Source: Acholoe squamosa (lineage: Eukaryota; Annelida; Polychaeta; Phyllodocida; Polynoidae). From it: a stretch of DNA of 64,000 nucleotides. How positions within the stretch are numbered: position 1 is the stretch's first letter; the number at the start of each line of letters is the position of its first letter. A program made the translations under genes and the position numbers. Under the pieces are notes generated by a model that made no database searches, had not been told where the DNA came from, and saw only the letters and a list, made by a program, of their open reading frames with translations. Below are positions 1 through 64,000 of the stretch, piece by piece. The DNA lies in the NCBI GenBank assembly GCA_949317995.1, contig OX439044.1:14326141-14390140 (forward strand). Direction: 5' to 3'.

Positions 1-430
1 TTGGACGGATAATCCGGTGGATATGCTTATGCTATCCATAAACTCCAGAATACCTAGCGAATTGTCATAGTCGAACCCTGAGTACGGACGGACGACCGAT
101 CGGGTATTGTATTGTTTTTATGTAAGGGCGCGTGACCTAATTAAGGGCACGCGGGAAAGTTGTTGACCCATTTTCGAATGGTCACGTGAGGCGCCGGTTT
201 GATCATGCGCAGCGATTCAAGTTCGAGTATCCCGCCATATTGTCTTATTCCTGCGAAGGAAGAAGACGTGGCCGAGGGTGGTCTTGCTCTTGTTGGAGTC
301 TGATAGCCCGTGACAGCCATATTCCGAGGTGTGCCCTCGTTAAAAGGCACCCGCCTTTCACTGGGTAAGCAGTACTCACTGCTTATCCGGTGGATTGGGA
401 TATTTTATCCCCGAACAGCCACTTCTGTCG
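1..430 (+). other. pol-ORF3 intergenic leader of G1a
   Basis: No coding region here. It matches the stretch between the pol stop and the ORF3 start in copy b (about 35040-35466). ORF3 could be made from a spliced or subgenomic RNA as env genes are, but I do not identify a splice acceptor with confidence. Confidence 0.6.
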
Positions 431-3400
431 ATGGCAGAAGAGGCCGTCCGTCTTGGCGGCGGTGCCGGTGCCAGCACCCCGCCAGAGTATGGAAGTGGTT
501 CTCCCAAGAGTCCCACTTATACATACGACGATCAGCAATACGATGCTGATTGTGATCAAATGGATCAACAAATGAATGTTGATCAGTACTTCTCTGGAGT
601 AGACGATAGCGACGTAGAATCGTTCTACGACGCATCCGACAACTCCAGACAAGTTAGTCCTGAACGCCGAGGCGTTCAACAACAAATTGATGTAGGTGAG
701 CCTTATGTAGCCCCTCCATCCGAAGGTTTGAGTGGAGAACCGGCAGGAGCCCAGTCTCTTGACAGGGCTCTGATGCCACCTCCCCCTCAACTGCCGCCCC
801 GTCTTGGTGGGAGTACCTCATTCGGTGCTTTGGGACCTGCTTCTCCGGTTGACAGGCCAATGCACCTAGAGCTGCCCTTCCCAGACAGTCCCGAATGGCA
901 TGATGTAGCCGGTCCATATGACGGACGGATGTTAGCAATTTCCGAGGAAATGCTGATACCCACCTGTTATGGGACGCCCAGAGAGGTTGACGAGCGTGTT
1001 GTCAACGCAATCTGGGAATGTGCTCATCCGCAGTGGGCTAATACCTTTCCGGAGTCCTGGTTGATGGATTACCATCAGATGGCCAAAGGATTGGTAGTCC
1101 ACTTATGGTTTCGTAAAGCCGTCTGGGACGCAGAAATGGCTTTCCGAAGGAATACCTCTTATAGGCCTTCCTATGTGTCTGACAAAACGGGTTACACCGG
1201 TGTCAAGGCAGATGAGGTCTCTAGATACATAGACAGAGACCAGATCCTACTGTTAAGCACAGCGGATGAGTATGAAGCAGCAGGTAACGCTGTTGTGGAT
1301 TACTGTCCAGGGGTCCCTATTACGTCTCAAACCATTGAGGCAGAAGAGGCCCGTATTGGTGTGTCTCCACTAGACAGACTCGGGGTAATACAAGACCTCG
1401 TAGTACGTCTATTGGAGAGACAGTATGCACTGGCGCATCCGGAGTTAGTACCCGGACCCGCACCCGTGCAAGTAACAGCCAAGATGGCCGATCGGATGGA
1501 CCGTCTCATGTCTCCTGCTGAAGCTCCCACCTTGGGAGGCGCAGCAGTAGTACCTGAGAAGGCCCTACCTGATGCAGATGTTTCCCTTAAAACTGCTCAG
1601 TCTACCCCTACGAAGACTGAGCAAGTAAAGGAGAAAGCAGCTGGTGGAAAGGGTAAAACAACCCCCACCAAAGGTAAGGGTAAAGGGAAGCGGTCAGGAA
1701 CCGAACCCTCTACCAGCACGAGTGTGGACGACAGTACCCGAACCCGTCGGGTGTCTCCACGCTCGGCCAATAAGAAGGGCGCTAAGGCTTCGGATGTCTC
1801 CGGCAATGAGACGGACGCATCCGAGCCTGGCACTTCTACTAACGGCAGATCCCGCAGGAGGAATAAGAAGAAGGTTGACCAACGCAAACCTGAACCTATC
1901 GAGGTAGACGTTCAAGCTGATAATACAGAAGCTGAACCGGCTGTCCCAACCGTAAAAGTTGAGCTCGGTGTGCCAATCGTCAAGCTACACGACGTAATGG
2001 CCGATTTGAGTGGAGACGCTCAAGATGCTGCAGCCCAGGTCCTCGCGGGTCAACAACCCGTTGTGCAACCTGTGGATGTACCATCCGACCCGGAGGGAGA
2101 GGAGCCGGTTGACCCAGTTGTGGATGTCACTCCGACTGACGAGCAAGAGGCTGCTATCTGGGCTAACGCCAATAGCAACTTTGCCGACTTCATTCCTCTA
2201 CACAGGGGACACCTGAAGGGGAGTAAATCCGTATGGAGACTGCCCCCTCGGATCACCTGTGAGAGGCAGGAAGATATGGAGGAGTGGCTTCGCAAGAAGC
2301 TCTCTGATAGAAAGCCGGCCAATATGTACTGGATCTATTGGGAATTCTTTAAGAATTCGCCCAATGGTCTGTACAATTATGACCAGAAGGGCAAGCTCAA
2401 GTTTGCTCTAGATGAGTACTACGGGGAGGATCGTAAGGATTGTCCCTTCCAACGTTGTACTCAAAGTGAGGGTGAGGTTGAATTCTTCATCGAGAAAGAC
2501 GCGTTCCTTCGTCATCTCGTGGAGGTTCATATGCACCAGAGGCCGGAATATGTCTGCGACCGAGAGGTTGGCAAGAAATGTGCTAAATGCACAGGATGTG
2601 TCACCCCCCGACGCGGAGACATGGTCCGGCACTATGTGACTTCGCATGGAGAGGGCCTGGAGGCAGCCATAGATCGGGTGATGAAAATTCACTCCGAACT
2701 CTATGGCAACCTTAGGGGCCTCAATGCAGAGAAGTTGGCTTCCCTCACACCGAGTACGAAGCAGTTTGCGCCTACGGTTCCTGGTACTAACCAGAAACTA
2801 AAGGCTCGGTTTGCCCAGACTCCCGGGTCCGGCAAACTAGAGTACGCTCAGGAGGAGTACGATCTGTTAAACGAATGGAGAAGCAACAAGGCCCGCCGTC
2901 GTGGTGGGGCTTATGTAACTCCATCCGGAGAACAGGTCCGAAGCCGCAGGGATTACCGCCAGGGACCCTCTGTAGCAGATAGGAAGAGACAGGCGTCTGA
3001 ATCTCCAAGCCGAGCCAGGTCACCACTGGAGGCGCTGGAGAGACAGACAAATGGGGGAAGGAAGAAGCCACATCTTCCATCTCCTACTGGAACTCCTTCC
3101 CATTATGGGCGAGCACCAACTCCACGAGGTGCACAGAACCCGACATTCTTTGGTGTCAGTGGACCGAGTGGCCAGTCCGCCCGGAAACACGCGCCTTTGA
3201 ATGTCAAAGACCCGAAGCAGTACCCTGCTATGGGCCCACCCGGACCAGAGATGCAAATCTTTGATCAGTACGGGAGGGTCAAGCAGGAACTGCCGACAGT
3301 AGGAGGTCAAGCTCCCCGACCTACAATGAGTGCTGTGGTGAGACAACGTCCACCCGCACCATTGTTGACGGCCAAAGACCTTAGAAGGGAATTGTCACGG

Positions 3401-4108
3401 TTGCCCCTGGTTCAGGGATTACCAACTCAAGGCCCTTCTTCGACCACTGCTAGTGCGGTTACTACTGCGGTTGCTTCTTCGCACACGCAGGTAGCTGTCA
3501 CTGCGAGTGGGTCTGGAGCACAGCCGAAGCCTCAGGGTCAGGTACCCCCACCTGGTGCTGTGGTTCATCGGCCTAAGCTGATCCAGACAGTGGAGACCTT
3601 CTTCAAGAAGGAGGACAAATTGTCTTGCAATATCCAGAGCAAACAATTTGAGACGCTACAGCACCATCTGGAAAACCTCCACCTGGACATGTATCGTCGG
3701 ACCGTGTCGAGCACTCTCCAGTGTATTGACGCGATCCAGAAGTCAGAGATCAACCGAATCTCGACTCAGATCAAAGCGGATGTTGCCAAAGATAAGCAGG
3801 AAGCTGCTAATCTGCGGCAGGAGGCCCTATCCGAGAAGGAAACAGCTTCTCAGATGCTCGACCTAGAACGAGCAACGAACATGAAGAACCAGCAAAAGTT
3901 CTTCAAGGTCTTCGGAGTTATCATGGATAACTGGGACGGTACACCTGAGCATGCTTTGAAGCTGTTCGAAGCACGCCAAAAGGTGAAACTTACACCTGCT
4001 GTCCCCGCATTGGCACCTACGGATGGAACTGGTATGAACCCCCCTGTTCAGCCACTGGCTCAACAACCGGGTCCAAACCAGCCACCCGAGGAGAACATGG
4101 AACAGTAA
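431..4108 (+). CDS. G1 ORF3: large zinc-finger/coiled-coil protein in env position (copy a)
   Basis: Uninterrupted reading frame of about 1,225 residues from the first ATG (431); the frame is open upstream to 395 but only from a TTG. It lies 3' of pol, where env sits in errantiviruses, but shows no signal peptide, furin-like site or transmembrane segment, so I do not call it Env. Visible parts: an acidic, proline-rich N terminus; a W-rich block near residues 206-235 shared with ORF3 of family G2; a Lys/Arg-rich tract at about 396-486 that could bind nucleic acid or act as a nuclear signal; a Cys/His-rich region at about 669-738 with two irregular C2H2-like fingers (C-x4-C with H-x4-H, then C-x2-C with H-x4-H); and a coiled-coil-like helix at about 1087-1155. 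I do not recognise the family. Four residues differ from copy b, so it is young and intact. Confidence 0.85.
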   Translation: MAEEAVRLGGGAGASTPPEYGSGSPKSPTYTYDDQQYDADCDQMDQQMNVDQYFSGVDDSDVESFYDASDNSRQVSPERRGVQQQIDVGEPYVAPPSEGLSGEPAGAQSLDRALMPPPPQLPPRLGGSTSFGALGPASPVDRPMHLELPFPDSPEWHDVAGPYDGRMLAISEEMLIPTCYGTPREVDERVVNAIWECAHPQWANTFPESWLMDYHQMAKGLVVHLWFRKAVWDAEMAFRRNTSYRPSYVSDKTGYTGVKADEVSRYIDRDQILLLSTADEYEAAGNAVVDYCPGVPITSQTIEAEEARIGVSPLDRLGVIQDLVVRLLERQYALAHPELVPGPAPVQVTAKMADRMDRLMSPAEAPTLGGAAVVPEKALPDADVSLKTAQSTPTKTEQVKEKAAGGKGKTTPTKGKGKGKRSGTEPSTSTSVDDSTRTRRVSPRSANKKGAKASDVSGNETDASEPGTSTNGRSRRRNKKKVDQRKPEPIEVDVQADNTEAEPAVPTVKVELGVPIVKLHDVMADLSGDAQDAAAQVLAGQQPVVQPVDVPSDPEGEEPVDPVVDVTPTDEQEAAIWANANSNFADFIPLHRGHLKGSKSVWRLPPRITCERQEDMEEWLRKKLSDRKPANMYWIYWEFFKNSPNGLYNYDQKGKLKFALDEYYGEDRKDCPFQRCTQSEGEVEFFIEKDAFLRHLVEVHMHQRPEYVCDREVGKKCAKCTGCVTPRRGDMVRHYVTSHGEGLEAAIDRVMKIHSELYGNLRGLNAEKLASLTPSTKQFAPTVPGTNQKLKARFAQTPGSGKLEYAQEEYDLLNEWRSNKARRRGGAYVTPSGEQVRSRRDYRQGPSVADRKRQASESPSRARSPLEALERQTNGGRKKPHLPSPTGTPSHYGRAPTPRGAQNPTFFGVSGPSGQSARKHAPLNVKDPKQYPAMGPPGPEMQIFDQYGRVKQELPTVGGQAPRPTMSAVVRQRPPAPLLTAKDLRRELSRLPLVQGLPTQGPSSTTASAVTTAVASSHTQVAVTASGSGAQPKPQGQVPPPGAVVHRPKLIQTVETFFKKEDKLSCNIQSKQFETLQHHLENLHLDMYRRTVSSTLQCIDAIQKSEINRISTQIKADVAKDKQEAANLRQEALSEKETASQMLDLERATNMKNQQKFFKVFGVIMDNWDGTPEHALKLFEARQKVKLTPAVPALAPTDGTGMNPPVQPLAQQPGPNQPPEENMEQ

Positions 4109-4163
4109 AAAAACTGTTGCATGAAGATCGGACATAATTGTGTGTCCCGGGGTTCTATTACCC

Positions 4164-4370
4164 ATGCATTGTTGGATAAGAAACCATTTTTTTATCCAAC
4201 CCGTATTGATTCGGGTACCAAACTGTACCCTAATCCGGAAACTGAAAACAGAAGGAGAAAACAAACAAGTCACTCTGGAGGAGGAGTACGAATGCTGTAA
4301 ACACCATAATTGTACTGTGCCACAATGTAATGACTGTGCCTATTATAAAATCATGGACAATTTACACTAA
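4164..4370 (+). CDS. small Cys-rich ORF downstream of ORF3 (copy a), uncertain
   Basis: A 68-codon ATG reading frame in a different frame from ORF3, 55 bases after its stop. It has a Cys/His cluster near its C terminus (CCKHHNC, then C-x4-C-x2-C). The same frame is open in copy b with one change (His to Arg), but the copies are so alike that this is weak evidence of selection. It may simply be 3' UTR. Confidence 0.2.
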   Translation: MHCWIRNHFFIQPVLIRVPNCTLIRKLKTEGENKQVTLEEEYECCKHHNCTVPQCNDCAYYKIMDNLH

Positions 4371-4424
4371 TATGGACTTTTGAACTACAAACCGGATTTA
4401 CTACTACACCACTACTATTTGTGA

Positions 4425-4592
4425 GCTAGCACTACAGGCATCAGGGTTTAGCTACGCCCATAGAGTCCATCAACAGTCTACAACTGGATCTACTATAACC
4501 TCCAGTTAGCTAGCACTACAGGCATCAGGGTTTAGCTACACCCACCAACAAGTTTTACTATAGCACTTCAGGCATCAGGGTTCAGCTCGCCC
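4425..4592 (+). repeat. 3' UTR tandem repeat of G1a (three units)
   Basis: The motif CACTACAGGCATCAGGGTTT, or a close variant, occurs three times, each followed by AGCTACRCCCA-like sequence. Copy b has four occurrences. The last unit is diverged (CACTTCAGG, TTCAGCTCG). Confidence 0.85.
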
Positions 4593-5406
4593 ATACCAAG
4601 CCATCAGCAGCATCCGACTCCTGTTACATCCTCCAATCATGAAAACAAGTAACTTTGTTGATATTATTATATTGTATGTAAAATTGTATTTATAACTATA
4701 TAATATCTTTTATAAAGATATATTATTATATAAGGGTACCTATAAATATACTGGATCTGCGAATCCTAAAAGTTATTTAAGGTAATCCTAGACCTATAAC
4801 TGTCTATATAGGTCATTCCTGGTCTCAATATATTAAGAGACTATAATTCTTCTGTAACTTGTAAATATAAAACACTAAGGTATAAACTGAGCTGCGTCTC
4901 AAAAGTATAAATATTTTTCTATAAAATAAGAGAAGGTCCAACGGATTTCTCTAAACTTAGTATTGTATTACTCAGGTTAATACCTAATTGTGTTCATATA
5001 GTATCAGATTAATTGTCCATATCTGATCATTAATATTTAATTCACTCTGTAAAGTAGACAGAGCTGTTAATTTAAAAAGTCGAAAATTTTTTTCCGGGTT
5101 CAATAACCATAATACGATCATTGTTAACAACCACCGGTCCTTTTCAGGACCCTACTGTTGTCAAAACGTTACTATAAATCTGTGATAATTGTATATTTAT
5201 CATTTATGGTTGTTATAAGCTAGTGATGGAAATAACATGAACGACACTCGATGCTATTATTGTATAATTTTTCAGAAATAGGATAGTCTTATACTATAGC
5301 CTATTTCACATCGAGCAAGTGTAATTAATACCCCTTTTTAGTATTGTAAACAATCACTTACTAGGTTATTAATACACTGCGGTTTAATTACCCCCAAGTT
5401 ATTGTC
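4593..5406 (+). other. AT-rich 3' UTR of G1a
   Basis: Non-coding AT-rich stretch between the tandem repeats and the polypurine tract, colinear with copy b (29981-30790). It contains short inverted motifs but no supportable gene. Confidence 0.7.
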
Positions 5407-5418
5407 TAAGGGGGGCAG
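5407..5418 (+). promoter_or_regulatory. polypurine tract (PPT) of G1a
   Basis: TAAGGGGGGCAG lies directly before the LTR start TGTAGGGG, the expected plus-strand primer position. It is conserved in copy b. Confidence 0.85.
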
Positions 5419-5613
5419 TGTAGGGGTATGGTATTTTACACTTTAACGTTCATGCACCCGTGAGACTCAGACCTAGGTCCTTCGGGTGTGGTGGGGGAAT
5501 CCGGATGGCAGGTGGCAGCACCTGCCTCTGGGTTCGTATCCACTACACCAGGGGGCCTACCACTCGTCCGCCACACGTCACGTGGCCGGTCTGAGTTTCG
5601 CGGGCTTTTCCCC

Positions 5614-5620
5614 TATATAA
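5614..5620 (+). promoter_or_regulatory. LTR TATA box
   Basis: TATATAA inside the LTR, about 135 bases before the AATAAA. Its position fits a Pol II core promoter at the U3/R boundary. Confidence 0.7.
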
Positions 5621-5676
5621 GGCTGGTCCTAGCCCTAGGTTCCTCAGTAGTGGTTTACCCACTGCTCAACCAGGTT

Positions 5677-5694
5677 GTTACCCGAAAGGGTAAC
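5677..5694 (+). other. LTR stem-loop with GAAA tetraloop
   Basis: GTTACCC-GAAA-GGGTAAC is a perfect 7-bp stem closed by a GNRA tetraloop, downstream of the TATA box and so inside the transcript. It is conserved in all three G1 LTRs. Its role is unknown; packaging or translation control would be guesses. Confidence 0.65.
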
Positions 5695-5754
5695 CGAATG
5701 CACTAGCAGCATGTAGTCCTCTGAGGCTGTGATCGTATGTAACGCAAGCTCTGA

Positions 5755-5760
5755 AATAAA
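5755..5760 (+). terminator. LTR poly(A) signal
   Basis: AATAAA in the LTR downstream of the TATA box; the likely 3' processing signal of the element transcript. Confidence 0.7.
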
Positions 5761-5836
5761 AGCTCGGTTGCCTACCCGGAAACTTTTCTCTCTCTTCGTT
5801 ATGATTTAATCTAACTTAACGAGACGAACCACTACA

Positions 5837-6164
5837 TAACATTTTGAATCAAAGACAGGGCAAGACTGACACTTAAAATATTGGATGCAGGTGCCTGATA
5901 TGATTGAAATAATATGCCTGTTCATGTGCCTTAAATGTAAATGGGATGAGAGTGTATCAGATTACAGCGTGAGAACAGATCCCAGCTAGCAAAGAGACCT
6001 TGGCCCAAAATCGGCAATGGTTGGCACCGTCGCGGGCAATATTCTGATGTTGGGGAGTCTGACGTCATACCAACGTTGGCAAATCAATGTTGTGCCAACG
6101 TCAATAATATGCCCAGAGATCTACTGACGTTGGTATAACATCAAATAATTGACATTGTATTATA
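5837..6164. other. no gene; region with repeated CCAACGTTGG-type motifs
   Basis: No coding potential. From about 6010 to 6160 the sequence is dotted with variants of CCAACGTTGG, GTTGGCA and GACGTTGG in both orientations, like a degraded palindromic repeat. I cannot assign a family. Confidence 0.4.
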
Positions 6165-8205
6165 AAATCGATTGTATGTTATATTTATAGACCACCTAAT
6201 GGCTCATTGGTTGGATTGTGTGACACTTTTAAAGCGCTATGATTACAAATTGATGCAATTGACTGCTATGATATATTTATTCTTGGTGATTTCAATGTTA
6301 ATACTTTTTAAAATTCAAATGGGAAAGATCTGTTGTATGAAACTTTCGACCAATTCCACTTAAAGCAAGTGATTAAGGAAATAACTACCAGTTCGGGTAC
6401 AAATACATGTATTGATTTGATTTTCACCAACGCTGATAATAAAATGTTTAAGGTTAGGGCTATTTCACAGCCCTAAGATGTTATTGGTTTCTATGTTCAA
6501 AGGGCTAGACTCTATATGAAATTACATGTACATGCAAAGGTGGTATGCTACATGCAAATATAATATAACACTTCACATCCTGCATCATAGCTACAGTTTA
6601 TACTTTTATACATGTAGGTGGCCCTGAAGGGGTTAATGGTCACAGGTAAACAGTACAACCCACTCAACCCCTTGTGCAGCAAGCTGGAACCTCTGCTTCC
6701 AATAAGCCAATGACATAATTACTACCTAATTAAGAGGATTATATCTGGTCCATCCAGATGTGTGAGCATGTACATGGCTATTTCTCTTAAGGCTAAACTC
6801 ACCTTGAGACAATCTGTGCATTTTACTTTTTCATCCCAATACATGTATAACTTCCATCTAACAAAGGAGTTTTGTCATTATAATGACTAATGACTTTACC
6901 ACATCCTGACATTTTAAAATCCTCTTGTAACATGACAAATACCTCTTTCATATTTGAAATATTAAACTGGGTTTTGTCCTTAAAACTTTTAACGAAGCTA
7001 CCTCAACCCCTAGATCCAGGTACCTTAGACTTCTCCAAGCTACTTGTCTCAGTCTAATCCTATGTGAACACTAAGGACTTTTATGTGGGCAAGTCTACCC
7101 ATTTGGCCACATTCCATTGCATTGACTCCCCTTATGTGACTATGTTATTGGCTAGCCAATAACATAATTATCTCATCTGGACCGCTCAACATTCATTTAA
7201 GTGATTATTTGCCTGTGCAGATCATCAAGAAATGCCCAAAGCTTAAGAAGTCGCATAGACAATTCTGTGGTCGGTCATATAAAAATTTCATCATGCACAA
7301 CTACTTAAACGACCTTCAAAATTGTGACTGGACGTACTTTAAAAATTGCCAAACTAGCGCTGAATGTTGGGACCTTTTTTGAAAATATGTTAAAAAGAAT
7401 GTTGGATATACAGTCTCCAGTGAGATCATTTAAGGTGCAAGATAAGCCAGCTGCCTGGATGACAAATTATCTTTTAGAGCGAATAACTGATAAAAATAAT
7501 GCACTGAAAGAGGCAAGAAGATTGTCTGTATATATGCATGGCATATAGCCAGGACTCTCAGAAATGAGGTGAATGCCGAGATTAACCAGGCAAGAGAGGT
7601 TTACTATAAAGATTTAGCTGATGCTTCTGTGAGGGATTACAAAAGGTTTTGGACGACGCTTAAAGATATTCTTCCCGCTAGCAAGGGCCAGTCTACAACT
7701 ATAAATTGAGTGAATGATGATGGTGACTGTATCAGTTTGGAAAATACATCTGACTTCATTAACAAACGTTATGTTGAAATAGGACCTAAGCTTGCCTCAG
7801 CTCATCACCTGCCTTATGAGTTCCAAGGAGAGAGATGCATTACCGATATGCCAGAAATGAATTTTTCAGAAGAAGAGATTATCCAATGTGTAAAAGATAT
7901 CGACACTTCAAAGTCATCAGCACTACAGTATCCACCTACTCATATATTTAAGGCTGCCTGTATACATATGAAATCAAAGTTTATTAAGATTATAAATTTG
8001 TGTTTAACTACTTGTGTTATTCCTGACTCATGGAAGATAGCCACTGTGACTTCTCTGCCTAAGGGGGGGGGGGTGCTCTAATGTGTCAAATTTCAGGCCT
8101 ATTAGTGTATTGCCAGTTCCAGAACGATTACTTCACACTTCAATTTCTAAACACCTAGAATTGAATTCAATTTTGTCAAAAGAATCAGGGGGGATATCAG
8201 AGAAA
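6165..8205 (+). pseudogene. decayed Jockey/CR1-type non-LTR retrotransposon (endonuclease and RT start)
   Basis: Translation across frames shows the remains of an APE-type endonuclease: a YRPPN-like start near 6185, LGDFNVN near 6285, then an L..F...L.QVI...T....T.IDLIFTN pattern to about 6440. The SD(Y)LPV motif and the KSHRQF/RRSYKNF-like linker resume at about 7195-7320. RT N-terminal sequence follows (DSWKIATVTSLPK near 8025, SNFRPISVLPVP near 8085) and decays by 8205. Many stops and frameshifts. The break between about 6465 and 7190 looks like an unrelated insertion of roughly 720 bp. It is the same general type as the RT at 23128-24531 but much older. Confidence 0.75.
7141..7166. repeat. 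26-bp perfect palindrome
   Basis: TATGTTATTGGCT and its exact reverse complement abut with no spacer. It sits near the right edge of the insertion that interrupts the non-LTR relic and may be part of its terminus. Confidence 0.7.
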
Positions 8206-8625
8206 TAAATCGACTTTATAAATTAATGCATGAATTCCACAATGGGTGGCAGCACTGTCACAGATTCTACCACCCCCATTGCAGCCCCATTGATTGTATG
8301 AATAGTAGTGGAAGATAGAGTCCATCCATAAACGACGTCATGCCAAATTTGACCAATTTGTGGCCCCCTCCCCCTTTATCATGTTTTATTTTTGCCAATT
8401 TTGCAATGCACAAGGTAAACATGTATATGAAAAGTTAATCTTGTCATGCTGGGCCTGACCTCCCCCCCTCCCCCTCCAGTATGACATCATTTGTGGATGG
8501 CCCCATATTTAAGCAGGGCAGCACTGCTGTAACAATAGCTGTAATGCTAACAGCAAGTAGCAGACCCAGTATGGTCTAGGTTTAACAGGCTGATTGCTGC
8601 CCAGCTCCATCACCATAAAAGCAAT
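8206..8625. other. no gene seen
   Basis: Intergenic sequence with C-rich runs near 8370 and 8460; no coding, RNA or terminal-repeat signal that I can support. Confidence 0.5.
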
Positions 8626-8862
8626 TACCCGTAATCTCCCGCGCAGAAGATGCGCTGCGCGTATAGGACGCACCCCAACTCAGCAGAGGCATTTTCACGT
8701 ATAAGACGCACCTCTTAGGGCTCAATTTTGTAAATCCAGTACAATTCTATAGTAAAATTACCCCTCGTATAAGACGCACCCTAAACTTCAGTAGATCATA
8801 TAAGACGCACCAGGCATTTGTTTGGCGTAGAGGACGCGTCTTATACGCGGGAGTTTACGGTA
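8626..8862. mobile_element. 237-bp inverted-repeat element, TACCGTAA-type ends
   Basis: The left end (TACCCGTAATCTCCCGCG) is an imperfect inverted copy of the right end (CGCGGGAGTTTACGGTA). Inside are several copies of a subterminal motif like CGTATAAGACGCACC in both orientations. This is typical of a non-autonomous DNA transposon with subterminal transposase-binding repeats. Superfamily not assigned. Confidence 0.75.
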
Positions 8863-8889
8863 CTTCCCACTCGCACAATAGCACAAAAG

Positions 8890-9739
8890 TACCGTAATCT
8901 CCCACGTAGAAGACGCGGTGCGCGTAGAAGACGCACCCCAAACTCAGGGTATGCTGGTTCGCGTAGAAGACGCATCCAACCCCTCTGAATCGATTTGTAA
9001 AAAAAAAACCCGTACAAGACGCCCCCCCAACTCAGCAGGGGGGGTTCGCGTATAAGACGCAACCCCCCCACCCCCCCAGAAATAAGTCTATGCTGTCGTC
9101 GGCCCATGCGTTCCCTACACCCCGGCAAGCCATGCCGCTTTGTCTATAGTGTCAACCTGTTGAGTCTATGCTGTCATCGGCACACTGTCGGCGTCTTCCC
9201 CGCCGAGCAAATCTACAGCGACCGGTCTGCCGCGGTGCAGGCTCTATGAGTTCAAGCTGTCATCGGCACACGGTCGGCGTTTTGCCCGCCGAGCAAATCT
9301 ACAGCGACCAGGCTGCCGCGCTGCTGACTATATGAGTTCAAGCTGTCATCGGCACACGGTCGGCTTGAACCCGCCAAGCGCGTTGTCACCTCCCGGTCTG
9401 CCGTGGTGCTGGCGCTATGAGTTCAAGCTGTCATCGGTACACGGTCGGCGTATTGTCCGCTGAGCGCCTGTACACCGACCGGGCTGCCGCGCTGCTGGCT
9501 ATATGAGTTCAAGCTGTCATCGGCACATGGTCGGCTTGAACCCGCCAAGCGCGTTGACACCTCCTGGTCTGCCGCGGTGCTGGCGCTATGAGTTCAAGCT
9601 GTCATCAGCGCATTTTCCCAAATGAGATGTTGGAAAACCCCGCGTATAAGACGCACCCCCAACTTGAGGAAATCCTATAAGACGCATCAGCCTTTTGTTT
9701 GGTGTAGAGGACGCGTCTTGTACGCGGGAGATTACGGTA
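8890..9739. mobile_element. 850-bp inverted-repeat element with central minisatellite
   Basis: Ends are TACCGTAATCTCCC and its exact inverted copy GGGAGATTACGGTA, continuing as imperfect GACGCG/CGCGTC-rich arms. The flanking TA could be the target duplication, with CCGTAATC as the true end. The right arm resembles that of the neighbour at 8626-8862, including its GTAGAGGACGCGTC block. The middle is a tandem array of about 86 bp (9161-9607). No transposase is encoded. Confidence 0.8.
9161..9607. repeat. 86-bp minisatellite inside inverted-repeat element
   Basis: Units begin with TGAGTTCAAGCTGTCATCGG or a variant at 9161, 9247, 9333, 9418, 9504 and 9589 (partial), a period of 85-86 bp. Alternate units are more alike (9247 with 9161; 9333, 9418 and 9504 differ around the CGGCTTGAACCC versus CGGCGTxTT block), hinting at a higher-order dimer. 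Confidence 0.85.
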
Positions 9740-9988
9740 ATAGCTCTACTAGTCTTGCCACTATACACCTGTTCCTATTGCATGACAGCGGTTTATGGAT
9801 ATACCAGAGAGAAAGAGAGAAAATAAGTTGAATATTTGCCTTTATTGTGAAAATTGCCTAACGTCTTATCTTATTGAAGAAGACAAGCTACTCTCTTTGA
9901 TGATTTTCACTTAGTTTGAAATACATGGATTGCAATTAGATTGATGGCACTAAAAACTTACCTACACATGATTTAACTGTTGACATAA
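9740..9988. other. no gene seen; possible decayed 5' part of element N
   Basis: AT-rich sequence between the inverted-repeat element and the first readable RT codons of element N. In-frame stops precede 9989, so I cannot place the 5' truncation point of N. Confidence 0.4.
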
Positions 9989-10127
9989 TACATAACAAAT
10001 TTCCAAACCAATATTCAAGAAGTTAATAGACTGGTTCATGACATTAATCCACTCAAATCCTCAGCAATTGACCAGATTTCAGCAAAAATTCTAAAGAAAG
10101 TTTTCTCACACGGTCCCAATAAACTTG
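9989..10127 (+). pseudogene. non-LTR element N, upstream RT fragment (split by element L)
   Basis: The frame is open from 9989 and reads Q-E-V-N-R-L, then the RT N-terminal block I-N-P-L-K-S-S-A-I-D-Q-I-S-A-K-I-L. It stops at the CTTG target duplication (10124-10127). If element L and one CTTG are removed, the frame continues without a shift into 23132 as N-K-L-V-K-I-F-N-L-S, normal RT sequence. This fixes both the element identity and the insertion point. Confidence 0.85.
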
Positions 10128-10799
10128 TGTCAATGGACCATTCTGGGTATTATTATTATTATTCATATTTACTAAATTCTTCGCCATATAAAGCCTAAGC
10201 TCTGCCCATGATCCACACTCAATAATCTGTATTCCTCAATAGGAACCAGGATCCTTTAGTCATCACAAACACACTTCCTCTATTAGACTCTGTGACATAA
10301 GGTACAAGGATGTAATAACATTCCAACCTTATCTACTCAGTCCAACTGGAGGAAGTGGGATCCACCCATGGTGCCATATTTGGAATGAGAGGATATTTCA
10401 CAATCTCCTCTCAATCCTCATTAACATAATCTACCCACAGGTGGCACTCTCTCCTTATGACACATGTCACTATTCTATTGAGCCACATGTACAGAACATT
10501 TCACAACACTGTGAGCTGCTCAAGCCCTCAGTATATAAGGTAGCTTGAGCTGCTCCCAATCATCTATTCCAAGCTATCTATTCTAAGCTATCATCTCTCC
10601 CAACTTACACCTTACACCTATACCTAGAACCTACGACAGGTTGAGCTATAGGATCGGAGGCAGAGCTTAGATCTTGGCGAGTGTTATCATTGTTACCACC
10701 TTTATGAAACACTCATGTTAGCTATGCAATAAAAGGATCAACTGAACTTCCCTGGATTCCGTGTACATTCACTTCACCACATGTAACCGTCCGTTGACA
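10128..10799 (+). repeat. 5' LTR of element L (672 bp)
   Basis: TATATAA at 10532-10538 and AATAAA at 10728-10733 give a normal U3-R-U5 layout on the plus strand. It differs from the 3' LTR by three substitutions that I could find, all CA here against CG there, and lacks 3 bp near 10229. Confidence 0.92.
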
Positions 10800-10802
10800 C
10801 GA

Positions 10803-10815
10803 TGGTGGATGAACC
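10803..10815 (+). promoter_or_regulatory. candidate primer-binding site of element L
   Basis: TGGTGGATGAACC starts three bases after the LTR. It resembles the primer site of the composite element (TGGTGGAGAAACC, 11 of 13 bases). The position is right; the matching tRNA is not established. Confidence 0.4.
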
Positions 10816-10851
10816 CTCCAAGAATATCCCACTACCAACCTCTCATTAAAC

Positions 10852-11109
10852 ATGAGCAATAGTGAGACATCACCTAAGGAGCCAGCTTCAGAACAACGCA
10901 CCTTTACATCACCTGGGCTAGACGCGCCCAACCAATCCACAAGTGATACTACACACCACTTCAAGAGGCAGACTTCATCACCTGACGCCTTCAAAATGAC
11001 CCAGCTATACCCACCCAACACACCAAGGATTACCACCCCTGGTAGGAGCTATACAGCGCCACAATCTGACGCCCACAGCGACAGCCCCAGGAACAGTCAC
11101 AATAATTAG
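10852..11109 (+). pseudogene. element L gag-like N-terminal fragment
   Basis: An 85-codon ATG frame starting 52 bases after the LTR, rich in Ser, Thr, Pro and Asn, without a recognisable capsid motif. The position suggests the start of gag; low-complexity proline-rich sequence continues past the stop to about 11225. No zinc knuckle is seen. Confidence 0.4.
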
Positions 11110-11259
11110 GATTCAGGGAACGGAACTACAGCACCTATAGTCCCCGACCCCGACCCCACAGGACCCGACCACACGACCACCCACCACTACTCCTGCTCCT
11201 ACTACTGAAGCAGAAGTTAACTCTCAATTGACTCTCACACCTCCAGGACTCTTGCACTG

Positions 11260-11457
11260 ATGATGAAAAACACAGCCAGAATACCTCGATTCTGGAGCCT
11301 AAAAAGCAAGTCTGGTCAATATGGACAGCAAGGTAAGGCCATTTTCGTTGATACAGGATTGACTACGAGTGCAGTATCTGTTAACATGGACAACCACTTG
11401 TATAGAGCTCTCGTTGATTCTGGCGCCTCCTTGTTTTTATTAACCAGAAATGGTTGA
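11260..11457 (+). pseudogene. element L retropepsin-like protease fragment
   Basis: The frame ends with Y-R-A-L-V-D-S-G-A-S-L-F-L-L, which matches the active-site region of retroviral-type aspartic proteases (D-S/T-G-A/S) with hydrophobic flanks. A GQYGQQGKAIFVDTG stretch precedes it. A stop follows eight codons after DSGAS, so the flap and second half are missing. No RT, RNase H or integrase follows, so L cannot be autonomous. Confidence 0.6.
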
Positions 11458-13096
11458 TAGAATAGCAAGCACACATTTTGAAATATGTTAGGAACCTTAG
11501 ACTCACAGTGTTACTGGCTGATAAAACCCCTTTTCCCTCCAAAAACATCCTACAATGTCTATAGTCAGAGTATAGGCATTGCCCCCCCCCCGCCCCCCAC
11601 CCCAGCCCTACAACCCAATCTATTATTCCTAACAAACCCACCCATTGTAACTTTCTTACCACCCTTCAAACAGACATACATAGAACCACCCAGACACTAT
11701 AGGCATATTTTCTTCGTGTAATAGATGTTTCCTCTCCATTTCCCCTTTATTATTTCAATGGAGAGTACTCATTAGAACCACCAAATTCACCTTTTTTTTT
11801 TATGTTTTATTTTTCCACAAATTCCATTTATCCCCTCCAAAATATCAAACCTTAGTACCACAACTAAGTGGGTGACATTGCCAAAATTTTTATTTAATTC
11901 TCTGAAGGCTCAGGCAGCCGTAAACTGGATGATCTGGTTGGCACGCCACATAAATTACCCACGGTCACAGCGTACGCTCGGTTTGTGTCCCATTAAATTG
12001 GGGCATGCATGCGCCGGTTTGTTACAAGCTCAGGGCTCCTCTATACCCTAAGGTATTACCAAATGACGGCCTACTGTAGGAGCGCAGTTCTCTTGCATCC
12101 TGGTCCGTGTTTATACCTCTGTTTACCATTGGTACTGAAATGTTTGGTGAGACACTTAATCAAATAATTCAGCACAGTTCCCTGCTGTGTTATCACAACA
12201 GGAACAAGTGCACCCCGGCAGGCTGACTTATCTCAGCACCACAACCATCAACCCCCCTTTCATAACTACAATATTCAGATCATCCAATGATCATCCGCAC
12301 CCCATAAAGGTCCATTAAATTTGCATATCACGCTGATCAGGTGTATGCAAACCAACCAATAGCTAGGCCCCGTGCCATATATGGGTGAGACATACCTTAT
12401 CGGGAAGCATGTAATGAGGAATTAGCCAACCTCATGAAGTGCTTATAAGCCTCACCCTACCCCCATCTTTCCCACTTCCCAAACAATATACCAAACTTAC
12501 CAAACCCAGTCACCATTTGGAGCAAGTATCCGGAGACCACAGGGCCAAATGTCGAGGCTGCCATGCAACCAGCCCAGGTAGGTTTTTGTCTTATGTGTCC
12601 ATTAGTAGCGTCATCAATCGTTCTAGCATGACAATGATGGATTATGCCATCATGTGACCCAGATACCCATTACATGCCAATGGTAGTGTGCGCCCAGAGT
12701 GCTTTGTAAAATGTGATAGTTGAATTCGCAGTCCACTTCATACCTTTCTACGACGACCTGACCACTTTAGATCTTACTTATTAACCTTTGGCAACACCCC
12801 ACCCACCCACCCACCCCACACACAACCCATCCTACATCAGATTACCCATTTATTTATTACCAATTTTTAAGCCTTAAGGCACCAAAGTCATATGGACTCA
12901 ACCCAGGGTGGCCCATCCATAGCCTTTTAGGCCCACATGGCAAATAGGAGCAAGGCCATGGATCTGTTTGGCAAGCTGTTCATTGTTATCAAGCCAAACG
13001 CCCCCACCACTGTATTGAACCATCTTAGCTCACTAATCACTAAAAACTCTTACAAAAGAGTCAGGGTAAAAATACATCAATTACTAGCCATAGATT
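11458..13096. other. non-coding, C-rich interior of element L (5' part)
   Basis: No reading frame with recognisable domains. The plus strand is rich in C and poor in G, with runs such as 11580-11620, a C-rich stretch near 12440-12480 and CCCA repeats near 12795-12830. The 3' part of L (19560-19720, 20270-20350) has the same skew. Confidence 0.6.
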
Positions 13097-13114
13097 AACC
13101 TGTAGAGGTCGGCG

Positions 13115-13118
13115 GAAA
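13115..13118 (-). terminator. Pol III-type T4 terminator after tRNA-like sequence
   Basis: TTTT on the minus strand, eight bases beyond the tRNA 3' end, the usual distance for Pol III termination. Confidence 0.6.
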
Positions 13119-13126
13119 ACGTCTTT

Positions 13127-13197
13127 GGAGAAACCGGGACTCGAACCCGGGACCCTCCAACTTCGAAGCGGAAGCTCTTCCTCTGAGCTACTTCCCC
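13127..13197 (-). tRNA. tRNA-like gene inside LTR (Ala-like body, anticodon CGA by numbering)
   Basis: 71 nt folding as a class I tRNA: 7-bp acceptor stem (GGGGAAG with TTTCTCC, two G-U pairs), 4-bp D stem (GCTC/GAGC), anticodon arm TCCGC-TTCGAAG-TTGGA with one mismatch, 5-nt variable region, and perfect T arm CCGGG-TTCGAGT-CCCGG. The discriminator is A (13126). The A box (TAGCTCAGAGG) and B box (GGTTCGAGTCC) fit Pol III consensus. D-loop length and overall sequence look most like eukaryotic tRNA-Ala(CGC), but the loop gives CGA, which would read Ser codons on a non-Ser body. It may be decayed, or kept only for its primer-like 3' end. Confidence 0.75.
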
Positions 13198-13352
13198 AGA
13201 CCTGACGTTCTCTACCTTCCACCTACATCTGGATCGGTATGACACAAGGGGGCAGTGTTCACTGGCTGACCAGCCCCTGGGGGCTGGTGCAACCGGGGAA
13301 CGGGGACAGATAGCATACCGCCATGGACTCACAGCCAGAGCTGGCCCCTACA

Positions 13353-13364
13353 CTCCTCCCCACC
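13353..13364 (-). promoter_or_regulatory. polypurine tract of composite element
   Basis: On the minus strand GGTGGGGAGGAG directly precedes TGTAGGGG, as expected for the plus-strand primer of a minus-oriented element. Confidence 0.7.
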
Positions 13365-13499
13365 AGCTTCAGCCAACCCTACTCCTCCAACCCAACCTCC
13401 AGCAGGTGACTAGTTTACCCCTAGCAGGTTGAAGCGTTAACTGTGTCATACCAGTCCAGGTACCGAGTTCTCTAGTCCCCCCACGGGTCAGGACCAACT
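13365..13499 (-). other. short non-coding interior of TRIM-like core
   Basis: With the primer site and polypurine tract this makes a 162-bp interior, far too short for a protein, as in TRIM elements. No gene seen. Confidence 0.65.
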
Positions 13500-13513
13500 C
13501 GGTTTCTCCACCA
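13500..13513 (-). promoter_or_regulatory. primer-binding site matching the LTR-encoded tRNA
   Basis: On the minus strand the LTR end CTACA is followed by one base and then TGGTGGAGAAACCG. That is the exact complement of the embedded tRNA-like 3' end CGGTTTCTCCA plus CCA: 14 of 14 bases. The next base breaks the match. Confidence 0.85.
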
Positions 13514-13514
13514 G

Positions 13515-13570
13515 TGTAGAGGTCGGCGGAAAACGTCTTTGGAGAAACCGGGACTCGAACCCGGGACCCT
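13515..13570 (-). repeat. partial LTR (last 56 bp) at cargo junction
   Basis: Matches the plus-strand start of the 252-bp repeats from TGTAGAGG through the tRNA acceptor and T arm, then ends abruptly at GACCCT and joins G2 pol sequence. Only the 3' third of the tRNA remains. Confidence 0.9.
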
Positions 13571-16500
13571 GGTGCTTATATGTGCGGGAGTGAGCATATG
13601 GAGGCGAGTGGCCGCACTAGGGGAGAGTGTGGGACACGCCTTCCCCCAAGTCATCCGTGTCTGGAATTCCTGAGAGGACTCGGATTGAATCTTGGTGATT
13701 CGGGAGACTTTCACCAGTTTACCAGTAACCCCTCACCTTTGGGGGGGAGACGGTGGTATGTACCCATATCTGTGGAAGGCCGGGTAGGGGAATTCTTAGT
13801 GGATACTGGAGCCAGCCACTCCTGTGTGTCCAAAAGATTTTTCGACTCGGTGGCCGGCAGTCATGAGAACCTCAAAACGGGGGTAAATGCTTGCACGGCC
13901 GACGGAAGCAGTATGCGTACATTTGGTAGGACGTTTATGCCTATCCGTATAGGAGGCAAGGAATTTGTTCTTTCGCCGACTATAGCAGAGGTTAGTGATG
14001 ACGGGATCCTCGGACTGGATTTTGCAAGCTTATACGGGGCCGTCTTGGACCCGAGGGATGGTATGATGAGTATACGGAACCCGTATGGCTTGCATATCCA
14101 ATGCGTATTGAGACAAGTGTCTTCGGTTGCATCGGTGATACACACGGTGAAGATCCCACCGGGTACCACTTGCGATGTCCTTTGTGGCGGATCAAAGGAA
14201 TGAAACTGGAGTCTATGAACCCGACACGGTGTATTTGTCGAGCATCGGGTTGGACTCAGTGGATACATTAGTGGCTAATGCAGCTTGGACTGTATTACCC
14301 ATAACTAACCGAAGTGGTTCGGTGGTTTATTTGAAGCGAGGCGACAGCATAGGTAGGATGAGTTCGGTAGAACATGTCGCCGAGGCTAAATTCAATAAAC
14401 CACTAAACCCTGTTAGTAAGCATCCTATGGATGAAGAATTCCAAAAGCTGATTGATCAGTCAGATTTAAAGAATAAGGAGGATAAGGATTGCCTAGCGAG
14501 ACTCCTACAAAAGTACGAGAGTGCTTTTGGTAGGGAAGGAGGACCGGTGGGTAGATCCGATAAGGTGTTGCACACCATAGATGTGGGCAACGAGAAACCT
14601 TTTAAAATCCCGTATCGTAGACTTCCTCTCAAGAAGAAGTTAATTTGTGAAGAGCAAATACAAAAACAATTGGACCTAGGGGTCATCGTGCCTAGCTCGA
14701 GTCCCTGGTCCAGCCCTGTTTGTATGACTACTAAGAAAGACGGTACAATCCGCTTTTGTGTCGACTACCGGAAACTGAACGGTATAACAAAGAAGAACTC
14801 GTATCCTTTACCAAGGATAGACGAGACTTTAGATAGCTTGGGCGGGAATCAATGGTTCTGTACCTTGGATTTACAATCCGGGTATTGGCAGATACCGATG
14901 CACCCCAATGACAAGGAGAAAACAGCGTTCTCCAGTCATATGGGGTTATTCGAGTATAATGTCTTGCCCCCCGCTACATTCGAGGCCATGATGGAATCCT
15001 TATTGAGCGATCTTTTGTGGAAGAAATGCTTGGTCTACTTGGACGACGTGGTCGTGTTCGGCAAGTCGTTCAAGCAGTGCCTTGCGAATCTGCAATTGGT
15101 CCTCGACCGGATACTATCGAACGGTCTAAAACTCAAACCCAAGAAATGTAATTTGTTTAAGAAATCAATCACATACTTGGGAAGGATCATTACCCCTACC
15201 GGGGTAAGCGCGGATCCGAAAAAATTGGTAGCTATGGAAGAATGGGAGAGACCCACGAGTGCTAAGGAGGTGAGATCATTTTTAGGATTTTGTTCCTATT
15301 ACCGTGATTTCATACCAAATTACTCTCGTGTCAGCTTCCCCATGCAGTGCTTAGCTCACTGGACCCCGGGTAGGGCACGGGACCCATTCCCATGGACCAG
15401 CGAGCAAGAAGAATCTTTTAATAAAATAAAAGATTTGTTTAGGAATACACCCGTGTTGAAATATCCCACTCCCGAGGGACATTTCATCTTAGACACCGAT
15501 GCGAGCAATGACGCGATTGGGGCAGCTCTCTCTCAGGTCCAGGAGGGAGTCGAAGTCCCAATAGCATTCGCTAGCAACACGCTAAGCAAGACCCAGCGGA
15601 ATTATTGTACCACCAAACGAGAACTTCTCGCAGTGGTGGTGTATACGAAGAAGTACAAGCATTTCCTTTGGGGGAGTGACTTTACTTTAAGAGCAGACCA
15701 TTCGTCTCTTAGGTGGCTCCTTAACTTTAAGGACGCCGAGGGGATGATTGGAAGATGGTTAGCTCATCTATCCGAATTCGGATTAGAGCATAAGCAAATA
15801 GAGCACCGACCCGGTGCTAAACATATCAATGCGGATGCCTTGTCAAGACGACCTATCCGAAGGTGCCAAAATGCCACTTGTGAAGACTGCGGAGCCCACA
15901 ATGCTGTGGTAGCCGGGCTGGTATTTAATTATACCACCCCCCGTATCCCCTGGGAGGAGGCTGTATGCAGCTATCTCGATTGGTCCCCGGGGACCATCAA
16001 GAAGTTTCAACAGTCAGACCCCACCACTGCGCGCAAAATGGAATACCTACGGTCAGGTATTAAACCGGCAAGGCCGCTAGTATCCCTGGAGGATAGGGAA
16101 GCGAGACGATTGCTAGCCCAATGGACCGAGCTAGAGATCCGAGACGGCATACTATGTAGGTGGAAGACAACTCCCACCAACGGTAGGCTGTTGCAAATAG
16201 TGATACCCGCCCCGATGAGGAGGGATATCATGTATTATTGCCATGGTCACCAAACGAGTGGCCATTTCGGTAAGAAGAGGTCAATAGAGCGCCTACAAAG
16301 GCGTTACTACTGGCCCGGTATGAGAGGCGACCTGCTCCGGTGGATCGCCACTTGCCCAGATTGTTGTAAAAACAAGCCGGGACCCGGCCTGGGTAAGCAA
16401 CCCTTATCGCAGGAATTGTTTGGTGTCAGATTCGCTCGGGTAGCGATAGACATAATCAGCGGGATTAAGACGACGCCCCGAGACAATACTTGTATGATGG

Positions 16501-17591
16501 TCGTAACCGACTACTATACCAAGTACACTCGGGTGTTCCCCCTTCCTAACCACAAAGCCGCCACATGTGCGGAGGCATTTGTGAAAGGCTGGGTGCTGCA
16601 TTTGGGTGTTCCCCTTATGATGCACAGCGACCAAGGAAGGGAGTTCGAGTCAGAACTTTGGCAGGAAATGTGCCATTACCTAGCCATTTGTAAGACCCGG
16701 ACAAACCCATACCGACCACAGTCGGATGGGCAGGTAGAGCGCTTCAACAGAACCCTTATACAAGTGCTAAAGCCCCTGGTTAATACCCACCAGGACGACT
16801 GGGATGAACAGTGCGAGTTTGTAGTACATGCCTACAACAACACTGTCCATTCATCCACTAATTGCACCCCAAACATGCTAGTGTTCGGCGAGGACATCAT
16901 AATGCCCGCCGACTTAGTGTATGGAGTGGTTGGGATAGACCCGAAGGCGCCCTGCACTGTGTTGTTTGTGGAGTCGTTAAGGGATCGGTTCAAACAGGCA
17001 TACGAGGCCGTTCGGAAAGAACTGCTGAAGAGTGCGAAGTGGCAGAAGGTGGGCTATGACACCAATGCTAAACGAATTCGCTTTAATGTTGGGGACAAAG
17101 TACTAAGGTACTACGAGCCGCTAGATAAGCTGAAGCTCGTAACGCCTTGGGAAGGTCCGTTTAAAATTATTCGCGTCATCTCCGAGTCCACGGTGATGAT
17201 GGAGGACTGCCTAACTGGTAGGAAATGGAAGACGAATGTCGGAAAACTTCGGCCCTGGAAGGGGCGCGAAGAGGCGGAGAGGGAGTTCGGTTACAAACCA
17301 CCCACGTCTGTCCCTAGCGGACCAGGAGTGGTAGTACCAATGAAGCGCCCTAGAGGCCGGCCGAGAAAGGCGCCGGGAGACGAGGTTATGGTGAAAAAGA
17401 AGACGAAGGCCAGGAAACGACCTAACCGTAAGAAAAGGAAGAATGTCTCGCTGAGTGAAGGCATTACGTATGGGAAAGGTCCTGCAGTGGCTAAGCGGAA
17501 TCCAGAAAAGGCCGTACGTAAAGCCGGGAAAAATAAAAGGCTAACCGAAGGCGTTAGACGCAGTCCCCGGTTGAGGTCTGCCGTAACCTAA
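13571..17591 (+). pseudogene. pol: G2 pol (protease-RT-RNase H-integrase), gag-less cargo, defective
   Basis: Pol polyprotein of a second Ty3/gypsy family, clearly homologous to G1 pol. Order: protease (LVDTGASHS near 13800), RT (YLDD near 15040), RNase H (DTDAS near 15495, ADHSSLRWL near 15700), integrase zinc finger (HGHQTSGH, CPDCC at 16240-16360), D,D-E core (AIDIISG, HSDQGREF, VERFNR) and a GPF module near 17150. A Lys/Arg-rich tail follows with an AT-hook-like RGRPRK near 17355. Two lesions: a small indel near 14183 shifts the frame (13580-14203 and 14175-17591 are in different frames), and six codons (F-G-L-C-N-A) are missing from the conserved RT PFGLCNAP motif near 14969. Gag is absent; the cargo starts inside the pol N terminus. 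Confidence 0.9.
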
Positions 17592-18103
17592 CTCAGTACA
17601 CAACGAGCTGCTGCGTGTTGTCCGCCATAGGCGGATAACATACGTTCCATGGCTGGAGATGCCGAACGCGCCCTCCCCGGGTGGCTGTATCCCGTGAGTG
17701 GCGGTCGGATTAACCGGTACATTCGCTTTGAAGCGTTGTATACACCGCCAAGCTCCAGACGATAGCACTCGGGTAGTAGGCCGCGTCTCGCATGTCGAGT
17801 CGAATGTTAGTTTGGATCTAGTTCCCTAGGTGGCGCCGCTGGTGCGGCGGGAAAGCGCGGAACTAGGTCACCGGATAGCCACGGCGGGATCTCGCGAGAC
17901 GAGAGGTCTGACGTCATACTGGTCATAACTAGAGCAGACTCGTGGTGGTTAGACGCCACCCGTTTTCGCTCTGGTTAGTGTTGGCGGTTTACAGCCCCTA
18001 GCTGTCGAGTTAGCTCGGTCTAACAACACCCCTTTGTTGGACGAATCCTTCGGGAGGAGTCCAACACATTTGCCAATTTTTATTGGAAGTCGCCCTCAGT
18101 GCC
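17592..18103 (+). other. G2 pol-ORF3 intergenic region
   Basis: About 510 bases without a reading frame, in the same position as the G1 pol-ORF3 gap. Short inverted motifs near 18025-18065 (TGTTGGACGAATCC, GGAGTCCAACA) could form a hairpin just before ORF3. No splice site called. Confidence 0.5.
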
Positions 18104-19245
18104 ATGGCACAGGGGACGATTGACGCTGCGCGTCAAACCGCCAACGTTCAGTTGGAACTAGACGAGGACCCGGAGGTCCCGTCTCGGGTCGTAGAGTCTA
18201 TGGACTCTTCGACTGAGGAGGCCGCCCGGACGCTCTCGGCTATGGCCGAGGCCACCGACCGGGAGAGGATGCCACCTCCACCACCACGCCCGGACCGCTC
18301 GTCTGCAGCAGCGGCTTCGGGTAGCAATGTAGATGTCTTAGACATTCCGATGTATCCTCCGGGATTCAAGACTCGCATCGAACGTATGGCACACGTCGAT
18401 TGCGAGGCCGGTGTTGTATACACCTCCTGGGGGACCTACATCCCCATGCACGCCTCTATGTTCGGATGCGGACCATTGGCAGTGAAGCAAGGCGTACCGG
18501 ATGCCATACCAGACGACTTCAAGACTCTGGTTATGGACTCGTGTAGCGACGAGTTGGCTGAAAATATGCCAGTCTCCTGGCTCCGCAACTACCTGAAGTT
18601 AGCAGAGAAGATGGCGGTCAACGAGAGTTTGGCCCGAGCCGTGCTCATCTCTGAGGGCATCACCCGAAAGGCCTCGGAGTTGAGGGAGTCTGAATCCGAC
18701 ATGGACACAGACTCCACTGTTACGTTGTCGTCGGTGGAAACCGACCGGGTCAAACGGTTGACCCACAAACCTGCGCCGACGGGTCCTCTCACCGAGAGTG
18801 ACTTGGAGGCTGAAGACATCCGGATCGCCGTCGAGAGGTCCACAACCGAGACCGACCCAAGTGCCGACATTCCTGACGCACCTGGTGAGATCTCGGAAGA
18901 GGACATCTCGCGCCAGCAGGCTGCTGTCGAAGCTAAGCGAGCCGAGCTCGCCAAGCAGCAGAAGCAGCTCACCGCAGCTCGTCGGGCCCACCGCAAACAG
19001 CAGGCCCAAGCCAAATCCAAGGTCTCTTCCGACTCTGACTCCCCGGTCAGCGGTAGGAGGAGTCCTCGTTCGGAGGGCAGGAATCCACGAGAGTCGGATT
19101 CCAGCCCTGAGGTACCGGCGCAGCCAACCAAGGTTGTGCGCCGGAAGAAGAAAAATGGAGCGAAAGCGTCTCCGGCAGAGCCCACACCCCCCACCAAGCC
19201 GAGGGGTAAGGGCAAACCGAAGGCGCCCGCCTCCACCTCCACCAG
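18104..19245 (+). CDS. G2 ORF3, truncated by junction with LTR
   Basis: Starts at an ATG in strong context (GCCATGG) and runs about 380 codons before the composite junction; the frame then reads on by chance through the LTR to a stop at 19385-19387. It shares with G1 ORF3 the position after pol, a proline-rich N terminus, the block V-S-W-L-R-N-Y-L-K-L-A-E near residues 155-180 (G1: E-S-W-L-M-D-Y-H-Q-M-A-K), and a basic GKGK-type tract ending in STSTSV (G1: KGKGKRSG to STSTSV). The Glu/Gln/Lys-rich stretch near residues 265-305 is probably helical. The zinc-finger and C-terminal parts are missing. ORF3 is thus a family trait, not a G1 oddity. Confidence 0.75.
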
Positions 19246-19497
19246 TGTAGAGGTCGGCGGAAAACGTCTTTGGAGAAACCGGGACTCGAACCCGGGACCC
19301 TCCAACTTCGAAGCGGAAGCTCTTCCTCTGAGCTACTTCCCCAGACCTGACGTTCTCTACCTTCCACCTACATCTGGATCGGTATGACACAAGGGGGCAG
19401 TGTTCACTGGCTGACCAGCCCCTGGGGGCTGGTGCAACTGGGGAACGGGGACAGATAGCATACCGCCATGGACTCACAGCCAGAGCTGGCCCCTACA
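19246..19497 (-). repeat. 5' LTR of composite element (252 bp, tRNA-bearing)
   Basis: Full copy of the repeat at 13101-13352 with one C/T difference. Preceded on the plus strand by CTCCACCAG, the same nine bases found before the partial LTR at 13515. In this position they belong to ORF3 Ser/Thr codons, so this is the likely microhomology of the capture event. Confidence 0.92.
19272..19342 (-). tRNA. tRNA-like gene inside LTR (second copy)
   Basis: Identical to the copy at 13127-13197: same acceptor, D, anticodon and T arms, same A and B boxes and T4 tract. Conservation is expected from LTR duplication at integration and does not itself prove function. Confidence 0.75.
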
Positions 19498-19501
19498 AAC
19501 C

Positions 19502-22435
19502 TAACAAGCTAGTCTATTTTAGAAATTATGCCTACCAGTGTCCTATTAGCAACTCACCCCAAACAACAGACCCCCCGAAATTTTGTATAAAACCTTTCAT
19601 TTTTCCAACCCAAAATTCCCAAAATTCACCGCGCCCCACACCCCACCCTTTTCTCTCACACAAAACCAAGCCCCCCCATTCAACCACCCAAGCCCCATTT
19701 CCCCCCCGAATCAAAATTCGTATGAGTCACTATTGCAGTAGAGTACATGTGCACTGGCAAATCAAAACAAACCGTTTTGCCAGTATACCCGTAACCATAA
19801 CAACGGGGGAATTACCCGCTCTATTTATAGAACAGGTGTCCCCACGCTGTAATAGTGAATGCCCGGCGAGTTTAGCCACGCATCGTCCCCCGATCCAGGA
19901 GAGCATACCAGATAGAAGGCTCGGGCCCAAACGGCGGCAAGCATATGGGGATCTGCTAAAACCCAAGAAGCCCAGTGTCCCAACTATCTATATATGTTTA
20001 AACTCAACCTGGCTGAGAGGGCCCCATACATAGTCTATGGTAGGTAAAATTTCGACTCACCATTCCAACATGGCCGATTTCGGTTCATGACGGAGACCAC
20101 CGTCCCACCTCAGCGACTGCCGGCCACCCCCACAATCATATGACTTAGGACCGTCCCGAGGTTATACCCAAATGTCAGTAGCGTTTGGAAGATACCATCA
20201 CACTTATGTGGGGATGGCAGGTAGCCCTCACACATACGCCGCAAAGACGCTTATGTGGGGATCGCCCCCCCCATCTAGCCTACCCTCCACCCCCCCTCCC
20301 CCCCCCCGCCCCACACTGAACCCCCCAGCCTCCGCAAGACGCCCAAAACACACCCATACACAGCCATCTTCAACCACACTGAGCTAAACAACATCATAGC
20401 CACAGCTAAGCCTAACTAACACAATAGATCGACCTGCGCTAATGTTCATCAATGTTGACACCGGCTGCAGCGCCTGGTCCGACAACTTTCGCGCCATACG
20501 CGGCAGCCCGGCGCCATCTTGGTTTCGTTTTAATTACCGAAACTGACAGACGTCACGGCCGTCACCATGACTACCATCGGTCATGTGACATCCGCACGTG
20601 GCATCTCTACCACAACAACAACATTAGCACATGTTCAAACTTTAACTTGCTCAAATCGAACTTACCTCAGTACCCATTGGGCATCCCGCCTGGAGGGACT
20701 ATGGTCCACTGAATCTGTGTTATGCTGAAATACAATCAAAAGAGCAGATTAGACCAAAATGCCCCACGCCTCGACCCTCAAAATTATCAAAAATTCAAAT
20801 ATCACGCCTTTTGTAAATCAAAAATACTTACAATCCACCCGACATAGTGATGGTTATGTGCAAGATTGTGCCGTTGGGCATGACGAGCTCGACCTCGTAT
20901 ACCTCCATCTCTAGTTATGTAACATTATGACATCACACACCCCCCTTTTATAGCAGCCCGGATCAAAATTTTGGCGACACAGGAAAGAATTTTTTTTTTC
21001 TCGCCCCCCCCATTTTCGGCCCAAAAATTTAAATTTCCCTCCAATCAGCATCAACAGAGTTCTTTTCAGGATATTTGAGACAAGTAGGAGTCGACCTGAG
21101 CAGGTCATACCTGTATTAAATCCCATAACTTATCTGATCATTTCGCCATTACGGTGCAGCGCCAGCTCGCTACTACCACCTGGTGGAATTTAGACAAACT
21201 AACCACAGCGTCCCTGGATACAGGACCCGCGCTAAGCCAAATAAATCAATTGAGCTCTGTACTTAGGTTTTGTACGTTGACAAAATGATATTGATCTCAC
21301 GTCCTTTCTCTGTATTGACCATGGCCTGTCTGCAACCCATAACAGACAAACTATAGGTCGATGAATTGTCTCCTCTTCCTGTTGTTTCCCCAACAGGCCT
21401 ACCACCAACACAGCATCGTTTTCCTTCAGTGCCAGAAGCCAAAACCAAGGAGAAAGGACCAGTACCATCAAGTCCAGAAACAACCAACACCAAAACAACA
21501 TGGCAACTTATAAACCAATAGCTTCCTCGCCATGGAACTTTTCAGGCCACAAATGACAATATCACCATAAGGAACATCAGAACCTATTTCCCAGCAGTAT
21601 ACACCCAAATTGACACTTCAAGAAACACAAATAGACACCTTTCAAAAGGAATTTTTGTATAACCATATTTTAAATCCAAATCGCTGAGACACAATTGTGA
21701 CGTTAATTTATAATTTTTGATGAATTTTATGAGAGACACACCAAAAATATCCTTCTGGCTTGCCTCTCTAGGTGCTATGAGATTCATCACCTTTACCACT
21801 GTTTTTCAAGCTCAACTATGACATGTATTTATGAGTTTTAGTCAAAATTAGTTATCCATAATCAACAGGTTGTATACATCCCATTTTTGTATATTGTCAT
21901 GAAAATTACCACGTTTCTAGTCAACAGTAACACTGAATACCACCTTGACTTATACCTTATACCTGACTGTGTAGCAGACCCTACACAACTTCAGTTATGA
22001 GCCTTGGTGTTGTGGAGCCAAAAACTCATCACCCTTGTGTTGATTGTTGACCCCACAATACCAAGAATCACCAAACTTGGTTAATTTTCATCTGGATTTA
22101 TTTCATCGCGTATTATTGTATAAAACCAACATGTCATCAAATCAGAAAAATTTTCATTTTCCCATGATAACATACCGGTACATATATATTTTAGGCATTG
22201 TACATATCCTGACATTTAAAACCTGTATGTATACACTAAGTCACTTGATCCACACAAAAACTTTATTTTTGTAATTCCATAAAGGAACCTTTTTTTTATA
22301 CTGCAAATAATGTCAAACCAATCAAGTTCTTCACAAAACCCTGTATTTGTATCATAATACCCATAATTGTCAATGGACTCGGCAAAGCCTTATTTTCCTG
22401 CTTATTTTTCTCCCTTTACACTCGTGCAGAGACGA
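19502..22435. other. non-coding interior of element L (3' part)
   Basis: Continues L after the nested insertion. C-rich and G-poor on the plus strand at 19555-19720 and 20265-20350, AT-rich from about 21580. No domain-bearing reading frame; where RT and integrase would be expected I see none. Confidence 0.6.
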
Positions 22436-22452
22436 GTAGGAATGTGGGGATT
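22436..22452 (+). promoter_or_regulatory. candidate polypurine tract of element L
   Basis: GTAGGAATGTGGGGATT, purine-rich, directly before the 3' LTR start TGTCAA. Confidence 0.5.
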
Positions 22453-23127
22453 TGTCAATGGACCATTCTGGGTATTATTATTATTATTCATATTTACTAA
22501 ATTCTTCGCCATATAAAGCCTAAGCTCTGCCCATGATCCACACTCAATAATCTCCTGTATTCCTCAATAGGAACCAGGATCCTTTAGTCATCACAAACAC
22601 ACTTCCTCTATTAGACTCTGTGACATAAGGTACAAGGATGTAATAACATTCCAACCTTATCTACTCAGTCCAACTGGAGGAAGTGGGATCCACCCGTGGT
22701 GCCATATTTGGAATGAGAGGATATTTCACAATCTCCTCTCAATCCTCATTAACATAATCTACCCACAGGTGGCACTCTCTCCTTATGACACGTGTCACTA
22801 TTCTATTGAGCCACATGTACAGAACATTTCACAACACTGTGAGCTGCTCAAGCCCTCAGTATATAAGGTAGCTTGAGCTGCTCCCAATCATCTATTCCAA
22901 GCTATCTATTCTAAGCTATCGTCTCTCCCAACTTACACCTTACACCTATACCTAGAACCTACGACAGGTTGAGCTATAGGATCGGAGGCAGAGCTTAGAT
23001 CTTGGCGAGTGTTATCATTGTTACCACCTTTATGAAACACTCATGTTAGCTATGCAATAAAAGGATCAACTGAACTTCCCTGGATTCCGTGTACATTCAC
23101 TTCACCACATGTAACCGTCCGTTGACA
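22453..23127 (+). repeat. 3' LTR of element L (675 bp)
   Basis: Near-identical to 10128-10799, with the same TATA box and AATAAA and one extra triplet. CTTG follows at 23128-23131, completing the target duplication. Confidence 0.92.
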
Positions 23128-24531
23128 CTTGTTAAAATCTTTAATCTATCCTTTGCAACAGCCACTATACCGGCTAAATGGAAAATCTCCCAAGTTACCC
23201 CTATCCCGAAATCTGGAAACTTGAAATTGGTAAATAATTATAGGCCTATCTCTTTGATTCCCTTACCTTGTAAATTAATTGAAAAAATTGTTCACAATAG
23301 ATTATATGGGTTCCTAACTGAGGAAAATATCTTAACAAAATTTCAAGGTGGTTTTCGCCCTGGCTTCAGTACTGTTGACACTCTTGCTAAATTCACTGAT
23401 GATATTAAAAGAGACCTTAATGTAGGAAATTCCACTGTTGCTGCCTTTATTGATTTGAGGAAAGCTTTTGATACTGTGGACCACTCTGTTCTTCTTATTA
23501 AACTCCATAACTATGGTATAAGATCTGATACATATCATTGGTTCAAGAATTATTTATTTGATAGAAAACAAATTGTTAAGGCAAATGGTATTGCTTCTAA
23601 AATGTATAGTGTAATATGTGGTGTTCCTCAAGGATCAATATTAGGTCTGTTGCTTTTTTTAGTATATGTCAATGATGTAATTAAATGTATAAAAAACTGT
23701 AAAATCAGGTTATATGCTGATGATACGGTGATCTATAAGTCGCATAATAATTTTGAAACTGCCAAAAAGGGTCTACAGGAAGACCTAGAAATGTATAATA
23801 CTTGGTGTGAACAAAATAAGTTATCGGTTAATATTGCTAAAACCAAAATAATGATTTTCTCATCTTGTACCATGAAACTCAGTACTTTATCAGCCAATAT
23901 TACCATGAATAATATGCTGCTACAAGTTGTACCTAGTTATAAATATCTTGGAGTAATATTGGATCCCCTTCTGAATTATAGTCTACATATTAAAAATCAG
24001 GCTAAAACAATTGCCCATAAAACCTACTTATTATGTAATCTAAGGAAATATATTGATACCAAGTTATCACTAAGAATTTTTAAAACCACTATTTTACCAT
24101 ATATGGACTATGCTGATATTATTTTCCATACCACCTATGAAAAGTATTTGGAAATGCTCCAATATGCTCAAAACCGGTGTTTAAAGATTTGTCTCAAAGT
24201 ACCCCATCTCACCAACACTCGCTATATTCACCACATATCCAACTGTAACTTCTTATCTGATAGAAGACAAACACATTTATTGAACTATATGTATACAAGA
24301 TCTAGATGTAATGAATATATAGACCATAGACAGATAAGAACAAGACAGCATTTGGCTCCTACATGCAAGGTGTTATTTCCCAATACTGTTTCTTACATGA
24401 AAAGTATTGAATATTTTGGTGCCATAAGTTGGAATGCTCTCCCAATAATCCGTCGTAATACTGAAACTTTATCAATCTTTAAATCTAATAACAAAAAATT
24501 ATTACGTGAACTTGTCCCTAAAATTGGGTGA
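23128..24531 (+). pseudogene. non-LTR element N reverse transcriptase, main part
   Basis: Open for about 467 codons after the L insertion. RT blocks in order: W-K-I-S-Q-V-T-P-I-P-K, N-N-Y-R-P-I-S-L-I-P, K-F-Q-G-G-F-R-P-G-F-S-T, F-I-D-L-R-K-A-F-D-T-V-D-H, G-V-P-Q-G-S-I-L-G, and the catalytic Y-A-D-D-T (about 23715). The Cys/His-poor C terminus with WNALP-type sequence is typical of CR1/L2/Rex-like Jockey-superfamily elements. Oddity: LGPLLF is LGLLLF. Apart from the insertion the frame is clean, so N was young when L landed in it. 5' truncated; no endonuclease is joined to it here. Confidence 0.9.
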
Positions 24532-24925
24532 GCAGCCCAACTTTAGAACTACTATATTTACTTATTAGTAAATTCTGATTTGTTTCCCCTCTCTCTCGTT
24601 CTTTAAATCACTTAAACAAGAAAACTAAGCTAGCACTATATACCATTATTATCTTGTATTATATTGGTACATTTCTATTTTTCAAATATTCTTCTATTTT
24701 TCAAGTGTGTCAATCCTATACAAACATAATTAACAGTGTAGGTAGGACCTGAAATATCAACCCATACACCCTACGTGGTGGGGATGAGGTCCATCACCTT
24801 CTTCAGTCTCAGCTGGGATATCTTTTCTTTATGATTTTCTCTATAAATTGGTCATGATATGTTTACACATTGCATACCTTTACCTGTAATTGTCGCTATA
24901 CCTGAAATCTGAGACAATAAAGAAA
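24532..24925 (+). other. 3' UTR of element N
   Basis: About 390 bases after the RT stop, with AATAAA at 24916-24921 as likely 3' end signal. I see no poly(A) tail or clear target duplication, so the end is approximate. Confidence 0.5.
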
Positions 24926-25033
24926 ACTTAACCTAAATAGCTAGACTCGACTCTGACACTGAAAACTAGAGAAAAGTAGTGCAGATGATAACAACACTTG
25001 CCTATCTTATTACTCACACCTATGGCTCTAGAC

Positions 25034-25211
25034 CCCTAAAATCGACATGGCGACATGAGCATTTTTTGGCCTAGTGACATGTGACATGGCCAATTCCTTA
25101 AAATCGACACAGTGGCATGGCAATTTCTTAAAATCGACATGGTGACATGACAATTTCTTAAAATCGATATGGGGACATGGTAATTTCTTAAAATTGACAT
25201 GGAACATGGGG
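25034..25211. repeat. minisatellite, CTTAAAATCGACATGGNGACATG type (locus 1)
   Basis: About five degenerate units of roughly 35 bp built from CTTAAAATCGACATGG and GGACATGNCAATTT, followed by a C run. A second array with the same unit lies at 61962-62140. Confidence 0.8.
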
Positions 25212-25225
25212 ACCCCCCCCCCCCC

Positions 25226-25978
25226 CATCAAGGGCCCCACACCTAGAGGCATGCAGCTAATGTGATTGCTCTAGAAGCTTGTATCAAGACACACATATGT
25301 TGCACCCATTATGATATGAGTTTGGGAGAGCAATTGTTCCAGTGCAGTGATTAATGGTCAATTATGTAGGCCAATAATATCATTATAGGAATTGCTCCAA
25401 AAACTAACTGAAGACCTGTGATTGCCGTTTGATCTCTACACCATGGGTAAACATCGATCTATATCACCTAGAAAACAGTTCCTAGAGAATTCGTATCTAC
25501 GCCCTAATGACTAACAAACATAATATTGAGCAGGCAAGGGGTAGGGTCATCCATGAGAGTATAGTTGATGACATCTTCTGCTTTTCTCATAACAGCATTA
25601 TCTAGAATGACATTCACTAGAATTAAGCACATAAACTACATGTTGTATCCAAAGAGTATGATCACTAGATTTACTACATTCAATAGATTAGTATGGGATT
25701 TGTATGTATCATGGATATGATATCAATCTATCGCAGACCTCTATCGCAGAAATTTATATAGGAAATGTATGGCTCAATAGCGCGACAGAGGCCAAGTGGA
25801 CTATCGACATTAGGAAGGACTAACAAGCATATTTTGGCACAAATAAGACAGTTCCAGTAATCCCCAAAATTCTAAAATGTCATTGAGGAATTCTTCACTT
25901 TCAGAACAGAAAGCACGATACTTGGTAGGTTATGATCCTTTGGTCTTACATTGGCTGCTTTGAACTGCAACATTTTTA
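25226..25978. other. no gene seen (downstream of zinc-finger exon)
   Basis: AT-rich sequence without coding or terminal-repeat signals that I can support. On the minus strand it is the region just 3' of the zinc-finger stop. Confidence 0.5.
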
Positions 25979-27694
25979 TTAATGGCATTCACTGCATTGA
26001 AGCACATATGCAACATGCTGTGTGCTATTTGGCAGCTGTACAAAACCTCGAACACACTTCCCACACTTTACATCAAACAGTAAAGCGTCTAAATTCTTTA
26101 ACCTCCTGAGAGCAACTGAACACTGTTGCAGCTTCTCTAAGCTGTGGGTCAGCATATGTTTAGTTAGATGGATTAAACCACTGAATTCCTGACAACAGTA
26201 TGAACAGCTATGGGGTATCTTACTCTCCCTGCAATTAGTGTCCAGTTTACATTTAGCATAACCTGTCTTAATTGGCTTTTCATGGTATTGATTGTTTTTG
26301 CCAGACATATCATGTTTTACATGCCTCTTGAAGTTACTTTGCTGATTTGATGATTTTATGTGAACATAAGTTTTCTTCCCTATATGAGTCAGTGTGTGTC
26401 TTCTCAGGTTGGCAGTGGTAGTGAATCCTTTTCCACAGTCTGAACACACATAAGGCTTTTCTCTTGTATGTGTAAGCATGTGTCTTTTCATGTTGTTAAG
26501 ATAGGCAAATCCTTTACCACAGTATGAACACACATGAGGTTTCTCCCCTTTGTGGGTCAGCATATGTACTTTAAGGCTACCCATAGCAGTAAATCCTTTA
26601 CCACATTCTGAGCACACATGGGGTTTCTCTCCTGTGTGAGTCTTTATGTGACTCTTTAGGACAGCAAGAAGACTGAATCCTTTACCACATTTTGAGCACA
26701 CATAGGGCGTTTCACCAGTGTGAATCTTGTTGTGTTGCATAAGCTCATCCAGACTATAACATACTTTACCACAGTCAGTACACTTACATTGTTTCTCCCC
26801 TCTGTGTGTCACCATGTGTAGATTTAAGCCATGTTCACGTTTGAATTTCTTACCACATTGAGAACAAAAATGGGGCTCCTCCTGTACATGGGTCACCATA
26901 TGGGTCTTTAGATTATGGCTTGAGTTGAATCCTTTTCCACAATCTGGACATTTATGTTGCGTTCCATCATGGCTTCTCATGTGATCTCTCAGATTCACTC
27001 TGAAATTGAAACCCTTTCCACATTTTGCACACTTTAATTTCTTCTCATTTTTATGTGTTTTCATATGGGAATAAAGTTGTGATGATTGTGCATATGCTTT
27101 ATGACAGTGTGAACATACATGTGGTTTTTCTCCTGTGTGAGTCATCTCATGATTTCTTAGCGCCACTTGTTGAGTAAACTTTTTTCCACACTCAGCACAC
27201 ACATGTGGTTTCTTTCCTGTATGGATCATTTTGTGAAGTGTTAAACCTCCAAGTCTAGCAAATCTTTTTCCACAGTAGGAACACACATGGAGCTCCCCTG
27301 TGTGGGTCATCTTGTGTACCCTGAGGCTCCTGAATTGAAGGAATCCTTTACCACAATCTGAACAGACATGTGGTTTTTCTCCTTTGTGAGTCATTTGGTG
27401 TGCACTTAGCTGCGATTTTTGAGGAAACCGCTTTCCACAGTCAGAACACACATGGGGTTTTTCTCCTGTGTGCCTCATCCTGTGTAGTTTTAAGTTTCCA
27501 CGCTGAATAAATCCTTTACCACAGTCTGTGCACACATGGGGCCTCTCTCCTGTGTGAGTCATTTTGTGAAACTTTAGGTACTTTGCTTGACGGAATCCTT
27601 TCCCACAGTATGAACACATATGGTGTCTCTCCCCTGTATGGGTCATTATGGGTGTTGTCTGAACTCCCCAAGATGCCAAGGTTACCTGTACCAC
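25979..27694 (-). CDS. C2H2 zinc-finger protein, terminal exon
   Basis: 571 codons without a stop. The frame opens exactly at a splice acceptor (27695-27696), so this is the last exon of a multi-exon gene; the first Met of the protein is not here. Fifteen consecutive canonical fingers (C-x2-C-x12-H-x3-H) with TGEKP-type linkers, starting HMCSYCGKGF. Finger 11 has Cys in place of the core Phe (GKVCYSL), and some linkers are eroded. After the array come a degenerate finger lacking its cysteines, one isolated good finger (HSCSYCCQEF), and a C-terminal Cys-rich remnant. Likely a nuclear DNA-binding protein. No KRAB, SCAN or BTB domain is visible, and upstream exons could not be found. AATAAA overlaps the stop (25975-25980). 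Confidence 0.9.
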   Translation of the reverse strand: MVQVTLASWGVQTTPIMTHTGERHHMCSYCGKGFRQAKYLKFHKMTHTGERPHVCTDCGKGFIQRGNLKLHRMRHTGEKPHVCSDCGKRFPQKSQLSAHQMTHKGEKPHVCSDCGKGFLQFRSLRVHKMTHTGELHVCSYCGKRFARLGGLTLHKMIHTGKKPHVCAECGKKFTQQVALRNHEMTHTGEKPHVCSHCHKAYAQSSQLYSHMKTHKNEKKLKCAKCGKGFNFRVNLRDHMRSHDGTQHKCPDCGKGFNSSHNLKTHMVTHVQEEPHFCSQCGKKFKREHGLNLHMVTHRGEKQCKCTDCGKVCYSLDELMQHNKIHTGETPYVCSKCGKGFSLLAVLKSHIKTHTGEKPHVCSECGKGFTAMGSLKVHMLTHKGEKPHVCSYCGKGFAYLNNMKRHMLTHTREKPYVCSDCGKGFTTTANLRRHTLTHIGKKTYVHIKSSNQQSNFKRHVKHDMSGKNNQYHEKPIKTGYAKCKLDTNCRESKIPHSCSYCCQEFSGLIHLTKHMLTHSLEKLQQCSVALRRLKNLDALLFDVKCGKCVRGFVQLPNSTQHVAYVLQCSECH

Positions 27695-27715
27695 CTACAA
27701 GAAATTGGGAAAAGT
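27695..27715 (-). promoter_or_regulatory. splice acceptor of zinc-finger terminal exon
   Basis: On the minus strand a pyrimidine-rich CCCAATTTCTTGTAG leads into GTGGTACAG. The coding frame is open right up to it and has no ATG near the start of the array, which supports a 3' splice site rather than translation start. Confidence 0.65.
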
Positions 27716-27758
27716 ATGATGCATGATTATTTGATCACTTGTAAGTGTCTCCCTTTAA

Positions 27759-27914
27759 AGGGGGGCTACCATGGATAAGACATACCCACGTTAGCAAGTC
27801 ATGTGACCACCGCTTGACCAATGAGGTCGTTGCAAATTTTTAGCTGGGTCCCGCGAGTTTATCAACTGTTTTTGAAATGGTACCCATGTTGAAATTGGCC
27901 GTGTTAGCCCCCCT
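27759..27914. mobile_element. 156-bp inverted-repeat element flanked by TTAA
   Basis: AGGGGGGCTA at the left and TAGCCCCCCT at the right are exact inverted repeats, each flanked by TTAA (27755-27758, 27915-27918). TTAA duplication is the mark of piggyBac-type transposons, so this is probably a piggyBac-derived MITE. It lies in the intron just upstream of the zinc-finger exon. Confidence 0.7.
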
Positions 27915-27918
27915 TTAA

Positions 27919-28394
27919 GAACTAGAGGAAAGCGAAGAAACGCTAATAACTCAGAAAGACTGTCGATTTCTTGTGTGTGTGTGGGGGGGGGGGAGGCATT
28001 CTCCCACACATAAGGTACAGTAATAGACTATTGATAGGGATGATTATTCTTTCCAAATTTCTGACATTAGCACTGGCATTCATAGGCAAAAGACTAGCCC
28101 CAAGCAGATGTCAAGTAGGGAATTTTAGCAAGGGAGCGCATATCTTGTGTGTGGGATGTAGCGCAATGGGTTGAGGGACTGATCATAAGTGAAGTGCAGA
28201 GACTTCACAATAGCAGCACAGCAACTGTGGTAGAGGGGTTTGGGGGGCATGCCCCCTCCAGAAAAAAAATTAAATTGCAGAGGAATTTTGACGCATTCTC
28301 TTGCATTTCTAAACCACAATTTATTGGCTGTTGTTATCATTTACTCTACTATGAAATGGTAGTGGTGGAAAGGGATTTTTCTCTGGTAGGATGA
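27919..28394. other. no gene seen
   Basis: Contains short G runs near 27984 and an A-box-like TAGCGCAATGGG at 28158, but no B box. No supportable gene; presumed intron of the zinc-finger gene. Confidence 0.4.
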
Positions 28395-28419
28395 GACTAA
28401 GGCTGGAGGAATGATAGGA

Positions 28420-28790
28420 CTCCCATCCTGCCCTAACCCCACTCCCCTTCCTTTTATTCCCCTACTATATCTACCAGTCTCATAGTGCCCAAACATATAG
28501 TCTAACTAAAATACCAGACACCATCCTGCCCTCACCCCCACTCCTAACTATTCCCCTACTACCAGTCTCATCCTTCCCTCACATATGACCCCACTATTCC
28601 CCTATTCCCACATTTCACCCTGCCCTCATCCCACTCCAACTATTCCTCCACCATGCACTGTCCACATCCTGCCATCACCCCACATTTCACCCTGCCCTCA
28701 CCCCACCCTACTATTCCCCTACCATGAGTCCCATCCTGCCCTCACCCCAAGTCCCACCATTCCCCTGCCTGGTTCACCTACAACCAGATT
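28420..28790. repeat. degenerate C-rich minisatellite
   Basis: Repeats of CCTGCCCTCACCCCA with CTATTCCCCTACYA spacers, irregular period of about 35-50 bp. The minus strand is G-rich. Confidence 0.7.
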
Positions 28791-29350
28791 TCATCCTCCA
28801 GGTGTTGCCTCCTTGGCCGGCCAAAAGGGAGCACTACGCCAATGGGATAGGCAACTCTAGGTGCTATTCCCCTATTCTTTTATCTGTCCACTCTGCTGCC
28901 CCCCTCCCTCTCAATCTCATCCTTCACTACCTACCCTATGGAGTCCTACATCCCAAAGTGTCCTTACCTCCCTCAGACTGTGCTAAAAAGTGTGTCCAGG
29001 CTTATTCAGTTTAGAAAAAAGTGTGAAAACTATCAGAATTTGGCATGGGATCATAGTCAGGGTTCTCCTCACACTGTAATGACGCCGGTGGGCCGCCGGC
29101 GTGATTTTAGCTTCATATAGGTTTTTGAATTTTGCAAATCGGCCAATTAGTACAGAAGTTATGGCCATATTTATGAAAATACTTTCAATTTCTTTGTTAA
29201 ATGGACTTAAATTCCCATCTGTAATCCCCACACTGTCATGAATGTGACTAAACAACCAAATTTAACCTACCATAAGGCTTAGGACGTTACCAAATGAAAT
29301 TTTATGCCAGCTCGCTGCAGGATTTTACGGTGTGATTTTACATTCTCCGG
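28791..29350. other. no gene seen
   Basis: Mixed sequence after the C-rich minisatellite. A GCCGGTGGGCCGCCGGC palindrome-like stretch lies near 29083. No supportable feature. Confidence 0.4.
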
Positions 29351-29357
29351 AGAACCC

Positions 29358-29425
29358 TGCATAGTGTAAAGGTTAGCATGATGGATTAGCAAGCCATATA
29401 TCAGGGTTCGATTCCCAGTGATCCT
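29358..29425 (+). ncRNA. tRNA-derived sequence (SINE head or tRNA pseudogene)
   Basis: ATAGTGTAAAGGTTAGCATG resembles a tRNA 5' half with A box, and 35 bases on GGGTTCGATTCCC is a perfect B box and T arm. The acceptor ends (ACCCTGC, GTGATCC) do not pair, so it is not a working tRNA. No SINE body or tail was recognised. Confidence 0.5.
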
Positions 29426-29512
29426 AGTTATTTTCACCCTCCACTACATCCTTTACTATTGAGGCCAAAAAGGGTCACCTTAGTGATGGCAGGTACATCT
29501 TCACAATCTCTA

Positions 29513-29550
29513 TATGTATGTATGTATGTATATATATATATATATGTATA
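29513..29550. repeat. TATG/TA microsatellite at G1b insertion site
   Basis: (TATG)n followed by (TA)n directly abuts the G1b LTR; matching TA repeats resume on the other side at 43029. The element landed inside a simple repeat. Confidence 0.85.
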
Positions 29551-29968
29551 TGTAGTGGTTCGTCTCGTTAAGTTAGATTAAATCATAACGAAGAGAGAGA
29601 AAAGTTTCCGGGTAGGCAACCGAGCTTTTATTTCATAGCTTGCGTTACATACGATCACAGCCTCAGAGGACTACATGCTGCTAGTGCATTCGGTTACCCT
29701 TTCGGGTAACAACCTGGTTGAGCAGTGGGTAAACCACTACTGAGGAACCTAGGGCTAGGACCAGCCTTATATAGGGGAAAAGCCCGCGAAACTCAGACCG
29801 GCCACGTGACGTGTGGCGGACGAGTGGTAGGCCCCCTGGTGTAGTGGATACGAACCCAGAGGCAGGTGCTGCCACCTGCCATCCGGATTCCCCCACCACA
29901 CCCGAAGGACCTAGGTCTGAGTCTCACGGGTGCATGAACGTTAAAGTGTAAAATACCATACCCCTACA
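29551..29968 (-). repeat. 3' LTR of G1b
   Basis: 418 bp; same sequence as 42611-43028. Contains the minus-strand TATA box, AATAAA and GNRA hairpin described for G1a. Confidence 0.96.
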
Positions 29969-29980
29969 CTGCCCCCCTTA
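29969..29980 (-). promoter_or_regulatory. polypurine tract of G1b
   Basis: TAAGGGGGGCAG on the minus strand, abutting the LTR start TGTAGGGG. Confidence 0.85.
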
Positions 29981-30790
29981 GACAATAACTTGGGGGTAAT
30001 TAAACCGCAGTGTATTAATAACCTAGTAAGTGATTGTTTACAATACTAAAAAGGGGTATCAATTACACTTGCTCGATGTGAAATAGGCTATAGTATAAGA
30101 CTATCCTATTTCTGAAAAATTATACAATAATAGCATCGAGTGTCGTTCATGTTATTTCCATCACTAGCTTATAACAACCATAAATGATAAATATACAATT
30201 ATCACAGATTTATAGTAACGTTTTGACAACAGTAGGGTCCTGAAAAGGACCGGTGGTTGTTAACAATGATCGTATTATGGTTATTGAACCCGGAAAAAAA
30301 TTTTCGACTTTTTAAATTAACAGCTCTGTCTACTTTACAGAGTGAATTAAATACTAATGATCAGATATGGACAATTAATCTGATACTATATGAACACAAT
30401 TAGGTATTAACCTGAGTAATACAATAATAAGTTTAGAGAAATCCGTTGGACCTTCTCTTATTTTATAGAAAAATATTTATACTTTTGAGACGCAGCTCAG
30501 TTTATACCTTAGTGTTTTATATTTACAAGTTACAGAAGAATTATAGTCTCTTAATATATTGAGACCAGGAATGACCTATATAGACAGTTATAGGTCTAGG
30601 ATTACCTTAAATAACTTTTAGGATTCGCAGATCCAGTATATTTATAGGTACCCTTATATAATAATATATCTTTATAAAAGATATTATATAGTTATAAATA
30701 CAATTTTACATACAATATAATAATATCAACAAAGTTACTTGTTTTCATGATTGGAGGATGTAACAGGAGTCGGATGCTGCTGATGGCTTG
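29981..30790 (-). other. AT-rich 3' UTR of G1b
   Basis: Colinear with 4593-5406 of copy a, with a few substitutions. No gene. Confidence 0.7.
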
Positions 30791-30797
30791 GTATGGG

Positions 30798-31046
30798 CGA
30801 GCTGAACCCTGATGCCTGAAGTGCTATAGTAAAACTTGTTGGTGGGTGTAGCTAAACCCTGATGCCTGTAGTGCTAGCTAACTGGAGGTTATAGTAGATC
30901 CAGTTGTAGACTGTTGATGGACTCTATGGGCGTAGCTAAACCCTGATGCCTGTAGTGCTAGCTAACTGGAGGTAATAGTAGATCCAGTTGTAGACTGTTG
31001 ATGGACTCTATGGGCGTAGCTAAACCCTGATGCCTGTAGTGCTAGC
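30798..31046 (-). repeat. 3' UTR tandem repeat of G1b (four units)
   Basis: AAACCCTGATGCCTGTAGTG, or a close variant, occurs four times. The last two are 84 bp apart with almost identical spacers (TGTAGACTGTTGATGGACTC), a clean extra duplication absent from copy a. Confidence 0.88.
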
Positions 31047-31100
31047 TCACAAATAGTAGTGGTGTAGTAGTAAATCCGGTTTGTAGTTCAAAAGTCCATA

Positions 31101-31307
31101 TTAGTGTAAATTGTCCATGATTTTATAATAGGCACAGTCATTACATTGTGGCACAGTACAATTATGGTGTTTACAGCATTCGTACTCCTCCTCCAGAGTG
31201 ACTTGTTTGTTTTCTCCTTCTGTTTTCAGTTTCCGGATTAGGGTACAGTTTGGTACCCGAATCAATACGGGTTGGATAAAAAAACGGTTTCTTATCCAAC
31301 AATGCAT
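31101..31307 (-). CDS. small Cys-rich ORF downstream of ORF3 (copy b), uncertain
   Basis: Counterpart of 4164-4370, starting at the same ATG, with one amino-acid change. Probably untranslated 3' sequence unless independent copies from diverged relatives also keep the frame. Confidence 0.2.
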   Translation of the reverse strand: MHCWIRNRFFIQPVLIRVPNCTLIRKLKTEGENKQVTLEEEYECCKHHNCTVPQCNDCAYYKIMDNLH

Positions 31308-31361
31308 GGGTAATAGAACCCCGGGACACACAATTATGTCCGATCTTCATGCAACAGTTTT

Positions 31362-34300
31362 TTACTGTTCCATGTTCTCCTCGGGTGGCTGGTTTGGACC
31401 CGGTTGTTGAGCCAGTGGCTGAACAGGGGGGTTCACACCAGTTCCATCCGTAGGTGCCAATGCGGGGACAGCAGGTGTAAGTTTCACCTTTTGGCGTGCT
31501 TCGAACAGCTTCAAAGCATGCTCAGGTGTACCGTCCCAGTTATCCATGATAACTCCGAAGACCTTGAAGAACTTTTGCTGGTTCTTCATGTTCGTTGCTC
31601 GTTCTAGGTCGAGCATCTGAGAAGCTGTTTCCTTCTCGGATAGGGCCTCCTGCCGCAGATTAGCAGCTTCCTGCTTATCTTTGGCAACATCCGCTTTGAT
31701 CTGAGTCGAGATTCGGTTGATCTCTGACTTCTGGATCGCGTCAATACACTGGAGAGTGCTCGACACGGTCCGACGATACATGTCCAGGTGGAGGTTTTCC
31801 AGATGGTGCTGTAGCGTCTCAAATTGTTTGCTCTGGATATTGCAAGACAATTTGTCCTCCTTCTTGAAGAAGGTCTCCACTGTCTGGATCAGCTTAGGCC
31901 GATGAACCACAGCACCAGGTGGGGGTACCTGACCCTGAGGCTTCGGCTGTGCTCCAGACCCACTCGCAGTGACAGCTACCTGCGTGTGCGAAGAAGCAAC
32001 CGCAGTAGTAACCGCACTAGCAGTGGTCGAAGAAGGGCCTTGAGTTGGTAATCCCTGAACCAGGGGCAACCGTGACAATTCCCTTCTAAGGTCTTTGGCC
32101 GTCAACAATGGTGCGGGTGGACGTTGTCTCACCACAGCACTCATTGTAGGTCGGGGAGCTTGACCTCCTACTGTCGGCAGTTCCTGCTTGACCCTCCCGT
32201 ACTGATCAAAGATTTGCATCTCTGGTCCGGGTGGGCCCATAGCAGGGTACTGCTTCGGGTCTTTGACATTCAAAGGCGCGTGTTTCCGGGCGGACTGGCC
32301 ACTCGGTCCACTGACACCAAAGAATGTCGGGTTCTGTGCACCTCGTGGAGTTGGTGCTCGCCCATAATGGGAAGGAGTTCCAGTAGGAGATGGAAGATGT
32401 GGCTTCTTCCTTCCCCCATTTGTCTGTCTCTCCAGCGCCTCCAGTGGTGACCTGGCTCGGCTTGGAGATTCAGACGCCTGTCTCTTCCTATCTGCTGCAG
32501 AGGGTCCCTGGCGGTAATCCCTGCGGCTTCGGACCTGTTCTCCGGATGGAGTTACATAAGCCCCACCACGACGGCGGGCCTTGTTGCTTCTCCATTCGTT
32601 CAACAGATCGTACTCCTCCTGAGCGTACTCTAGTTTGCCGGACCCGGGAGTCTGGGCAAACCGAGCCTTTAGTTTCTGGTTAGTACCAGGAACCGTAGGC
32701 GCAAACTGCTTCGTACTCGGTGTGAGGGAAGCCAACTTCTCTGCATTGAGGCCCCTAAGGTTGCCATAGAGTTCGGAGTGAATTTTCATCACCCGATCTA
32801 TGGCTGCCTCCAGGCCCTCTCCATGCGAAGTCACATAGTGCCGGACCATGTCTCCGCGTCGGGGGGTGACACATCCTGTGCATTTAGCACATTTCTTGCC
32901 AACCTCTCGGTCGCAGACATATTCCGGCCTCTGGTGCATATGAACCTCCACGAGATGACGAAGGAACGCGTCTTTCTCGATGAAGAATTCAACCTCACCC
33001 TCACTTTGAGTACAACGTTGGAAGGGACAATCCTTACGATCCTCCCCGTAGTACTCATCTAGAGCAAACTTGAGCTTGCCCTTCTGGTCATAATTGTACA
33101 GACCATTGGGCGAATTCTTAACGAATTCCCAATAGATCCAGTACATATTGGCCGGCTTTCTATCAGAGAGCTTCTTGCGAAGCCACTCCTCCATATCTTC
33201 CTGCCCCTCACAGGTGATCCGAGGGGGCAGTCTCCATACGGATTTACTCCCCTTCAGGTGTCCCCTGTGTAGAGGAATGAAGTCGGCAAAGTTGCTATTG
33301 GCGTTAGCCCAGATAGCAGCCTCTTGCTCGTCAGTCGGAGTGACATCCACAACTGGGTCAACCGGCTCCTCTCCCTCTGGGTCGGATGGTACATCCACAG
33401 GTTGCACAACGGGTTGTTGACCCGCGAGGACCTGGGCTGCAGCATCTTGAGCGTCTCCACTCAAATCGGCCATTACGTCGTGTAGCTTGACGATTGGCAC
33501 ACCGAGCTCAACTTTTACGGTTGGGACAGCCGGTTCAGCTTCTGTATTATCAGCTTGAACGTCTACCTCGATAGGTTCAGGTTTGCGTTGGTCAACCTTC
33601 TTCTTATTCCTCCTGCGGGATCTGCCGTTAGTAGAAGTGCCAGGCTCGGATGCGTCCGTCTCATTGCCGGAGACATCCGAAGCCTTAGCGCCCTTCTTAT
33701 TGGCCGAGCGTGGAGACACCCGACGGGTTCGGGTACTGTCGTCCACACTCGTGCTGGTAGAGGGTTCGGTTCCTGACCGCTTCCCTTTACCCTTACCTTT
33801 GGTGGGGGTTGTTTTACCCTTTCCACCAGCTGCTTTCTCCTTTACTTGCTCAGTCTTCGTAGGGGTAGACTGAGCAGTTTTAAGGGAAACATCTGCATCA
33901 GGTAGGGCCTTCTCAGGTACTACTGCTGCGCCTCCCAAGGTAGGAGCTTCAGCAGGAGACATGAGACGGTCCATCCGATCGGCCATCTTGGCTGTTACTT
34001 GCACGGGTGCGGGTCCGGGTACTAACTCCGGATGCGCCAGTGCATACTGTCTCTCCAATAGACGTACTACGAGGTCTTGTATTACCCCGAGTCTGTCTAG
34101 TGGAGACACACCAATACGGGCCTCTTCTGCCTCAATGGTTTGAGACGTAATAGGGACCCCTGGACAGTAATCCACAACAGCGTTACCTGCTGCTTCATAC
34201 TCATCCGCTGTGCTTAACAGTAGGATCTGGTCTCTGTCTATGTATCTAGAGACCTCATCTGCCTTGACACCGGTGTAACCCGTTTTGTCAGACACATAGG

Positions 34301-35039
34301 AAGGCCTATAAGAGGTATTCCTTCGGAAAGCCATTTCTGCGTCCCAGACGGCTTTACGAAACCATAAGTGGACTACCAATCCTTTGGCCATCTGATGGTA
34401 ATCCATCAACCAGGACTCCGGAAAGGTATTAGCCCACTGCGGATGAGCACATTCCCAGATTGCGTTGACAACACGCTCGTCAACCTCTCTGGGCGTCCCA
34501 TAACAGGTGGGTATCAGCATTTCCTCGGAAATTGCTAACATCCGTCCGTCATATGGACCGGCTACATCATGCCATTCGGGACTGTCTGGGAAGGGCAGCT
34601 CTAGGTGCATTGGCCTGTCAACCGGAGAAGCAGGTCCCAAAGCACCGAATGAGGTACTCCCACCAAGACGGGGCGGCAGTTGAGGGGGAGGTGGCATCAG
34701 AGCCCTGTCAAGAGACTGGGCTCCTGCCGGTTCTCCACTCAAACCTTCGGATGGAGGGGCTACATAAGGCTCACCTACATCAATTTGTTGTTGAACGCCT
34801 CGGCGTTCAGGACTAACTTGTCTGGAGTTGTCGGATGCGTCGTAGAACGATTCTACGTCGCTATCGTCTACTCCAGAGAAGTACTGATCAACATTCATTT
34901 GTTGATCCATTTGATCACAATCAGCATCGTATTGCTGATCGTCGTATGTATAAGTGGGACTCTTGGGAGAACCACTTCCATACTCTGGCGGGGTGCTGGC
35001 ACCGGCACCGCCGCCAAGACGGACGGCCTCTTCTGCCAT
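31362..35039 (-). CDS. G1 ORF3: large zinc-finger/coiled-coil protein in env position (copy b)
   Basis: Intact frame of about 1,225 residues from ATG 35039, with the same architecture as copy a: acidic/proline-rich N terminus, W-rich block shared with G2, basic tract, two irregular C2H2-like fingers in the middle, C-terminal coiled coil. The four differences from copy a (Arg/Gly, Phe/Val, Val/Ala, Met/Val) lie outside the Cys/His ligands. It follows pol by about 550 bases and is in its own frame, so it needs its own mRNA or a reinitiation event. Candidate roles for a soluble, basic, finger-bearing accessory protein are genome binding, targeting or silencing suppression; these are guesses. Confidence 0.87.
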   Translation of the reverse strand: MAEEAVRLGGGAGASTPPEYGSGSPKSPTYTYDDQQYDADCDQMDQQMNVDQYFSGVDDSDVESFYDASDNSRQVSPERRGVQQQIDVGEPYVAPPSEGLSGEPAGAQSLDRALMPPPPQLPPRLGGSTSFGALGPASPVDRPMHLELPFPDSPEWHDVAGPYDGRMLAISEEMLIPTCYGTPREVDERVVNAIWECAHPQWANTFPESWLMDYHQMAKGLVVHLWFRKAVWDAEMAFRRNTSYRPSYVSDKTGYTGVKADEVSRYIDRDQILLLSTADEYEAAGNAVVDYCPGVPITSQTIEAEEARIGVSPLDRLGVIQDLVVRLLERQYALAHPELVPGPAPVQVTAKMADRMDRLMSPAEAPTLGGAAVVPEKALPDADVSLKTAQSTPTKTEQVKEKAAGGKGKTTPTKGKGKGKRSGTEPSTSTSVDDSTRTRRVSPRSANKKGAKASDVSGNETDASEPGTSTNGRSRRRNKKKVDQRKPEPIEVDVQADNTEAEPAVPTVKVELGVPIVKLHDVMADLSGDAQDAAAQVLAGQQPVVQPVDVPSDPEGEEPVDPVVDVTPTDEQEAAIWANANSNFADFIPLHRGHLKGSKSVWRLPPRITCEGQEDMEEWLRKKLSDRKPANMYWIYWEFVKNSPNGLYNYDQKGKLKFALDEYYGEDRKDCPFQRCTQSEGEVEFFIEKDAFLRHLVEVHMHQRPEYVCDREVGKKCAKCTGCVTPRRGDMVRHYVTSHGEGLEAAIDRVMKIHSELYGNLRGLNAEKLASLTPSTKQFAPTVPGTNQKLKARFAQTPGSGKLEYAQEEYDLLNEWRSNKARRRGGAYVTPSGEQVRSRRDYRQGPSAADRKRQASESPSRARSPLEALERQTNGGRKKPHLPSPTGTPSHYGRAPTPRGAQNPTFFGVSGPSGQSARKHAPLNVKDPKQYPAMGPPGPEMQIFDQYGRVKQELPTVGGQAPRPTMSAVVRQRPPAPLLTAKDLRRELSRLPLVQGLPTQGPSSTTASAVTTAVASSHTQVAVTASGSGAQPKPQGQVPPPGAVVHRPKLIQTVETFFKKEDKLSCNIQSKQFETLQHHLENLHLDMYRRTVSSTLQCIDAIQKSEINRISTQIKADVAKDKQEAANLRQEALSEKETASQMLDLERATNMKNQQKFFKVFGVIMDNWDGTPEHALKLFEARQKVKLTPAVPALAPTDGTGVNPPVQPLAQQPGPNQPPEENMEQ

Positions 35040-35593
35040 CGACAGAAGTGGCTGTTCGGGGATAAAATATCCCAATCCACCGGATAAGCAGTGAGTACTG
35101 CTTACCCAGTGAAAGGCGGGTGCCTTTTAACGAGGGCACACCTCGGAATATGGCTGTCACGGGCTATCAGACTCCAACAAGAGCAAGACCACCCTCGGCC
35201 ACGTCTTCTTCCTTCGCAGGAATAAGACAATATGGCGGGATACTCGAACTTGAATCGCTGCGCATGATCAAACCGGCGCCTCACGTGACCATTCGAAAAT
35301 GGGTCAACAACTTTCCCGCGTGCCCTTAATTAGGTCACGCGCCCTTACATAAAAACAATACAATACCCGATCGGTCGTCCGTCCGTACTCAGGGTTCGAC
35401 TATGACAATTCGCTAGGTATTCTGGAGTTTATGGATAGCATAAGCATATCCACCGGATTATCCGTCCAAAACCATGGGTTCATTGTCATAGGACCTTTTC
35501 CAGAGACTCTTGACCGGCTCAAATATACATTGAACTAGGTTACAACATATAACAGTACACAGTACAGGACAACACACTCGTTGTGTTAACAGG
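35040..35593 (-). other. pol-ORF3 intergenic leader of G1b
   Basis: No coding region. The proximal 430 bases match 1-430 of copy a. Position suits a subgenomic promoter or splice acceptor; none called. Confidence 0.6.
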
Positions 35594-38500
35594 CTAGGTT
35601 ACGGCAGTCTGTAGCAACCTTGGACTGCGTCTAAGAGGTTTTGAGGCCTCTTTTATTGACCTGGTATCCATAAGAGCCTTTTCCAAGGTCTTCTTAGCCT
35701 TAGAAGGACCTTTCCTCTTATTTTTACCTGCGCCTGCCGAGACTTTTTGTATCTTCCCCTGCTTTCCGGATGTTACGACAGGGGGCACCACCCTCTTCGG
35801 GTCTGCAACCTTCCGTGGCCGCCCGGGTCCTCGCTTTCGGGTCGGTACCACTTCGAGTTGCTTAACACGACTCTGTTCCATTACTTCCAATAGACCATCG
35901 CCGTACATTTCGGTGGAGGTATCCCTCCCCCTCCATGGGCGTAGTCTCGCTACATTTGACTTGTAACATTTACCAAGCTGTGATTTAATAATCACTGTGC
36001 AATCACTAATAACCTGAGTTATAGTGAAAGGTCCATCCCAATTACTGGCTAATTTCAGGTTAGCTAGAGGTTGGTGTAGACGCAGTACTCTATCCCCTAG
36101 ATTAAAAAATCTAGCTTTTAGACCTGTGTCATAGCCAACTTTCTGCCAACGCGCAGTTTTCTGCAACTCGTCTCTAACCCTCTCATAGGCTTGTTTGAAA
36201 TTATCCCGTAGGGATTCTACAAACATCACCTGTCAAGGGGCTTCCGGATTCATTCTTATTACGCCGAACACCAAATCGGCTGGCATAATCAAATCCTCTC
36301 CAAAAACGAGGAGATTAGGAGAACAGTTTGTGCTCGAATGCACAGTGCCATTATAGGCATGTACCACGAATTCACATTGTTCATCCCAATCATCCATCTG
36401 CTCATTTACCAGAGACTTCAATACTTGGATCAAAGTCCTATTGAATCTCTCTACTTGTCCATCGCTCTGTGGTCTATAGGGATTAGTTCTTGTCTTGCAG
36501 ATCGCCAGACAATTACACATCTCCTGCCACAGACTAGACTCAAATTCTCTGCCTTGGTCACTATGTAACATGAGTGGGACACCTAGGTGCAGCACCCACC
36601 CTTTTACAAAGGCCATAGCACAAGTAACAGCCTTATGATCCGGTAAAGGAAACACTCGGGTGTACTTGGTATAATAATCAGACACGACCATCATACACGT
36701 GTTGCCACTAGGAGTGGGGGGAATCCCACTAATAATGTCAACAGCTATTCTAGCAAACCTTACACCAAACAGTTCCTGGGATAATGGCAGCTTGCCTAAC
36801 CCGGGTCCTGGTTTGTTCTTACAGCACTCGGGACAGGTCTCCACCCATCGGGTGAGATCTGTACTCATGCCGGGCCAATAGTATCGTCTGGTCAGACGTT
36901 CTAGAGACCGTTTCTTTCCAAAGTGCCCACTAGTTCTATGTCCATGACAGAAATACATAATATCTCGTCGCATAGCACTAGGTATGACAACTTGCAAGGT
37001 TTTGTTCCTATTAGAATGGTTCTTCCATCGAAACAGAATACCATCCCGGACTTTTAGCTCGGCCCATTGAGCTAAGAATCGTCTCATCTCTCTGTTCTCC
37101 AATGACACTACGGGTCTTGGGGGACAGATACCCTGATTAAGGAATTTAATCAAACGTGATGTGACTGCATCAGACTTCTGGAACTGCCTGATGGTCTCCA
37201 AGGACCAATTCAAGACATGTTCCGGATGGGTTTCGAATGGAACTCGAACCCCTGCCAACACAGCATTGTGTGCTCCACAATCAGTGCACTCAGCATTTGC
37301 ACATTTCCTCACTGGGATTCTAGACAAAGCATCTGCATTCAAATGCTTTGCCCCGGCTCGGTGTTCAATCTGGCTGTGATTTAGACCGAATTCGGATAGG
37401 TGCGCTAACCAGCGACCTATCATCCCCTCTGCATCTTTGAAGTTCAATAGCCATCTGAGGGAAGAGTGATCAGTCCGTAGAGTGAAGTCACTCCCCCACA
37501 AAAAGTGCTTGAACTTCTTCGTATAGACCACCACAGCCAACAACTCACGTTTAGTGGTACAATAGTTTCTTTGAGATTTACTCAACGTGTTACTAGCGAA
37601 GGCTATAGGAACTTCGACCCCATCCTGGACCTGAGAAAGGGCGGCTCCTATGCTTTCATTACTAGCATCAGTATCTAGAATGAAATGATCATTCTCCGTG
37701 GGGTATCTCAACACAGGTGTGATAGCAAACAAATCCTTTATTTTCATAAAGGCCTCGTCTTGCTCGGGTCCCCAAGGGAATCGTTCCTTTCTGATCCCGG
37801 GTGTCCAGTGGGACAAACTCTGGATAGGAAAGGCAACCCTTGAATATCCTGGGATAAAGTCCCGGTAGTAGGAACAGAATCCGAGGAAGGACCTAACTTC
37901 TTTCGCATTCGTGGGTGCTTGCCAATTTGACACGGCATCCAGTTTCTCCGGATCGGCTTTAATCCCTTCATTCGAGATTATTCGCCCCAAGTAATTAATA
38001 GATCTTTTGAAAAGATCGCACTTCTTGGGTTTCAGCTTCAAACCATTAGTTATGATCCTTTCCAGGACCATACCTAAATTTTCCAAGCATTCTTCGTATG
38101 TCTTTCCAAAGACAATCACATCGTCTAGATAGACGAGACATTTCTTCCATAAAAGGTCACTTAATAAAGTTTCCATCATGGCTTCAAATGTCGCCGGTGC
38201 ATTGCACAATCCAAACGGCATCACATTATACTGGAATAATCCAATATGACTGGAAAAGGCCGTCTTCTCCATATCTTTCGGATGCATACCCACTTGCCAG
38301 TACCCGGATTGTAAGTCTAGAGAGCAATACCATTGCTTACCTCCAAGGGAGTCTATAGTCTCATCGATCCGTGGTAAGGGATATGAATTCTTCTTGGTCA
38401 TACCATTCAATTTCCGGTAATCTATGCAGAAACGGATGCTACCATCTTTCTTGGTCACCATGCACACAGGGCTAGACCAAGGACTGGTTGATGGAATTAT

Positions 38501-39853
38501 TACATCCTGTTCAAGCATTTTAGCTATCTCCTCCTCAGCTACCCTTTTTTTGGCTAGTGGGAGTCTTCTATAAGGAATCTTAAAAGGTTCATTCTCACCA
38601 GTGTCAATCGTATGCAGTACTTTATCGGTACGCCCCAATTGTTCACTCGGTGCTGCAAAAGCTTTACGGTACTTGTACAACAAGTCAGTTAGAGCTTCAC
38701 GTTGTTCATCACTTTCTACATGGCTTTCGGCTACTAGAGTGTCTAGTTCCGGGCTCCTTTCGGGTGGGATAGGGGCTCCGGGTGCCGAAACATGTTTACA
38801 GTCTTCTATCAATTCGGATAAGACAACCGATCCAAGGATCGTATCCTTCTGTACATAGACAGTCTTGTTACCGGTATTGGATATAGGAACCACCGTCCAA
38901 GCAGCGTTAGCTACTAGAACATCAGCGGATTCCAATCCGATACTTGACAACATGGCCATGTCTGGCTCTACAACTCCAGTTTTTCCTGAAAACTGTCTGT
39001 CCGCTCGACATAAGACATCACAGGCTGTGCCTGGTGGTATCTTAACAGTCTGGGCTACACTGGCTACACTGCTTACTTGCCTAAGTACACATTGTACTTC
39101 GAGATGGTACGGGTCTCTCACTTCCAATATTCCCCTCTGGGAATCTAACCTTGCTCCATATAATGCAGCAAAATCCAGACCGAGTATACCATCATCCGCG
39201 ATGTTCGCCACAGTAGGGGTAAGGATGAAGTCCTTATCTTCCTGTAGACTGAACCTCATACATGTTCTACCGAACGTTTGTATCATGCTACCGTCGGCCG
39301 TACGAGCATTTCCTTCCGTTGTGAAAGTTTCATGATTCGTAGGCAAAAGATCGTAGAATCTCTTGGCAATACAGGAGTGGCTAGCACCCGTATCGACAAG
39401 AAACTCAGCGGATCTACCACTCACAGATACAACTGCGTACCACCTCCTACCTTTCAAGTAGGTAGGACTACTTGCATACTTAGCAAGTTCCGTCTTAGCG
39501 CCGAGGTCAAATCCACATCCCTTTAAGAATTCGAGACAAGGATGACCCGGGGGGAACTGGGCACACCCCACCCTGGCCAACTCATTGGCCGCTCCCTCTG
39601 GACTGATATCGGGTTTCCCCTCTGTGTTCTTCTGCCGGTTCTTGACACCTGGTGTACTATCAGTCTCCCCAGCCTCATGAGTAAGGAACTGATCAGGCTC
39701 CTTAGCTTCACTGCTGGGCGAAATCGCTAGAGGATTCTTGCCAGTACCGCAAGCTGCGATAGGCTGGCAGTCATGGCAATCACTCACTCTGGGGGTAATC
39801 CGGTTGCCATTGTGGACACCCCCTCTCAGTTTTCCTTCTTCACTGAGTCCTCC
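35594..39853 (-). CDS. pol: G1 pol (protease-RT-RNase H-integrase) with one in-frame TGA
   Basis: Same-frame translation of about 1,420 codons interrupted once by TGA (36235-36233). Residues from the GTG at 39787: protease FLVDTGASHS near 130, RT DLQSGYWQ near 487 and YLDD near 553, RNase H DTDASN near 705 and TDHSSLRWL near 775, integrase HGHRTSGH/CPECC near 950-985, D,D-E at about 1016, 1078 and 1112 (AVDIISG, HSDQGREF, VERFNR), then a GPF module and a basic tail with an AT-hook-like GPGRPRK. The TGA falls where G2 has TGC, between the integrase core and the GPF module. The frame is open from 39853, overlapping the gag end by 28 nt in the -1 frame, so pol is probably made as a Gag-Pol fusion. 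Confidence 0.93.
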
Positions 39854-42567
39854 TTACCCGGATTGCTCCGGTAACGAGTGTTTCTATAAACTGGCTTATC
39901 TGCCTCACACTCGGCAGCATAATGCCCAGTTTCCTGACATCGGAAGCATGTCACAACACTCCTATCAGGCTTAGGCCTCCTAAGATTTTCAGTAATCTTC
40001 TTTACCAAATTGTTAACCAGGTCCTCTGATAAAGAAGGACCCGTCGTGGGTTTGGTATCGGGTTGAGTCACAGGAGGTTTAGAAGTGATCACTTTCTCCT
40101 TGACGTAACCCGGTTTCTTTCCCCAGTTCCGGTTGTACCGGGGGTTCCCTTGGCCAATGGCCTCAACGTTTTCATCTTCGTCAGGTTCCCCTGATTCGGA
40201 TGAATCGGTTTCGGGTATTCCCTCCGGGATTATCATTGCTGACATCCGTTGGGGTACCTTCCCGGCAAAGATACGGGCCTTTCGATCATAATGATCTAGG
40301 GACTGGAACAAATCTGTCAAAGAGGCATCATTCTTCCAAGCTTCACAGGCTACTGTCCTGTGTTCTTGATTCCGCAATCCTTCAATGAATTGTTTAAACA
40401 TCTCATCTAGGAAGCATTCATCATCTAGTCTCCATTGAGGTCTGGCTTTATGCAACAGTCGTTGACATTCTAAGCCGAACACTTTGGCAGACTCCTTGGG
40501 CTTCTGTGTTCTTTTAGTGAACGTCAGCCAAGGGTCTTCTCCAACTATATTCCCATATAAATATGAAGCAATCTCTATGAGTTCATCATACTTCATATGG
40601 GCTGAGAGTCCTGTTATTTGAGAATCTCTCCATTGTTCCACGGCTCCTTTTCCGTCGCCTTCCTTTAACCAGCATACTAAATAAGGCAGAGCTTCCGCTT
40701 TACCCCATCCATTGCAGTTAAAGACATCTGCGCAGCCTTGATACTCCTCCTTCCAAGTGTTCTTGGCATTAAAGGGGGTAGGTATCTTAGCTACTCTACG
40801 AGCCGGATTCGTGGATCCAGTAAGGGTTAAACCCTTACTCCATTCCATGATCTCCGTATCGTCCAGACCTTGATTGTAACAATCAACACCTAAGTTAGCA
40901 ATCGCTGCATTAGAATCATGCAGCGCTTGTAACCCTGGAGAAAGAGATACTCGGCGACTGAGTCTCTTTTTCCTTGGAGGATTCGTACCATAAGTACTTC
41001 CAAAGCCTCCGGATGGTGGTCCTCCTCCACCTCCTGATCCCCCTGCTCCGTATGGAGGCACCTGTGAAAAGGTGTATCCACTGGTTTGGGGAGCCGGCCC
41101 TGGACCATTGGTGGGTTGTGTATTTCCACCAAAGCTAAAGAAACCACTATTGGGATTAGTGTTTCCTCCTGTTCCATACGACTGATTTCCATTATTGAAA
41201 CCAGTCCCACTGGCAGAGGGTCTGCTCCTGGAACGATCGCTTGAGGGTCCGGATCCTTGATCACATCCGGATTGCCCCCCAGCTGTACTGGAACCTCCGG
41301 ATGCTCGTCCGGTTGTTCCTCCGGACGTGTTCCGGGTGTTACCATTGGACGGATTCGTTCCTGTTTGGGACTGATTCCATCCATACTGGGCATACGGGCC
41401 ATTTGGTCCCCCTAAAGGTGACTGTTGTGGCCATCCGCCGTCAAAGGTGGAGCTTCCTGCCGAGCGGCTTTGTTTAGCTCCACTCGCAGAATTATCCCCT
41501 TTATTTCCCGTACCTAGACCAAGAGGTATAGAGGTATTATCTGTAAATCTAACCTGATGACTCTTTACTCCTTCATAACGAGGTACAGTTGTCTCTGTTA
41601 CCCCGTCATTGCCCCTCAAAGAGAACATCTGGTTACTTGTCGTGTTTAGGGCAATTCCTGAAACGGTGAAGTCTGATTCAAGAGTGCCTACTGCACGACC
41701 AGTATCTTCTAGATACTTTGACATCTGGATAGCTTTAGCCTCCAGTTCGGAATAATCATCCATCATTTTAGTCTGTTTAACAGCCAAATCTGTGGATTCG
41801 CGTATCAATTGATCTTTGAGTTTTTCATGCTCATCGGTCTGTTTTTGGTACGTTTCCCGAGCATCTTTGAAGGCTGATTCTATTTTCTTCAGCTCTTCTT
41901 GATACTTGCCGTAGGCCGATTGAGTTGAATTTAACTCTTGTTTAGTTCTATTCAACTCATCATACGAGGCTCTGTATTCCAGATCCGCCGTATATAGTGC
42001 ATCACGATACTGTTCGTGCTGGAGTTGAAAATCTTGCTTTTCTTTCTCCATCTGATCCAACAACAATTGTTGTTGGCGTCTACAACTCTGGTCGTAATCG
42101 AGACGTTCCGATATCAACTGTTTGTTTTCAGTCAGAATCTTGTCTCGGGTTCCGGTCAGTGTAATAAGATCCTTCTGGATCTTCTCGTATTCAGCTCTCA
42201 TGTCTTCAAGCTCGTCCATTTTGTTCTTTTCGAATCCACATTTTTGGTGTTTAATTCGAGAACTGTATGGAGTTTCAAACATACCTGCACTAGGCTTTGG
42301 TACCTCAAATGGTAATTTACCAAATTGAGCAGTACTTTTATGCATTGGTGCAGGCTTCGAAGTACCTCCTGGCATGAATAAGGAGTCTCCAAATTCATCC
42401 AGTTCATGATGTAAGTTTCTTCTTACATCTTCTAACCCATCAGGGTAGTGCTCTAGTGGATCCCTCCACTCCGTACCTTGGGGTGGTGACTTGATTTCAC
42501 CATCCTCCATCGGGGAGTCTAGCTCGCGATTTGGGCCATTTCCCCTAACTGGGCTCAGCTCAGTCAT
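39826..42567 (-). CDS. gag: G1 gag polyprotein
   Basis: 913 residues from the first ATG after the LTR. Long coiled-coil region at about residues 110-290, a Gly/Ser/Asn/Gln-rich low-complexity region at about 370-530, a retrotransposon-gag capsid-like domain at about 605-770 (G-C-A-D-V-F-N-C-N-G-W, A-L-P-Y-L-V-C-W-L, E-S-A-K-V-F-G-L-E-C), and one CCHC zinc knuckle near 874-887 (C-F-R-C-Q-E-T-G-H-Y-A-A-E-C). Unusually long N terminus for a gypsy Gag. Intact. The 3' end is A-rich (AAGAAGGAAAAC) just before TGA. Confidence 0.92.
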   Translation of the reverse strand: MTELSPVRGNGPNRELDSPMEDGEIKSPPQGTEWRDPLEHYPDGLEDVRRNLHHELDEFGDSLFMPGGTSKPAPMHKSTAQFGKLPFEVPKPSAGMFETPYSSRIKHQKCGFEKNKMDELEDMRAEYEKIQKDLITLTGTRDKILTENKQLISERLDYDQSCRRQQQLLLDQMEKEKQDFQLQHEQYRDALYTADLEYRASYDELNRTKQELNSTQSAYGKYQEELKKIESAFKDARETYQKQTDEHEKLKDQLIRESTDLAVKQTKMMDDYSELEAKAIQMSKYLEDTGRAVGTLESDFTVSGIALNTTSNQMFSLRGNDGVTETTVPRYEGVKSHQVRFTDNTSIPLGLGTGNKGDNSASGAKQSRSAGSSTFDGGWPQQSPLGGPNGPYAQYGWNQSQTGTNPSNGNTRNTSGGTTGRASGGSSTAGGQSGCDQGSGPSSDRSRSRPSASGTGFNNGNQSYGTGGNTNPNSGFFSFGGNTQPTNGPGPAPQTSGYTFSQVPPYGAGGSGGGGGPPSGGFGSTYGTNPPRKKRLSRRVSLSPGLQALHDSNAAIANLGVDCYNQGLDDTEIMEWSKGLTLTGSTNPARRVAKIPTPFNAKNTWKEEYQGCADVFNCNGWGKAEALPYLVCWLKEGDGKGAVEQWRDSQITGLSAHMKYDELIEIASYLYGNIVGEDPWLTFTKRTQKPKESAKVFGLECQRLLHKARPQWRLDDECFLDEMFKQFIEGLRNQEHRTVACEAWKNDASLTDLFQSLDHYDRKARIFAGKVPQRMSAMIIPEGIPETDSSESGEPDEDENVEAIGQGNPRYNRNWGKKPGYVKEKVITSKPPVTQPDTKPTTGPSLSEDLVNNLVKKITENLRRPKPDRSVVTCFRCQETGHYAAECEADKPVYRNTRYRSNPGKEDSVKKEN

Positions 42568-42596
42568 TTCTGACTGCGCTTACCCGAAGACCAACT

Positions 42597-42609
42597 GGTC
42601 ACGGCACCA
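42597..42609 (-). promoter_or_regulatory. primer-binding site of G1, tRNA-His type
   Basis: On the minus strand, one base after the LTR, TGGTGCCGTGACC. The first 12 bases complement the 3' end of animal tRNA-His (GTCACGGCACCA), as known for tRNA-His-primed retroelements. Confidence 0.8.
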
Positions 42610-42610
42610 G

Positions 42611-43024
42611 TGTAGTGGTTCGTCTCGTTAAGTTAGATTAAATCATAACGAAGAGAGAGAAAAGTTTCCGGGTAGGCAACCGAGCTTTTATTTCATAGCT
42701 TGCGTTACATACGATCACAGCCTCAGAGGACTACATGCTGCTAGTGCATTCGGTTACCCTTTCGGGTAACAACCTGGTTGAGCAGTGGGTAAACCACTAC
42801 TGAGGAACCTAGGGCTAGGACCAGCCTTATATAGGGGAAAAGCCCGCGAAACTCAGACCGGCCACGTGACGTGTGGCGGACGAGTGGTAGGCCCCCTGGT
42901 GTAGTGGATACGAACCCAGAGGCAGGTGCTGCCACCTGCCATCCGGATTCCCCCACCACACCCGAAGGACCTAGGTCTGAGTCTCACGGGTGCATGAACG
43001 TTAAAGTGTAAAATACCATACCCC

Positions 43025-43028
<4 letters not shown>
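42611..43028 (-). repeat. 5' LTR of G1b
   Basis: 418 bp; no difference seen from the 3' LTR. TATA box and AATAAA on the minus strand drive and end the element transcript. Confidence 0.96.
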
Positions 43029-43071
<43 letters not shown>

Positions 43072-43102
43072 GTATATATGTATGTATATATGTATGTATA
43101 TA

Positions 43103-43178
<76 letters not shown>

Positions 43179-43180
43179 TA
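43029..43180. repeat. TA/TATG microsatellite
   Basis: About 150 bp of (TA)n with interspersed TATG, the right flank of the G1b insertion site. Confidence 0.95.
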
Positions 43181-43446
43181 CCTTCTTAATCTATACAGTA
43201 TAAGCTACACTGAGAACATCAAATTTACATCATTGAGTCATCCTGCCTCCTATAACTCTTTTCGCATTAATAGCACATTATTACTGCTCTTAATTATAAG
43301 GACAGGAGCTTGAGTTACCTGCTAGCCATTTGATGAACTAAAAGCTTAGATTGGCTGAGAAGAACTTTTCAATTTTTGTTCAAGGTGTAAACCTAGATAC
43401 GGATGTTCAATAATCTTCTGAGGATATTTACAGAATGGATTTAGAC
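43181..43446. other. no gene seen
   Basis: AT-rich sequence between the microsatellite and a MITE fragment; nothing supportable. Confidence 0.4.
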
Positions 43447-43449
43447 TTT

Positions 43450-43640
43450 TTATATTATAGTGGTCATTATTTATCAAGGGGGGATGTTTTTTTTTTTTTT
43501 TGCGTTGACGTGTGAAAATTTATTACGCCCCCCACCCTCGATGGCAGTCAACATTTTTCTCACACCCCTCTTTGATCCATAGACTATTTAGTAGCACACA
43601 GGTTTTTTTTTTTGCTAAAAAGAGGGGGCTATCTGAAAGG
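43450..43640. mobile_element. partial GGGAGTGGTCATTA-type MITE
   Basis: Left end AGTGGTCATTATTTATCAA followed by the G-run, T-run and CGCCCCCC pattern of the complete copies at 45138 and 62787; the right terminus is missing. Confidence 0.6.
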
Positions 43641-45137
43641 GTATTGAAATAAGCCTTAAGAACTAAAAACAGTATTCAAAAGAGCACCTGTCTTGTATGA
43701 GCGCCGGGGGTACAGTGGGAATCAAATTTATAAGCGCCCTTGCGCTTATATGGGACTTATATGGGACTTATATGGGCCAGTATGGTTAGTCACTGTGCGC
43801 GACTCAGTTAAGGACAGAGTCGCTGGGACTGCCCTATCTAAAACTTGCAGGTGCTCTAGAAACAGCAAGTTTCTAAGAATAACTTTTGACAGAAACAATC
43901 AGCTTATAGTATTGACAAGAGTACCACCTTAGTTTTGCTGTCTGTGAGTGGGAAGAGCGTCTTTTGTTGGAAACTTTTAGATCGCACCCTTTTCCAAGAT
44001 TTGGCACATGCCGTGTGGGTTGCAACGGGTAGCTATCAGCAGGTGCATTTTCTACCAGACAGGAAGTCAATCTCCACTCTCCAAGCAGATTCTAATGAAT
44101 AACATTATTTTATGAATAACACCTCTGTTGTGAGACCTGAAACCACATCCAACATGGCCGACAGTGGCAGCTAAACTTGATATGAAGACTAACAGATTTG
44201 CAAGAACCAAATAATCTGGGCCCCCGTATGAAAGGTTTCTCACAAAATGGCAACAAACATGTCTTAGGAAGCCATCCTTAAGAGGAAATTGACATAAAAA
44301 AAATGATGTCCTACAATTCCAGCCACCTGACAAATTAGCCCTATGCAGGAAGCCTGACTCTCCCGTTAGGTAAGAGTCAGCGCCCGCCGGACAAAGTATG
44401 GTAGTCTCCCCCCACAACGCTTATTCAAGACCAGTACACCTATTCAAGACCGAGTGCTTTTACAGTCCTAAAGGGTACTCCAAATAATCCATGTAATAAT
44501 ATCAATATCAGCAGTAAAGGGCTACCGGTACCTTTGTTGTGGCTGCTTGATTGTGTCCTCAAACAACACTTGCTGTCACTGTCAGTCACTCAATGAGTGA
44601 GGCTTGGAGATGCTATGTAGTTATGCAAGAGGAAGGTGTTGGACTATGAGGCCCGGGATATGAGGTAAGTATTATGGATGGCTTGCTCGTATGCAATGTC
44701 CAGCAGCAGGTCGCCAGCAGGTCAACCTTAGACTTAGTGTTTTGCTTGTGGTTTTGATCAACATTTCTTTTGTATTTTTTTTGTTCTAAATACAGGAAGT
44801 CAGATTGAGAAAGACAGAAAAGAGGAAACATGAACACCCAATGCAACTCTGAGATAATTCGTATCCTCCACACTGGATGGCAGCACTATCCCATCTGCCA
44901 TCAACAGAATCTGATGAATGGGCCCTGGCTGCCTCACTGCCTGTCTCACTCACTGGTCTTTCCATCCCACATATCAATTACATTTTACCAAAATGGTCAA
45001 TTATATGTAATCAATCTATTCAGAAGATGGTTTACTCACTTGAGTGGTTTCAACTATATCAATCTTTCAAAGGGTAAATCTGGGTTTATCTCATGCCTAA
45101 GGTATGTAGAATGGGATTGATGAGCTCAAAATAGTAA
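43641..45137. other. no gene seen
   Basis: Intergenic. Three direct copies of TTATATGGGAC lie near 43746-43775. No reading frame with recognisable domains. Confidence 0.4.
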
Positions 45138-45466
45138 GGGAGTGGTCATTACTTATCAAGAGGGGGATGGTGGGTTTTTGCGCGGACACGCGGAATATTT
45201 TTACTCCACCCCCCGTCAACAGTAGTCAAAATTGTTCGAGCCCACCCACACCGGAGGCGTGGAGAATTTCCGTGCCCCTCTTTGATTTATAGTGCATGTT
45301 TTTTTTTTTTGCTAAGATGAGGGTAAATCTTTTTAGCCCCCCCCCCCTTCTCTAGAGGGGTCAAATTTTTTGTAGCCCCCCCCCCCTCGGGAGGGGTCTG
45401 AATTCTTTACGCCCCCCTCAAACACACCAGCCCCCCCCCCCCTGTTGATAAATAATGACCACTCCC
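45138..45466. mobile_element. complete MITE, GGGAGTGGTCATTA ends, target duplication TAA
   Basis: Ends GGGAGTGGTCATTA and TAATGACCACTCCC are inverted repeats running on as TTATCAA/TTGATAA and G/C runs. TAA flanks both sides (45135-45137, 45467-45469), as in PIF/Harbinger-type elements. The interior has repeated GAGGGG-TCAAATTTTT blocks with C runs and no coding. Confidence 0.8.
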
Positions 45467-45927
45467 TAAACTGTGATGAGAAAAAAATCACCCTAAAATG
45501 ACCACCTTAGGGTTCTCTTACTGACAGTCTCTCTCTTGACCAATTGGAACACAGCATGCTGCTGATCATGCCAATTTGACAATATATAGATAGATTATTG
45601 CTGTTTGGACAAAATCTTCACTATGGCCTGTTTTTCCTTAATTTATACGGATGTCTGTCACATATCGGCCTCCATATGTTGGAAAATCACATCAATTGGG
45701 GGGGGGGGATTCTAAAACTGATATAGTTATGGACGTCCATATCTGACCTACGGATGTCTGTATGTGGTTACGGATTATTTTAAAATAGGGAAAAACAGCG
45801 CCCAGAAATACCATCTATTACAACAACATTCATCAATCTAATGTTCCTTTTCATACCTACTTAACATCACAATTATCCGGTACTGGCATTTGTTCATATA
45901 GTAGATTCTATTGGTATGTACTCACAA
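45467..45927. other. no gene seen
   Basis: Intergenic; G run near 45700. Nothing supportable. Confidence 0.4.
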
Positions 45928-45929
45928 TA

Positions 45930-46190
45930 TGAAGAGTTTGGTTCCAAAACGCAATAAACACCATTTTGAAAAAAGAGGCCAATTTTTCAAAAGCCTATAT
46001 AGATAAGAGATACTTAAATATAATACAAAAACAATTTTCTTTGAAAATTATATTTTTCGGCTGTCCAGATTTTATTTAGTAAAGATTTCATCATGATAGC
46101 ACTAAAATTAACTTCAGGGGAGCACTACAAAAGTGGGTGTATGCTGGAAATCTGGAATGGATTTATTGCGTTTTGGAACCAAACTCTTCA
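45930..46190. mobile_element. 261-bp MITE with TA flanks (TGAAGAGTTTGG ends)
   Basis: Left end TGAAGAGTTTGGTTCCAAAA, continuing CGCAATAAA, is exactly inverted at the right end; the perfect arms are about 29 bp. TA flanks both sides. No coding capacity. Fits a mariner-type MITE. Confidence 0.85.
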
Positions 46191-46193
46191 TAT

Positions 46194-46427
46194 ATATCAC
46201 TTTAATTGACAACACAAATAAATTCTAAAGTATACTTTTTATATTAAAGAATGGTAAGAATGTTCCTGGTGCAAAACATGGCATTAGTCTGAGAAATAAT
46301 TCTTAACTTTAAGAATACATGTAATATGTAATGTACAGCAGGAAATATCATTGTCAGAATGTGACAAATGCTACATCATAATGAATGACCACCACCACAT
46401 TGAGGCGCATAGGAGCAGGAGCAGGCT
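46194..46427. other. no gene seen
   Basis: Short intergenic stretch between the MITE and the zinc-finger relic. Confidence 0.4.
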
Positions 46428-47240
46428 ACAAGCTGTGTGTTATTTGGTAGCTGGACAAAACCTCGGAAACATCTCCCACACTTTACATCATTTAGTAATG
46501 AATCTAATTTCTTTGATCTTCCCAGCAGAGAAACTGAACACTGCTGAAGTTCCATTAAACTGTGACTCTGTATATGGTTTGCTAGCTATGATAAACAAAC
46601 CACTGAACCTTTGGCCACAGTATGAACACACATGTACTGTCCTCTAGATTAGTATCAGGATTAGTTTTAGTATGAGCCATTTTGGAGACTCTTTCAGTAG
46701 ATTCGGCTTTTGTAGGGGGTCCTTTATTATGTCCTTTTTTTACCTGATTTACTGAGCGCATTATCTTTTAGATTACTGCCAGGTTCCTTATCAGCAACAG
46801 CAGTGATGCATGGGTTTTCCCTGTCTCTAGGTTTTCTTTTTGACCTATGGTGATCTACATGTGGTCCTTTGTTACTTTGCTCATTGGATGAATTTCCAGA
46901 GCTTGAGTATATGGAGATTTTCATTCCCATATGAGTCAGAATATGTTAGCAGAGGAGGTGAAACCTTTTCCACAGTCTGGGCATGGGAATGTTTTTTTCC
47001 TGAATGGGTGAGCATGTGTCTACTCAGGCTTGTTAGATAAGGGAATCCTTTACCACACACCTCTGTTTTGTCTTTAATAGCCCTTCGATGAACGAAATCT
47101 TTTACCACAGTGTGAACACACATGGTTTCGCTCCTCTGCATGCATCATTTTGTGCATTTTTTCAAATACCCAAATGTTAAAATCCTTTACTGTAGTATCG
47201 GTGCAGCAATGGCAGCCCCTTGTCTCTATGCATGATGGTT
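46428..47240 (-). pseudogene. decayed C2H2 zinc-finger relic, paralog of 25979-27694
   Basis: Nucleotides around 46431-46560 align with the 3' end of the intact exon (shared GCTGGACAAAACCTCG-type, CCCACACTTTACATCA and ACTGAACACTG blocks). Further up, translation gives isolated finger pieces (CGKGFPYLTSLSRHMLTH near 47030, other Cys/His remnants near 46640, 46970 and 47110) separated by stops and frame changes. It is a dead duplicate in the same orientation, about 20 kb away. Confidence 0.75.
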
Positions 47241-47813
47241 TGTCTTACTTTTCTTACAGTCCTTTTGACCTAGAGAAGTAGGAGATGTATTCAATTAATT
47301 ATGCAACAAATAATGAGCTTCTACTTTTTAGAATTAAGCATATTGATTCTGTGACATTTTTACTTCTATCACATACATTTTCAATCAGAAAGGGAGTAGC
47401 CTAAGAAAGGAAAAGGAGGGAATAGCCTGAGAAGGAGACAAATAAAATAACCCTGTACAGGTATCTTTTGATATGGCCTACCCTGCTAGCACAACCCATC
47501 CAAATGATGTCTTTATTACGTTAATAAGTTGGATTTTCACGTAAAAATGACGTAAATTGAACGAAAAAGTCTGCTAAATTACACTTTTATACGTTGGAAT
47601 GTCATGTATGTACATGTGAGTCATAAACAAGACACAGGTCCAGAATAAACAACTTAGTACCATGAGACATATGGCCTTTTTCCCTGCACCACTAGGTTTT
47701 ATTCTCTATAACATTAAACTCTTTTTTCTTGCCACAAAGATCGTTTTTACACTTTTTCTATCATGTTTTCAGAGCCAATATTTTTCATTGTGACTCTTTG
47801 CTTTCATCATGAA
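47241..47813. other. no gene seen
   Basis: AT-rich intergenic sequence; possible remains of upstream parts of the zinc-finger relic but nothing readable. Confidence 0.4.
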
Positions 47814-49168
47814 TACCGTAATGTTTCATATAGGTGCCGGGTTTTGAATAGCTGCCTACCTTGAATAAGAGCTGGGGTTAGTGGGGGGTTTGAAGTCAAT
47901 AGCTGCCGGGCCTTAAATAGGTGCCTGGGGTTTGTTATGTCTATAACGTGGTTTGAACTAATTAACCATATAACAATAGGAAGGGAAATAAACATGGATT
48001 CTTGTAAATGATAAGGAAGGCCAAGGACATATGATTAAGCAGATTATCTAATAACAGAATAAAAAAGATGTTTGGTGGTCCAAATATTTTTGATAAATTA
48101 GAGATATTATACCAATTATATCTTCATCCTCCCATCTAATTAGGGAGTTAATTGAGTCAACAGAGACAGCCAAGGATTTACATTATTTGGCAATTAATTT
48201 GTATTTGTATTGCTGTTATGTCTGAGCAAAGATAAAAGTGGGTTAGGTTACACACTGAAAACATGTTGGTGAAATAGGTCCTCTGTGCAGAGGACTTTGG
48301 GCCCTCAAATTGATGGATCCTGGGCGGAGTACCGGGTCCTCACTAAAGTCCTCAATTTGAGGACCTAATGTCCTCAATTTGAGGACCTTTTATGATGAAG
48401 CTATGCAATCAATATGATGAGTGTGGGTAGTCAATTCAATGACATTCATTTTTAATTTCCATTAATTATGAAATAGTAAGTAGATTAACCTTAGAATCCC
48501 CCTACCTCACCATAGCCAGACCTTTATTAGATGTATTGTCCTTCTGGTAGACCAAGTGACTGGTATTATATGTAAACAACAGTTTCTAGCCAGTCTGTGC
48601 ACTTCTAAGTAAGTCTTCAGACACATAAAAGGTGTTCAAGCACATAGAGATCTCATAACTCCCTTCAAATTACTTGAGCAATATTTCTTGCTGTATTTCC
48701 TATCCAGCATAAATATAAATGGCTATTGCAACATTCATGATGCAGATAAGTACATTATTAACTAACAAAATTATCTATAGGATGACCTACAGTATGAAAT
48801 ATAGATTAAACTACAGCTTAGTGGGGCCCCCTGGTGGAAAAAAAAGTATTGTCTTCAAAATGATGACCCCATCTTCAAATTGATGACTTGAGGTCATCAA
48901 TTTTGAAAGAGGACCCAAGGTCCTCTGCACAGAGGACTTTTGTATAAGCTTAAGTTTTCAGTGCATGGGAAGTGCTGCATAAACCATGGGGGTAGGAAAT
49001 GTTGTCCCCCTCATATCCTACATACCTCCTCCCGCACCCCACACCCACTCACACTCATAAAATAATAGCTGCCGGGCCTTGAATAGCTGCCTGCCTTGTT
49101 CTGGTGTCCGGGGTATAAGGGTATTGAAATAAATAGCTGCCCCGGCACCTATATGATACATTACGGTA
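47814..49168. mobile_element. 1.35-kb inverted-repeat element, TACCGTAATG ends
   Basis: Ends TACCGTAATGTTTCATATAG and its inverted partner near 49139-49168 pair over about 28 bp with one mismatch. Subterminal copies of AATAGCTGCCGGGCCTT and GGTGCCGGG lie in both arms. No transposase. The first nine bases equal those of the element at 8890, suggesting the same superfamily. Another element is nested at 48253-48963. Confidence 0.8.
48253..48963. mobile_element. 711-bp inverted-repeat element nested in previous one (CACTGAAAAC ends)
   Basis: CACTGAAAAC at the left and GTTTTCAGTG at the right; farther in, GTCCTCTGTGCAGAGGAC occurs in both arms and is itself an 18-bp palindrome. Between them are ATTGAGGAC/GTCCTCAAT repeats. 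No coding. Confidence 0.75.
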
Positions 49169-49324
49169 TAGTCATTATCCTGTCACAGATAGTGTAGAGT
49201 TGAGCTTCGTGTGCCTTCGTGTGTCTGCTATGTTGTTGTTATTGACACCACTGTCTATTTTCACCCAGAGTGACCCTGCTTCTAAAGTTTAGAGTCCTTC
49301 GAATTCTTACTGTCATACCTTGAC

Positions 49325-49493
49325 AAGAAAAGAGTGAGAATTTTCGTGCCCCTCTTCAATCTATTGTAGTGTGTGAGCTTTTTTGCTTAAAAGAGTGTAA
49401 ATTGTTTGCACCCCTCCCCCAAGCTTCAAGAGGGGTGAAAATACTTACGCCCTCTCTCAGGAGGGGTCCTGTTGATAATGACCACTCCCTAAC
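49325..49493. mobile_element. right-end fragment of GGGAGTGGTCATTA-type MITE
   Basis: Ends GTTGATAATGACCACTCCC and contains the GAGGGGTGAAAATACTTACG block typical of the family; the left terminus is missing. Confidence 0.6.
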
Positions 49494-49840
49494 GCTTGCA
49501 AGGCAGACCCCCCCCCCTCCATCACAAACTGTAACAAGCTTCATGACCAGCCCTCCTGTCCTCCTGTTGTGTTATGTAATATTACAAAGGCCCAAAGAAA
49601 TGAAAGCTGAAAACAAAATTCTTCACCACCCTCAGAATGGATGAAAGATGCTCACCTCACTCAGTTAAGGGGGTGATTAATCCTGCACCCCTCCCCATCC
49701 AAGCCCGCCACCCCTCCTTTTTGAATTGATATGTCAAAAGGGGCTCTTCCCAGCAAATCCTCATGAAGTTGAGTCAGGCTGTGTGAATCTTCACACTGTT
49801 CATCGGTTGAACCAAGAATCTCGTCATGTGTCGCTAGGTC
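49494..49840. other. no gene seen
   Basis: Intergenic, nothing supportable. Confidence 0.4.
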
Positions 49841-49847
49841 TGGCTCA

Positions 49848-49975
49848 GCCTGATGCAGACTGATGTATGCATCATGACTCATCCTCATGCAGGCTGACGC
49901 ATGTGTTATGACTCATCCTCGAGCAGGCTGATGTATGTGTCATAACACAGTATCATGCAGACTGACGCAAATCTG
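49848..49975. repeat. short minisatellite (CATGCAGRCTGAYGYATG units)
   Basis: Four degenerate direct units of about 40 bp: GCAGACTGATGTATGCATCA, then GCAGGCTGACGCATG, GCAGGCTGATGTATG and GCAGACTGACGCAA, with ATGACTCATCCT spacers. Confidence 0.7.
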
Positions 49976-50729
49976 ACATAATCTTTTCCAGGAGATGGGG
50001 GGGGGGGCCAATTCTTTGATTCAGATCTTTTATTTATTGATTTATCAATTCAGCTGTTTATCTTGATTCCATTTCCCTACTGTGTCCTGTTTTACACACT
50101 TTCCTCTTCAGTGGGTGGATTCTGGGCCAGTAGATCTATGATTTCTTGTAATACTCTTGGGAATAGCTGTAAAAGTGAAAATAGATAATTGTGAACACAA
50201 AACAGCCCATACAGCAGCTACCTATATGACACCAACCCTGCCTCACCCCTGTTGATGAACAATGTCCACTTCCTTATTGGCCCCACATGTCACAAACCAG
50301 AGCATATCATGAAGTATCCTGAATCCCCCAAATCTCCATGGATCTTGCTGATATTTAATGTTCCATATTAACTAGTGAATGGGAGGTGTTGTCTCTGATA
50401 CTGAAATTAAGCAGCATGACATTAGATGTTCAGAAATAGAACTGTAGAACAGTGTGACCACCTACCTTACATCTGTTCTCCCTGGCCGTCTCTGCCTGAC
50501 TGTTGTCAACTCAGAATGAGAACAAAGGAAAGGGAGGGAAATTTGAAATGGACCAATCAAAATGCAGCATTTTGCAGAGTGTGTCAATGTGTGTGAAGTT
50601 GTGTCAAGATGAGTGAGAGTTGACGAGAGAATACAAGCAGTAAGAATCCATACAGTTTCCACAGTCTCTTATTGTTGAATCATTGGTGAAGATTTGTCAG
50701 GCTGAGTGAGATCTAGCAATCATTGACAC
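49976..50729. other. no gene seen; 5' limit of DIRS-like copy 1 not located
   Basis: No coding signal. The 5' terminus of the DIRS-like element probably lies here or shortly after, but copy 2 lacks the 5' part, so comparison cannot fix it. Confidence 0.4.
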
Positions 50730-51785
50730 ATGCTAATGATTGCTCACCTCACATCTCTAATAAAAAGAGTGAAGATGCTCATTCAGTCTTCCCTCACATC
50801 TTTCGTAAAGCTGAGTGACAGTTGGCAAAACATAGCCAATTCTAGGCCTTTGAGCGGTGTGAGGGCTAATAAGGTTGGTCAGGAGCCACCTTCCCCTAAT
50901 GCTACTGGGGTTATATTGGACTCAACCGTTGACCAGACTATTGGGGAGTTGGAGGATCGTACCAGCCATATCAAGCAGCAGTTGGCTGCTATCAAGAACA
51001 TATTGGAGGGACAGGCCCTTAGTCGAGCAACTTCTACAACGGCGAGCAGCGAGTCGAAGACGGATCGTGCATGTGGTAATGTTTGTCAACAGTCTTCTAT
51101 TGACGCCGTGTCCAAGCGAAGGGGGCGTGGCCGACAGCGTTCACCTGACTACCACGAGCTCCATAGCAACCAGAGGACGCGACGCCATGTTGGATCCAGT
51201 CGGACGAGCCGGTCCAGGTCGACACCTTACCGTAGTGTTTCGTCGAGCTCCTTATCTTCCATTGATTCAACCACCTCTAGAATTGGTCGTCGTCATGGCT
51301 ATAAGGATAGAGGTATGTTTGATCAAAAGAATTTTCTAAAAAAAGGAAAAAAAAATTGATAGTATTGAGAAATTATTGCTCGTTAATGTAAGGATGATGA
51401 AGCAGCTTATTAAGGAGGAAGAGGATGTTTTCGCTGTAGTAAACCATATAGAGGTGTTGGTGGAAAAATCTTCTACAAAGATATATACTATCTAAGCCTT
51501 AGTGGCATACAATTCCTCTGTTAAGACTAGGGCAAATTCCGATGGTGTGGAAGCATTCAGTGATGTTAGGAGTGAAGATATATTGAGGCATTTATCTTAT
51601 GATGGGACAGTACAGGCGAAGCCAAAACAAAAAGTTTTAAGTGGAAACATTCAACTCGTACGTGTAATGCTTTTAACAGGGCTGAGGGGTGCAAGGAGGA
51701 CCCATGTAGATACCGTCACATTTGTGATGTGTGTGGTATGTCTAACCATGGTAAAGACAGGTGCCAGAAGAATAAGAAGGATTAG
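50730..51785 (+). pseudogene. DIRS-like gag relic, copy 1
   Basis: The first ORF (50730-51359) is Ser/Arg-rich with RS-type repeats at its end; it breaks at an A run near 51340. The following stretch is readable only with frame changes (stop at 51493-51495, shift near 51632). It ends in a Cys/His motif: C-N-A-F-N-R-A-E-G-C-K-E-D-P-C-R-Y-R-H, then C-x2-C-x4-H-x4-C. This is the zinc motif typical of gag-like ORF1 proteins in animal DIRS/Ngaro-type elements. Confidence 0.7.
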
Positions 51786-51809
51786 GATATTGTACTTAGG
51801 CAGGGTCCT

Positions 51810-51879
51810 ATGTTAAAATCTGATAATGTAGTACATATGGTAGATCCTCCTGAGCTCCCCGTTTCTATCATTTCGGGTG

Positions 51880-51977
<98 letters not shown>

Positions 51978-53737
51978 GATACTCATGAGTCTTGTAATGA
52001 TAGCAAGAATCTTTTTGTAACCCATAGTGGCCCAGTACAGGGCGAGGTTGAACCATTGTTTACAGTGGAGTGTGTGAATAGACCCAGCATCAGGGTTTAT
52101 GATAGTTGTGTTAATGGTATTTGCAAGTGTGAGAATTTTATCTATGGTCGAAAAGCTCAAATCTTACCTTGCAGGTTGGCTAGTTTCCTGAGACAGTCAG
52201 ATATTATTAGTATTAACCAAATAGATTCTGATTTTCTATGGTGTGGTTTTACTGAGGGGATCAAAATAGTTGACCCTAGTTGTGATACTGACTGTAAAAA
52301 TTATAAATCGATTGTAGAAGGAAAACTTTACAATGTGATGTGTGATATTATCAAGGACGAGTTGTCCCATGGCTTGGTCACTAAGACAGCCTATAAACCC
52401 AAGTGTATTCACTCTTTAGGTGGTGTAGAGAAGTCTAATGGTAAATTGAGGCCTATCACGGATTGTAGCATGCCAGCAGATATTTCTATTAATAACTACA
52501 TGAATACTACTTCTAAAAGTTTCTTATACAACTCCATAAATACCGTAACATGTCAGTTGGATAGGAATGACTATATGAGCATTGTAGATTTAAAATCTGC
52601 TTATAGGAGTATCAATGTGTATGGTCCACATGTAGGTTACCAGGGTTTCAGATGGGATTTTGGTAATGGAGAATTTTTTTAGAGCAATCGCTTAACCTTT
52701 GGATTGAAGTGTGCCCCATATATATTTAATAGAATATCGGATTTTTTTAACTGTTGTAGCTCGACTGTATGGTGTCGATAGGATAGTTAATTATTTAGAT
52801 GATTTTATCATCATTGCTAAGACCGAAGAGGAGTGTTTACGTAAGAGGAATATTCTTATTGAATGTATGGAGTATATGGGTTTCATTGTGTCAAAGGAAA
52901 AGGTGACTGAACCAAGTCAAATATGTGTCTTCTTGGGAATAACCATCGACTCCACTAAAATGGAGTTGTCTCTACCGCAGAAGAAATTAGATAAAATGAG
53001 TCTGGCACTGAATGAGTGTTTAGGAAAGAAGTTTGTCTCTAAGAAAATCCTCCAAAAAATTGGTGGATTAATGTCTTTCTGTTCACAAGTGGTACGAGGT
53101 GGTAGGACCTTCAGCAGAAGGTTGTTTGATCTCTGTGCCAGGGCTAGAAATAGAGATATTGTTAAGCTGGACGATGAAACCCAAAAAGATTTGATGTGGT
53201 GGAAAGATTTTTGTGGAGTCTTCAATTGTAAAAATATCATTTTGAATGATAATAAATGTACCCCTATGTATTCAGATTCATCAATACAGGGTTTTGGGGC
53301 TTGGTTAGGCAGGGATTACCTGTATGGCACTTGGAATGATACGGACCCGATGCCAGGTCTTTGTGACCACTTTACCCCTGCTCCTAAGCTAGATAATCTC
53401 AAGATTCACCACAGGAATATTAATGTATATGAACTTTATCCTGTCATGTATCACAGATAACATGCAAGTCTTGGCTATGTTAAATACCAGTAGATCCAAG
53501 AATAAGCTCTGCATGGGGTGGTCATGTGAGATTTTCTGGTTATGTTTCATCATTAATATTGAAATATATTCTACATATATTAGGTCAGAGGACAATATTT
53601 TGGCTGATCATTTGTCTAGGTTAAATTATAAAGGTGTCCCAAAGAAATGCAGGAAAGTTTTGGGTGAATATAATATGTGTTGTTATGATTGCAGACCTCA
53701 AGAAGTTGGAGAGGAGAAGGAGAAAATTCTTGTATAG
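51810..53737 (+). pseudogene. DIRS-like RT-RNase H, copy 1
   Basis: N-terminal part (51810-52682) includes a poly-Asn tract from an (AAT)n repeat and RT blocks G-K-L-R-P-I-T-D, V-D-L-K-S-A-Y and G-Y-Q-G-F-R-W. An in-frame TAG at 52681 follows G-E-F-F; the frame continues S-N-R-L-T-F-G-L-K-C-A-P, then a shift at a T run near 52747. The second part (52745-53460) has the catalytic Y-L-D-D, L-G-I-T-I-D and RNase H blocks (Y-S-D-S-S-I-Q-G-F-G-A-W). A stop at 53458 and frame change lead to N-I-L-A-D-H-L-S-R, the usual RNase H end in this group. Confidence 0.85.
51880..51975 (+). repeat. (AAT)n microsatellite in coding region, copy 1
   Basis: About 32 AAT repeats, in frame, encoding poly-Asn between a D and K-D-T-H-E-S. 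Copy 2 is a few units shorter. Confidence 0.95.
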
Positions 53738-54552
53738 GGGTGTAGCTGAGGCTACTGGTAAGATTCGAAGACAGCAGTTTAAAAGGTAAAGGAAACTTTG
53801 TAAAAAAATTAACTTTACCCCTCTTCCTTGTGCTCCTTCTCAAGCTTCATTATATTGTGTGTACCTGTCTGACTTTATGAAACCTATTTCAGTCAGGAAT
53901 TACTTGTCTGCTGTGTGGTATTACCAGAAATTAAGAGGTTATATGGATTATAGCAGTAATTTTGTGGTAAAGAAAACCCTTGATGGTATGGAGAGGATGT
54001 GTAAGGGGTCTGGTAGTACAACCTACCCTCTTAGTCCTAGTGATATGTTTGAAATAAAATCTAGACTTAATTTGGAGTCTATGGAAGATGTGGTATTTTG
54101 GTCTGCCATATTGTTATGTTACCGAGGTGTATTCAGGATAGGGCACGTGGTTCATTAACCTCATAATTTTTTAAAGAAGAACGTTAAGGTTTCTTCTGAT
54201 TGTATAGAGATTAAAGTTACTTCGTCTAAACTGACCAATTTGGCAAGGGCTCCCATGTTGTGTATCTTAAAAGAGATGATAGGTCTGACTTATGTCAGGC
54301 TAGATATATTAAGAAGTGTATAAAAGCTTGTAGGTACAACAGGTTTCTGTTTTCCATCCATTCCAGACCGTTGCAATATAACTATGTAAATACGAGGTTA
54401 AAAGCTATTGCTTTTCAGTGTGGATTGTCCAATGGAGTTTTGACTCATTCTCTTAGGCATGGTGGTGCAACTCTGTTAAAAAATGCGGGTCTGCGGATGT
54501 TATTTATAACTATTTACATGAGTCTAAGGACAGCTTACTGGCTTTTGATGTA
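53738..54552 (+). pseudogene. DIRS-like tyrosine recombinase, copy 1
   Basis: SAM-like N-terminal part (S-V-R-N-Y-L-S-A-V, 53880-53905), catalytic-arginine region (L-L-C-Y-R-G-V-F-R-I-G-H near 54115), then after a TAA and shift the H-x-x-R box L-T-H-S-L-R-H-G-G-A-T (near 54440). In another frame V-I-Y-N-Y-L-H-E-S-K-D-S provides the likely catalytic tyrosine. Frame breaks make it non-functional. Confidence 0.8.
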
Positions 54553-55619
54553 ATGATTTAATGTGGAATGTTTGACATTGTGTTTGGCGGTTGTTGGCAT
54601 GTATAGGATTGATATTAACAAAGTCAATTCTCACCAAACCCAATGTCTTCTCATTTATTCCATTAACATTGTTATATTATTATCTAATCCCGATCCTGCA
54701 GTCTGAATGAAGAAGCCCTGTATACACGGCATGATGCATAAATGAAGCACTGATGAGTTAAAGCATGCATCATCGTGAAGAAAGCAGTTGACAAATGTGT
54801 ACTCACTTTAACCAGAGGGAGTAGAGTTTTCTATCATAGAAAACTCTGTTGTAGTAGCTGCTGATGTTTCATTGACTTAGGGGTATATCCAAACACTCCT
54901 ATAGTTAATGTAAGGTAGCCTTGTGTTGGGGGTATATCCAAACAATCCTATAATTTGTTAACAGTCCAGTATCTCATGTCCAAGTGAAGGGGGGGGGTGA
55001 TAAACACGGTATCATGGGAGCAGTCCGCCCTGCTGAAGCTTGTACTTGCGAGATAAGGGTTGTGTGTGGGGCTGATAACAGGTACAGGGCGGGGGGATGT
55101 AGGCTTCGTCAGTTTTAGTAGTGCCGTTTAGTTAACAGGTGGGATGAAGACTGAGACGTTGATGTATAACAAGAGTTCTATCAAGGATATGGGTCAGGTC
55201 GCCAGAAAGCAGTAGATTTTGTGTTTTGGGGTCATTTTGGACTCTTTTGGCTCTCGAGAAAGAAGTTGTGAATCAATCTTGCTTTACATAGACTCATTTG
55301 ATATAGGACACATAGGGCTATCAGAAAGGTGTAAATTTATGGTGATCCATCAAAAACGCATAGACTTATAGCCTGGCAAAGTGAAAAAAAAGGCCAAATT
55401 TGTTCTTTTTTGACTTTTTGTATCTTTTACAAGTGTCCTGTATTGAATAAAGAACATCTAGGGCATCCCAAAGTTATTTTTTGATTTGTATATGATCATA
55501 TGTATCATTTCCATGAGGTTTGGGCATGTTACTGAGTGACTTTGAAAATAGAAATCTGTAATTTGTAACGCCCATACCTAAATCTAAATCAGTTATAAAA
55601 CATGGAAAAAAAGCTTCAA
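54553..55619 (+). other. 3' non-coding region of DIRS-like copy 1
   Basis: Contains an 11-bp stem hairpin (54823-54847), a direct repeat GGGGTATATCCAAACAMTCC (54880 and 54929), and a TGTCCAAGTGAAGGGGG motif (54977) that also occurs in the gag region. Repeated in copy 2. Confidence 0.65.
54823..54847. other. hairpin, 11-bp perfect stem
   Basis: AGAGTTTTCTA and TAGAAAACTCT separated by three bases. Same hairpin at 59331-59355 in copy 2. Confidence 0.75.
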
Positions 55620-56302
55620 AAGCCGTGTCCAAGTGAAGGGGGCCTGGCCGACAGCGTTCACCTGACTACCACGAGCTCCATAGCAACCAGAGGACGCGAC
55701 GCCATGTTGGATCCAGTCGGACGAGCTGGTCCAGGTCGACACCTTACCGTAGTGTTTTGTCGAGCTCCTTATCTTCCATTGATTCAACCACCTCTAGAAT
55801 TGGTCGTCGTCATGGCTATAAGGATAGAGGTATGTTTGATCAAAAGAATTTTCTAAAAAAAGGAAAAAAAAATTGATAGTATTGAGAGATTATTGCTCGT
55901 TAATGTAAGGATGATGAAGCAGCTTATTAAGGAGGAAGAGGATGTTTTCGCTGTAGTAAACCATATAGAGGTGTTGGTGGAAAAATCTTCTACAAAGATA
56001 TATACTATCTAAGCCTTAGTGGCATACAATTCCTCTGTTAAGACTAGGGCAAATTCCGATGGTGTGGAAGCATTCAGTGATGTTAGGAGTGAAGATATAT
56101 TGAGGCATTTATCTTATGATGGGACAGTACAGGTGAAGCCAAAACAAAAAGTTTTAAGTGGAAACATTCAACTCGTACGTGTAATGCTTTTAACAGGGCT
56201 GAGGGGTGCAAGGAGGACCCATGTAGATACCGTCACATTTGTGATGTGTGTGGTATGTCTAACCATGGTAAAGACAGGTGCCAGAAGAATAAGAAGGATT
56301 AG
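55620..56302 (+). pseudogene. DIRS-like gag relic, copy 2 (5' truncated)
   Basis: Begins within the Ser/Arg-rich part; carries the same A-run break, TAA and frame change as copy 1, then the Cys/His motif. Confidence 0.7.
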
Positions 56303-56326
56303 GATATTGTACTTAGGCAGGGTCCT

Positions 56327-56396
56327 ATGTTAAAATCTGATAATGTAGTACATATGGTAGATCCTCCTGAGCTCCCCGTTTCTATCATTTCGGGTG

Positions 56397-56487
<91 letters not shown>

Positions 56488-58245
56488 TACTCATGAGTCT
56501 TATAATGATAGCAAGAATGTTTTTGTAACCCATAGTGGCCCAGTACAGGGCGAGGTTGAACCATTGTTTACAGTGGAGTGTGTGAATAGACCCAGCATCA
56601 GGGTTTATGATAGTTGTGTTAATGGTATTTGCAAGTGTGAGAATTTTATCTATGGTCGAAAAGCTCAAATCTTACCTTGCAGGTTGGCTAGTTTCCTGAG
56701 ACAGTCAGATATTATTAGTATTAACCAAATAGATTCTGATTTTCTATTGTGTGGTTTTACTGAGGGGTTCAAAATAGTTGACCCTAGTTGTGATACTGAC
56801 TGTAAAAATTATAAATCGATTGTAGAAGGAAAACTTTACAATGTGATGTGTGATATTATCAAGGACGAGTTGTCCCATGGCTTGGTCACTAAGACAGCCT
56901 ATAAACCCAAGTGTATTCACTCTTTAGGTGGTGTAGAGAAGTCTAATGGTAAATTGAGGCCTATCACGGATTGTAGCATGCCAGCAGATATTTCTATTAA
57001 TAACTACATGAATACTACTTCTAAAAGTTTCTTATACAACTCCATAAATACCGTAACATGTCAGTTGGATAGGAATGACTATATGAGCATTGTAGATTTA
57101 AAATCTGCTTATAGGAGTATCAATGTGTATGGTCCACATGTAGGTTACCAGGGTTTCAGATGGGATTTTGGTAATGGAGAATTTTTTTAGAGCAATCGCT
57201 TAACCTTTGGATTGAAGTGTGCCCCATATATATTTAATAGAATATCGGATTTTTTTAACTGTTGTAGCTCGACTGTATGGTGTCGATAGGATAGTTACTT
57301 ATTTAGATGATTTTATCATCATTGCTAAGACCGAAGAGGAGTGTTTACGTAAGAGGAATATTCTTATTGAATGTATGGAGTATATGGGTTTCATTGTGTC
57401 AAAGGAAAAGGTGACTGAACCAAGTCAAATATGTGTCTTCTTGGGAATAACCATCGACTCCACTAAAATGGAGTTGTCTCTACCGCAGAAGAAATTAGAT
57501 AAAATGAGTCTGGCACTGAATGAGTGTTTAGGAAAGAAGTTTGTCTCTAAGAAAATCCTCCAAAAAATTGGTGGATTAATGTCTTTCTGTTCACAAGTGG
57601 TACGAGGTGGTAGGACCTTCAGCAGAAGGTTGTTTGATCTCTGTGCCAGGGCTAGAAATAGAGATATTGTTAAGCTGGACGATGAAACCCAAAAAGATTT
57701 GATGTGGTGGAAAGATTTTTGTGGAGTCTTCAATTGTAAAAATATCATTTTGAATGATAATGAATGTACCCCTATGTATTCAGATTCATCAATACAGGGT
57801 TTTGGGGCTTGGTTAGGCAGGGATTACCTGTATGGCACTTGGAATGATACGGACCCGATGCCAGGTCTTTGTGACCACTTTACCCCTGCTCCTAAGCTAG
57901 ATAATCTCAAGATTCACCACAGGAATATTAATGTATATGAACTTTATCCTGTCATGTATCACAGATAACATGCAAGTCTTGGCTATGTTAAATACCAGTA
58001 GATCCAAGAATAAGCTCTGCATGGGGTGGTCATGTGAGATTTTCTGGTTATGTTTCATCATTAATATTGAAATATATTCTACATATATTAGGTCAGAGGA
58101 CAATATTTTGGCTGATCATTTGTCTAGGTTAAATTATAAAGGTGTCCCAAAGAAATGCAGGAAAGTTTTGGGTGAATATAATATGTGTTGTTATGATTGC
58201 AGACCTCAAGAAGTTGGAGAGGAGAAGGAGAAAATTCTTGTATAG
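56327..58245 (+). pseudogene. DIRS-like RT-RNase H, copy 2
   Basis: Same domain order and lesions as copy 1 (TAG after G-E-F-F at 57189, T-run shift near 57255, stop near 57966). Differences include W to L, I to F and N to T (next to Y-L-D-D), and a shorter poly-Asn tract. Confidence 0.85.
56397..56484 (+). repeat. (AAT)n microsatellite in coding region, copy 2
   Basis: In-frame AAT repeats encoding poly-Asn, about three codons shorter overall than copy 1. Confidence 0.95.
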
Positions 58246-59060
58246 GGGTGTAGCTGAGGCTACTCGTAAGATTCGAAGACAGCAGTTTAAAAGGTAAAGG
58301 AAACTTGGTAAAAAAATTAACTTTACCGCTCTTCCTTGTGCTCCTTCTCAAGCTTCATTATATTGTGTGTACCTGTCTGACTTTATGAAACCTATTTCAG
58401 TCAGGAATTACTTGTCTGCTGTGTGGTATTACCAGAAATTAAGAGGTTATATGGATTATAGCAGTAATTTTGTGGTAAAGAAAACCCTTGATGGTATGGA
58501 GAGGATGTGTAAGGGGTCTGGTAGTACAACCTACCCTCTTAGTCCTAGTGATATGTTTGAAATAAAATCTAGACTTAATTTGGAGTCTATGGAAGATGTG
58601 GTATTTTGGTCTGCCATATTGTTATGTTACCGAGGTGTATTCAGGATAGGGCACGTGGTTCATTAACCTCATAATTTTTTAAAGAAGAACGTTAAGGTTT
58701 CTTCTGATTGTATAGAGATTAAAGTTACTTCGTCTAAACTGACCAATTTGGCAAGGGCTCCCATGTTGTGTATCTTAAAAGAGATGATAGGTCTGACTTA
58801 TGTCAGGCTAGATATATTAAGAAGTGTATAAAAGCTTGTAGGTACAACAGGTTTCTGTTTTCCATCCATTCCAGACCGTTGTAATATAACTATGTAAATA
58901 CGAGGTTAAAAGCTATTGCTTTTCAGTGTGGATTGTCCAATGGAGTTTTGACTCATTCTCTTAGGCATGGTGGTGCAACTCTGTTAAAAAATGCGGGTCT
59001 GCGGATGTTATTTATAACTATTTACATGAGTCTAAGGACAGCTTACTGGCTTTTGATGTA
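58246..59060 (+). pseudogene. DIRS-like tyrosine recombinase, copy 2
   Basis: Same as copy 1 plus an additional stop (CAA to TAA at about 58881). Confidence 0.8.
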
Positions 59061-60130
59061 ATGATTTAATGTGGAATGTTTGACATTGTGTTTGGTGGTT
59101 GTTGGCATGTATAGGATTGATATTAACAAAGTCAATTCTCACCAAACCCAATGTCTTCTCATTTATTCCATTAACATTGTTATATTATTATCTAATCCCG
59201 ATCCTGCAGTCTGAATGAAGAAGCCCTGTATACACGGCATGATGCATAAATGAAGCACTGATGAGTTAAAGCATGCATCATCGTGAAGAAAGCAGTTGAC
59301 AAATGTGTACTCACTTTAACCAGAGGGAGTAGAGTTTTCTATCATAGAAAACTCTGTTGTAGTAGCTGCTGATGTTTCATTGACTTAGGGGTATATCCAA
59401 ACACTCCTATAGTTAATGTAAGGTAGCCTTGTGTTGGGGGTATATCCAAACAATCCTATAATTTGTTAACAGTCCAGTATCTCATGTCCAAGTGAAGGGG
59501 GGGGGGGTGATAAACACGGTATCATGGGAGCAGTCCGCCCTGCTGAAGCTTGTGCTTGCGAGATAAGGGTTGTGTGTGGGGCTGATAACAGGTACAGGGC
59601 GGGGGGATGTAGGCTTCGTCAGTTTTAGTAGTGCCGTTTAGTTAACAGGTGGGATGAAGACTGAGACGTTGATGTATAACAAGAGTTCTATCAAGGATAT
59701 GGGTCAGGTCGCCAGAAAGCAGTAGATTTTGTGTTTTGGGGTCATTTTGGACTCTTTTGGCTCTAGAGAAAGAAGTTGTGAATCAATCTTGCTTTACATA
59801 GACTCATTTGATATAGGACACATAGGGCTATCAGAAAGGTGTAAATTTATGGTGATCCATCAAAAACGCATAGACTTATAGCCTGGCAAAGTGAAAAAAA
59901 AGGCCAAATTTGTTCTTTTTTGACTTTTTGTATCTTTTACAAGTGTCCTGTATTGAATAAAGAACATCTAGGGCATCCCAAAGTTATTTTTTGATTTGTA
60001 TATGATCATATGTATCATTTCCATGAGGTTTGGGCATGTTACTGAGTGACTTTGAAAATAGAAATCTGTAATTTGTAACGCCCATACCTAAATCTAAATC
60101 AGTTATAAAACATGGAAAAAAAGCTTCAAA
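59061..60130 (+). other. 3' non-coding region of DIRS-like copy 2
   Basis: Same hairpin (59331-59355), direct repeats and TGTCCAAGTGAAGGGGG motif (about 59486) as copy 1. Confidence 0.65.
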
Positions 60131-60271
60131 ATCTTAGTCATTACCCATATGAAGGGCACTATTATTCCCTGGGATGGGTGGTAAGTTGCCCCTGTAGCCT
60201 AGGGGTCAACTAGGACGCCATCTAGTGTATCAAACTGATAAAACGATTGTATACTGTACTATAGCTCGAAC

Positions 60272-61153
60272 TGCAGCAAGTTGGGAACCTTGTGGACTGG
60301 AAAAGCACCATGCTCATAAATGCTTTCATCATTCTCAAGATAAGAATATCTGAAGACCTGAACAATGTGAACAGGTCCATGGTGCAAAACCCTTTTGTTT
60401 CTATTAAATTCCATCATCAATTGTTGTTTTGACCTGATGACCCATTGAAAACCATATTGAAATGCTATTAGAACCCCATATTAGGCATGTGAGGCATATC
60501 ATAATGCACTATTGAGCTATTTAGCTGTAAATAGGAACAAAACCGTTGTTGGCACCAAAGACTAGAATCATAAGATGTGGCTAATTCTTCTCACACTTAT
60601 TGTATCACTTAGATATTTCACATGCCTTTAAAGATGATCAAGTAGACCATAAAAATGGATAATTCTGGTATCAGTGGGTGATCACACATCCATATATGGT
60701 GATCTATGTGGTCCCACATCAAAAACCAAGCAGAAATCTTGCTGAAAATCACAGTTTTTGCAAACTAACAAAAATCACATGTCTCCCATAGTGTAATAAG
60801 CCACCATAGAGGTAGGGAAAAAAGGCATACTCATTTATAAACTTGATGGGTCAGTATTATGCACTATCTTTCAAAAACTGATGGTTAGAATATTTTTTCA
60901 CAAAATAAATAGGGCCAAACTTTGAAAAACAGCAATTTTTTTTAAACTAATGATTTTTAAATTTATAATTTGTACCTCAGTGGTAAACTGTGCACTATAT
61001 TATTGTAATACTATCTACCCTGGCCTGAAAGCAATGAGTTTCATCTTTCATTTGCTGCAAATATTGTGTAAATCGGATAATTTTTGGCTAAACTACAGCA
61101 TTTCGTAGCGAAAATTCAGGAAAAACTAAGGTTTAGGTTCCCAACTTGCTGCA
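60272..61153. mobile_element. 882-bp inverted-repeat element (TGCAGCAAGTTGGGAACC ends)
   Basis: TGCAGCAAGTTGGGAACCT at the left is exactly inverted at the right end (19 bp). The interior is AT-rich and non-coding. No clear target duplication. Confidence 0.75.
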
Positions 61154-61310
61154 TCAAGGCACCATGCGGCCTTACAATTGAACATGCTACAGGCCTTACC
61201 ATAGTGTACTATTCATAAGAAAGTGAAGATATAGCTCCGGGGCTATAGCCTTAAGACCTGATGCATGGATGCACTCTAATGGCATGATGCATGGGTTGGC
61301 ATTATGGCGT

Positions 61311-61606
61311 GATACATGAATGCAGCCATACAGCATGATACATCAATGCAGCCATACAGCATGATACATCAATGCAGCCATACAGCATGATACATCAATG
61401 CAGCCATACAGCATGATACATCAATGCAGCCATGATACATCAATGCAGCCATACAGCATGATACATCAATGCAGCCATACAGCATGATACATCAATGCAG
61501 CCATGCAGCATGATACATCAATGCAGCCATGCAGCATGATACATCAATGCAGCCATACAGCATGATACATCAATGCAGCCATACAGCATGATACATCAAT
61601 GCAGCC
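61311..61606. repeat. 26-bp minisatellite, about 12 units
   Basis: Unit ATACATCAATGCAGCCAT followed by ACAGCATG; the copies are nearly perfect, with one shortened unit near 61430 and ATGCAGC variants near 61500-61535. Confidence 0.95.
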
Positions 61607-61961
61607 CTCAGAAGTGGGAATTGAGGGCGTGCGTCATTCCCAAATAAGGACCTCAGGCTTTGCGCTCAGTCTTTATTTGGGAATAGATGCCCGCCTCTTC
61701 CACTTCCTCGTGCCTTATTGCTTAATTAAGTACAGCATTACGCATAGATATATACATGGCATGAATGCAGCCTGTGCTTGCAATGGTCTTTGGATTAGGT
61801 TTGGAGTAATTATTAGCTTGTATTAATGTTCTGCAATCGTTAAACTATAGGACAAATGCTGGAAACCAAAGGCTTGGTTTGAAGGACCGCTGTTGATAAG
61901 ACCTCTGATGATAAAGACAATAAAGACTGTGTCGACCATGGGCATGTACTGGGTGTGGACC
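61607..61961. other. no gene seen
   Basis: Contains a CATTCCCAAATAAGGACCTC / CTTTATTTGGGAATAG inverted pair near 61635-61687 that could fold, otherwise nothing supportable. Confidence 0.4.
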
Positions 61962-62140
61962 ACTAAAATCGACATGGTGACATGGGTTATTTTAGGCTTA
62001 GTGACATGGGACATGAACAATTTCTTAAAATTGACATGGTGACATGAATAAATTCTTAAAATTGACATGGTGACATGACCATTTCTTAAAATTGACATTG
62101 GGACATGGCCATTTTTTAGAATCGACATGTGACATGGGGG
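61962..62140. repeat. minisatellite, CTTAAAATTGACATGGTGACATG type (locus 2)
   Basis: Same unit and orientation as 25034-25211, with the same start (TAAAATCGACATGG) and the same end (GACATGGGG then a C run). Confidence 0.8.
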
Positions 62141-62167
62141 ACCCCCATCCACACCCCCCATGTACTA

Positions 62168-62440
62168 TAGTTACCAAGTTGAGTCTGTGTAGGTGTTATC
62201 CATATACTAAGAGAGGGTTGGCAACTTAAGGGCCTTTGCTGCCCTCTGGCAGATACCCTTCGAACTATTTCCCATATAGCCATGGATGACAGAGGTGAGG
62301 GGGGACTTTGGCAATGTCCCCTCTCACCTCTGTCACCAATGGCTATGCATAGAGCTGCCAGAGGGGACCATCCATCCTAGAGTGTCACACCCTCTCCTTA
62401 GTATATAGATAACAACTATGCAGACTCAACTTGATAACTA
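62168..62440. mobile_element. 273-bp foldback element with central hairpin
   Basis: TAGTTACCAAGTTGAGTCTG at the left is inverted at the right end (CAGACTCAACTTGATAACTA, two mismatches). Inner parts keep pairing (GTTATCCATATACTAAG, CTCTGGCAG). The core 62276-62346 is a near-perfect hairpin of about 33-bp arms. Confidence 0.8.
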
Positions 62441-62786
62441 GTACACGCCCATGGTGTCGACTGACTCATAATCATTGATAACCACTGACAATGGCCACGC
62501 CAGGCTAGCCTCCGTCAACTGCCACTGTGGGGTAGCTTATATTATTACATGATTTCTTTGACTTAGGCCTAAAAAAAAGAGCCGTATGTGTTTCCGGTAA
62601 CATGGTAAAAAAGGTTGAGGTCAGTAGGTCGGATTTTTTTTTTTTATTATCAAAATTCTGAGGTTGGCCCCTTTGGGCTGAGGTCGGTCAGGTGACCAGA
62701 AAAAAACCCTTTTTTTGTGGCCCTATCGTGCTTTTCCTGGATTTATGGGCCAATATTGGCCTATACATCTGACTCGTCACCTTTTA
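62441..62786. other. no gene seen
   Basis: Intergenic with A and T runs; nothing supportable. Confidence 0.4.
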
Positions 62787-63040
62787 GGGAGTGGTCATTA
62801 TTTATCAACAGGGGGCGGGTGGTGGGTTTCTGCATGGACACGCGAAATTTTTTTACACCCCCCCTTCGACGACAGTCAAAATCTTTTGCGCCCCCCCCCA
62901 AACTCCAATTCTTTTAGCCCCCCTCCTCAAGAGGGGTCAAAATTTTATTAGCCCCCCCTCGGGAGGGGTCTGAAATTTTTACGCCCCCCCCCCTCAAACC
63001 CACCATCCCCCCCCCCCTGTTGATAAATAATGACCACTCC
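62787..63040. mobile_element. complete MITE, GGGAGTGGTCATTA ends (second full copy)
   Basis: Left GGGAGTGGTCATTATTTATC, right GATAAATAATGACCACTCC, flanked by TTTA on both sides. Interior C-rich blocks match the copy at 45138. Confidence 0.8.
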
Positions 63041-63660
63041 TTTAGCCATTGATTACTCACTTAATATCTGCACATGCACATTGCAGTGTGTGCAGTGTAT
63101 CACGAGTAGGCCCACGTGACTACTACCCGTCTTCCCTAAAAAGGGTCTACTTTCAGGTAAATGTCCCTAAAGCAAGGGTTAACTTTCAGCAAACCTCCCC
63201 CGGGCATTTTTGAGCAAAAACCCTTAAGTGTCACTTTTCAAGAAAATCCCCCTGAGAATGGATGTCAGTACCCTGTGACGTCACTCTGGGTTAGGTTCCG
63301 ACTAGTGTATGATGTCAGAGGCACACCCATGTCAGAAAAATAATAATCAAGTGCCTCTCCCCTCTCCCCCGCCCGCAGGGTTGAGCCTTCCTTTCATCAG
63401 GGTGTATCCCCCCCCCCTTCCCTCTCTGCACCGTGACCTGTGGAACTTACACACCGGTGTAATTGAAAATTGTGAATAGTGCAAGGGCACTAAGATAAAT
63501 TGCTCAAAACTGATGCGGTTTTGAACATGCTGAATCCATTTCTCTGTGGAAACATCATTTTTTTTAAATCTACTTTGAAAAGAAAATGTAAACAATTCAG
63601 GTCAAATTACATTAAAATTCATTGAGGATTTGATGGGTTGGGAAATAAATGGAAGAGCTG
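63041..63660. other. no gene seen
   Basis: Intergenic; C run near 63405. Nothing supportable. Confidence 0.4.
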
Positions 63661-63851
63661 CCAGCTGTATTTGCTATGTATAGACCTTGATTACAAGGTG
63701 AGGGGTGACTTTGCCAAAGTCACCCCTCACCTCCGTAATCAAGGTCTACTCTATGGGAAATAGAGCTGGCAAAGGGCAGCACCACTCCTTTACTCTGTCT
63801 CACCCTTCTATAATTATGGATAACACCTACATAGACTCAACCTTAACCAGA
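63650..63851. mobile_element. second foldback element of the 62168 family (left end missing)
   Basis: The right arm GGATAACACCTACATAGACT matches the left arm of the first copy in inverted form. The core 63681-63748 is a hairpin with about 33-bp arms (TAGACCTTGATTAC / GTAATCAAGGTCTA and GTGAGGGGTGACTTTG / CAAAGTCACCCCTCAC). Confidence 0.75.
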
Positions 63852-64000
63852 ACACGGCTGTGAGGGACCCACTCCCTAATATAATTTCTATAGTTTCCAT
63901 GTGTGGGTAAAGTCAAGAAAACCCATACTCTTAATAATGAGGGGTGTAAATTATAGATAGGGCCCAAAAAGTGGCGCTTATCCTCACCTAGAGTCGTTTT

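Follow-up and report, generated by a model that had tools for sequence, protein, structure and literature searches.

The general view is that retroviruses and LTR retroelements take their primer tRNAs from the host. The locus described here raises the question whether a small LTR element can instead carry the gene for its own primer. It lies in a 64,000-nt stretch of genomic DNA from the polychaete Acholoe squamosa (hereafter the window), where the LTR of a TRIM holds a tRNA unit and the primer-binding site (PBS) matches that same tRNA. The observation is real, as the initial annotation of the window had it; we describe the element, compare its PBS with its own and with host tRNAs, and weigh the readings that could account for the match.

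The element and its neighbourhood

Two 252-bp repeats at 13101-13352 and 19246-19497, with one mismatch between them, enclose 5.9 kb, and the 4-bp AACC is duplicated outside 13101-19497. Since the PBS, the polypurine tract and the tRNA are all on the minus strand, the TRIM reads on that strand, in the order LTR, C, PBS, internal region, polypurine tract, LTR. Its features and those of its gypsy neighbours are as follows.

13097..13100, no strand: target-site duplication AACC, left copy
13101..13352, minus: TRIM LTR, 252 bp, TGTAGGGG...CTCTACA on this strand; the 3′ LTR in element sense
13116..13119, minus: TTTT, possible Pol III terminator
13126..13197, minus: Ala-derived tRNA unit with A and B boxes, G3:U70 and a CGA anticodon (loop TTCGAAG) on a mispaired stem
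13353..13364, minus: polypurine tract adjoining the LTR, GGTGGGGAGGAG, with one T (by eye)
13353..13514, minus: TRIM internal region, 162 bp
13500..13513, minus: PBS TGGTGGAGAAACCG, 14-nt complement of the LTR tRNA plus CCA
13515..13570, minus: LTR remnant, the last 56 bp of a TRIM LTR
13520..14203, plus: open frame with aspartic protease; the coding frame shifts before RT
13571..19236, plus: Ty3/gypsy fragment in antisense to the TRIM, with pro, pol and an N-terminal portion of ORF3
14151..17591, plus: RT-RNase H-integrase frame, lacking a short RT segment that relatives conserve
18092..19236, plus: gypsy ORF3 fragment
19237..19245, minus: CTGGTGGAG, a truncated PBS (its first 8 nt) next to the full 5′ LTR
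19246..19497, minus: TRIM LTR; the 5′ LTR in element sense
19271..19342, minus: tRNA unit in the second LTR
19498..19501, no strand: target-site duplication AACC, right copy
29551..43028, minus: resident Ty3/gypsy, a homologue of the insert with gag, pro-pol and ORF3, PBS TGGTGCCGTGAC and TRIM-like LTR ends

The window copy is a chimera of a TRIM and an antisense Ty3/gypsy fragment, and owes its span of 6,397 bp to the latter. The PBS had been described as standing next to a 252-bp repeat; the repeat holds, whereas 13500-13513 abuts only the 56-bp LTR remnant. The full 5′ LTR is 19246-19497, and there the PBS is reduced to TGGTGGAG, after which foreign sequence begins. The remnant together with 13506-13514 is a duplicate of 19237-19301. 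A plus-strand element with pol as its own gene was rejected on the minus-strand placement of PBS, polypurine tract and tRNA, and ownership of pol by the TRIM was rejected on the existence of two-LTR copies of 666–671 bp that have no gypsy sequence.

These copies come from a search of the genome (1.48 Gb, 63 contigs) with a 470-base query, which gave 2,764 first-look candidates. Among the 40 that were scored, 44 of 91 matches, the window's own included, span at least 463 query bases at 98–100% identity; two-LTR copies elsewhere consist of an LTR of 252 bp, an internal region of 162 bp or slightly more and a second LTR of 252 bp. Exact 4-bp target-site duplications flank 22 of 24 two-LTR copies (28 loci, L061-L088, with L062 and L086 dropped, and L064 and L065 lacking full ends). 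At the same 28 loci the LTR-PBS junctions all read CTGGTGGAGAAACCGAG except for L066 (CTGGTGGAGAAACAGAG) and the rearranged L086. The sampled copies retain the tRNA, as the annotation would have it, and copies without it did not turn up in the sample. Some loci (L064, L065, L071-L073, L075, L085) are tandem LTR-internal-LTR-internal-LTR arrays of 1,086–1,388 bp; L071-L073, L075 and L085 each have one exact 4-bp duplication around the whole array (in two cases TATA and ATAT).

Both tRNA units of the window score 50.1 bits with the Rfam tRNA model on the minus strand, with A box TAGCTCAGAGG and B box GGTTCGAGTCC. The unit lies in element sense with its 3′ end 25 nt short of the LTR end, and a TTTT begins 7 nt beyond that 3′ end (13119-13116), so that the reported tRNA unit with both boxes and a T4 run, a possible terminator, in each repeat is borne out. 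So is the reported absence of TATA and AATAAA: a scan of the LTR sense strand for TATAAA, TATATA, AATAAA and ATTAAA found none. The lone TTTT in LTR plus internal region was considered as a sign of selection and proved uninformative (1 observed against a shuffle mean of 0.59).

The body is Ala-like, as first proposed, in its acceptor stem with G3:U70 and its D arm, yet the anticodon is CGA, and ARAGORN calls both units Ser(CGA). The anticodon stem is mispaired, the predicted fold is not a cloverleaf (z −1.07), and the window family does not show the stable cloverleaf with matching isotype and anticodon of a functional host tRNA gene; its tRNA may not be processed. The tRNA is the only Rfam match of the LTR over the cut-off, with no 5S rRNA-derived sequence. 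A weak tRNA-like match (32.9 bits) at 29360-29420 on the plus strand, beside a gypsy LTR, is perhaps a SINE head.

The gypsy insert, which the initial annotation leaves out, spans 5,666 bp (5.67 kb) on the plus strand between the 56-bp remnant and the full 5′ LTR and contains protease, RT, RNase H, integrase and the start of ORF3. Its coding sequence is broken, with protease and RT in different frames and a conserved RT stretch absent. It aligns with the resident gypsy at 29551-43028 in four pieces of 68.6–78% identity (the longest 2,465 positions at 68.6%). A pol-before-gag order was considered and rejected; the resident element reads gag-pol-ORF3, hence the 3′ frame is ORF3. The ORF3 fragment has no Pfam match, and one protein search gave no homologue with E ≤ 0.001. 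Thirteen pol relatives (12 on ENA contigs, 1 on a JGI contig), aligned among 120 listed of 535 found, are 52–79% identical. At the junction, the gypsy frame STSTSV coincides by eye with the TRIM sequence CTCCACCAGTGT, which makes a microhomology join likely.

A second locus (L124, G000:C12:39519100-39525500) has antisense gypsy gag/pro-like sequence, recognised by eye in translated frames, directly 3′ of the PBS at two LTRs. This pattern suggests that plus-strand strong-stop DNA is repeatedly mis-primed on gypsy RNA, and the window copy and L124 would both fit such mis-priming from the PBS end on co-packaged gypsy RNA.

Other features share the window. The large gypsy, with an LTR of about 418 bp, is present in two copies, 1-5838 (truncated by the window edge) and 29551-43028, the latter with an ORF3 of 1,254 aa after pol. 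At 10128-10800 and 22453-23128 a direct repeat of 676 bp (99%) brackets the whole TRIM region, and the two could possibly be LTRs of an older element that received the TRIM insertion. A 4.5-kb tandem duplication at 51105-59798 has RT-like frames with long poly-Asn runs and is DIRS-like by eye. A C2H2 zinc-finger frame of 571 aa at 25979-27694 on the minus strand, with related stretches near 46425-47057, is likely a host gene or gene fragment.

The primer-binding site, its own tRNA and host Ala genes

Read on the minus strand (13513-13500), the PBS TGGTGGAGAAACCG is complementary to the 3′ end of the LTR tRNA plus CCA at 14 of 14 positions, the complementarity that the initial annotation had claimed, and nucleotide 15 is mismatched. 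In the window family the tRNA end ...GGTTTCTCCA pairs with PBS TGGTGGAGAAACC. The arrangement exceeds chance, recurring in tens of other genomic copies.

A second family came to light through tRNA score alone, independently of any PBS, in a covariance-model search (97,417 first-look candidates, 63 scored) that yielded mainly this sister TRIM family. Its LTR is 251 bp, and its two LTRs are 458 bp apart and, in L093, 99.2% alike. The LTR tRNA is a tRNA-Ala(TGC) of up to 68.8 bits, which keeps the Ala anticodon; one base of the anticodon stem is mispaired by eye, so that it too falls short of the cloverleaf of a functional host gene. The tRNA end ...GGTGTCTCCA pairs with PBS TGGTGGAGACACC: CCCGGTGTCTCCA against TGGTGGAGACACCG is again 14 of 14, one base having changed in step. 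Nucleotides 6 and 67 differ between the families (T:G versus A:T), and despite this the acceptor stem is paired at 7 of 7 positions in both.

Covariation between tRNA and PBS was tabulated for 87 loci (L061-L147), in which a sequence pattern marks 158 distinct tRNA 3′ ends; 79 of these lead into an LTR end followed by TGG. Among the 79 junctions 70 agree, half with a TTTC tRNA and a GAAAC PBS (35) and half with TGTC and GACAC (35). Two disagree, one TGTC/GAAAC (L106) and one TGTTTCC/GAAAC (L071, a tandem array), and the PBS is point-changed in two others and absent in five. The Fisher value is 1.7e-19, a figure not to be taken literally with copies that are kin; because copies within a family are so closely related, the independent evidence amounts to some two to four PBS states. 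In L141 and L145 the LTR end is window-family-like and the tRNA is TGTC, and there the PBS follows the tRNA. Complementarity at the 79 sites extends over 14 nt at 59, 12–13 at nine, 16 at one, 18 at one and at most 10 at nine. The covariation expected of a PBS that tracks its own LTR tRNA holds across two families, and the refuting outcome named in the annotation, primer sites that fail to covary and fit an ordinary host tRNA better, did not arise in the sample.

Beyond the main type, a further 1,322 tRNA ends carry GTTTCTCCA. Twenty were fetched from 100 listed of the 1,322, and nine have an LTR end with TGG; eight of these match over 12–14 nt and one (L177) over only 7 nt. Further LTR-tRNA families, at G000:C1:123686664 and similar pairs 442–449 or 733–743 bp apart, carry other anticodon loops such as CTGCAGG. 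Apparently several TRIM subfamilies coexist in one genome.

Host genes were compared for one isotype, Ala. An Ala anticodon-arm pattern has 247 sites; 100 were listed and 20 of these fetched, of which 14 are ordinary Ala genes; the remaining six resemble tRNA-like repeats, one of them with an odd GGC call and five with no tRNA call at all. The 3′ ends of the ordinary genes read GGGTTCTCCA (six AGC), GGCATCTCCA (five TGC and two CGC) or GGCGTCTCCA (one CGC). For L156 and L158-L160, where ARAGORN had added end bases, match scores were recounted by eye. The best host match to the window PBS is an Ala-AGC gene and to the sister PBS the odd CGC gene, each 13 of 14 with a run of 10; best-match runs are 9–10.

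Each PBS thus fits its own tRNA (14 of 14) better than any of the 14 ordinary host Ala genes (at most 13 of 14), by a margin of one base of 14 per family. The A at position 11 of the PBS can pair with nucleotide 66 (T) in each LTR tRNA but in no host gene of the 14, and position 10 varies between the families in step with nucleotide 67 of their own tRNAs. The last acceptor bases are thus unlike those of the ordinary host Ala tRNAs and the PBS has changed to match, which agrees with the earlier remark on a departure from the Ala consensus. Elsewhere in the genome, at G000:C12:51450880-51469375, Ala(AGC) tRNA genes or tRNA-like units stand densely in tandem, often spaced by about 290 or 390 bp (one unit read, L152).

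What primes the element

In the reading we prefer, the LTR tRNA would be transcribed, trimmed and given a CCA tail, and would then serve as primer when the element is reverse-transcribed. Pol III would read the LTR unit into short transcripts ending at the nearby TTTT; these would be trimmed 5′ and 3′ and receive CCA, as pre-tRNAs do. The resulting tRNA would anneal to the PBS of TRIM RNA inside Ty3/gypsy helper particles and there prime minus-strand DNA. Retroviral progeny acquire their PBS as a copy of the primer tRNA; here each cycle would likewise recopy the PBS from its primer, whereby PBS and LTR tRNA would stay matched while drifting away from host Ala. Transcription, processing, priming and the nature of the helper are all inferred from the DNA. 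We hold the chances of this priming to be about even, because the margin is one base per family and the independent changes are few. The PBS of the resident gypsy TGGTGCCGTGAC, which we take to fit tRNA-His, means that such a helper may not package an Ala-like tRNA, and the PBS/tRNA match usually ends at 14 nt rather than 18.

An unlikely reading, though one of some weight, is that a host Ala tRNA primes, by imperfect pairing or from an unsampled matching gene, and that the LTR tRNA, of Ala-tRNA or SINE descent, acts only as a Pol III promoter, its likeness to the PBS reflecting shared origin. Both LTR tRNAs are indeed Ala-derived, host Ala-AGC matches the window PBS at 13 of 14 positions, and Kojima assigns host tRNA primers to the Helenus families discussed in that paper (PMC10886601). 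A PBS copied from such a primer would, however, bear the host base at position 11, which is seen in neither family: the base present occurs in 0 of 14 ordinary Ala genes (20 fetched, 100 listed of 247), and at position 10 each family has the base that suits its own tRNA. With the element's base where host priming predicts the host's, priming by the LTR tRNA is the simplest account.

A further reading, which we consider improbable, is that the partner of the PBS is not a free tRNA but the tRNA segment of its own strand, about 25 nt upstream, the pairing serving self-priming, masking or template switching. It draws on 59 sites at which an LTR end precedes a PBS whose complementarity to the tRNA extends as far as nucleotide 16. 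Forty were fetched, and 34 have a recognisable tRNA end just upstream; at 22 of the 34 the match to that tRNA is at least 16 nt, at 12 it is at most 13 nt, and T-loop bases 59-60 agree at 20.

Fifteen sites, picked for matches of at least 19 nt, were extended. At eight (L228, L231-L234, L236, L241, L242) the PBS gives way, by eye, to the reverse complement of an LTR, which begins exactly at that LTR's tRNA 3′ end and passes the tRNA 5′ end; in the other seven the leader resumes, other sequence is entered or the sequence is scrambled. We had considered the 16–23-nt matches as proof of tRNA priming and dropped them, since these eight run into an inverted LTR. They can be read as foldback synthesis, in which a strand ending in the PBS paired with an LTR copy of the tRNA and was extended, the structure expected if a PBS 3′ end folds back. 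They support real PBS-tRNA pairing during DNA synthesis, as distinct from priming by a free tRNA, and point to pairing of the two in cis as well, which lends indirect support to that part of the initial proposal.

As an account of priming, the same-strand reading meets several difficulties. The 59 sites are few against 2,764 first-look candidates, and 12 of 34 match the adjacent tRNA poorly; in L241 the inverted part differs by eye from the adjacent LTR, so that another copy or later recombination must be involved. At the tRNA the genomic RNA runs on and so offers no free 3′ end. The PBS, moreover, starts with TGG, the complement of a CCA that the LTR does not encode. Finally, that a TRIM with an Ala-type primer just happens to carry an Ala-type tRNA is very improbable: with about 20 isotypes only, a match in a single family would by simple reasoning not be rare, but the match is seen again in the second family, where another base covaries.

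Relation to known elements

TRIMs with a tRNA in the LTR are already known as Helenus (TRIMp3; Kojima 2024, PMC10886601), from a screen of elements under 1000 bp, and Helenus is mentioned in a 2026 meeting report; TRIM PBSs are treated in PMC6934838 and PMC4558846. By its anatomy the window TRIM is of the Helenus kind. It shares with Helenus as described there the TRIM size, tRNA-derived A- and B-box sequence in the LTR, PBS and polypurine tract, a Gypsy-like leader, the 4-bp target-site duplications of animal Helenus and, in the window family, a disagreement between anticodon and isotype (PMC10886601). Here tRNA-derived sequence is found in both LTRs, the 666–671 bp copies are short, non-coding and bounded by two LTRs, a PBS and a polypurine tract (by eye) stand at the ends of the internal region, and 22 of 24 duplications are exact.

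The difference lies in the PBS. Section 3.6 of Kojima 2024 compares the LTR tRNA-like sequence with the corresponding PBS and finds no complementarity, a property that does not define Helenus, whereas here 14 nt are complementary in most junctions and covary; in one copy (L101/L102) complementarity extends to 18 nt before the usual leader resumes. Ala is absent as primer isotype from that section's list for hymenopteran, vertebrate and bivalve Helenus, and Pol III transcription of Helenus was not validated in the paper (PMC10886601). The annotation had suggested that a TRIM with its cognate primer tRNA may be a novelty. Given Helenus, an LTR with a tRNA is not one; within the literature searched, the new part is the self-matching PBS only, which runs counter to the negative of Kojima 2024 (PMC10886601). 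The literature search, with most subscription journals and preprints outside its coverage, gave no other report of an element with an LTR tRNA or its own primer tRNA. A search of viral contigs gave five nearly identical stretches in which the surroundings of the site bear no similarity to a TRIM, two contigs that each have one Ala tRNA of a different kind, and 58 sites, at none of which the upstream 14-mers recur downstream within the stretch examined; it gave no gypsy relatives.

Cassandra and Ajax resemble the window TRIM as small non-autonomous LTR elements whose LTRs hold a Pol III gene unit, though theirs is 5S rRNA (PMC10886601), and a 5S unit could not act as a tRNA-type primer. The gypsy at 29551-43028 has in common with the TRIM the LTR ends TGTAGGGG...CTACA, the one-base spacer, the TGG start of the PBS and the leader AGTTGGTC; it differs in coding for gag, pol and ORF3 and in an LTR with no tRNA match over the cut-off. 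Self-priming LTR elements of the Tf1 type are named in PMC6934838. They are alike in that the element's sequence itself supplies the primer function. The Tf1 primer is the 5′ end of its own RNA and not an encoded tRNA.

Tentatively, and with a little less confidence than in the priming itself, we propose a class of LTR retrotransposons that encode their own RT primer. The LTR unit would be at once promoter, primer gene and part of the template; the PBS would be rewritten each cycle from the element's own tRNA, lock and key co-evolving independently of host tRNA genes, with proteins supplied by Ty3/gypsy helpers. The self-matching PBS bears on a stated negative in the only research paper found on this element type (PMC10886601). 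An own primer gene would account for the retention of a full acceptor stem by a parasite whose transcription needs only the A and B boxes. An element with such a gene in its LTR would also let the choice and packaging of the primer and the renewal of the PBS be followed in nature from sequence and would, if the reading is true, escape dependence on the host's primer tRNA.
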